A stretch of DNA of 33,015 nt from a virus. This document shows positions 1-33,015 of the stretch, piece after piece. The notes under the pieces were generated by a model. It was not told the origin of the DNA. It ran no database searches and worked only from the letters and a program-made list of their open reading frames with translations. The DNA is taken from IMG/VR virus record IMGVR_UViG_3300037117_000252, positions 1 to 33,015 of that record; one strand, 5' to 3'. Made by a program: the position numbers and the translations under genes. Position 1 is the first letter of the stretch, and every line of letters begins with the position of its first letter.

Positions 1-152
1 TCACGTTGCTGGGCGGCATCGGCCTGATGATGGGGGCGTTTGGCCGGTGGAAATTTCTGGGCTGGCACGGACGCGAGGAGCAGCGCATTTCGTTTCGTCC
101 GCCGGATGAAGTGATGCTGACGCCGGCGCAACGCGCGTGGGTAACGGCGTGA
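1..152 (+). CDS. C-terminal fragment of an unidentified, probably membrane-associated protein (5' truncated)
   Basis: The plus strand is open from the first base (reading frame starts at base 3) to a TGA at 150-152, giving the last 49 residues of a protein. The fragment starts with a hydrophobic, Gly-rich stretch (TLLGGIGLMMGAF) that could be the end of a membrane helix. A charged tail follows with the segment RISFRPPDEVMLTPAQRAW. It is the only plausible plus-strand gene and it converges on the minus-strand tail operon, whose last stop lies about 110 bp away. It could be a phage gene of an opposing operon or a host gene just outside a prophage. I do not recognise the family, and the short length leaves real doubt. 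Confidence 0.45.
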   Translation, partial: TLLGGIGLMMGAFGRWKFLGWHGREEQRISFRPPDEVMLTPAQRAWVTA

Positions 153-264
153 AAAGAATGAAAAGGGTTGGTAAATGGGATGAAAAGGGTAACTAGACAC
201 CCACACGCAGCACCGCTGCATCTGAGCTGCAATGGACGTGCTGAAATGACGCAGCAGAGGCGCA
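153..264. other. convergent intergenic gap with an 11-bp direct repeat
   Basis: This gap lies between two converging genes. An 11-bp direct repeat (atgaaaagggt) occurs at 158-168 and 180-190. A six-base inverted repeat (cagcac at 208-213, gtgctg at 238-243) is too weak to call a terminator. No gene is supported here. Confidence 0.4.
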
Positions 265-2370
265 TTAGCCAGGGCTGTTCGTCGGGAATCGGAACGAGAA
301 AGTTGTGGCATTAGCGAGAGGAAAAATCTGCGCAATGGTGAAAGGGCAAAGCCGGAATTGTGCCTCCCAGGGATCGGTCTCACTGCCACGGTTCGCCCGC
401 AGCGTTGCGAACAGCGCGTGGGAGAAGAAACTGAGAAGCGCGGCCGGTATCAGCCAGACCTCGGTGTGGGCTGCAGTCCAAACAAGAGCACTCGTGTTCT
501 TCCGTCCGCGCAACACTGAGAGCTGATACTGACCGGCACCCGTCAAGGTCTGAGCGCTGACACTGCAAATCTCCACGATTTGATTACCAGCCGATGGAGA
601 GCCGCTCTCGGCAATTTGACCCACTCCTGGATCACCGCCCCCAGTCGCCACCACAGAAACAAGGATGGCCAGCATCGTGTCATTGGCCGCGTCGTTCGCG
701 GAGTATTGGTTGGTAAAATAATCGGCGTCTACCTGCGTGGTGTCCACGGCAACGTTTAAGACTGCGTCACCCATAGCAACCGCGCCACTTAACGTCGCAA
801 AAGCTGCAAAGTTTGTGAGGTTTCCGAGCAGCGAAAATGTCCCCGCCAGGTCCGTGTCGAAAAATAATTGCGCGCCGATCACGATCCCACTTGGACGTTT
901 CGCCAGAATCGTCACCTGGCCAGCTTTGTCATTTGGAGTCAAAACCGACGGTGCCTCCAGATAACGGCAGGTGAGGACTGGCCCAACCGTGGATTGGGCT
1001 GCCAGTACCGGCGCCAACGGAGCCTGATAGGGGATCTGCCCGTTAATGGAATAGTCGGCAAAAACGCTCAACGAGATCGGCCCGGTCGGCGGGATTTTAC
1101 GCTGGGTGACGCGAAAATATTGGTAGATCGAATTTGTGTTCGGTTCCAGGGCCACGTCAACGAGCACATAGTCCCCGGCCCGGATATTGCGGCCGATTTC
1201 ACGGCGTACCTCCAGCTCTCCGGTCATTTGCGCGTGGCCAATGACACGCAAGACTTCAGAGCCGTGGACAATCGCCTGCGCCGCGCGCGCAATCCACGGA
1301 CGATCAAGGGCCTGTTCGCGCACCATGCCCAGCACGGCGAAGGCCCTGGCATCGTCAACCTGCACGGAGGTCTGCTGATAGTTGATTTGCCGGTCACTAT
1401 AGCGGACGGTGGCGCGACTGAGCGTATCTTGCCAGGACTTCACGGAAAACTTTGGGAATTTCGTCAACGAATCGGCCGTCAAGGTCGTGTAACTTCCGGG
1501 CACAACTCCATGTTGATACACCCCCAGTTCGATTTTTAGCGTGGTCGGATTGAACCGGATATAACCATCAAACATCTGGGTCAATTTGTCGAATATGGAT
1601 GGCACCGTTTCGGATGTATCAATTAAAACGCTGGCGCCGGAATTGGCCTGATACGTCTGCAGCCAGTCAGCCACGGCTGCGAAGCTGGTCTCATCGATGA
1701 CGGAGATCGGCAAACCCAGGCAGTTGGGATCGGTCAATAGTTCAACGGCCACCGCCGCCAGGTTGGCCTGGCCGTCCGTGATGCCTGCGGCCGCGCCGGT
1801 GATGACCGTCTGGTTGGGTTGCCGGCGCACGACGATTTCAATATTCGGTCCCGATTGAACCTGTTCACCCAGCAAAAAATCACGGATTACGACATAGGTC
1901 ACGCCCTGGTAGTCGGGGTGCTGATCGCCCGTGCCGGCATTGCCAGGGATGCCACCATCGTTGCCGGTTGATTGCAGGAGATTGTCCACGGTCTGCGTCA
2001 TCGATCCCCAATAAAAACGCATCACGCCGAAATACGTGCCGTCGCTGGTGGTCAGGGAAAAGTCGTCGTAAGTCTCGGAAGTGCGCGCGAAGGCATATTC
2101 GGTCCACCCCTCCTGGCCCGACCCAGGTGCATTAGCCTGCGTGGCGACGTGGTAGCTGGTGCAAACCCAGGTCTGGGCATCATAAACGTAGAGATCGCCG
2201 GGAGTAATCGCCAACCCGATTTCCCAGGGCGTGCCCTGCGGCCACACCTGCTGGCCGTTGAGGATGATGGCCACCAGGTCCTCGGCTGGACCGATGCACA
2301 CGCCGCCGGCCAGCGTGCCGTAATAGTCGTACAACGTGCCAGCGTTACCGCCGCTTTTGCCCCCGCCCAT
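265..2370 (-). CDS. tail tip / host-specificity protein (lambda J-like)
   Basis: This 701-residue protein is the last gene of the tail operon. It follows the NlpC peptidase and a small hub protein, the position of lambda J. The N-terminus is Gly-rich (MGGGKSGGNAGT) and leads into a hub-like segment. The middle (about residues 150-420) reads like the baseplate-hub fold of J/gp27 proteins, with segments such as ELLTDPNCLGLPI and FDGYIRFNPTTLKIELGVY. The C-terminal third is beta-rich and probably exposed. In the family this protein closes the tail tube and carries receptor specificity. It is shorter than lambda J (over 1100 residues), which suggests that receptor binding is shared with the fibre and spike genes upstream. 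The assignment rests on context plus these segments; no catalytic motif is expected. Confidence 0.72.
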   Translation of the reverse strand: MGGGKSGGNAGTLYDYYGTLAGGVCIGPAEDLVAIILNGQQVWPQGTPWEIGLAITPGDLYVYDAQTWVCTSYHVATQANAPGSGQEGWTEYAFARTSETYDDFSLTTSDGTYFGVMRFYWGSMTQTVDNLLQSTGNDGGIPGNAGTGDQHPDYQGVTYVVIRDFLLGEQVQSGPNIEIVVRRQPNQTVITGAAAGITDGQANLAAVAVELLTDPNCLGLPISVIDETSFAAVADWLQTYQANSGASVLIDTSETVPSIFDKLTQMFDGYIRFNPTTLKIELGVYQHGVVPGSYTTLTADSLTKFPKFSVKSWQDTLSRATVRYSDRQINYQQTSVQVDDARAFAVLGMVREQALDRPWIARAAQAIVHGSEVLRVIGHAQMTGELEVRREIGRNIRAGDYVLVDVALEPNTNSIYQYFRVTQRKIPPTGPISLSVFADYSINGQIPYQAPLAPVLAAQSTVGPVLTCRYLEAPSVLTPNDKAGQVTILAKRPSGIVIGAQLFFDTDLAGTFSLLGNLTNFAAFATLSGAVAMGDAVLNVAVDTTQVDADYFTNQYSANDAANDTMLAILVSVVATGGGDPGVGQIAESGSPSAGNQIVEICSVSAQTLTGAGQYQLSVLRGRKNTSALVWTAAHTEVWLIPAALLSFFSHALFATLRANRGSETDPWEAQFRLCPFTIAQIFPLANATTFSFRFPTNSPG

Positions 2371-2385
2371 ATCAGTTTCCTCCGA

Positions 2386-2577
2386 TCATTTTTTGGCGGG
2401 GGTTGCGTTCGGCGCCGGTGCCGCGTTGAGGTTATACATGGGCGTCATCCATTTGACGGCGATCTTGCGCGTCCCAGCCACGTAGGCCAGCGGAAGCGCC
2501 CGCTGCTGATTGCTGGTCTGCTGGTCCTGTATGCCGAACGGCTGCGCTTTCGGCGGTGTTGCTTTGTTTCCAAACAT
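2386..2577 (-). CDS. small tail hub-associated protein
   Basis: This 63-residue protein starts at the ATG at 2577, two bases after the NlpC stop, and begins MFGNKATPPKAQPFG. An upstream extension of the same frame overlaps the NlpC gene and is rejected. The protein is rich in Gln, Pro and Ala with no membrane segment. The middle (LPLAYVAGTRKIAVKWMTPMYN) looks like a short beta segment. It lies between the cell-wall peptidase and the tip protein, where many siphoviruses carry a small tail-assembly protein. Its role is inferred from position alone. Confidence 0.6.
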   Translation of the reverse strand: MFGNKATPPKAQPFGIQDQQTSNQQRALPLAYVAGTRKIAVKWMTPMYNLNAAPAPNATPAKK

Positions 2578-2579
2578 AA

Positions 2580-3044
2580 TCAAAAGAGGATTGGCCGCCA
2601 GATTTTCCCTATCCGCTGCATATAACCGGCATCCCGCAGATTGCTGTACATGACGCCTGCGGAATCGCGCAGGCAATGGACGAACCGGCCGTCAGGGTAT
2701 ATGCATACACCGCAATGTTGGATGCAGCCCAGGAAATGAAACCCGATCATGTCGCCCGGCTGCCAGGCATCTGCAATTATAAACTTTGCCGCCTGCGCCG
2801 GCTCAGCCATGAATTTAACGATCAGGGAATCCTTGTGCGCGTGGCTCCAGTTCATCGGCCCTTCGGGAATCTCAAATTTAGCCGGAAGGAAACCGGCCTC
2901 GATGTACAATGCGCCGATCAGCTTCTGGCACGAGACGCCCGCGCCCTGGATGGCCGCGTTGGGCATGAATGGCGTTCCGATCCAGCCGGCAGCGGCTTTT
3001 TGCAAGCTGGCCAAATTGGCCTGGTCATGAAAGTAACCGTTCAT
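2580..3044 (-). CDS. phage NlpC/P60-family cysteine peptidase of the tail tip
   Basis: This 154-residue protein has the catalytic layout of phage-tail NlpC/P60 enzymes. The nucleophile is Cys39 in GAGVSCQKLI at a helix start, followed by His110 in IQHCGVCI and a third polar residue, probably His123 in FVHCL. The segment DAWQPGDMIGF matches the strand before the catalytic His in this family (WQPGDL). Such proteins cut peptidoglycan stem peptides locally during DNA entry, or process the tail. The residue before the catalytic Cys is Ser rather than the usual Asp. It overlaps the distal tail gene by an ATGA and is followed by the hub and tip genes, the standard order in lambda-like tails. Confidence 0.8.
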   Translation of the reverse strand: MNGYFHDQANLASLQKAAAGWIGTPFMPNAAIQGAGVSCQKLIGALYIEAGFLPAKFEIPEGPMNWSHAHKDSLIVKFMAEPAQAAKFIIADAWQPGDMIGFHFLGCIQHCGVCIYPDGRFVHCLRDSAGVMYSNLRDAGYMQRIGKIWRPILF

Positions 3045-5062
3045 TTTTTACCTCCGCCCGTGGGCTGCGTGATCTGCAGGACGCTCGGATTGCCTACTGG
3101 AATGAATGGAAAGCCACCGTAACCCTTCTGATAATTGTCGAACTTTGAGGCCGCGGTGGACGCCTGGCCGTCGTAGCCGGCGAACAGATTGACCACATCA
3201 TAAACGGCCGGCGGACTAGCGAATGGTTCTGCCAGATAAATGGTCACCAGGTTCCCGATCGGAATCAGCGCGTTGCTGTCGGCGATGCGCCGGATCTGAA
3301 CGGCTCCGGTTTTGGCGCTGGTGACCACCATATAGCCGCAGGCAAACCAATGCGCTACGACTGGCAAAGGATTGGTGCTGGCCACGTTCCCGACCACCAG
3401 CGTGTTGCGAGCTGGATCATAACTGTAAAACTGGCCGTTCCACTGCCAATCCTCCGGGCGCAAGCCGTTGGCGGGTTCGAACAGGCACCAATTGTCCGGC
3501 TGCTGAAACAAACGCCGCGGAATCTGGCGGTCAAAGAGATGCGACAATGTTTTGCAATCGGGGATGATGAAGGGCGCCTCAAGATCGGCATCGCCGACCT
3601 CTCCGTAAAAGTAGGCGCCCAGGTTAGCCACCGTGGACGTCGCCGGCGTCACATCGCCTTCGAAGATCTGCAGCATCAGTGGAAATTCCAGTGACAATGG
3701 GAAAAGCAACGCGAGCGGATTGCCGGTGAAATTACGGGAAGACAATGTCACGCTGTTGCGTTTCAGATCGGCCGTCTCGATGATGTTGTCATACTCCATC
3801 GGCGCGGAGAGCCAGTTATTGACGCTGTCGGACAGGGTGCGTTCGTAACTGGTAAAATACCACGTCGTCGTGCCGCCAGGCGTCGTCTGGGTGAACTTGA
3901 AAAAGCTGGCCGTTACCGGGAGCGCGCCCATGGTTGTGCCGTAAACCTCGCCGGCGACCGCGTTGGTTTCCCAAGGGAGTTCCTTGAAGCTGATCTGGGT
4001 CGTCGCCAAGTTTGGGTTGATAAAGTTCAGCGACAACTTGAGCAGATCGAAGCGCGCCAATACCAATGATTCGATGGTGGTCAATCCGGCTTTGAACGCA
4101 GTGCCCGATGGCGCAGCCAGGTTCCACACGTTTCCCGCGACACTCTGCACGGCCAACGGCACCCGGTTGACGCCGTCGCCCAGCAGGATGAAGGCGTTGG
4201 TGCCCAAGTTGGCGCCATTATCCACCGTCATGCTATTGTGAGTCGCGGTGAGATTGGCAACCAGGTTCGCCTCGTTCAACGCGGCTCCCAGCCAGAAATT
4301 GTTCTGCTCCCCGCCCATGGACGAGAAGAAGCTCAGCAGGTTGAAGGCATCCGCGTTGGCCAGCGTGAAATATTGCTGGACCTTGCGCCGGCCGCGTTGC
4401 GTGTAATAGGCGGCCGCCAGCGTGCGCAGCGCGCCGATTGGTTTACGCGTGATGTCCGACTCCGTGCCGCCGCTCTGCGGCAACATCGACCAGTCCGGCA
4501 GGAACGGAAACAATGGCCGCATCCCACCCGCGGCATTCAGGCCGTTGGGCGCTGCAAAAGCCGGAAACGCGAGCGGATAATTGTCGCTGTCGCTGAACTC
4601 GTAAGCCACCTCGGCCACGCCGGCGGAGGGCAGCGGCGGATCGGGTATCTTTGACAGGAAACCCACCATCAACGGGTAAGCCTCCAGCGCGAATGGCAGC
4701 GCGGCCGCCGGCTGGATGGAATTGAAACTGTCATCATCGTTGAACAGGACGTAGTAAGCAGCGGTGACCACCGGCATGGTGAAGGGCACAAATCCGGCCG
4801 CCCAGAACGGACACAAAACCGGTTGCGCGTTGAGCGCCTGCAGCGAGTTGCGCAGGTTCGTGATCGCGGGCAGTGATGAGAGATGACAGGTGAAGGCGCA
4901 GACGAGCCGGAGTGTGTCGCCCATCGGCCGACGCGTTTCCCTGCCCGTCAACCCGCGCTCATACGCGGCCGGCAGCGTGGCGGCGACCTTGAACGCCTGG
5001 CTCCAGTTGGGCTTGTCGTCCAGCAGGAAAACCGGGTTGCCATTGAAAACGACGGGGATCAT
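3041..5062 (-). CDS. distal tail / hub protein (DUF2163-BR0599-like region)
   Basis: This 673-residue protein starts at the ATG at 5062 (MIPVVFNGNPVFLLDDKPNW), which forms an ATGA overlap with the tape-measure stop. A longer in-frame start inside the tape measure gene is rejected. The central part (about 380-470) contains TTTWYFTSYERTLS, then SAPMEYDNI and then LKRNSVTLSS, the pattern of phage DUF2163/BR0599 proteins located between tape measure and NlpC. The N-terminal half (KPNWSQAFKV, RTLAAAYYTQRGRRKVQQYF) looks like a distal-tail domain that contacts the tube. The protein probably forms the ring joining the tail tube to the tip. It may be a fusion of two proteins that are separate in gene-transfer-agent-like tails. 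Confidence 0.68.
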   Translation of the reverse strand: MIPVVFNGNPVFLLDDKPNWSQAFKVAATLPAAYERGLTGRETRRPMGDTLRLVCAFTCHLSSLPAITNLRNSLQALNAQPVLCPFWAAGFVPFTMPVVTAAYYVLFNDDDSFNSIQPAAALPFALEAYPLMVGFLSKIPDPPLPSAGVAEVAYEFSDSDNYPLAFPAFAAPNGLNAAGGMRPLFPFLPDWSMLPQSGGTESDITRKPIGALRTLAAAYYTQRGRRKVQQYFTLANADAFNLLSFFSSMGGEQNNFWLGAALNEANLVANLTATHNSMTVDNGANLGTNAFILLGDGVNRVPLAVQSVAGNVWNLAAPSGTAFKAGLTTIESLVLARFDLLKLSLNFINPNLATTQISFKELPWETNAVAGEVYGTTMGALPVTASFFKFTQTTPGGTTTWYFTSYERTLSDSVNNWLSAPMEYDNIIETADLKRNSVTLSSRNFTGNPLALLFPLSLEFPLMLQIFEGDVTPATSTVANLGAYFYGEVGDADLEAPFIIPDCKTLSHLFDRQIPRRLFQQPDNWCLFEPANGLRPEDWQWNGQFYSYDPARNTLVVGNVASTNPLPVVAHWFACGYMVVTSAKTGAVQIRRIADSNALIPIGNLVTIYLAEPFASPPAVYDVVNLFAGYDGQASTAASKFDNYQKGYGGFPFIPVGNPSVLQITQPTGGGKK

Positions 5063-7389
5063 CTGAACTTGTGAATGTTCTTGCCCATCACGTCCACCAC
5101 CCACGCTTCGTGGTCAGGATTTCTCTCAAGGTGATCCGCCATTTGTCTTGGATCGGTGAACGCGTAAATCGAGGTGTTGTGTTGCATGGGGGCTCCGGAG
5201 CCGGAGCCGCCGCCACCAACCAAACCGCCGTCAGCATAGCCGTGATGAATCTGCTCCAGGTTGCTGACGCCGATGCGCTGAACAGCCGGCGCGCTGAAGA
5301 CATATTCACCGCCATGCACGATGCCGGCCGCCTTGCGCGGGTCGCCGGCCCCCGTGTAACCGCCGTCGTCGAACATGGCGACGCCCTTGAGGGCATCCAC
5401 CACGACCAGGACCGCCTCCTCCACGAGCAGTTCAGCGACCACTTTGATTATCGCTTCAAGTACATTAGACACGAGCGCCTCTTCAATATTGAGCAGCCCC
5501 TGTTTCCAGGTCTCGGTGCCCTCGATCACTTTGGTGAGATTGCTGCTGACGGAATTGATGCCGGTGGTCAAGGCGCCCGTGAAAATATTGGCCGCGTTCT
5601 GCCCGAAATTGTTGACTCTCTGGAGCCCTTCCGCCCACTGCTGAACGTTGGCAACGAACGATCCTTTGTTCTGCGCATCCGCAAGTTTGTTTTGGAGGTC
5701 CACCTGCTTCTCCATGGACGAGTTTATTTTATCCAGCGCGGTGATGCGGGCCTGGTCACTGGTGGCAGGGTTGGCGACAATCGCATTTTGCGCGGATAAA
5801 TACGCCTCATTGGCGCCCAGCATCGACTGCAGCGGTCCGACGGATTGACGCGCCTTCTGGAGCGGTGACAGGCTGCGGTCGGTCTCAATCCGTTTGAGCT
5901 TCACCTCCGCCTCACCGCGGGCGATTTCCATCTTGATCTGCAGCTCCTTTTCTAGCTCGGCGTTATAACGTTTCTGACCGTCGTACATCTTGATCTGCGC
6001 CTGGTCAACCGCGTCGGCGTAGGTTTTCTCATCAATCTGGCCCGAATAAAGTGCCTCCGTGGCGGCAACGATGCGCTGTTTGTATTCCTGTTGCCAGAGG
6101 TCCTCGCGTTTCTTGCCGCTGCGGTCGGCCTGCAGCGTGATTTGGGCATCGATCTGTTTGTTGGTCTCGGCAAAATCCTTGAGGCCCTGCTCGCGGATCT
6201 TGTTTTCGGATTCCACCTGCGCCTTTGCCGCTTCCTCCTGGGCCTTGCTGTCAATGGCGGCCAGCTTCGTCGGCAGTGCCGCGTCGGTCTCCGATTTGAG
6301 GGCGTTGAGCCTCCCGATCGCGGTGTCGACGTTGGCGATTTCGGCCGTGATGGCTGATTTCACGCCAGTGGTGCCGGCCTGTCCGAGTTTCGTTTCCAGG
6401 TCCTGGCGCCCTTTCTGAGCCAGCTGCAGCCGCTGGTTCAGCTCGTCCATTTCCTCGTCGTGCTTTTGCCGGGCGGCTTCGCGCGCCTTTTCCACGCCGG
6501 CCAGGTTGTCCAGCGTGATTTTCTTTTGCAGGGCATCGACGCTTTCCAGGTCCTCCAGTTCGGGGTTCTTTTCGTAGGTCTTGTTCCCCGTCTTGACATC
6601 CGTTTTTTCAAGCAGGATGCCCAGCTGCGCAAGCTGCTCGTTGATCTTGGCCTGAACGCCCGGCAACGACGCGTCGTAAGCCGCCTGGGCGCGCTTAAAA
6701 TTCTCCGCCGCCATGTCCTCGCCCGGCTGAACACCACTTTCAGATGCGACTTGCGCGAAGGTGCTTTGTGGTAGATTGGCGCCCTTGCCAACTCCGCCCG
6801 CCCAATCCATGGCCTTGTCCAGCCAGTTCTTTCCCGGTTTAGACACCGGCGTGGTCGAAGCGCCGGCCAGCGCCTGGTTCATTTGATCGGCGGTTTCCTT
6901 GGGCAGAATTCCGCCTTGGGCGGCGTCGTGGATGGTTTTGAGGAGCGCGGGGAATCGCTGCAGTGATTCAGCCATGTCGTTGTTGGCCTGGATCGCCTCC
7001 TCCTCGGCTGATTTGTATTCGTGCCAAACCCACAGGCCGCCGCCCACTGCCGCCGCCACCAACCCGACGACGGGCAACAAGGTTGAGAGCGACAGACCCA
7101 GTGACATGGAAATGGCGCGCGTGCCCATCATGCCAGCGGTGGCCAGTAAAATGCCTCGCGTAAATTCCGGGAAAGATCCGCCCATCAACATCAACGCATA
7201 ATTCAGGCCCCGGAGCGGGTCGGTGAGCGCCCGCACGCCCTCGCGGGTGATCGCAAGGCCCGCGCCGGCCTCGGCGCCCTTGGTGGCCAACTGCTGCAAG
7301 GCGCCCCCGCTCTGGGTTACGAACTGCTGCAGCGCGGCTGCAGCCTGCGCGGTCTCGGCGGTTACTATGATTTTAATCGGTTGGGTCAT
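5059..7389 (-). CDS. tape measure protein
   Basis: This 776-residue protein follows the tail chaperone directly: the chaperone's -1 frame ends in TAA at 7390-7392 and the ATG is at 7389. The N-terminus is Ala/Gln-rich helix. Residues about 75-125 form a long hydrophobic, Gly-rich segment typical of tape measures that insert into the membrane during DNA entry. Residues about 230-540 are a charged, heptad-rich coiled coil. The C-terminus has the typical tape-measure ending (DDGGYTGAGDPRK, then IVHGGEYVFSAPAVQ). In the family it sets tail length and passes through the tube. The length would predict a tail of roughly 110-120 nm if the usual 0.15 nm per residue holds. Confidence 0.9.
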   Translation of the reverse strand: MTQPIKIIVTAETAQAAAALQQFVTQSGGALQQLATKGAEAGAGLAITREGVRALTDPLRGLNYALMLMGGSFPEFTRGILLATAGMMGTRAISMSLGLSLSTLLPVVGLVAAAVGGGLWVWHEYKSAEEEAIQANNDMAESLQRFPALLKTIHDAAQGGILPKETADQMNQALAGASTTPVSKPGKNWLDKAMDWAGGVGKGANLPQSTFAQVASESGVQPGEDMAAENFKRAQAAYDASLPGVQAKINEQLAQLGILLEKTDVKTGNKTYEKNPELEDLESVDALQKKITLDNLAGVEKAREAARQKHDEEMDELNQRLQLAQKGRQDLETKLGQAGTTGVKSAITAEIANVDTAIGRLNALKSETDAALPTKLAAIDSKAQEEAAKAQVESENKIREQGLKDFAETNKQIDAQITLQADRSGKKREDLWQQEYKQRIVAATEALYSGQIDEKTYADAVDQAQIKMYDGQKRYNAELEKELQIKMEIARGEAEVKLKRIETDRSLSPLQKARQSVGPLQSMLGANEAYLSAQNAIVANPATSDQARITALDKINSSMEKQVDLQNKLADAQNKGSFVANVQQWAEGLQRVNNFGQNAANIFTGALTTGINSVSSNLTKVIEGTETWKQGLLNIEEALVSNVLEAIIKVVAELLVEEAVLVVVDALKGVAMFDDGGYTGAGDPRKAAGIVHGGEYVFSAPAVQRIGVSNLEQIHHGYADGGLVGGGGSGSGAPMQHNTSIYAFTDPRQMADHLERNPDHEAWVVDVMGKNIHKFR

Positions 7390-7626
7390 TTACGATTTGG
7401 CTGTGATTATTTTAACCAGCGCGTCCCGCTGATGTTCCCAGCTTTTGGCGTCGCCTTGTGCGGCCACCATCAGGTTCAGCATCCGCCGCGCGTCCTGGCG
7501 GCGATGCGCCGCAGCCAGGGCGCTCAACTGCTCCCAGCTCAAGTCCAGCGCGGCCCGCAGCGTCAGGCCGCTGGCGGCGGCAAGGTCGCAGACCGAGTCG
7601 AGGAATTCAGCTCGCCTTTCACCAGT
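7390..7626 (-). CDS. -1 frame extension of the tail assembly chaperone (probable programmed frameshift)
   Basis: The -1 frame relative to the upstream chaperone gene is open up to a TAA just before the tape measure ATG, and it has no ATG or GTG start at its beginning. From 7626 it encodes 78 residues. The segment from EFLDSV onward (DLAAASGLTLRAALDLSWEQ, then ARRMLNLMVAAQGDAKSW) is a compact helical domain. The 0-frame reading of the same DNA (STRSATLPPPAA) looks like noise. This is the G/GT arrangement of siphovirus tail chaperones. Candidate slip sites are the A5 run at 7626-7630 and the T8 run at 7688-7695, which contains a phased T TTT TTT heptamer. Switching near the A5 run preserves the 0-frame helix and is preferred. 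Confidence 0.6.
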   Translation of the reverse strand, partial: TGERRAEFLDSVCDLAAASGLTLRAALDLSWEQLSALAAAHRRQDARRMLNLMVAAQGDAKSWEHQRDALVKIITAKS

Positions 7627-7943
7627 TTTTCGAGCATCTCCGGCGGCAGGTTTTTCAGGTTCGCCTCGATCTGCCGGGCGGCATAGGAAAAAAAACCATC
7701 CGCATTGGCCTCCTTCATCGCGTCAAACACGGCCTGGTAACTCGCCGGACACAGCGATTCAATCAGCGACCGCGGCTTGCTGCACGCCCGCGCGCACATG
7801 GTGATTTCGTCAGTCACGAACGGCAGGAGCGCCGGATATTCCTTTACCTTGAACTGGCGCACGGCCAGCGTGTCCTGGCGGCCGTCATCGAAGGTGACCG
7901 CGACGTCTTTGCTGCCAAAGAGAGTGGTGAGTTTTGTGTTCAT
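7563..7943 (-). CDS. tail assembly chaperone (lambda G-like)
   Basis: This 126-residue 0-frame product lies between the tail tube region and the tape measure. It starts MNTKLTTLFGSKDVAVTF and has an N-terminal beta segment (FDDGRQDTLAVRQFKVKEYPALLPF) typical of tail chaperones related to lambda G. A helical region follows (AARQIEANLKNLPPEMLEKLVKGE). The last dozen residues (NSSTRSATLPPPAA) are low-complexity, and the better-formed sequence continues in the -1 frame. The predicted role is to coat and fold the tape measure before tube polymerisation; it should be absent from the mature virion. Confidence 0.7.
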   Translation of the reverse strand: MNTKLTTLFGSKDVAVTFDDGRQDTLAVRQFKVKEYPALLPFVTDEITMCARACSKPRSLIESLCPASYQAVFDAMKEANADGFFSYAARQIEANLKNLPPEMLEKLVKGELNSSTRSATLPPPAA

Positions 7944-7953
7944 ATTTTTTCTA

Positions 7954-8295
7954 TTAGTTCATGCCGAGTCCTCTTTTCCTGAACAGTTCCTTTATCCGTT
8001 GCCAGAGCGAGTTCCACCGCGCCGCCATTTCGTGGTTCTCAACGAACTGCGTCTGGATAACTTTACAGCCCTCCAGCCACCATTGGTGGGCGCGGTCGAA
8101 AAGGTCTTGCATACCGTAGTTGTCGATCTTGTGAAGGTTGTAGGTTCCACGCTTGTAGTTCTGCCTGTAAAGTCCTTGCTTCTGCTGGTACGGCTCGGTC
8201 GGCAGTCCCATGACTTTCAACACACGCGACAACGTCATCCGGTCAATGTTTTGCTTGTCGGGCAGCAACTTCAGAGTTGTGGCAAGTGAGTTCAT
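7954..8295 (-). CDS. hypothetical protein, basic, tail-region
   Basis: This 113-residue protein starts at the ATG at 8295, which forms an ATGA overlap with the stop of the fibronectin III gene. It begins MNSLATTLKLLPDKQNIDRM. It is helical and basic, with many aromatic residues, and ends with a Lys/Arg-rich helix (LWQRIKELFRKRGLG). I do not recognise the family. The N-terminal 35 residues could be a small helix-turn-helix (MTLSRVLKVMGLPTEPY), but no known DNA-binding signature is clear. It sits between the secreted fibre-type genes and the tail chaperone, so it may be a chaperone or adaptor for those proteins. Confidence 0.6.
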   Translation of the reverse strand: MNSLATTLKLLPDKQNIDRMTLSRVLKVMGLPTEPYQQKQGLYRQNYKRGTYNLHKIDNYGMQDLFDRAHQWWLEGCKVIQTQFVENHEMAARWNSLWQRIKELFRKRGLGMN

Positions 8296-8894
8296 TTTGT
8301 CGCTGGCAACGGCGGCAGAATCTTCATCATCTGCAACATGGAAGCCATGGCTGAGTTTGTGTCCGGCGGCGGGTTGGTTGTAATCGTGAACCCGATTACC
8401 TGATTTGAAAGCCACTGGAATCTTAGGAACGCGGACGGCAGGTTCGTGAACAGACCGGGGAACGGCACTCCACGATTAGCCCAGTTCGTCCCCTTCAAGC
8501 TCGGCCCGTACTGCTCTTGATACCACGGGATGGTGATATTGTTCGTCACAAAAACGTTTGTGGTTGGCACAGTGTAACTCAACTCCTGTGACATCGCGCT
8601 TTCCAACCTGTTACTCAAGGCCGTCGCGGCGAACCAATAAGTCGTTCCCTCCCCCAATCCTGCAACCGTAGCGTTGGTCACAGTGCCGAGGAACAAGGCT
8701 ACCATCAGTGAATTGCTTGTGGTATTGGTATAGATATTGTACCCCGTCGCACCGGGAACCGGATTCCACGCCAGCGTCACGCTCGGGCCGGGCGGTGGGG
8801 CGGCGCCGAAGCATTCAGCCCCAGACCCCAGACCCCAGATCCCAGACCCTAAACAGACCCAAAACCCTAAACAAATGCGGGCGGCGGTTTTCAC
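8292..8894 (-). CDS. secreted fibronectin type III domain protein
   Basis: This 200-residue protein starts at GTG 8894, overlapping the stop of the GH27-like gene (GTGA). Residues 1-31 look like a Sec signal: a basic n-region (MKTAAR), then a hydrophobic Gly/Trp/Leu core, then GAECFGAA before a Pro-rich linker. The core is encoded by a heptanucleotide repeat. Residues about 38-110 match a fibronectin III domain (SVTLAWNPVPGATGYNIY, then TTYWFAATALSN). The C-terminal part is Asn/Thr-rich and ends in a short helix (MLQMMKILPPL). FnIII domains in phage tails bind carbohydrates or act as spacers. Translational coupling to the hydrolase gene suggests a joint surface function. Confidence 0.7.
   Translation of the reverse strand: MKTAARICLGFWVCLGSGIWGLGSGAECFGAAPPPGPSVTLAWNPVPGATGYNIYTNTTSNSLMVALFLGTVTNATVAGLGEGTTYWFAATALSNRLESAMSQELSYTVPTTNVFVTNNITIPWYQEQYGPSLKGTNWANRGVPFPGLFTNLPSAFLRFQWLSNQVIGFTITTNPPPDTNSAMASMLQMMKILPPLPATK
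8821..8871. repeat. heptanucleotide repeat array encoding a signal-peptide core
   Basis: There are four 7-bp units (ccagacc, ccagacc, ccagatc, ccagacc) at 8821-8848. A degenerate tail follows to 8871 (ctaaacagaccc, then aaaaccctaaac). Read on the minus strand it supplies Leu, Gly, Trp, Ser and Ile codons that form the hydrophobic core of the FnIII protein's signal peptide. It belongs to the same class as six other 7-bp arrays in this window. Confidence 0.85.
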
Positions 8895-11656
8895 TTAATC
8901 AACGCCGGAAAAGCGAACTCCATTGGGTCGCCAAAGTCGTTCGCGAGAAAAGCCGGATTCAAGCAGGTCAGCAGGATGGCAATGCGGTTGCCGCCGGCGA
9001 CGTTTAGGCTCACAGTTTTGTTAATCGGGCCGCCGGTCTGGTTGACGAGATTGAAGTTGGTCAGGACTGTCCCGTCGAGGGTGATGGAAACAGCCTCGTT
9101 CAGATTGCTTCCCCCAATGGTCAAGTCCTCCTGATAATTATAGCCACAGGTGACGGTGAAATTCGTCGCACCGCCCACCGGGTAGGAAACATACCCCTGC
9201 GGATACAAAGCGAAATAATTTGAGTAACCCACGCCCGATCCGGCATAGGAGAAGTTGTTTCCATTATTGTAATTCGCCGTGAACTGGACGCCGTTATAAT
9301 TTGTCGGCGCGCCGCCGTAGGGATTTCGCGGCCAGCAATTGGTCCAATCATCGCCCGGCGCCTGCTGCGTAAGCCAATTGGTTCCCGGACTGTAAAAAGC
9401 GATTTGGCCGGCATACGCCTTAAACAGGCGCGTGTCCCATTCCCGGACTGGAATAGTGATCGCGTTTGAGCCGTAGCCGTACCATTGATTGGCCCAGCAG
9501 TCGAACAGGGTGAAAACATTGGTGCCCAACCCCAATAACGAACTGGTCAAGGCAATGCTCTGGACATTGGTGCTGCCGTTCCGCAGGCCCACCGCGCAGT
9601 GGCTCCCATCGAAACCGAGCGGGCTCACCCAGATTTCCTCCGCATAGTTGGTAAACGGTTCGCTGATCTGTGATCCGGGCGGCTTGACCGGCAGCGTCCC
9701 GCCCCAGTTGGTCGTGTACACATTGACGACCGATTCGTTGGTCATTAAAGAAGAAACACCATTGTTCCAGACCGGGTAACCCGCGGCCAGGTTGGCGTCC
9801 TGGTCGATTTGCAGAACGAACAGGTTGGTGAAGAAAGAGAGCGGCGACTGAAAATCATTGAGCGCCGCGGGACCGCTAAGGTTGAGGGGATAATCACTGT
9901 CAATGATCGGCGCGCGGGAGATCGCCGAGAGCGCCAGTTTGGTCCTCAGCGCGTCGTTGCCGAGCTTGGGCACGAGATATATGCCGCCCTGGTACCCGTT
10001 AACCTCGAACAAATTGTTGTCCACATAAAATCCCCGGCCCGTTTGAGTCCGACCCTGCAAAATCCACTGGAATTGGGTGAGGTCGTTGGTGTAGAATTCA
10101 TACGCTTCATGGCCATTCGAGCTGTCGTAATTATTGCCATCGGGGAGGGCCTCGTCCATTTCCTTGCTCATCCACGGCTCGACCGTCGCCACGCTGCTCC
10201 CTAAAAAGATGATATGTTTATTCGGGCAATCCGCGGCGATGTCACTGATGATCTGCTCCAAAAACCAGCGGTACTGTTTGGTCGTGTGCCACGCAGCCGG
10301 ATTGGTGGAAACACCGCCGGGCGGGAACCCCTCGACTTTGACACCGTCAATATTCCAGCTCGCCACGACCGCCGCATCGGCGTCGACGTTCGTTCCGCTG
10401 TAAGCGGAGCCGAAATTAAAATAAAGGCCCACCAAAAACCCATTTGTGTGGAGCATGTTTACGAACGTCGGAACGCCTGGGCTCCAGTTTGAGTTCCAGC
10501 TGTATAATCCGTTGGTCCGGTATATATAACCATAGTCCAGCCAAAACCACGGCTGCACCCCGTTATTTTGCCAGAAGGCCACCATGCCGTTGGTGATGAG
10601 GCCGTTCAAAAACGCGGCGTCATTGGCAAAAGTCGTGGCTACCCCGGCACTGGCGTAATAATCGTTGAAACCAATGATTGGCCGCCTCAACGGTTTTGCC
10701 GTCGGAATGTCAACGGCGCGGTAACCGTTGGTGATCACATTGCCCGAGCCATCGTAGCCCATGATCGGAATCACACTGCCAGGGATAATCGTCGCCAGGT
10801 TTGTTGGGTTGAAAACCAGGTTACTGGAATAGATAGCCATACTGTTGCTTACGCTGTTAAGCATGGCGGTCAGATTCGTGGAGATGACCACCCCCAGAAA
10901 AGTCGCGTTGATATTCGTCCCGTTAAAGAAATAGCCATAGTTGAAGCTCACGGCCTGATTGGTGCCGGCCGTCGTGAATGTGCCGGTCAGCCCGAGATTT
11001 CCTCCTAGCGGGCTCATCGCGTTATTAGTGTTCACCAGGGCCGCCGCCTGCGCGGGCGTGAGCGGGACAAAAGCCAGGCCGGTGGCGTTGGTCAGCGCCA
11101 GCCAATTGGTGTTCGAGAAGTTGGGAGTCGACTTGACCCATTCGGCGACGAAATTGTAGTTCACATCGAACTGCATGAAGATCGCGCCGATGTTCGCCAT
11201 GACCGCGCCGTTGGGCGCGTTGGTTGCCCAATAAAATGTTCCCAGGATCGCGCCCGGAGCCGGACCTCTATTATTGCCGCCACCCGAGATCCCGCCGGGA
11301 CCGCCGGCACCGCCAGCCAGCGTGTAGTACGTCAGCACACCGTTGGTGGCCAGGTACGAGCAGTTTGCGCCATTGGTGTTGGCAATGGCACTGAACAGGT
11401 TGGCGCGCGCCACACCCAGCCCGGCATTGACCAGGGCCACCCCGACGTCGGCGTTCGTGCCGACCAAGGTGGCGTGCGTCCCATTGACGAGATTTGTGCT
11501 CCCCTCAAACGTCCATTGGCCGGAGGAATTGGTGGAATACAACGCGACCGTCACCGGCCCGGACAGATCGTTGGTGGCGGCAAAGTTGAAGCTGGCGCGG
11601 GCGCAGGAAACGGCCGCCAGAACGCCCAGAACAGAAAGTAGAATTTTATTTTTCAT
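8891..11656 (-). CDS. secreted GH27-like (alpha-galactosidase fold) protein, possible tail spike or depolymerase
   Basis: This 921-residue protein has a Sec signal (MKNKILLSVLGVLAAVSCARA). An Asn/Thr-rich N-terminal region (about 22-320) includes a Gly-rich linker near 115-130. A clan GH-D-like barrel spans about 325-640. Recognisable pieces are IIGFNDYYAS at the first strand, QPWFWLDYGY at the second, MLHTNGFLVGLYFNFG for 'IH..G...GIY..', and SWNIDGVKVEG for 'W..DYLK.D'. ISRAPIIDSDYPLNL and LFVLQIDQDANLAAG match the 'APL..ndl' and 'I.vNQD' signatures of GH27. The position of the catalytic Asp nucleophile holds Glu442. The C-terminal ~200 residues are beta-rich and probably carbohydrate-binding. 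The gene lies between tail tube and chaperone genes, so virion attachment is possible despite the Sec signal. Confidence 0.7.
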   Translation of the reverse strand: MKNKILLSVLGVLAAVSCARASFNFAATNDLSGPVTVALYSTNSSGQWTFEGSTNLVNGTHATLVGTNADVGVALVNAGLGVARANLFSAIANTNGANCSYLATNGVLTYYTLAGGAGGPGGISGGGNNRGPAPGAILGTFYWATNAPNGAVMANIGAIFMQFDVNYNFVAEWVKSTPNFSNTNWLALTNATGLAFVPLTPAQAAALVNTNNAMSPLGGNLGLTGTFTTAGTNQAVSFNYGYFFNGTNINATFLGVVISTNLTAMLNSVSNSMAIYSSNLVFNPTNLATIIPGSVIPIMGYDGSGNVITNGYRAVDIPTAKPLRRPIIGFNDYYASAGVATTFANDAAFLNGLITNGMVAFWQNNGVQPWFWLDYGYIYRTNGLYSWNSNWSPGVPTFVNMLHTNGFLVGLYFNFGSAYSGTNVDADAAVVASWNIDGVKVEGFPPGGVSTNPAAWHTTKQYRWFLEQIISDIAADCPNKHIIFLGSSVATVEPWMSKEMDEALPDGNNYDSSNGHEAYEFYTNDLTQFQWILQGRTQTGRGFYVDNNLFEVNGYQGGIYLVPKLGNDALRTKLALSAISRAPIIDSDYPLNLSGPAALNDFQSPLSFFTNLFVLQIDQDANLAAGYPVWNNGVSSLMTNESVVNVYTTNWGGTLPVKPPGSQISEPFTNYAEEIWVSPLGFDGSHCAVGLRNGSTNVQSIALTSSLLGLGTNVFTLFDCWANQWYGYGSNAITIPVREWDTRLFKAYAGQIAFYSPGTNWLTQQAPGDDWTNCWPRNPYGGAPTNYNGVQFTANYNNGNNFSYAGSGVGYSNYFALYPQGYVSYPVGGATNFTVTCGYNYQEDLTIGGSNLNEAVSITLDGTVLTNFNLVNQTGGPINKTVSLNVAGGNRIAILLTCLNPAFLANDFGDPMEFAFPALIK

Positions 11657-11677
11657 GATGAAATAGGTTTCGGTGCA

Positions 11678-11715
11678 GCTGCATCCGGCGCGGGCAAACC
11701 CCGCGCCGGGGCAGC
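11678..11715. promoter_or_regulatory. strong hairpin upstream of the GH27-like gene
   Basis: A perfect 10-bp inverted repeat (ccggcgcggg at 11685-11694, cccgcgccgg at 11700-11709) has a 5-nt loop. It is extended by gctgc at 11678-11682 pairing with gcagc at 11711-11715. On the minus strand there is no U-tract after it. On the plus strand it is followed by a T7 run. It lies between the 60-residue gene and the signal-peptide gene and could attenuate transcription, protect an mRNA end, or mark a cargo boundary. Confidence 0.6.
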
Positions 11716-11726
11716 CAATTTTTTTG

Positions 11727-11909
11727 TTAAACGTCGGTGTGTTCGCCCTCCGCCACGTCCTTCGGTTTGGGCGGGTTCAACGGATCGACCGCCTGGTGCT
11801 CGATGTCATCAAAGGCCGGATGCTCGGGCGCCTTGAACGGCGGCGACGGATAGGGCTTGGGCGGATCGCGATGGTCCACCGGCAGATGTTCGATTTCGTT
11901 TTTAGCCAT
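11727..11909 (-). CDS. small Pro/Asp/Glu/His-rich hypothetical protein
   Basis: This 60-residue acidic protein (MAKNEIEHLPVDHRDPPKPY) lies directly downstream of the tail tube gene and before a strong hairpin. It contains Pro-rich repeats of the type DPPKP, NPPKPK and SPPFKAPEHPAF and no hydrophobic segment, so it is probably disordered. No family is recognised. Being next to the tail tube gene, it could be a tail-tube accessory peptide. Confidence 0.5.
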   Translation of the reverse strand: MAKNEIEHLPVDHRDPPKPYPSPPFKAPEHPAFDDIEHQAVDPLNPPKPKDVAEGEHTDV

Positions 11910-11948
11910 AAAATCAGTTCGTTTCGTTGTGTGCGTTGTGAGCGCCGG

Positions 11949-12512
11949 TTAAATGTTCGAACCCTGCAACGCCGAGTAGAGCCAGGTGAACAGGAACTTG
12001 GGCGTGATCAGGTTTGGATCCGAGTTGGTGATGTCGGTGCAGTTCAGGTCCACCCACCAGTCGTCCACGATCCAGGGCGTGCCGTTGGCCTGGCTGGCGT
12101 CGTAGCGCTGGCGCTTGAGCCAGCCCTGGAATCCGGCCGAGGTGGACAGCGGCGTGAAGGACGTGGCGTTGGTGGCGATCAGGCCCGCCTTGTAAAAACC
12201 GCCGATGGCCAGCCGGCTGATCTCGTTCATCTCCACTTCCATGCTGAGCTCGTGCTCCGGCCGGATGATGTTGCGCAGCGAGATCGTCCCGCTGCCGGGC
12301 AACGGCGCGGTCGTCTTGATCTCCTTGGAGGTGACCTTGTCCTGCGTTGGTTTCTTGACCGTGCCCAGCGCCCACGTGGTCCAGATCGGATCCGTCGGGT
12401 CGGGGATGGCCGTCGCCGCCACGATGCCGGCGGCCGGGATGGTGTACGCCTGGCCGGCAGGCGCGAAGTAGAGAAAATCGCCGGTGGCGATTACGGATGG
12501 TTGTGCTTGCAT
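11949..12512 (-). CDS. major tail tube protein
   Basis: This 187-residue protein has an ATG preceded by AAAGGT at suitable spacing. It begins MQAQPSVIATGDFLYFAPAG and is a beta-rich, Thr/Ala-rich protein of the size of siphovirus tube proteins. The central segment KTTAPLPGSGTISLRNIIRPEHELSMEVEMNEIS resembles the loop and strand pattern of lambda V-type tubes. It ends FLFTWLYSALQGSNI. It precedes chaperone and tape measure genes as expected, although a cargo block (GH27-like and FnIII genes) is inserted in between. Tail tube is the best call by size, fold pattern and context. Confidence 0.65.
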   Translation of the reverse strand: MQAQPSVIATGDFLYFAPAGQAYTIPAAGIVAATAIPDPTDPIWTTWALGTVKKPTQDKVTSKEIKTTAPLPGSGTISLRNIIRPEHELSMEVEMNEISRLAIGGFYKAGLIATNATSFTPLSTSAGFQGWLKRQRYDASQANGTPWIVDDWWVDLNCTDITNSDPNLITPKFLFTWLYSALQGSNI

Positions 12513-12685
12513 TTTTTACCTTTGGTTGTTGGCTTGCCGCGCCATGGCGTCTCGCCGCGTCGTAACGCAGTGAAGACGGGAGCGACGGCGGGTTGAGTAT
12601 TGGTTGTTCATTTCGAAAACGTCTCGCTGCACTCGTTTGATGAGAATATTTTCATAAAATCCAGATGGTGATGGGTTTGGTCATG
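12513..12685 (-). other. 173-bp spacer between fibre and tail tube genes with a chain of mini-ORFs
   Basis: On the minus strand three tiny ORFs follow each other with ATGA overlaps: 12684-12652 (10 codons, MTKPITIWIL), 12655-12608 (15 codons, MKIFSSNECSETFSK) and 12611-12516 (31 codons). The last ends 3 bp before the tail tube ATG. The DNA of the third looks like a dispersed Arg/Thr-coding repeat rather than a conserved gene. No promoter or terminator is clear. Confidence 0.4.
12516..12611 (-). CDS. possible 31-residue Arg-rich leader peptide before the tail tube gene
   Basis: ATG at 12611 to TAA at 12516-12518 encodes a 31-residue peptide, MNNQYSTRRRSRL at the start and MARQANNQR at the end. 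Six of its residues between positions 8 and 20 are Arg. The TAA is separated by three A bases from the tail tube ATG, so ribosomes could re-initiate there. Composition and context also fit a translated dispersed repeat, so this is a weak call. Confidence 0.2.
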   Translation of the reverse strand: MNNQYSTRRRSRLHCVTTRRDAMARQANNQR

Positions 12686-15652
12686 TCAGTGAGTGGCTGT
12701 GGCTTGAAGCGTCCATGAACATCCAGGGAATGAGAATGTTCCCCCTGATTCATTAGAAACCTGCATATAGTATGTGTTCGTCTGCCAGTTTGCATTGGTG
12801 ACGGTGTAGGAATCTATCAAGTCGTTTGTCTGATGGTAGTTGTATGCGCCATCACCTTTTATTCTGCCCATGATTCCAGTAAAGGTTGAATTTACATAAA
12901 CCCGAAATGCGATATTGGTGGTTGTCAGCATTTGAACTGTCCCCATCGAGCACAACAAATTTGTAAGTGTGAATGGCGTAGATAAGGCCATAGGGCAAAC
13001 AAAGGTTATCGTTGTATTACCATAACCAATCGAAGAAATAGCCCCCTCATTATTCAACCCTCTCCACTGCACCGCTGAAGCTCCAACACCAATGCTGTTT
13101 GCAATCCATCCATTTATTGTGTGTTCAACTGTGGTTGAACTGCTGCTGCTCGCCGGGGCGTTGCTCCACGTCACCGCTGAACCAGTTGAGGTAAGCACTT
13201 GACCGGAGGTTCCGCCGCTGTTGTTGATGGTGGAAACTGGCGTATTTGTCGCAACGTATGTCCAATTAGTGCTGCCGTCAGCATTGGCAACTGGCGTAAA
13301 ATACCCATTGGTGGAAGTGAACCCTTTTGCAAACGGCATGTTGGTTTGGCCTACGCTGTTCTGTGTCGCCAGTTGGGTTAGGATGCTATTGGTCGGCTGA
13401 TACACGCCGTTTACGGCTGCCCCTGTCAAGTTTGCCGCCGTTGCCGCCGCGCTGTTGGTGGCCGTCACTAGGATGCTATTTGTGGCTGGGGTAATAAGCG
13501 TTCCTGTAATCAAAGCCGAAGCGTTTGTGGCTGTCGTTAAAATGCTATTGGTCGCTGGTGTAATTAGGGTTGCGGTTATAGCTGCGCCAGCGTTGGTTGC
13601 CGTGACCAAAATGCTATTCGTAGCTGCTGTAATCAATGAGGCTGATATTGCCGCTGCTCCATTTGTCGCCGCACCGATGATGGTGTTGGTTTGTGCGTTG
13701 AATGAATTGGTGCTGAGAAGGTTGTTTGTGGTCGGATACGCCGGCCATCCTCCTGCTGCCGTAGTTGCGCTACCCACGGCCATGTTTGGATATGTTCCAT
13801 TCGTTATGGCAAATTGATTGGTGGTCACATTCCCCGTCAAATTCGCTGCCGGAAATGTTCCTGTGCCAGTGTAGTTGAAATTAGTATCAAGATTGAACCA
13901 GTCCTGTGAAGATGAATTGGTTCCGCCGCACGTCAAGCCGTTATAGAAATAGGTCACGCTGTTTGATGTACTTGTGTAGGGAGTCACACCAACAAGGGTT
14001 GCATTAACCAGCGTCGGCCCGTTACTGAGAATCCCGGTTGTGACATTGGTGGATTGAGTAAGTGTAATTCCACTACTTCCACTCCCGCCAAAGTTGTTTG
14101 TTCCGATGGCAAGGTATCCCGCTGAACTTATGAGCACGGTTGACGTGTTTGTGTAGTATGTCCCCAAGACGAAATCGGGAACGCTGGTCAGCAGACTGAA
14201 CGGAATCGAAGGAATCAGTGAAATAGGGAGAACGGAATTAAGATTCGTAACCAAATTGCCATGCTCGTCCGTATTGTTCGCTCCCCAAATTCCCGTTCCT
14301 TGCAGCAAGGTCGGCATGATGGCGGGAACGAAGTTGTCCAAGATTTGAACCCCTGATATATTCGTGCTGATTGTGCTATAGAGAGCGATGGAATACTGGC
14401 TCCCCTGCAAACCGTTTGTGAAGTTGTTCCAATACTTGGTGTTATTCCCGGCAATGCGGATTTTAACAAATGGTGAATAATTGGTGTTGACGTTGTTCAG
14501 TTGAATCCCGGCGCGCCCGTAGGCCAGACTGTTTGTGTTCAGGTCAATCGTGTTGTGAATGATAAATAGGGTGTCAACGGACTGACACGTGATGTCCACA
14601 CCGTACCAGCAATTTATGAAATGATTTCCAAATGCCAGGATGTTGGTGATGTTTCCGGTGTCGGCGTAAAACGAGTAAAGTCCGCCATAAACGTAATTGT
14701 TAATGACTGAGGGATTGTTTGCTGCCGCCACATTGATTCCGACATAGAAGTTCTGAGTGGGTGGGTTGTTTAATTCCAGGACATTTGTGATGACGGGAAG
14801 ATAAACATGATTGTTCATCACCGTGGTGTCGCCAGCGGCTTGAATCCCATTAACGTAAGTGCCCAGAACATTCGTGACGATGCAGTCTTCAATATAGTCC
14901 CCGTAAGTGGCAGGGGGGTTTGTATATTCCAAAAAGAATACAAAAGCTTCTGTTCCGTTGGTCGAATTGCCGGAGGCATTGATGGCCTTTACGTTCCTGA
15001 CTATGTCACGATTCCCGTAATAATGAATTGCCTCATACTTATTCGATGAGGTGTTGCTCCCGTTACAATCCACCGTTAAATCTGAAACTTGAACATTGTC
15101 AGCATTTGCGTAGATTGTTCTGACTTCACTGGCGTTGGTGTTGGCGTAGCCGTAAAAAGACGAGTTGCGTTGGATTGTTGTGATGTCAATACCTGCCCCC
15201 CTCAGTCTGTCCCCGGCCAGCAGATAGGGGTCACCCGCGTTGTTGGCATTGCCTCGTGAAGAAAAAGTGCCAGGCAGGAGATGGAATAAAGTGTTGGCAG
15301 GTTGGGAATTGATGATGGCGTCAAAATCCCCATAAAAAGGAGTTGAAAGGAAACCGTTTCCTAAAATAGTTCCTGTATTGAAATCAGCCACGCTGTTGGA
15401 CGACGAGACCCACACCTCGTTTACAATTTGATTCGTGAGCGAACTGGTTCCCCCCCCTCCGCCGTTGTTCTGCACCGCCTGCACTGCGGTCGCAAAGCCG
15501 GGGTCGTTCTCCATGAAAATGAACGCATTGGTGCGGTGGTTGTTGAGCAGGAAATAAACGACGCCGTTGGTGTCGATCTGCAAATAAGAATAAGGCTGGG
15601 CGCCAGCCAGGATTGGCATCGCCAAAAGAAAAATGAACAGATATTTATTCAT
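12686..15652 (-). CDS. large secreted beta-helix fibre / tailspike-like protein
   Basis: This 988-residue protein starts at ATG 15652 (ATGA overlap with the tail completion gene). It begins with a clear Sec signal (MNKYLFIFLLAMPILAGA). Residues about 85-470 have right-handed parallel beta-helix character, with repeated 'NxxVxN' and 'xxNxFxNCxxGVDI' rungs such as DIVRNVKAINASGNS and ITNILAFGNHFINCWYGV. Residues about 655-760 contain 23-residue tandem repeats (TATNAGAAITATLITPATNS). The C-terminal 150 residues are a compact beta domain ending SFPGCSWTLQATATH. Beta-helix plus coiled repeats is typical of trimeric tailspikes that bind or cut surface polysaccharide. The gene is AT-richer than its neighbours: 27 of 60 bases are G or C at 14461-14520 against 43 of 60 at 22261-22320. 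This suggests recent acquisition. Confidence 0.68.
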   Translation of the reverse strand: MNKYLFIFLLAMPILAGAQPYSYLQIDTNGVVYFLLNNHRTNAFIFMENDPGFATAVQAVQNNGGGGGTSSLTNQIVNEVWVSSSNSVADFNTGTILGNGFLSTPFYGDFDAIINSQPANTLFHLLPGTFSSRGNANNAGDPYLLAGDRLRGAGIDITTIQRNSSFYGYANTNASEVRTIYANADNVQVSDLTVDCNGSNTSSNKYEAIHYYGNRDIVRNVKAINASGNSTNGTEAFVFFLEYTNPPATYGDYIEDCIVTNVLGTYVNGIQAAGDTTVMNNHVYLPVITNVLELNNPPTQNFYVGINVAAANNPSVINNYVYGGLYSFYADTGNITNILAFGNHFINCWYGVDITCQSVDTLFIIHNTIDLNTNSLAYGRAGIQLNNVNTNYSPFVKIRIAGNNTKYWNNFTNGLQGSQYSIALYSTISTNISGVQILDNFVPAIMPTLLQGTGIWGANNTDEHGNLVTNLNSVLPISLIPSIPFSLLTSVPDFVLGTYYTNTSTVLISSAGYLAIGTNNFGGSGSSGITLTQSTNVTTGILSNGPTLVNATLVGVTPYTSTSNSVTYFYNGLTCGGTNSSSQDWFNLDTNFNYTGTGTFPAANLTGNVTTNQFAITNGTYPNMAVGSATTAAGGWPAYPTTNNLLSTNSFNAQTNTIIGAATNGAAAISASLITAATNSILVTATNAGAAITATLITPATNSILTTATNASALITGTLITPATNSILVTATNSAAATAANLTGAAVNGVYQPTNSILTQLATQNSVGQTNMPFAKGFTSTNGYFTPVANADGSTNWTYVATNTPVSTINNSGGTSGQVLTSTGSAVTWSNAPASSSSSTTVEHTINGWIANSIGVGASAVQWRGLNNEGAISSIGYGNTTITFVCPMALSTPFTLTNLLCSMGTVQMLTTTNIAFRVYVNSTFTGIMGRIKGDGAYNYHQTNDLIDSYTVTNANWQTNTYYMQVSNESGGTFSFPGCSWTLQATATH
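13440..13685. repeat. 69-bp tandem repeats inside the beta-helix fibre gene
   Basis: The element containing atgctatt recurs near 13472, 13541 and 13610, a 69-bp period that matches a 23-residue protein repeat (core LIT-ATNSIL-TATN). A less similar copy flanks each side. Third positions differ between copies, so the array is not very recent and the amino-acid pattern is kept. Confidence 0.75.
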
Positions 15653-16275
15653 GCCGGGGTCTGCTTCATGATTCCGTCCACAAAGCTGATTTTCCAAACC
15701 TTCCCAACATTCGGACCATCAGTCGCTTGATCGGCGAAAGGATAAGTTACAATGTTGCCCTGGGCATTCAGCGCTGGAACCAGCACGCTATCTTCAATGA
15801 AGACCGGCAATGGCGGCGTGGACGGCGCGGTTGGCGCAATGAGGAGCGTTTCGATGGCTACCTCATAGAGCTGCCGTTTCTTGTCCGGCACATAATCACC
15901 CCGCGTCACGCGCAGCCAGTTAAAGCCCGGCACCTTTAGATTATGCAGCAACTGCGCCACGATGTGCGCCACTGTGGATGCCGGATCGCGCTGGTCCTTG
16001 CGCCAAAGAATCGGATGCTCGCCGACGGCCACCGCGCAATTGATCACGGATTCCAGGTTCGGATTTTGCTGCGTGGCCTTGTTGACGAAATGCGGCATCC
16101 CGACCAGGATGAGCATCCCAATCTGGCCGATGGCCCGGTTTATTTCCGTCTGCAGATCGTGCGCGTCCTCGCGCAACACCACGGCAGCGGCGTTGTTTGC
16201 CAAAGCTGCACCGGCCCATTGGGCTTGCTGCAACTGGTTCACAATGGCCGTGGTGATGTCATTAAGCACGGCCAT
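15649..16275 (-). CDS. tail completion / terminator-like protein
   Basis: This 208-residue protein begins MAVLNDITTAIVNQLQQAQW, the N-terminal helix pattern seen in phage tail-completion proteins of the Mu gp37/DUF1834 and lambda U kind. Its middle has VAHIVAQLLHNLKVPGF and a beta strand set ending YEVAIETLLIAPT. It starts one base after the virion morphogenesis gene and ends in an ATGA overlap with the fibre gene. In this position (after the head-tail connector genes and before the tube) it probably caps the tail or joins tail to head. The exact family is not certain. Confidence 0.55.
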   Translation of the reverse strand: MAVLNDITTAIVNQLQQAQWAGAALANNAAAVVLREDAHDLQTEINRAIGQIGMLILVGMPHFVNKATQQNPNLESVINCAVAVGEHPILWRKDQRDPASTVAHIVAQLLHNLKVPGFNWLRVTRGDYVPDKKRQLYEVAIETLLIAPTAPSTPPLPVFIEDSVLVPALNAQGNIVTYPFADQATDGPNVGKVWKISFVDGIMKQTPA

Positions 16276-16276
16276 A

Positions 16277-16939
16277 TCAGTTCGCGCCTCCTGCGCCGCC
16301 GCCGGCCGTGCCGGTTTCCAATAGCCGCGTCAAATAGTTGTCCAGGTGATACCGCGCCGCCTCGCTCATGTCCTCTTCCGATGGCATCACGTTGGGATCG
16401 CCTTCCTGTGTGACCTCGGGCACGAGCCAGAACAACACCATGCCGGCCGGGTTGGCGCGCATCGCGGTTTTGCCCTTGTTGGGACCGCGCGTGACGGTGG
16501 TTTGCATCGCCTGCACCAGCATCGCTTTGCCGGCGCCCCGCGGCACAAATGCCACGTCCTGTTCCTTGGAAACCTCCCACGGTGTTTTGCCTTCCACCTC
16601 ATCGGTTCCAATGGCCAGATATTTCGTCGGCCCACCGGTGACGTTGGAGGTGCCTTTGCCGGCGGTAATCGGTCCGCCCAGCCAGCGCTGTGCCAGGCCG
16701 ACCTTGTTGATCGTGAACGATGCGCCACCGGATTCGACAACCGGTTCCTCGATGGACTTGGCGGCGGCTGAATAAAAATGGCTGCGCGGGCTGCGTTCAT
16801 CCAAAGCGAATAAATGTTGGCGCGTCAGGTCCGCGGCGCCGCGTGCGGCCACCAGCGCCGCCTCCGGTTCCTTGCCGATCTGCGCGGCCTTTTCCTGCAG
16901 CTCATCGAGCGCCTCAGTTTGGAGACGGATGGAAATCAC
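16277..16939 (-). CDS. phage virion morphogenesis protein (Mu G / HK97 gp10-like)
   Basis: This 220-residue protein starts at GTG 16939, overlapping the upstream TGA (GTGA) with AGGAGG a few bases before. The longer in-frame ORF covers the upstream gene and is rejected. It begins MISIRLQTEALDELQEKAAQ, close to the start of Mu G-type 'virion morphogenesis' and gp10-type joining proteins. RQHLFALDERSPRSHFYSAA follows, a typical 'T..HF..L....P..W' type segment. It is probably a head-tail joining or tail-completion factor. The Gly-rich C-terminal tail (TAGGGAGGAN) is probably flexible. Confidence 0.6.
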   Translation of the reverse strand: MISIRLQTEALDELQEKAAQIGKEPEAALVAARGAADLTRQHLFALDERSPRSHFYSAAAKSIEEPVVESGGASFTINKVGLAQRWLGGPITAGKGTSNVTGGPTKYLAIGTDEVEGKTPWEVSKEQDVAFVPRGAGKAMLVQAMQTTVTRGPNKGKTAMRANPAGMVLFWLVPEVTQEGDPNVMPSEEDMSEAARYHLDNYLTRLLETGTAGGGAGGAN

Positions 16940-17724
16940 GCGGCCTCCTTTGCGAACGTTGAGATTTTTTCCATGAACGCCGCAAGCGCATCGGCAATGT
17001 TCATCGGTTTGGGCGCGGCATCGCCTTTGACCATGAGCCCAATGGCTTCGGTCTGCGCACGGTCCACGTCGCGCACCCACATGCCCGAGTTGAACGCGAA
17101 CGGCGGCCAGATGACATCCAGCGCGTCGTCGAACAAATCGGACGAACCGATCCAGTTCCAGATGTCATGATTCTTGAGCGCGATCATCCGTTCGTCCGGC
17201 GTGATGGTCCAGCCGGTGCCGATGGGATCGCCGGTTTGCGCGCCGGCGAGTTGCCAGCGGTTCAACCATTCCCGCGGTTCATGGCGCGCCTCGGCCCGGA
17301 ACAATTCCCACGCCGGCCATTCATCGAGGATGACGGGGTTCTGGTTGGAGATCCAAAGCCCCTGGCCCTGGGCCAATTCGGTGTTGGTTTTAATGACCAG
17401 GTTGATGCGCGCGTCGCTGGAGAGGTCCTGGAGCGTGCCCGCGACATCGGGCGCCGGTTCATAGCCGATTTCGTCAAGAAATTGTTTTATATCCTGGCGG
17501 ACATAGGCCGGGCTGAACTGCGTCGTCGCCTCGCCCTCCGCCGGCACCGGATTCAGGATGCCACCAATGCGGTCTTTATATTTCTCCAACAGATCACCGA
17601 GCATCGTCTGCGCGCTGAAAAACGATTGGGACCGGACCGAGGCGTCGATCTCGCGCAAGTCAGCGGTCGTCAGCCACGTCGGCATGACCTTTTTATCCAG
17701 CAGAATGTCAGCAGCGATGGACAT
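16936..17724 (-). CDS. minor head protein (possible Mu F-like role)
   Basis: I place the start at ATG 17724 because GGAGG lies nine bases upstream. The ATG at 17733 overlaps that site. The product is about 262 residues. The N-terminal part has DILLDKKVMPTWLTTADLRE. The C-terminal part has EWPAWELFRAEARHEPREWL, MIALKNHDIWNWI and then VIWPPFAFNSGMWVRDVDR. This series ('PAWE.. PR.W..RW', 'ALK.D.IW', 'PPF.FNSGM.VRDV') is one I associate with phage minor head proteins in Mu-like gene clusters. In Mu the F gene sits between portal and protease, whereas here the candidate lies after the major capsid and DUF1320 genes. The cysteines of the classical Mu F C-terminus are absent. Confidence 0.5.
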   Translation of the reverse strand: MSIAADILLDKKVMPTWLTTADLREIDASVRSQSFFSAQTMLGDLLEKYKDRIGGILNPVPAEGEATTQFSPAYVRQDIKQFLDEIGYEPAPDVAGTLQDLSSDARINLVIKTNTELAQGQGLWISNQNPVILDEWPAWELFRAEARHEPREWLNRWQLAGAQTGDPIGTGWTITPDERMIALKNHDIWNWIGSSDLFDDALDVIWPPFAFNSGMWVRDVDRAQTEAIGLMVKGDAAPKPMNIADALAAFMEKISTFAKEAA

Positions 17725-17725
17725 A

Positions 17726-18169
17726 TCAGCCATCCTCCCGGTTTTTCCGGCGATGTTTGAAATCGCCAAACGACGGCGCCGGCTGCGCCTGTTCAAAGGC
17801 TTCCGTCGCGGGATTGTCCGGCGGGTCAACAAAATCCTTGCCGTCGCGGACGTCGCGCAATTCCTGGTCGCGCCGCTTGAGACCGTCGCGTTCGTCCTGG
17901 GTCAGGTCCTGTTCGAGCGCGATCTTCAGCCGGGCGACAATGATGTCCACCGCACAATTTTTCAGACCGCCAGGAATCTTGGTGATGTCCTGGTCGAGCA
18001 CCGTCACGCGCGCGACCTTGCGCCGGATTTCAGCCACCACGTCGGCGATGACATCCGTCGAGCGGGCAACCTGGCCCGCGCCGAGCTGCACGGAGTCGGC
18101 GGCATCAATCAATGCGGCCGCCTTCGAGTCGTACAGGCTCGCTTTGGTGATGGAAATCCAGTTGGACAT
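17726..18169 (-). CDS. head-tail connector protein, DUF1320 (Mu gp36-like)
   Basis: This 147-residue protein has the layout of DUF1320 proteins. The N-terminus is short (ITKASLYDSKAAALIDAADS). A helical segment follows (DVIADVVAEIRRKVARV), then the 'P..LK......I...L' core (KIPGGLKNCAVDIIVARLKI). The C-terminal tail is low-complexity and charged (FGDFKHRRKNREDG). DUF1320 proteins act as head-completion or connector subunits in Mu-like phages and follow the major capsid gene, as here except for one inserted secreted-protein gene. It ends two bases before the preferred ATG of the minor head gene. Confidence 0.72.
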   Translation of the reverse strand: MSNWISITKASLYDSKAAALIDAADSVQLGAGQVARSTDVIADVVAEIRRKVARVTVLDQDITKIPGGLKNCAVDIIVARLKIALEQDLTQDERDGLKRRDQELRDVRDGKDFVDPPDNPATEAFEQAQPAPSFGDFKHRRKNREDG

Positions 18170-18177
18170 TTTTAAAT

Positions 18178-18207
18178 GCCTGGCGCGGTTGGCATCCCGC
18201 GCCAGGC
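18178..18207. promoter_or_regulatory. perfect hairpin between the secreted-protein gene and the DUF1320 gene
   Basis: An 11-bp perfect inverted repeat (gcctggcgcgg at 18178-18188 and ccgcgccaggc at 18197-18207) has an 8-nt loop. On the minus strand it is followed by ATTTAAAAATG, leading straight into the DUF1320 start. It could be a weak terminator/attenuator or an mRNA processing site. Its GCGCGGG/CCCGCGC core resembles the hairpin at 11678-11715. Confidence 0.6.
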
Positions 18208-18223
18208 TGATTGGTTCAGGTCG

Positions 18224-18790
18224 TTAATTCGCGTACAGGCTGTAGCTGTACAACATCTGGCTCAGGGTAATGACGTTGGTGTGGCCGGCTCCAATCGTGC
18301 AGGACGACCAGCGCAGGAACGCGATATTATTGAGTGTGGATTTATCCACCACCGACAGGTCGCTTACTGCGTTCGTACCATTCAAGGCCGTTACGGTCTT
18401 GATCGGATGCGTTGTCGTCCAGTTGGTGGTCCCGCCGCTGCCCCCGACGAGCACGCCCGCATCGAAGTAATTTGTCATCAGCTCCGTGGCGGCCGCGTTG
18501 GTGCCAGTCACTTGCGGAAGCAACGCAAGACCCCAACCCTGCCGGATGGGAATCGGATCGCTGGTGATCGTCAACGTCACGGCCGCAGTGGTGGTGGTGT
18601 TGAGGTTGGTGGTCGTGGTCCCATAAAACGGCCCATTCGTGCTGCTGATGGCCGAGTTGGTGAAGGCGAGCGCCTTGGTCGAGTAAATGTCCGCATACGC
18701 CGGCATAACAAAAACGGCTAACAGACCGATGATGGCGGCAACCAGGAACAGTCGCGCCAGTGAGAATCGATTTCGTTTCGTAAAGTTCAT
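18224..18790 (-). CDS. secreted or membrane-anchored Thr/Asn-rich protein inserted in the head operon
   Basis: This 188-residue protein begins with a basic n-region (MNFTKRNRFSLAR), a hydrophobic core (LFLVAAIIGLLAVFV) and MPAYADI. This is a good Sec signal with an A-Y-A cleavage motif. The mature part is rich in Thr, Asn and Ser (GTTTTNLNTTTTAAVTLTI) and beta-prone, ending SQMLYSYSLYAN. It lies directly after the major capsid gene, where a decoration or head-fibre gene would be expected. It is bounded by an inverted heptamer array on one side and a hairpin on the other, like a cargo ('moron') gene. Its function is unknown. A head decoration protein would not normally be exported, so the signal peptide is the puzzle. 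Confidence 0.6.
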   Translation of the reverse strand: MNFTKRNRFSLARLFLVAAIIGLLAVFVMPAYADIYSTKALAFTNSAISSTNGPFYGTTTTNLNTTTTAAVTLTITSDPIPIRQGWGLALLPQVTGTNAAATELMTNYFDAGVLVGGSGGTTNWTTTHPIKTVTALNGTNAVSDLSVVDKSTLNNIAFLRWSSCTIGAGHTNVITLSQMLYSYSLYAN

Positions 18791-18817
18791 TTTATTTTTT
18801 TCAGTTGAATTGTTTTG

Positions 18818-18874
18818 GTTCTAGGTTCTGGCGTCTGGGGCGGGCCCGAGAGCCAGGACCCCAGACCCAAGACC
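18818..18874. repeat. heptanucleotide array in inverted arrangement after the major capsid gene
   Basis: Reading leftward from 18874 there are 7-bp units (caagacc, ccagacc, caggacc and degenerate copies). From 18818 rightward lie units of opposite sense (gttctag, gttctgg, cgtctgg). The two halves can fold: gtctgggg at 18833-18840 pairs with ccccagac at 18859-18866, with imperfect extension on the outside. It fills most of the 92-bp gap between the capsid and secreted-protein genes and could form a processing or attenuation hairpin. Confidence 0.7.
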
Positions 18875-18882
18875 CGATATGG

Positions 18883-19836
18883 TTATTTGTGCGCGCCGAC
18901 GGCGGCGGTGTTGGCGACGGAGGGCAGCACCGTCCAGTCCATCTTTAGCACCTGGTCGCGCTGATCTTCCGTGGTGTAGGTGCCCGGTTTGAAAAATCCG
19001 CCCATGCGGGCGAACGTCTTCATGAACGAGGGGTCCATGCGGTTCGGCGTCGAGTTGCTGGCGAACACAATCACCACGTTGTCCAGCAGGAACTGGATGT
19101 TCTCCGCCACACCGGCCGCGGACGTGTCGATGACCATCATCGAGAGCTGCACTTCCGGCGAGGTCATGAGCAGCCCGCCCACGTCCTCGATGGTTGGCGA
19201 TACCGTGCCGAGTGTTGATCGGCCACCCGCGCCGCCGCCCGCGGCGACGATGTAACGGCTCTTGACGTTTTTGTTGTTGCGAAACTGTTTGAACTTGGTG
19301 GTCCCAAACAGGATTTTCACCGGCGCGCCATTCTTCGCCGCCTTGAGGACGGAGAGAATCAGGTTATCGAGTTGCGCGATGGGATCAACGCCGTCGTCGG
19401 TGTAATCCACGGGCGCCGTGAGCGGGCTGGCCAGCGCCGACGCCTGGGCAAGCGTCACAATCTCGTTTTCCAGCGCGAGCGCCGCCGAATCCGCGATGAT
19501 GCCCTGGCCCTCCATGATGGAGAAGCCGAGCTGCTCGTCGGACAACCCGTCCACGTTGGGGATCGGGAAATCCAGCGCGTTCACTTCCAGCGTGGCCGCC
19601 ACGTCATCGGAGCTGAAGCCCAGCCGCGTGACCTGGCCGCCCGGCTGCCGTTTGGTGTCCGGCACGCGGTACCGGTTTTTGTCCGTGTACTTTTTGTACC
19701 GGAAATTGATGTCGGGCACCTCGCAGAGAGGCGCGATGAACTGGCCAACCGGCCGGATGGCGCGCTGGCTCACGGTGATGGCGAAGTTGGTCAGCAGCGG
19801 ACTGCCGGCCAACTGCGCGATTCTTGATTCTGGCAT
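18883..19836 (-). CDS. major capsid protein
   Basis: This 317-residue protein sits immediately downstream of the decoration protein and the Mu I-like protease. It has the size and sequence style of E/T-type major capsid proteins with an HK97 fold: QRAIRPVGQFIAPLCEVPD in the N-arm, then RYKKYTDKNRYRVPDTKRQPG and QLDNLILSVLKAAKNGAPV on the spine. The segment VKILFGTTKFKQFRNNKNVKSRY belongs to the axial domain. The end (GGFFKPGTYTTEDQRDQVLKMDW) is typical of this group. It builds the icosahedral head. The N-terminus (MPESRIAQLAG) shows no long propeptide, as in phages that use a separate scaffold. Confidence 0.85.
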   Translation of the reverse strand: MPESRIAQLAGSPLLTNFAITVSQRAIRPVGQFIAPLCEVPDINFRYKKYTDKNRYRVPDTKRQPGGQVTRLGFSSDDVAATLEVNALDFPIPNVDGLSDEQLGFSIMEGQGIIADSAALALENEIVTLAQASALASPLTAPVDYTDDGVDPIAQLDNLILSVLKAAKNGAPVKILFGTTKFKQFRNNKNVKSRYIVAAGGGAGGRSTLGTVSPTIEDVGGLLMTSPEVQLSMMVIDTSAAGVAENIQFLLDNVVIVFASNSTPNRMDPSFMKTFARMGGFFKPGTYTTEDQRDQVLKMDWTVLPSVANTAAVGAHK

Positions 19837-19875
19837 AATTTTATTTGGTTATCGGTTTTCGGTTTATTTTTTTGG

Positions 19876-19899
19876 GAGGGACCCGTGTCGGCGTCCCTC
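19876..19899. promoter_or_regulatory. hairpin between decoration and major capsid genes
   Basis: gagggac at 19876-19882 pairs with gtccctc at 19893-19899, with inner ccg/cgg pairing in the loop. It lies in the 68-bp gap before the capsid ATG. There is no U-tract on the coding side, so an mRNA-stability or processing hairpin is more likely than a terminator. Confidence 0.5.
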
Positions 19900-19904
19900 A
19901 TCGG

Positions 19905-20348
19905 TTATAGGTTGAACGCGCGGTCCGGGATGCGCCGCACCTTGATGGGGTTGACGAGCACCGCCCCGGCCGCAACGGCTTCCTCCGCGATGAACGTGTA
20001 TTGATGCGCACCAGCGCCCGCGATGGGCTTGTAGAGCGCGCCCCAGGTGTTCGGCGAGAGCGACAGCTTGTCGCCCGGAACGATTGCATTGGTGCTGTCA
20101 ATCAGCACGCGGCAGCTTTCGCTCAGGTTCGGCGCCTCGGCGGCGCTGTTGTTGCCTTGCACGTCGCCCGAGGCGAGCACGAAGACCGCTTCATCGTCCA
20201 CGGAGTTTGGCAGGTCAAAGCCTGGCAGACCCGCGATGTTCACAATCTTGACCAGCAGGTTTTCCTTGCCGGTCAGGTTAGAGTTGCCGGGCAGCGTGAG
20301 GTCGCCAACGCGCGTGTCACTCTGGCCGGGATTCAGTTCAATATTCAT
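19905..20348 (-). CDS. head decoration (capsid cement) protein
   Basis: This 147-residue Gly/Ala-rich beta protein starts MNIELNPGQSDTRVGDLTLP. The segment DDEAVFVLASGDVQGNNSA and the motif SCRVLIDSTNAIVPGDKLSL match the strand pattern of small phage decoration proteins. The C-terminal HQYTFIAEEAVAAGAVLVNPIKVRRIP also fits: in that family 'A.E...A...V.V.l.P' closes the barrel. The gene directly precedes the major capsid gene, the normal position. The predicted role is to bind at capsid three-fold or quasi-three-fold points and stabilise the expanded head. Confidence 0.75.
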   Translation of the reverse strand: MNIELNPGQSDTRVGDLTLPGNSNLTGKENLLVKIVNIAGLPGFDLPNSVDDEAVFVLASGDVQGNNSAAEAPNLSESCRVLIDSTNAIVPGDKLSLSPNTWGALYKPIAGAGAHQYTFIAEEAVAAGAVLVNPIKVRRIPDRAFNL

Positions 20349-20426
20349 ATTTTATTTTTGGTTTTGTAGGCGACGACGTGAGGAGACGAACTCGTTACCT
20401 CGTTCCCTACTATTTTGGTTTGCTGG

Positions 20427-20909
20427 TTACTTGATCTCCTTCGTGGCCATCGCGGTGGCCGTCGCCAGGCTGATGGTCGGCGTTTCCTTTTGAATCGCGA
20501 CAGCGCGGTTCATAATTTTTGTGGCGCGTTCAGTCTGCGCCGCCACGTCGTCTTCCACGACGTTCCGCAGGTTGCCGGCGCCGCGATTCAACACGCGGGC
20601 CTGGGTTCCAGCGGCCGGAGGGGTAAAGCCGAAGTCCACCAGCGCGGCCACGCGCTCTTCGCGGTTTTTCAGCGCCGTCAAGACGGGCTTGAGCCGGTTG
20701 ATGACTTTCGGTTCCTTGACGCCGTGCGTTTCCAGCAGGCCGTCAACCTGTTCGCCGTCGAGCGACTCGAGACGGGTCTTGAGCGTTTTGTTGTCTTCCG
20801 CGAGCGGAGCCAGCTCCGTGACGCGGTTTTTCAGCTTGGTGACTTCCGCGAGCACCACGTCTTCGGCGGCGTCGGCGGACAGTCCAAGCGCTGTGCATAC
20901 TGTCTTCAT
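20427..20909 (-). CDS. nested scaffold protein (Mu Z-like internal start)
   Basis: ATG 20909 lies in frame inside the protease gene, at about residue 187, and is preceded by AAGGA at about nine bases. It would give a 160-residue product beginning MKTVCTALGLSADAAEDVVL. This product is almost entirely helical, acidic and coiled-coil-like, as expected for a head scaffold. The protease domain ends just before it, after the linker ADSQHPNQGPRK. Nested scaffolds from an internal start are established for Mu and lambda; here the claim rests on the start context and composition. Confidence 0.5.
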   Translation of the reverse strand: MKTVCTALGLSADAAEDVVLAEVTKLKNRVTELAPLAEDNKTLKTRLESLDGEQVDGLLETHGVKEPKVINRLKPVLTALKNREERVAALVDFGFTPPAAGTQARVLNRGAGNLRNVVEDDVAAQTERATKIMNRAVAIQKETPTISLATATAMATKEIK

Positions 20910-21467
20910 TTTTCTTGGTCCTTGGTTGGGGTGTTGGCTATCCGCCGGCGCAACTGCGCCGGCGAGCGTGATTTCAGTGCGATTCCTGATGGGCGTGAGC
21001 AGTTCTTTGCCGTTCGCCTGGTTGGTGAATCCGACCGTTTCGATCTTCATTACCCGATAACGGTTTCCAACAATTTTTTTCAGGTCGCTCCGGTCGGCGA
21101 CAAAGCTGGTAAATTTGTAATCGCGATTCCTGATGGCGGTGGTGCCGGTGTCCGTCAGTCCGTTCTCCTTGGCCCAGATGCCATCGGCGCGCTTTTCAAA
21201 ATCCTTGAACCATGCCAGGGCCGCGCTGTCCTGGTCGGCGTCGTAAATGAAGTGCTCGCGCCCGGCGTAGAGGCCCGGCCAGTTGTCGCCCAGTCGGTTT
21301 TTATCCTTCTCAATGCCGGCGAGGATCGAGTCGAGCGATTCATCATCGAGCACTTGCACGATTCCGGCCTCGCGGTTCGGCAGCTCGCCCTTGGGCACGA
21401 TGTGAATCCAGCCATCGGTGGATTGGAGCGCGCTGCGGTTGAAAATAACGACATGTGAATTGTTCAT
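20427..21467 (-). CDS. Mu I-like prohead protease with C-terminal scaffold region
   Basis: This 346-residue protein overlaps the portal stop by an ATGA. The N-terminal ~180 residues (GWIHIVPKGELPNREAGIVQ, FIYDADQDSAALAWF, DYKFTSFVADRSD) follow the order of Mu I-type proteases. They are followed by a 160-residue helical, Glu/Lys-rich part (DVVLAEVTKLKNRVTELAPL) typical of scaffolds. In Mu the scaffold Z is made from an internal start in gene I. An ATG at 20909 here would do the same. The protein should process the scaffold and be degraded before DNA packaging. Catalytic residues cannot be placed with confidence by eye. Confidence 0.72.
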   Translation of the reverse strand: MNNSHVVIFNRSALQSTDGWIHIVPKGELPNREAGIVQVLDDESLDSILAGIEKDKNRLGDNWPGLYAGREHFIYDADQDSAALAWFKDFEKRADGIWAKENGLTDTGTTAIRNRDYKFTSFVADRSDLKKIVGNRYRVMKIETVGFTNQANGKELLTPIRNRTEITLAGAVAPADSQHPNQGPRKMKTVCTALGLSADAAEDVVLAEVTKLKNRVTELAPLAEDNKTLKTRLESLDGEQVDGLLETHGVKEPKVINRLKPVLTALKNREERVAALVDFGFTPPAAGTQARVLNRGAGNLRNVVEDDVAAQTERATKIMNRAVAIQKETPTISLATATAMATKEIK

Positions 21468-23173
21468 GGTTTCATGGTCTCCTTATTCAATCCTGCCGCC
21501 AGCGCGGCCTGGTTGATCTGTTCCAGCGCGCGGGCGGTTTCCGGATCGGCGGTGATGTCCTTTACCATCTGGTCCCAATCGTCGAGGAGCGCCTGGAATT
21601 TCCTGGCGCGCAGGTCGGGATCGGAGATGGCGTCACAAGCCGACACCCGGTCGCGCAGGTGCTGCAGGTCGTCCGCCACGGCGGCATAAAAGTCCTCAGT
21701 CTTCAGTCCTGAGTCGTGAGTCGATGCGCGGTTTTTGACCGCCGCATTCAGATCGCCCTTGTCCAGTTTGTCGTCAGCCTTCGCTGCCGGGCTGGCGCCC
21801 GGACCACCGCCGAGTGCCGGATCGGTCTGGTTTTTTACGCGCGTGAGTTTCATCCCGGTGCGATCCGAGATTTCTTTCACGTCCGTCTGCAGGTTGACAC
21901 CTTCAAATTTCACGACCGTATCCGCCAGCGAACCGATGTCCTCTTCGTCCTCGGTCGGGATGTTGAAATAGGCGCAGATCGGCTGGCCCGGAAATGCCGC
22001 CGCGAGTTCAGGCAAATCAAAATCCTTGTTGAGCGTCTCATTCACGCGCTTGCCCTTCATCCGCGCGATCTTCACCCAGATATCCTGGTGTTCCTGGTTC
22101 GGCCCGCGGTTCAAACCACCGGTCGAGCCCGGACCGGCCGTCAACATGCTCAACAGCCCGCTCGTCGCCGCCATCACCACGTCCTGATTTTGCGCCTCGC
22201 AATATTTCTCAAAGGGATGTTCGCCCCGGACACCGGCCGCCGGGAATTTTATGTCGCTGCCGGCGGGCAGCGCGCCGCTGACGCCGTCCGAAACTTTTTC
22301 GGCCGCCGTCTGGTAATCCTGCTCCTTGCCGATGGCGATGTTGGGCGGCATGATGACGACGCCCTTCGCCAGCCCGAATATTTCCACAAACGCCGCCCAG
22401 TCCTTTCGACCCATCAACCAATTGACGAAAGCGATGAGAGCAATCTCGTACAGCGGCGACTCCACTTCGCGGATCACAAAATCTTCACGCGGCAATTGGT
22501 CACTGCCGATCCGGCAGTTTTCACCGAACGTGCCCGCGCAGGCGCCCAGCCCGACGCCGAACCGGGAAATTTCGTTGTAATAAAAATCGCCATAAAAGCC
22601 GTCCCGGCACCAGACCCACGGTTCGATCCAGTAAAGTTCGCTCACCCGGCCGCCATTCTCGCCGTCCTCGAACCGGTGCTTTTGCAAAACCGAGTAGCCG
22701 CGCACTTCCGCCAGCGCGATCTGTCCGATGGCTTCATTGAGATTGCCAACCAGGTCGTAGCGCTGCTTGAGGAACGCGCGCTGCTTCTCGGCCATCGCCG
22801 GCGTCGCGCCGGGCGGCAAGGTTTTCAACACCTTCACATCCCAGCCCAATTCTTCGACGCTGCACAACAGACGCTCGACAAAACCTTTCAGGACCGGATA
22901 ACGCTTTTCCGTCTTGCGCAGCAGCAACTGCAATTCCGCAAAAGCGCCGCGCTCGGCGGCTTCTAAGATGGGAATGAGCCGCGCCATGCCCAGCCCGCGC
23001 AGCGGATTATAATTATCGCGCCAGAGGTTGGATCGCCGGACCATGGTGGCATCCGTTTTCCCGGTGCCAAACGCAGCGTAAGCATCAGCCACCGACATGG
23101 TGGCCGCCGGCGCCGCGGCAAGCGGTTTTCGCGCAGTGGTGCGGCCGGAACCCTTTTTCGCAGTCTTAGACAT
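21464..23173 (-). CDS. portal protein, DUF935 (Mu gp29-like)
   Basis: This 569-residue protein has ATG 23173 preceded by AGGAGG with a five-base spacer. A GTG at 23179 overlaps that ribosome site and is rejected. The core contains LIPILEAAERGAFAELQLLL, then VLKGFVERLLCSVEELGWDV and then FVNWLMGRKDWAAFVEIFGL. The 'RKDW..F.E.FG' segment is a hallmark of DUF935 portals. The C-terminal ~110 residues form a helical extension (LQHLRDRVSACDAISDPDLR), joined to the core by a linker partly encoded by a heptanucleotide array. The portal forms the dodecameric DNA gateway and binds the terminase, which is encoded directly upstream. Confidence 0.85.
   Translation of the reverse strand: MSKTAKKGSGRTTARKPLAAAPAATMSVADAYAAFGTGKTDATMVRRSNLWRDNYNPLRGLGMARLIPILEAAERGAFAELQLLLRKTEKRYPVLKGFVERLLCSVEELGWDVKVLKTLPPGATPAMAEKQRAFLKQRYDLVGNLNEAIGQIALAEVRGYSVLQKHRFEDGENGGRVSELYWIEPWVWCRDGFYGDFYYNEISRFGVGLGACAGTFGENCRIGSDQLPREDFVIREVESPLYEIALIAFVNWLMGRKDWAAFVEIFGLAKGVVIMPPNIAIGKEQDYQTAAEKVSDGVSGALPAGSDIKFPAAGVRGEHPFEKYCEAQNQDVVMAATSGLLSMLTAGPGSTGGLNRGPNQEHQDIWVKIARMKGKRVNETLNKDFDLPELAAAFPGQPICAYFNIPTEDEEDIGSLADTVVKFEGVNLQTDVKEISDRTGMKLTRVKNQTDPALGGGPGASPAAKADDKLDKGDLNAAVKNRASTHDSGLKTEDFYAAVADDLQHLRDRVSACDAISDPDLRARKFQALLDDWDQMVKDITADPETARALEQINQAALAAGLNKETMKP
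21693..21724. repeat. heptanucleotide array inside the portal gene
   Basis: The units agtcctc, agtcttc, agtcctg and agtcgtg are followed by agtc, giving 4.6 copies of a 7-bp unit. On the minus strand it encodes STHDSGLKTED, the linker between the DUF935 core and the helical C-terminal extension of the portal. The other frames of such an array would also be open, so an insertion could be tolerated here. Confidence 0.8.
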
Positions 23174-23311
23174 CCGCACCTCCTGCTAAAAGTAGCTGCA
23201 GCACGCTGCAATGCGGCCCAAGCGCGCCGGGGGCTGCAGCCGCTACGCAGATGGGCGGCAAACCGCCTGCGGCTGTCCTGCCGCGTAAATCGGCAATCGT
23301 AAATCGTAAAT
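23174..23311. repeat. intergenic spacer with heptanucleotide array after the terminase gene
   Basis: A four-unit 7-bp array (cgtaaat, cggcaat, cgtaaat, cgtaaat) fills 23284-23311 and abuts the terminase stop codon. The rest holds an imperfect inverted repeat (gtagctgcagc near 23193 against gctgcagccgctac near 23232) and a small ggcgg-caaa-ccgcc hairpin near 23253. No gene is supported in this spacer apart from the portal ribosome site next to 23173. Confidence 0.7.
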
Positions 23312-25360
23312 TCACCCCAACACCTCCCGTTTGTGTCGCTCGGCATTTACCCGGCTCGTCCGGGTGTTTTCAAAAGTGTAAATGGGGCCGGCACTGCCTC
23401 CGGGGATTGCGCTCTGCGTCGCCGCCAGCCGCGCATAAACCTTGGCCAGCCCAAGGTGATTCTCCACGCCGTCAATCCAATCTTCCTCGCCCGTCTTGGG
23501 ATCGCGTTCCTTTCGTAGATTCAGGAGGTGCCCGTCGAGTACTGCTTGGATCGCGCCGGGGCCGATGTAAGTCTTGGGCAAGCGCGCGCGGGCGGCGGTG
23601 CGGATGGTTTTGGTAGGGCTGACCTGCTGGTCAGCCACCAACTCAATCACTCCCTCGCCCGGCGTCAGGAAATCATTCACGGCCGTTTGGATGCTCTCCG
23701 CCCGGTTGCATTTGATGAGCGGATAAATTTTTCCGTCCTGCGTGAACCCGATGGTCTGCTCGATGCCCTTGGCTTCGCGGCTGGAAAATAAAACCGACGC
23801 CGCCCGGATGCCCGACCAGCGCGCGCGCTGTCCATCCCACGTGACTCCGTTTCCGATGTTGCTGAGATACGATTTAAGCAGTTCGGTCTGCGGCATGACG
23901 GGCGGCTGGAAGTTTTCCAGCCCGTTAAACGCGAGGACGATTCTCTTGGTCAAGTCCGGCTCGCCGCCGGCATCAATGAACACGCACGCAATGCCGAGCT
24001 GCTGCATGAGCAGTGCCACGCGGGTGCTGGCGTTGCCGCTGGCAATCAATTCCGCCCAAACCATCCGGCTCGTGAATGCGTCCGGCACTTCATCACACCA
24101 AAACCAGCACCGCGGCCCCGTGTCCAAGCCCGCGAATCTTGGAGCGCTGGCCTCCGGCCCGGCCATGCTCATGCCGTAATCTTCCCGGCTCCGATCCAAA
24201 ACCTGTTGCGTTATAGGTTGCGCCGCGCCTGCGTTTGGGATCGCCACGCGGTCGCAGTAGAACGCCACCATCGCATCGCCGCTCGGGTCCGCCATCGCCG
24301 CGAACCATGCCCCGACAATTTCATCCATCGAGATCGCGCTGATGTTGAACTGCGAAACGCGAATGGAAAATTGCGCCTGTTTGATTTTTTCCGGGTTGCG
24401 CGCCATGTAACGGCCGCCGTCGCGGTCCAGTTCGGTGCCGCACTCCGGGCACGCGCAATAATAATGGGCGTCGCGGTCGTGGCCGGCCTCGGCGGTGAGA
24501 ATGGGATCGGATTTCAGCGGCGTGCCGTCCACCGCGCAACGCACGATGCGCGGGAAATTCTCTTCCAGGTTCCAATCCGCGCCGCAGCCGGGGCATTCAT
24601 ACATGCGCCGGAAGAAACTGCCGCTCTCCACGCGCTGGTTCTGGCCGGCGCCGGCGATGCGTTGCGTGCCAATCTCGAACCGCAACCGGAGCGGGCTGCC
24701 CGTCATGCGGCCATCCACGTAGCCGATGTTCTTGCGCGGGATATCGTCCACCTCGTCCAGCGCCGCCGCGTCCAGGGAGATCGTCGTGGGCGGTTTCTGC
24801 ATCCCGCAGAAGTGGCCGAAGGCTTTGCGGTCGCCGTCGCTGGCCTGATAGGAGTTTTTCCGGTTGACTGTTTTGCCGCTGGCGTTCTCAGACTTGCCAA
24901 TGGAAATCATCCCGGCCATCCACGGTTGCTGGTCAATCACGTCGGGCCGGAACTTCGTATCCACAATCTTGGCCAGCAATTCCTGATCGGGTGTGTAATA
25001 GCCAAAATTGATGAACTCGATGAACGTGGCGAACGCCTGGAAGTTTAGCACCAGAACCGTCTTGCCCCATTGCGCGCCGCCGCCAACGGTGAGGACCGCT
25101 CCTTTGAGCGCAGACGGTTTGAATGTGATCCCCTCGATTTGAACCGCCGTACCCTTGAGCGTATTGCGCAGAACCGCGTCAATGAGGCCCACGATGAATT
25201 CCAGAGGCTTGCGGCCTTCAAAACTGAAAGGGCCATAATTGCCCTGGCGCAGCGGCACGCGGGCGCACGTGTCCAGATATTCGCGGAACGAATGCACGTC
25301 CGGCGCCGCCGACTTGGGCGACGCGAAGGCTTCCCCGGCCTGGCTGATGGTGCGTTTCAT
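23312..25360 (-). CDS. terminase large subunit (GpA-like, with zinc-ribbon cysteines)
   Basis: The true start is ATG 25360 (ATGA overlap with the upstream gene), giving 682 residues. A 178-residue longer frame only reads through the small-terminase gene and is rejected. Walker A is at about 94-101 (GGAQWGKT) and a Walker B-like segment at about 194-206 (ISLDAAALDEVDD). Cysteine pairs at about 256/259 and 302/307 (YECPGCGAD, CACPECGTE) suggest a zinc ribbon, as in lambda GpA-type terminases. The RNase H-like nuclease part has FAGLDTG (Asp413) and ACVFIDAGGEPD (Asp463), with a likely third site near ENHLGLAKVY. It cuts concatemeric DNA and pumps it through the portal. A GpA-type motor next to a Mu-type portal is a mosaic combination. 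Confidence 0.85.
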   Translation of the reverse strand: MKRTISQAGEAFASPKSAAPDVHSFREYLDTCARVPLRQGNYGPFSFEGRKPLEFIVGLIDAVLRNTLKGTAVQIEGITFKPSALKGAVLTVGGGAQWGKTVLVLNFQAFATFIEFINFGYYTPDQELLAKIVDTKFRPDVIDQQPWMAGMISIGKSENASGKTVNRKNSYQASDGDRKAFGHFCGMQKPPTTISLDAAALDEVDDIPRKNIGYVDGRMTGSPLRLRFEIGTQRIAGAGQNQRVESGSFFRRMYECPGCGADWNLEENFPRIVRCAVDGTPLKSDPILTAEAGHDRDAHYYCACPECGTELDRDGGRYMARNPEKIKQAQFSIRVSQFNISAISMDEIVGAWFAAMADPSGDAMVAFYCDRVAIPNAGAAQPITQQVLDRSREDYGMSMAGPEASAPRFAGLDTGPRCWFWCDEVPDAFTSRMVWAELIASGNASTRVALLMQQLGIACVFIDAGGEPDLTKRIVLAFNGLENFQPPVMPQTELLKSYLSNIGNGVTWDGQRARWSGIRAASVLFSSREAKGIEQTIGFTQDGKIYPLIKCNRAESIQTAVNDFLTPGEGVIELVADQQVSPTKTIRTAARARLPKTYIGPGAIQAVLDGHLLNLRKERDPKTGEEDWIDGVENHLGLAKVYARLAATQSAIPGGSAGPIYTFENTRTSRVNAERHKREVLG

Positions 25361-25878
25361 TTCCGTGCGGCCTTCGCTTTCTTCAAGGCCGCGAACGCGG
25401 CCCGGAACAATGCCTGCACGTCCGGAAATTGTTTTGATTCCTCCAGGCAGCCTTCCAGCGCCCTGACCTGGCCGTCCTTTTTGGATTCCAGAAATTTCGC
25501 CTGGTCGAATTCCAAGCCTTGTTTCTTTAGCGCCAGTTGCTGCGCAAAGAACCACTGCTTTGGGTCCTGCTGTTCCAATGCCAACGCGCTGAAGAATGCC
25601 TGTCCCGCCTGTTCGATCTGCGCGGGCGTCCAGTTGGGATTCGCCTTGAGCGCCTCCGCCAGCAACGTCTCCACCGTCGAGGCGTTGCGCGAGAGCTGCT
25701 GCTGCAATGAGTGCCACGAGAGAAAATTGGAGAGCGCGCCGGTGGAAGTTTTGATGCCATCGTCGCCCAGCCATTTGGCGGTTTCCTCCAGGGAATGGTC
25801 GCGCGCATACTGCGCGATGGTTGCCTGCCGCTCGTCCGGCAGCGTCTTGAGCACCGCGTTGCTGTTTGGTTTCCTCAT
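25357..25878 (-). CDS. putative terminase small subunit (Mu gp27 / DUF3486-like)
   Basis: This 173-residue protein lies directly upstream of the large terminase with an ATGA overlap. The N-terminal ~60 residues (LKTLPDERQATIAQYARDHS, then EETAKWLGDDGIKTSTGALS) form a probable helix-turn-helix DNA-binding unit. The rest is long helix, including EEALAN-type oligomerisation segments and a Lys-rich end (FAALKKAKAARK). Mu-like phages carry gp27 (DUF3486) at this position, with an N-terminal HTH of similar order. The predicted role is DNA recognition and terminase assembly. The 50-bp leader upstream contains a heptanucleotide array. Confidence 0.6.
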   Translation of the reverse strand: MRKPNSNAVLKTLPDERQATIAQYARDHSLEETAKWLGDDGIKTSTGALSNFLSWHSLQQQLSRNASTVETLLAEALKANPNWTPAQIEQAGQAFFSALALEQQDPKQWFFAQQLALKKQGLEFDQAKFLESKKDGQVRALEGCLEESKQFPDVQALFRAAFAALKKAKAARK

Positions 25879-25893
25879 TCACTTCGGCGTTCA

Positions 25894-25920
25894 ATGTTCG
25901 ATGTTCGATGTTCGATGTTC
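25894..25920. repeat. heptanucleotide array before the small terminase gene
   Basis: The 7-bp unit atgttcg occurs three times, followed by atgttc (3.9 copies). It fills most of the 50-bp gap between the winged-helix-like gene (stop at 25929) and the small terminase start. On the minus strand it reads as repeated GAACATC, the 'NIEHRTSN' type repeat I remember from Verrucomicrobiota genomes. Confidence 0.85.
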
Positions 25921-25928
25921 ATGCCGCG

Positions 25929-26219
25929 TTATCCGTGTTCATCCAGGTAATCAATGCCCGCCGGCGTGATCCGCCAGACGCGGTTCGCCGCGCCCACCAC
26001 CTTGGGCACCTCCTCCGCCAACTGTTTGTCGCACAGATATTGCACCGCGTCGGCTATGGCCGCGTGAAACGCTTCCTCCGATGCAAAACTGGCGGCCGAA
26101 AAGGCGAATTGTGCGAGGCGAAGGCCGATGGCCACCACGCCCTGGCCCCAGCGGCTGCGGTTCGCATCCAGCACCCGCAGGATGGCCGTTTGGAAAAGCT
26201 CTTTTTGTTCGGTGGTCAT
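25929..26219 (-). CDS. small winged-helix-like phage protein
   Basis: This 96-residue protein starts one base after the stop of the coiled-coil gene. MTTEQKELFQTAILRVLDAN begins a helix. It continues through VVAIGLRLAQF and FHAAIADAVQYLCDKQLAEE to RVWRITPAGIDYLDEHG. The last part has the typical end of a winged helix ('.WRIT..G..yL'). I recall close relatives in phage clusters just upstream of terminase genes, but with no assigned function. It could regulate the late genes or take part in packaging. Confidence 0.6.
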   Translation of the reverse strand: MTTEQKELFQTAILRVLDANRSRWGQGVVAIGLRLAQFAFSAASFASEEAFHAAIADAVQYLCDKQLAEEVPKVVGAANRVWRITPAGIDYLDEHG

Positions 26220-26220
26220 A

Positions 26221-26634
26221 TCAATCCTTCAACCGGTCCAGTTTGGATTCGATGCGGGCAAGTTGCTGGTTTTGCAGTTCGGTGCTGGTTTGCAGCGAGG
26301 AGACGTATTTGCCCACCTCAAACAAATCCTTGCGCACCACCTCAATCTTTTTTTCCGTCGTGGTGGAAATGCCCTTCTCCACCTCGTTGATTCGATATTC
26401 CATTTGGTCGTGGTCCGTTTTATTAAGGTTCACGTGAGTGTCAAAATCGCGCCGGGCCGTGAATTCCTTTTCCATCGCCACCAGAAACGGCTGGGGCGAA
26501 ATCGATCGGCTGCCCCCTCCCCAAAAAAGCTCCTTGATGTAATAGGCGGTCACCGACGCGCCCGCGACGATCAGCGCAAAATCCCGGATGGCCTGCGGTG
26601 CCACATTTTCAAGTTGTGCAAATATCGGCATCAT
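26221..26634 (-). CDS. single-pass membrane protein with coiled coil (holin- or spanin-like candidate)
   Basis: This 137-residue protein has an N-terminal membrane segment (about 16-36, AIRDFALIVAGASVTAYYIK). A Gly/Ser turn and a long heptad-rich, charged helix follow (MEYRINEVEKGISTTTEKKI, then LQNQQLARIESKLDRLKD). AGGAAG lies upstream, and the preceding tiny gene ends about 15 bp away. Small membrane-plus-coiled-coil proteins just before the packaging genes are often lysis components. With a lipase and a secreted outer-membrane-like protein upstream, this may be the holin-like part of a lysis cassette. Topology alone cannot distinguish a holin, a spanin or a membrane anchor. Confidence 0.5.
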   Translation of the reverse strand: MMPIFAQLENVAPQAIRDFALIVAGASVTAYYIKELFWGGGSRSISPQPFLVAMEKEFTARRDFDTHVNLNKTDHDQMEYRINEVEKGISTTTEKKIEVVRKDLFEVGKYVSSLQTSTELQNQQLARIESKLDRLKD

Positions 26635-26648
26635 GTTTTTGTTTCTTC

Positions 26649-26765
26649 CTATTTACCCAGGGCCGCGCTCAAAAGGTTCGCGGCATTTTCCCAGGTGTAC
26701 CCTTCGCGGTCGTAAATAATCTTCAGATCATGCGCTAGCGCGACCTTGGCCAGGCCATGCGCCAT
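26649..26765 (-). CDS. tiny hypothetical protein (38 residues)
   Basis: ATG 26765 to TAG 26649-26651 encodes MAHGLAKVALAHDLKIIYDR followed by an aromatic and helical end (YTWENAANLLSAALGK). A GTG at 26777 would add four residues. It lies between a 35-residue gene and the membrane coiled-coil gene in a tightly packed operon and has a coherent amphipathic pattern, which favours a real gene. No function can be assigned. Confidence 0.4.
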   Translation of the reverse strand: MAHGLAKVALAHDLKIIYDREGYTWENAANLLSAALGK

Positions 26766-26783
26766 ATTTGCCCGCACCCGGAA

Positions 26784-26891
26784 TTAGCCGGCCAGCACTT
26801 CCATCCGCAAACGCAAATCACCGGCGGTCTGGATAATCGGCGGTGCCACGGCCGTGGCTTTCGACAACTTGAATTCTCTGACGGGATTCAT
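26784..26891 (-). CDS. tiny hypothetical protein (35 residues)
   Basis: ATG 26891 overlaps the lipase stop as ATGA. It encodes MNPVREFKLSKATAVAPPII then QTAGDLRLRMEVLAG, with a beta-prone middle. The overlap with the lipase gene suggests coupled translation. It could be a lipase partner or simply a small phage protein. It is too short for a family assignment. Confidence 0.4.
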   Translation of the reverse strand: MNPVREFKLSKATAVAPPIIQTAGDLRLRMEVLAG

Positions 26892-27760
26892 ACCAGCAGT
26901 TGAATCCTTTCCTGATAAGCCGCTATATGATGGTCCGCCAGCAGCACGTCGGCCCGGTGCCGGTACGCCCCCCAGAAACCCAGCGCGTCCGAAAATGCCT
27001 TCACCCACCACGACGGGTTACGGTCCCAGCCGCCGCCGACCGGCAGAAATATTTCATTGCCCTCATGGCGATAACCCATCAGCACGCCCGGCAAACTCGG
27101 CACGATGTCGTTCTGGTTTACGATCCGGAACGTCTCTTCCTGCAGCGTGGCGTTGTAGAGTTCCGCAAAAGCTTTATTGCCCACGCGCGGCTGGCCCAGC
27201 GTGTAAACCGCGCGCACGTTGAATCCCTGCCGCTCCAGTTCCAGCGCAAACAGCGTCGCCTCCCCGCCGCCCTTCGAATGGCCCGTCACAAAAATCGGGT
27301 AGGTCGGAGCTGTTGCTCCACCGGCTGCGGCGCCCTGCATCCCTGCCACATTTCGGACTGCCTGAATGAGCTCTGCGCTCACACTATCCACGTGCTCCTT
27401 TAATTCCTTGTGCACCTCCGCGATGATGTCTGTGCTCACGCTGTCCACGTCCTCCATGAACCCCATGTGTACCATCACGGCCTCATCGTTGCCGGTGATT
27501 GAAACCAATTCGACGCGCGGCTGGTCCTTGTTAAACTTTAAATCCTGAATCCAGTCCCGCAGGTTCGTCGAACCCCGGAATGCCACGCTGATGCAATCCG
27601 GTTCGTTCATCACCAGCGCCAGCGTGTCCGTGGTCTGGTTTGCTGCCACGATCCCATCCACGCCGGGCGAGCCCCCGGCGTAGGCCAGCGCGCAACGCTC
27701 CGCGCAGGCCCGCGCATTCGGCCAGGTGAACCCGGAACGGTTTGGATCCAGCGGCAGCAT
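26888..27760 (-). CDS. class 3 lipase (alpha/beta hydrolase)
   Basis: I place the start at ATG 27760, one base after the stop of the secreted barrel-like gene; the longer frame reads through that gene. The 290-residue product has the class 3 lipase signature. It shows an oxyanion-side strand (CISVAFRGSTNLRDWIQDL, about 56-74), the nucleophile elbow GHSKGGGEA with Ser162, then AVYTLGQPRVGN, Asp218 in QNDIVPSLPG, and the catalytic His near 277-278 in ADHHIAAY. Between about 100 and 140 lies a charged helical insert with two VDSVS copies. No signal peptide is visible. Such enzymes cleave acylglycerols or phospholipids. In a phage this could attack host membranes at lysis, or be carried as cargo. 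Confidence 0.8.
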   Translation of the reverse strand: MLPLDPNRSGFTWPNARACAERCALAYAGGSPGVDGIVAANQTTDTLALVMNEPDCISVAFRGSTNLRDWIQDLKFNKDQPRVELVSITGNDEAVMVHMGFMEDVDSVSTDIIAEVHKELKEHVDSVSAELIQAVRNVAGMQGAAAGGATAPTYPIFVTGHSKGGGEATLFALELERQGFNVRAVYTLGQPRVGNKAFAELYNATLQEETFRIVNQNDIVPSLPGVLMGYRHEGNEIFLPVGGGWDRNPSWWVKAFSDALGFWGAYRHRADVLLADHHIAAYQERIQLLV

Positions 27761-27761
27761 T

Positions 27762-28385
27762 TTAGAACGTAGAGCCGGCAGCGATTTTAAAACCCGGAGT
27801 TCCTGCCGGTTGGCCGTGAAATTGAATCGGGTAATAAATCCACGCCGATAGGAATGTGGTCGGCGAGGTTGGTGATTGGAGCGTGGGACCCGTAAGGAGT
27901 TTTTCACCGCCGAACTCTGGTTGTATAATCCCTCCCTTCCTCGTCTCGCCGTCGTCGTGTAATTGGTAGCCACCATAAAGTCCGGCTTTTAAGCGCAGAT
28001 CCCCGGAATTGCTCAAGGTGTAACCGGCCCGGCCACCAAGTTTCTGAATCGTCCCGGCGATTCCCGAATTGTTCATTTGGGCGCCCACATAAAAACTATT
28101 TATGTTCTTTGTGACGGCCACATAGTTGGCCCATTGGGTCTGGCTGGCGTAATCGGAGCCTACCTCCATATCCAGATCATTGGTCGGCCAGGTAAGACCG
28201 CTGGCGTATCGGGTCGTGCCCCATGATGCCAGCGCTTGGAAAAAATTTACCTGCGTCAGATTGGTAGCATCAATGCCGCTGCCAAATGGGATGGTATTTG
28301 TGGTAACGTCGGCCTTCACTGCCGGCGCCACGCAGATCGCGCCCAGCGCGACGGTGAGGAACAGGATTTTTGATTTCAGTTTCAT
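27762..28385 (-). CDS. secreted outer-membrane beta-barrel-like protein
   Basis: I place the start at ATG 28385; the longer upstream frame is Arg/Trp-rich and non-homologous in style. The 207-residue product has a strong Sec signal (MKLKSKILFLTVALGAICVA, cleavage after VKA). The mature part has alternating hydrophobic strands (SFYVGAQMN, GGRAGYTLS, DLRLKAGLYGGYQL) and ends in Phe (FKIAAGSTF), as outer-membrane barrels do. It is followed by the lipase gene after one base. In temperate phages, small outer-membrane proteins such as Lom change the host surface. Here it could block superinfection or act with the lipase on the outer membrane. Confidence 0.65.
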   Translation of the reverse strand: MKLKSKILFLTVALGAICVAPAVKADVTTNTIPFGSGIDATNLTQVNFFQALASWGTTRYASGLTWPTNDLDMEVGSDYASQTQWANYVAVTKNINSFYVGAQMNNSGIAGTIQKLGGRAGYTLSNSGDLRLKAGLYGGYQLHDDGETRKGGIIQPEFGGEKLLTGPTLQSPTSPTTFLSAWIYYPIQFHGQPAGTPGFKIAAGSTF

Positions 28386-28640
28386 GGTTTTATCAGTTAT
28401 AGTTTGGGGTGGATTGACAGGGTCGGGCGACGACGGGAATGCTGAAGTGTAGAAAGCCGGCCCTGGGGTCGAGTCCATGGCCGGGACAACACATCGGAGG
28501 AAAACCCATCGCCACCCAAAATCGGGTGCGATCGGCGAACAATGTTTTCTCGACCATGCGCGTGACCTTACGCGCCACCGGGAGAACCAACCACCAAGGC
28601 CGCCACTGAAGTCAATCAAGGTATTTATGCCAAGACCGCA
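28386..28640 (-). other. 255-bp leader region of the lipase operon
   Basis: There is no credible gene. The in-frame extension of the barrel-like gene through this region is Arg/Trp-rich and lacks conserved character. An AT-rich stretch close to the start (ctataactgataaaacc on the minus strand, TATAAC about 15 bp before the ATG) could be a -10 element, but no convincing -35 is present. As it follows the terminator at 28641-28676, this is the most likely place for a promoter of the downstream operon. Confidence 0.4.
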
Positions 28641-28676
28641 AAACCCACCACTGGCTAAAAGGCCGGTGGTGGGTTT
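28641..28676 (-). terminator. intrinsic terminator after the small-gene operon
   Basis: aaacccaccac at 28641-28651 pairs perfectly with gtggtgggttt at 28666-28676. The stem continues inward through one G-U pair and three further pairs, leaving a six-base loop. On the minus strand the stem ends in GGGTTTTG, a short U-tract. It sits 26 bp after the HTH gene stop and 256 bp before the next start. The stem could also work in the other direction. Confidence 0.8.
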
Positions 28677-28701
28677 ATACTGGCGGATTTTTTATGGTCA
28701 A

Positions 28702-28923
28702 TCAGGCGTGGGCCGTCGCGAACTTTTCTTGCAGATGTTCAATCACCTTCGGATGCAGCCGGTAGCGCCACATGCCGCAATTGCGGACGAACTCTTGTGG
28801 AATTAATCCTTCGTTGATCCAGCGATACGTGCTGAACGCCGACAAGCCGAAATGGCCGGCGACCTCCTTGGGCGACAGCCATTTCTCAATCGGTAAATTT
28901 GGCAGCTCGATTTGATTTCCCAT
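28702..28923 (-). CDS. helix-turn-helix (excisionase/MerR-like) DNA-binding protein
   Basis: This 73-residue protein has the pattern KWLSPKEVAGHFGLSAFSTY then RWINEGLIP, the 'lt..EvA..l.vs..Tv.rwi..G.ip' motif of helix-turn-helix 17/excisionase-like domains. It is followed by a wing (FVRNCGMWRYRLHPKVIEHL). A GGGAG-type ribosome site precedes the ATG. It is the last gene of the small-gene operon. It may be a regulator of early/late switching or an excisionase-like factor. With no recombinase in view the role is open. Confidence 0.75.
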   Translation of the reverse strand: MGNQIELPNLPIEKWLSPKEVAGHFGLSAFSTYRWINEGLIPQEFVRNCGMWRYRLHPKVIEHLQEKFATAHA

Positions 28924-28926
28924 CTT

Positions 28927-29091
28927 CTATCTCCCGGCTTCCAACTCCCGCGCCAACTGGCGCATTCTTACCGCCTCGCTCAACATCCGCGCCGCGTGTT
29001 CGCGTTCCAGCGGATCGCGCCGGAGCACCTTCCACCGGACCGCGTAACAACACATGATGCCGCGCGCGATTCTGGCCAGGCGCTGGTTCAT
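28927..29091 (-). CDS. small basic hypothetical protein (54 residues)
   Basis: ATG 29091 overlaps the upstream stop as ATGA. It encodes MNQRLARIARGIMCCYAVRW then a helical Arg/Glu-rich end (REHAARMLSEAVRMRQLAREL). It is amphipathic and strongly basic. The longer frame to 29250 lies in the previous gene and is rejected. No family is recognised. The size and charge fit a small nucleic-acid-binding phage protein. Confidence 0.45.
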   Translation of the reverse strand: MNQRLARIARGIMCCYAVRWKVLRRDPLEREHAARMLSEAVRMRQLARELEAGR

Positions 29092-29240
29092 TCCTTTAAA
29101 TTTTTTCGCGGGCTGATTCTTCGTTTCTGGTCTGACATGTCCACCATCATACGCCCAAGGGCGATAATCAAGGTGATGGGCAGCATCAGCCATTGTGCGA
29201 TTCGAACCTTGGATTTCATTCTGGCTTTTTCGTTGTTCAT
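29088..29240 (-). CDS. small single-pass membrane protein (50 residues)
   Basis: ATG 29240, two bases after the upstream stop, encodes MNNEKARMKSKVRIAQWLML followed by PITLIIALGRMMVDMSDQKR. One membrane helix (about 14-32) is flanked by positive residues on both sides, and the tail is basic. It could be a small holin, an inhibitor or a membrane anchor. Position alone does not decide. Confidence 0.45.
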   Translation of the reverse strand: MNNEKARMKSKVRIAQWLMLPITLIIALGRMMVDMSDQKRRISPRKNLKE

Positions 29241-29242
29241 AA

Positions 29243-29587
29243 TTATCCAAAAATCCGATGTGCGTTCCTTCGTATCCCGCCGGCGCGATCGCTCATTTCC
29301 TTCGCCTGGCTTTCCAGTCCGTTCGCGCAATGGTCAATCTCCTCGGCGGTGGCGTGTTCGATATGCTTGTAACCCTTCTGTCCTGAGATGATCCAGCAAC
29401 TGGCGCTCGCCAATCTCCGCAGCCAGCGTTTTTGATCCTCCGAAGCCGGCTTGCCGATGGAATAAAGAATCTCCGTGGCCGTCACCCATGCCCGCGCCTG
29501 CTTGAGCAAATTCTCCAGCCACGCCGCGTCCTCACCCTCCGCGTGCCGCGGCGGCTCCAATAAACTTAGTTGGGCGTCGGGATTCAT
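29243..29587 (-). CDS. small phage protein with winged-helix-like segment
   Basis: I choose ATG 29587 because it forms an ATGA overlap and has GGAG at good spacing; an ATG two codons upstream has the ribosome site too close. The 114-residue product has WLENLLKQARAWVTATEILY, then QKRWLRRLASASCWIISGQK, then GYKHIEHATAEEIDHCANGL and a basic helical end. The order 'W.ta.ei......sed.kR.lR.la......iisGqkGYkhi..at.eEi' recurs in phages from memory, and the first half resembles a winged helix. Its function is unknown. Confidence 0.6.
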   Translation of the reverse strand: MNPDAQLSLLEPPRHAEGEDAAWLENLLKQARAWVTATEILYSIGKPASEDQKRWLRRLASASCWIISGQKGYKHIEHATAEEIDHCANGLESQAKEMSDRAGGIRRNAHRIFG

Positions 29588-30081
29588 TCGCATTTCTCCG
29601 GCAACAAACCGACAAAATTTGATTCCCGGAGCGACTGATAATAGGTCTGCTTTCCGTTGTACACATAGGGAAGGAAAACCTGCAAAGTGTCGGCCTGCTT
29701 CATCTGGACCATGCTCATCTGGACCTCAATCCAGTCTTGAATTATTTTCCAGGCCGTCCGCGCCGCCTGCGCGGCAAAGTCGGCCCGCTTTTTTTTCTTA
29801 CGGCCGTGCCAATCGTTGAGTGCGTCCCCTTTTTCATTGAGCTTATCGCCATCGGCATAGTCGAGCCAGAGAGCGTCAAGTGCCTTCTCCTTGTCCGCCG
29901 GCAAACGAATGGTTATTTTTCCAGCGGGTGACTCAATCTGAAACGTGATGGCGGATATTTGTCCAGCGGTGCCGGTGTATTCCTTCATAATCCCAAGCGC
30001 GCTGCACTTGATGAGCACCTGTTCGATGCGGTAAATCGTCTGGTTGACCGGAACATTGCTCGTGTAGTTTTTGAGGAACAT
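29584..30081 (-). CDS. conserved phage protein of unknown function
   Basis: This 165-residue protein has beta strands at the start (AITFQIESPAGKITIRLPAD). A Lys-rich helix follows (ALNDWHGRKKKKRADFAAQA), then ARTAWKIIQDWIEVQMSMVQ and MKQADTLQVFLPYVYNGKQT. The order 'F....G...fRLP', 'R..A.rvAWRiikDWvEAQlalie...adl.evFLPY' is one I recall in proteins spread over many phages in early regions, without assigned function. It could belong to replication or regulation. The fit to that pattern is good, the function open. Confidence 0.65.
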   Translation of the reverse strand: MFLKNYTSNVPVNQTIYRIEQVLIKCSALGIMKEYTGTAGQISAITFQIESPAGKITIRLPADKEKALDALWLDYADGDKLNEKGDALNDWHGRKKKKRADFAAQAARTAWKIIQDWIEVQMSMVQMKQADTLQVFLPYVYNGKQTYYQSLRESNFVGLLPEKCE

Positions 30082-30099
30082 AAATTCAAAATGGTCCAG

Positions 30100-30702
30100 C
30101 TATATATTCTCTGACCTCCGACCTCCGACCTCTGACCTCCGGTCTTTGAGCTCCTTGCTCATCCAGCGCAGTTTCGACAGATCCAGTTCATCCCAGCTTT
30201 TCTTCTGCGTTCGCACTTCCGGGAAGGCATTCTCCGCGATCCGGATCAGGATGCCCTCGTGCGCCTTGCTGCGCAGGAACGCCACGAACGAATTGTGTTC
30301 GGTGATCTCCGGATTCCGCCAGGCGGCGATGCTGGCCAGGTCCAGCGGATCAATCAGCAACCCGGCCATGCCCCCGTCGTGCAACGGACGATCATTGCCC
30401 CATAGGACCAGCAGCCGGTTGAATTCCTTGTTATCCAGAATCTTCGAAGACTTGGCCGACCCGAATGCGACCACATGGCAGCCCTTCCGCAAATCCTCTA
30501 CTGTCACCGCGCGGTGCTGCTGCAGCGCCAATTGCTCCGCCGCCATCCAGACCATCTCATGCCATTCCGAAATCTGACTTCTGTCCTCTGACCTCAGACC
30601 TCTGGCTTCATCCACCAGCCTTCCTTTGCGCATCACCCAATGATTCACGCGCACGCAAGCGATCCAGCGCCGGATATAAAGATAGTGCTGTGAGTCGGTC
30701 AT
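30100..30702 (-). CDS. hypothetical early-region protein carrying two heptamer-encoded segments
   Basis: I choose ATG 30702, which overlaps the upstream TGA as ATGA. The product is 200 residues: MTDSQHYLYIRRWIACVRVN, a helical middle (EMVWMAAEQLALQQHRAVTV), then LIDPLDLASIAAWRNPEITE, ENAFPEVRTQKKSWDELDLS and KLRWMSKELKDR. Two short stretches (RGLRSEDRSQISE near 34-46 and RRSEVGGRRSENI at the end) are encoded by heptanucleotide arrays. No family is recognised. The helical, charged character would allow DNA or protein binding. The C-terminal array has probably replaced or extended the original end. Confidence 0.55.
   Translation of the reverse strand: MTDSQHYLYIRRWIACVRVNHWVMRKGRLVDEARGLRSEDRSQISEWHEMVWMAAEQLALQQHRAVTVEDLRKGCHVVAFGSAKSSKILDNKEFNRLLVLWGNDRPLHDGGMAGLLIDPLDLASIAAWRNPEITEHNSFVAFLRSKAHEGILIRIAENAFPEVRTQKKSWDELDLSKLRWMSKELKDRRSEVGGRRSENI
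30113..30140. repeat. heptanucleotide array at the 3' end of an early gene
   Basis: The units gacctcc, gacctcc, gacctct and gacctcc are contiguous, giving four copies of a 7-bp unit. On the minus strand they encode RSEVGGRRSE, the last residues before the stop. The array lies inside the gene, so the protein end is repeat-derived. Confidence 0.85.
30573..30607. repeat. heptanucleotide array inside an early gene
   Basis: The units tctgact, tctgtcc, tctgacc, tcagacc and tctggct give five copies of a 7-bp unit. On the minus strand they encode the segment RGLRSEDRSQIS of the 200-residue protein. The reading frame stays open through the array. Confidence 0.75.
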
Positions 30703-31268
30703 ATCCGGTCGCAAGGTTCGCGGTATGGCAACCCCACAAATTCAAACACATCGCGCTCGGCTTTGACCTGGACAATCTCACCGTGATCGTCGGTGAAGCC
30801 GGCGCGGTATGGATTCCACTTCCAACCCTTGCGCTTGGCGGCCGCAGCGATCCGCATGTTGGATTCCGCCGGGCCGGTCCGGCAGACCAGGTAGTTGAAC
30901 CAGAAGGAAGGTTCGGTGGAAAAGAAGTCCACCGGGATGCCGGTGGCCACGTGGACCGCCAGTTTATTTTTGGAACCCCAGGCTTCCGCTCCGTTCCTGT
31001 TCGGCCGTTTGGTGATGATGCCGCGTGCGATCAATTGTTCCAGCGCCAGGTCCGTCAGGTTCTGGGCCTTGGCCATTTGAAACATATCCGTCCGCACGCC
31101 CGGTCCCCGTTTGGGTACGTATAAAATCTCCACGTCGCCCACCAGCGGATTGCGCCGGCGCAGCGAACCGGCGACGATCAACCGCTCCGTGACCGGCCGG
31201 AGATAATCGCACATTTCCCTGGCGACATCGCGGGCCATGTACCAGATGAATTTTTTCTTATCACTCAT
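30699..31268 (-). CDS. DNA polymerase X-like nucleotidyltransferase domain protein
   Basis: This 189-residue protein has the nucleotidyltransferase signature of family X polymerases. GSLRRRNPLVGDVEILYV is at about 34-51, where GS lies before the D-x-D/E pair (Asp45, Glu47). A third acidic residue lies in IPVDFF (Asp114). It lacks room for the 8-kDa and thumb domains of Pol beta and ends VFEFVGLPYREPCDRI. Family members add nucleotides in DNA repair, or act as minimal transferases in phages. It overlaps the lysozyme-like gene by 8 bp. A true enzyme, a toxin-like or a modifying transferase are all possible. Confidence 0.75.
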   Translation of the reverse strand: MSDKKKFIWYMARDVAREMCDYLRPVTERLIVAGSLRRRNPLVGDVEILYVPKRGPGVRTDMFQMAKAQNLTDLALEQLIARGIITKRPNRNGAEAWGSKNKLAVHVATGIPVDFFSTEPSFWFNYLVCRTGPAESNMRIAAAAKRKGWKWNPYRAGFTDDHGEIVQVKAERDVFEFVGLPYREPCDRI

Positions 31269-31674
31269 GGTGGTTCACCAGGTTTGCAAAGCGTTGCGCC
31301 CGGTCCCATTCGGCGCGCGACAATGTAAAAAAGCGCTTTGAGAGCAATCGGGCGGGCCGGCTCCACAGGAGATAAAATTCCTGCGGGCTGATGGCCGAAT
31401 GCTGGATGGCCAGCAGGCGGGTCTGGCGCCGGGCCATGATCTCTTTCGCCACGTTCAACGCCGTGAATGGATTCCGGGCCGCGCTGAGTGGCAGCCTGGA
31501 ATATTGATGCCAGAGCGCCGTCGTGATCTGAAATCTTGAGACCTCACCATCCCGGCCGGTGCAGACGTCGCAGTCGCCGCTCTCGATCATCGCCAGCGCC
31601 GCAAACCGGTCCATCGCCATGCAGGGAAACTGACGCATAATGCATAACCCAAAAATGATCAGGATGGTTTTCAA
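31261..31674 (-). CDS. secreted lysozyme-like (SLT/GH23-type) transglycosylase
   Basis: I place the start at TTG 31674. It overlaps the upstream stop (TTGA), follows an AGGCAGGA-like ribosome site and begins a good signal peptide (MKTILIIFGLCIMRQFPCMA). An ATG-only start would either lose the signal or read far into the previous gene. The 137-residue protein has FAALAMIESGDCD with catalytic-type Glu31, then GRDGEVSRFQITTALWHQYS as the 'G..GevsRyQi....W' segment of SLT-like folds, and EFYLLWSRPARLL. It should cleave peptidoglycan glycan strands and is the best candidate endolysin, exported by Sec. Confidence 0.65.
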   Translation of the reverse strand: MKTILIIFGLCIMRQFPCMAMDRFAALAMIESGDCDVCTGRDGEVSRFQITTALWHQYSRLPLSAARNPFTALNVAKEIMARRQTRLLAIQHSAISPQEFYLLWSRPARLLSKRFFTLSRAEWDRAQRFANLVNHHE

Positions 31675-32018
31675 ACCAGTTCCTGCCTTTCCAGCCTGGT
31701 CGTGTCCAGATCCACTTTGGGTAGTTGAATATCGCGGCGCAGATCGCGCCAGGTGCGTTCCGCGGGAGACCACATGGAGCGCCCGCGGCTGGTGAAGCCA
31801 TCCGCGGCCAAGCGGCGCCGGAATTGTCTGGTCCATTCTCTCTTGCGCCGTTGCCCATGCAGTGAAGGGCTTAACAGTCCGACCAAATATTTTCGAACCG
31901 TGCCGCGCGTGGTCAGACCCAGGGCCAGGAAATGATCAGCCTGTTTGCGCCAAAAACGCAGCCTGGCATTGCGCAGTTGAATGCGTCGCCGATAGGAATT
32001 CTTGAAGGTGATGTTCAT
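31671..32018 (-). CDS. Arg-rich hypothetical protein
   Basis: This 115-residue protein has ATG 32018 overlapping the DUF6745-like stop (ATGA). It is strongly basic: RRRIQLRNARLRFWRKQADH, then RGTVRKYLVGLLSPSLHGQR and RKREWTRQFRRRLAADGFTS. The middle could be a small helix-turn-helix (LALGLTTRGTVRKYL). A role in nucleic-acid binding is plausible from charge, but no family is recognised. Confidence 0.5.
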   Translation of the reverse strand: MNITFKNSYRRRIQLRNARLRFWRKQADHFLALGLTTRGTVRKYLVGLLSPSLHGQRRKREWTRQFRRRLAADGFTSRGRSMWSPAERTWRDLRRDIQLPKVDLDTTRLERQELV

Positions 32019-33015
32019 GTCTCCAGGGCCGGCTTGTACTCGTTTTCCTCTTTGGCAAAAGTCCAGGCGACAGCCCGCTTGGCGCTCCCCATGTTCGGTG
32101 GGACCCGCAGGAAATAATCTTTGAAGCTGCCATCTGGTTCGGGCGTCGAGTTGGCTACCTTCACCATCACCAGTGGTTCGTCGCCGGAGATTTCCTTCCG
32201 ATACAAAATTCCGAAGTCGTCCCGGTGAATCTCTTGCGCCTTTGAATCGAGCAGATAACGCTGCTGACCATAGCGTTCAATCATCACGCGCCGGACCTCG
32301 GCGTTGGGTTCCGTCTCAATGTGTTTAACGGTGATCCAATCGGGTCGGACGATCACAAAGGCCGGGACCATTACGCCATGCGAGAAGTAGAGATTTTCCG
32401 AGTCGGATTCCAGCGCGGCATATTTGTCATTGTGAAGGCGGAAGCCATTGGCAGTTTTTTCCTTGTGGACGGTCGGCTTTGCCACCCAGTAGAGGGTATC
32501 GTCCGTCCAAAACAAAAACCACGCTCCAGCAATAAAAGCCTCAAAGACTGGGTCGGCCCATTTCTGAACTGCCGGTTTATTTAACTGAACAGCCCCGATA
32601 TACGTAATGGCCATCAAGGACAATTCCCAATCAAACCACCAACCGCCCCGATGAATACACCAGGACGCAAAGCGTCGCAGCGCCGCGCCGTCGCGTGCGT
32701 CGAGTGCGTCGCGTGCGTCGAGTGCGTCGCGTGCGGCGCGTGCGTCGCGTGCGGCGAGTGCGGCGCGTGCGGCGCGTGCGTCGAGTGCGTCGCGTGCGTC
32801 GCGTGCGTCGAGTGCGGCGCGTGCGTCGCGTGCGTCGAGTGCGTCGAGTGCGTCGAGTGCGGCGCGTGCGTCGCGTGCGGCGCGTGCGTCGAGTGCGGCG
32901 CGTGCGTCGAGTGCGGCGCGTGCGGTGCGTGCGTCGAGTGCGGCGCGTGCGTCGCGTGCGTCGAGTGCGGCGCGTGCGGCGCGTGCGGCGCGTGCGGCGA
33001 GTGCGGCGCGTGCGG
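32015..33015 (-). CDS. DUF6745-like protein with N-terminal tripeptide repeat, 5' end outside the window
   Basis: The reading frame stays open from the TGA at 32015-32017 to the window edge, 332 codable residues. A TTG at 32623 is only an internal codon. Upstream of it the frame continues GGWWFDWELS, then FASWCIHR, then 36 tripeptide units. The C-terminal ~200 residues match DUF6745 proteins as I know them: FLFWTDDTLYWVAKPTVHKE, GVMVPAFVIVRPDWITVKHI, NAEVRRVMIERYG, RYLLDS, DDFGILYRKEI, DEPLVMVKVANSTPEPDGS, FLRVPPNMGSAKRAVAWTFA. The N-terminal array consists of A-R/L-D/A units and is probably helical. DUF6745 has no known biochemical role. The gene is the most upstream one of the operon that is visible. 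Confidence 0.78.
   Translation of the reverse strand, partial: ARAALAARAARAARAALDARDARAALDARTARAALDARAALDARAARDARAALDALDALDARDARAALDARDARDALDARAARAALAARDARAARDALDARDALDARDGAALRRFASWCIHRGGWWFDWELSLMAITYIGAVQLNKPAVQKWADPVFEAFIAGAWFLFWTDDTLYWVAKPTVHKEKTANGFRLHNDKYAALESDSENLYFSHGVMVPAFVIVRPDWITVKHIETEPNAEVRRVMIERYGQQRYLLDSKAQEIHRDDFGILYRKEISGDEPLVMVKVANSTPEPDGSFKDYFLRVPPNMGSAKRAVAWTFAKEENEYKPALET
32690..33013. repeat. 36-unit 9-bp tandem array with two binary positions
   Basis: There are thirty-six contiguous 9-bp units g[t/g]cg[c/a]gtgc without a length change, continuing to the window edge. In the frame of the DUF6745-like gene each unit encodes Ala-(Arg or Leu)-(Asp or Ala). By my count these are 9 ARD, 11 ALD, 13 ARA, 2 ALA and 1 ART. 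Only two bases vary, both in second codon positions, plus one further change at 32926. Confidence 0.9.

Follow-up and report, generated by a model that had tools for sequence, protein, structure and literature searches.

For tailed phages, the cytoplasm is assumed to be the place where virion proteins fold and assemble. Signal peptides are found on the coat proteins of filamentous phages, virion proteins that are assembled from the membrane, with extrusion of the particle and without a preformed head; the phage described here, in contrast, is tailed, with a terminase, a portal and a tape measure. Lom of phage lambda is likewise signal-bearing and is encoded within the tail gene region. It represents a single moron and an outer-membrane protein (as annotated), whereas one to three large fibres and a capsid-adjacent gene are concerned here. 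The fibres share stalk, trimerisation and binding modules with tail fibres that carry the T4 fibritin foldon or LamG, FnIII and CBM domains. The foldon proteins of Stenotrophomonas phage Sonora, BcepNazgul and Vibrio phage Vp_R1 have no signal, unlike the foldon fibre of a relative described below (locus L004), and in a Limnohabitans phage the matching stalk lies well inside a longer fibre, not at the N-terminus.

Also close to the present case are five signal-bearing genes of unknown function in phages of Porphyromonas gingivalis, with Sec/signal peptidase I (Sec/SPI) signals whose predicted cut exposes a Gln; the authors suggested use of the host secretion system (PMC10367356). Sec/SPI signals and a predicted Gln after the cut are common to both. 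The Porphyromonas phages have a Bacteroidota host, however, and here tail fibres and the product of a capsid-adjacent gene carry the signals, in phages of Verrucomicrobiota, where the Gln exceeds the level in sampled hosts. A Q-rule has been described for Bacteroidetes (PMC5837995). Secreted endolysins (Lys44 of fOg44 and the SAR endolysins; reviewed in PMC6116005) are also phage proteins sent through Sec during infection, but they are lysis enzymes and not fibres. The target proteins of phage diversity-generating retroelements (DGRs) lack signal peptides, and this absence has been used to argue that variable proteins come from phages (PMC6199706). The literature searched, with subscription titles outside its scope, contained no account of tail fibres with Sec signals. 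Such signals across a lineage either break the assumption of cytoplasmic assembly or show free fibres as secreted agents, and in either case the way in which receptor-binding proteins are identified in metagenomic phages is affected.

Signal-bearing genes in the late operon

The window, i.e. the whole stretch of DNA analysed, is a 33 kb virus record from IMG/VR (33,015 nucleotides), and all genes used here are on its minus strand. A search based on the major capsid protein (MCP) yielded relatives (designated by L numbers) among further viral contigs and Verrucomicrobia MAGs, and the window virus infects Verrucomicrobia bacteria. L011 is a MAG of Verrucomicrobia subdivision 3. The Betaproteobacteria host given for L012 (CAJCIA010000214.1) was rejected as a mislabel; that genome draws the same phylum sample as L011.

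The late operon opens with the terminase, a Mu-like portal protein (21464..23179; PF06074, E 8e-22), a Mu-like prophage I protein, which represents a capsid protease/scaffold (20427..21467; PF10123, E 9e-13), a 147-residue protein and the MCP (18883..19836; phrog_1005), the query used for finding relatives. Directly after the MCP gene is a small gene with a Sec signal (18224..18790). Four head-tail genes follow, then a large fibre-like protein with a Sec signal (12686..15652), a probable tail tube protein (11949..12512; assigned by position and homologues in relatives, with no family match), a second large Sec-signal protein (8891..11656) and a small FnIII protein with a GTG start (8292..8894). 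A small gene without a signal (7954..8295) is ATGA-coupled to the FnIII gene. At the far end are a probable tail assembly chaperone (7563..7943; position, and homologues in L002 and L004), the tape measure protein (5059..7389; phrog_24) and tail-tip genes, one of which (265..2370; weak Phage-tail_3 match) has no signal and is possibly a conventional receptor-binding tip. A first-pass annotation had placed four Sec-signal genes in a virion structural operon, and all four open reading frames do lie within this one late operon.

How convincing are the signals? They were called with a rule-based caller of our own, not SignalP, that looks for a positive n-region, an uncharged h-region and an A-X-A-like site; for Sec/SPI we looked for a positive n-region, an uncharged h-region of 8-16 residues and small residues at -3/-1. 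On a small E. coli calibration set the caller found all 21 exported proteins. It also gave a score to three of the 74 nominally cytoplasmic proteins, and two of these, YaaX and YaaI, have the look of genuine exports. With annotated starts, only the genes at 18224, 12686, 8891 and 8292 were called within the structural operon, and their products show the Sec/SPI features, the FnIII protein marginally. Finding four signals among about 21 structural genes has p = 0.0002 if the measured false-positive rate applies, and 0.009 if that rate is set to 4%. The post-MCP protein scores 59.3, reached in none of 5000 residue shuffles, and its predicted signal (residues 1-33; 18692..18790) ends AYA^DIYS. 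For the 8891-11656 protein the score is 48.2 (6/5000 shuffles; residues 1-21, 11594..11656, ending ARA^SFNF) and for the 12686-15652 protein 43.7 (11/5000; residues 1-18, 15599..15652, ending AGA^QPYS, with Gln at +1).

The FnIII protein scores 36.2, which 80 of 5000 shuffles reach, and its signal is therefore marginal. A GGGTCTGG/GGATCTGG repeat (8821-8867) encodes part of its leader (8817..8894) and recurs at 18817-18875, in the intergenic region after the MCP gene (12 matches vs 2.4 expected). Of the four signals initially regarded as convincing, three stand as strong, whereas this one does not. The FnIII domain itself is like that of major tail proteins (phrog_4971).

The signal-encoding starts are supported by their context. 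The fibre gene begins with an ATG (15652) that shares 4 bp with the upstream stop (ATGA), the GTG of the FnIII gene (8894) does the same with the stop of the 8891-11656 gene (GTGA), and an A-rich leader 5' of the post-MCP gene is kept in L002, L003, L004 and L011. Internal starts past the signal, which the first-pass annotation had named as grounds for refutation, are not favoured: they are not kept across relatives, with none ahead of the cleavage site in L006, and it is the upstream starts that carry the conserved leader or stop/start overlaps.

Capsid and fibre slots in related phages

Signal-bearing genes directly follow the MCP gene in ten non-duplicate loci: the window, L002, L003, L004, L005/L006 (duplicates), L007, L010, L011, L012 and L024/L025 (duplicates). 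Among the MCP relatives, L008, L013-L023 and L026 have no such gene; in L026 a signal-bearing gene lies on the opposite flank of the MCP gene. Mature parts are related in all ten loci but L024, which is doubtful. In 10/10 loci A-X-A, V-X-A or G-X-A closes the hydrophobic stretch just before the mature start, which is predicted to be D, AD or Q. The signals diverge more than the mature parts; L004 and L011, for example, have similar mature parts and different signals, a pattern that fits how true signals evolve. When the post-MCP and 8891-11656 proteins were themselves used as queries of viral contigs, no relatives were found; searching with the MCP, followed by MCP alignment, worked.

The mature domain of the 18224-18790 protein is modelled as a beta-sandwich, probably jelly-roll-like, and as the mean pLDDT is 68 and Foldseek TM values are below 0.5, no specific relative of the fold is claimed. 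High-ranking Foldseek matches to infectious bursal disease virus would reflect a shared jelly-roll only. In L003 (9745-9975) and L006 (10992-11260) an extra N-terminal domain of 75-90 residues is fused ahead of the signal, a cytoplasmic part that would stay behind after cleavage; that of L003 resembles the small phage proteins phrog_2616 and phrog_829.

Not every hydrophobic leader is to be taken as a Sec signal. The MCP reading frames of L004 (9848-10933), L008 (8749-9864), L012 (2150-3256) and L026 (9872-10933), alone among the MCP relatives examined, have hydrophobic N-terminal extensions of 40-65 residues, and in L004 there is no alternative start codon near the canonical start. These extensions look like two-segment hairpins and must have a purpose other than export.

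The second slot lies between the tail tube and the chaperone/tape measure. Signal-bearing fibre-like genes occupy it in the window and in 10 of 17 MCP-family relatives (L002, L003, L004, L008, L010, L011, L019, L021, L022 and L026; the calls for L002, L003 and L022 were made partly by inspection). It is without a signal-bearing fibre in L006, L007, L016, L017, L020 and L024, and in L018 the one signal gene there is small and lipoprotein-like. A wider survey covered 338 sampled Verrucomicrobiota genomes, 109 of which have a Mu-like portal; 60 downstream regions were taken. Large signal genes are present in about 10 of the 60 (L084, L092, L097, L109, L113, L127, L128, L130, L133 and L138), and in L084, L092, L097, L113, L128 and L133 a large signal-bearing fibre-like gene is in this slot. 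In the MCP relatives and the surveyed operons a small signal-bearing gene often adjoins or follows the large one. Signal calls on tape-measure-like genes (L082, L138) and tube-like genes (L092, L011) were set aside as false. Many Verrucomicrobiota prophages of the same portal family are without such signal-bearing fibres. The first-pass annotation had proposed to check how often such signals occur in related phages, and with ten capsid-slot loci, 10/17 MCP relatives and about 10/60 portal loci the pattern is lineage-wide.

The controls were lambda, Mu, HK97, HK97/Mu-like contigs and two Bacteroidota phages. By automatic rules, a soluble signal gene of at least 350 residues is present in 11/40 usable loci vs 0/12 control loci (p = 0.05), a modest contrast in which a small number of the 11 are probably something other than fibres or may be false calls; at a threshold of at least 200 residues the counts are 20/40 and 3/12 (one of the three being lom), which is not significant. 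Fibres of lambda, Mu, HK97 and the two Bacteroidota phages carry no signals. In lambda, Mu, HK97 and the HK97/Mu-like contigs signals are found in lysis-region genes and in lom, which is the sole structural-region call in lambda. HK97-like L211 has one small signal-bearing gene ahead of the tape measure, and the remnant-like L221 one signal call. In Flavobacterium phage 11b and Bacteroides phage B40-8 the calls are small lipoprotein-like or lysis-type, with none on fibres.

Are the proteins in the second slot fibres? By their domain matches, several signal-bearing relatives are undoubted tail fibres. The L128 protein matches phrog_35419 (tail fiber, 1e-25), and tblastn matches it to 262 phage records; the L097 and L113 proteins match tail-fibre PHROGs, and in L113 TPTTLSGYGITDA comes directly after the signal. 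The L004 fibre has a fibritin foldon above the Pfam cut-off and matches annotated tail fibres. The L011 fibre has FnIII and LamG domains. The 12686-15652 and 8891-11656 proteins have no family match of their own, the FnIII protein alone among the window signal proteins having one. Module similarity links the former to the L002 fibre (1e-37) and the N-terminus of the latter to the L004 foldon fibre (3e-16), and through these relatives both are putatively tail fibres. The 8891-11656 protein had been called GH27-like, a label that can be kept only as a weak likeness of its C-terminal part: Melibiase_2 scores E = 0.033 (13.9 bits vs a cut-off of 23), a PDB GH27 match is weak (E 0.96), by eye KVE stands where the nucleophile motif K[YF]D is expected, and the AlphaFold model is unusable (pLDDT 30). 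The C-termini of the signal-bearing phage proteins are lectin, CBM or GH-like. The signal-bearing fibres begin right at the stalk; the usual virion-anchoring domain is absent, and the signal is in its place.

Probable export and possible fates of the fibres

Gln is at +1 of the predicted cut in 18/43 phage proteins vs 3/32 host exports (p = 0.002), and in 14/26 of the large phage proteins (p = 0.0003), the host sample comprising 32 exported proteins from seven genomes. The enrichment is suggestive, as the counts include related, non-independent sequences. With Gln at +1 in 3/32 host exports, a Bacteroidetes Q-rule taken from the host was dropped as an explanation. Five fibres have in common an IPW motif a few residues past the predicted cut. 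None of the 43 signal-bearing phage proteins has a second membrane segment, so the proteins should be soluble once cleaved. The L004 leader resembles a host prepilin on inspection; a type IV prepilin origin of this signal is not supported, with no Pfam match to the L004 or window protein even at E 10.

It appears reasonably probable that the leaders on these fibre-type phage proteins are true Sec/signal-peptidase-I signals, with export and cleavage a habit of Verrucomicrobiota phages. What is shown is the presence and conservation of the signals, where their genes sit in the operon and how they are coupled, and the tail-fibre nature of several members; export and cleavage in the host are inferred. 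Could the leaders instead serve assembly or membrane targeting within the cytoplasm, being retained or cut by the Mu-I-like phage protease? Signal-like leaders of capsid proteins cut by a prohead protease have been suggested in the Porphyromonas phages (PMC10367356). The MCPs of L004, L008, L012 and L026, which cannot be exported, bear hydrophobic N-termini, and in L003 and L006 75-90 residues precede the hydrophobic segment. The MCP extensions, however, are hairpin-like with no clear A-X-A, whereas the other leaders have a single h-region and an A-X-A, and the conserved -3/-1 residues and Gln at +1 fit signal peptidase I. We know of no fibres that are prohead protease substrates, which also counts against leaders without export, and this explanation is improbable. 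Still further down in likelihood, and very unlikely, are role-less relics of captured host secreted genes. The repeat-derived FnIII leader and the prepilin likeness in L004 point that way, but signal character has outlasted sequence divergence, the cleavage motif is kept in 10/10 loci and genuine tail-fibre stalks come after the signals.

If the proteins are exported, where would they act? In one scheme they never enter the virion, and as Lom-like morons in the envelope or released from the cell they mask receptors on the infected cell and debris or alter the host surface. There is a real but minor chance of this. In the manner of morons, the signal-bearing genes are inserted among late genes; lambda lom sets a precedent inside a tail region, and L211, with its small gene ahead of the tape measure, is comparable. 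The exported genes of the Porphyromonas phages (PMC10367356) can be read the same way. A free role is also favoured because there is no virion-anchoring domain before the stalk, the signal replacing it ahead of binding C-termini. Several features speak against it: in divergent phages the genes keep to the same places, next to the capsid gene and between tube and chaperone; translation is coupled through 4-bp overlaps; a trimerising foldon is present, and the stalks are of the kind usual in virion fibres; and no membrane anchor was found. Morons usually come and go; here the slots recur across relatives and two genes are coupled, and presence varies in distant relatives. The slots, the coupling and the fibre domains favour attachment to virions at lysis. 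Both fates fit export, and attachment is slightly ahead.

On the preferred reading, that of export and cleavage, the fibre, its small partner and the capsid-adjacent protein would be made late in infection in step with the other virion proteins. Each would pass through the inner membrane in unfolded form, be cut after A-X-A to shed its signal, and become a folded, soluble protein outside the cytoplasm. In the last and least certain step, exported fibres may meet and decorate tails and heads only as lysis breaks the envelope open, binding by the mature N-terminus that signal peptidase has exposed; we give this step somewhat less than an even chance. The model as a whole, whereby Verrucomicrobiota phages build on both sides of the inner membrane, with heads and tails made in the cytoplasm and with fibres and the capsid-adjacent protein exported by Sec, trimmed by the host and attached by the N-terminus at lysis, is tentative and perhaps unlikely in full. 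We know of no precedent for exported proteins assembling onto tailed virions. The first-pass annotation had posed a choice between released cargo and an assembly route with exported parts; the core of that idea survives every sequence test run, whereas its two halves are inseparable by sequence.

Other genes near the late operons

In several relatives (L016, 11473-12303; L018, 9694-10449; L021, 11465-12295; also L092, L113 and L133) the head-tail connector region contains an inserted gene that resembles DNA adenine methylase (WPGGK...PFFGGG). In the window, a class 3 lipase (26888-27976; PF01764, E 3e-29) adjoins the terminase region and is also present in L002 and L003; it is unusual in a phage and possibly represents a lysis enzyme. 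The start of its reading frame is overlapped by that of a further signal-bearing protein (MKLKSKILFLTVALGAICVAPAVKA; 27762-28385), which lies outside the operon, upstream of the terminase, and is related to a protein of L002 (170-913).
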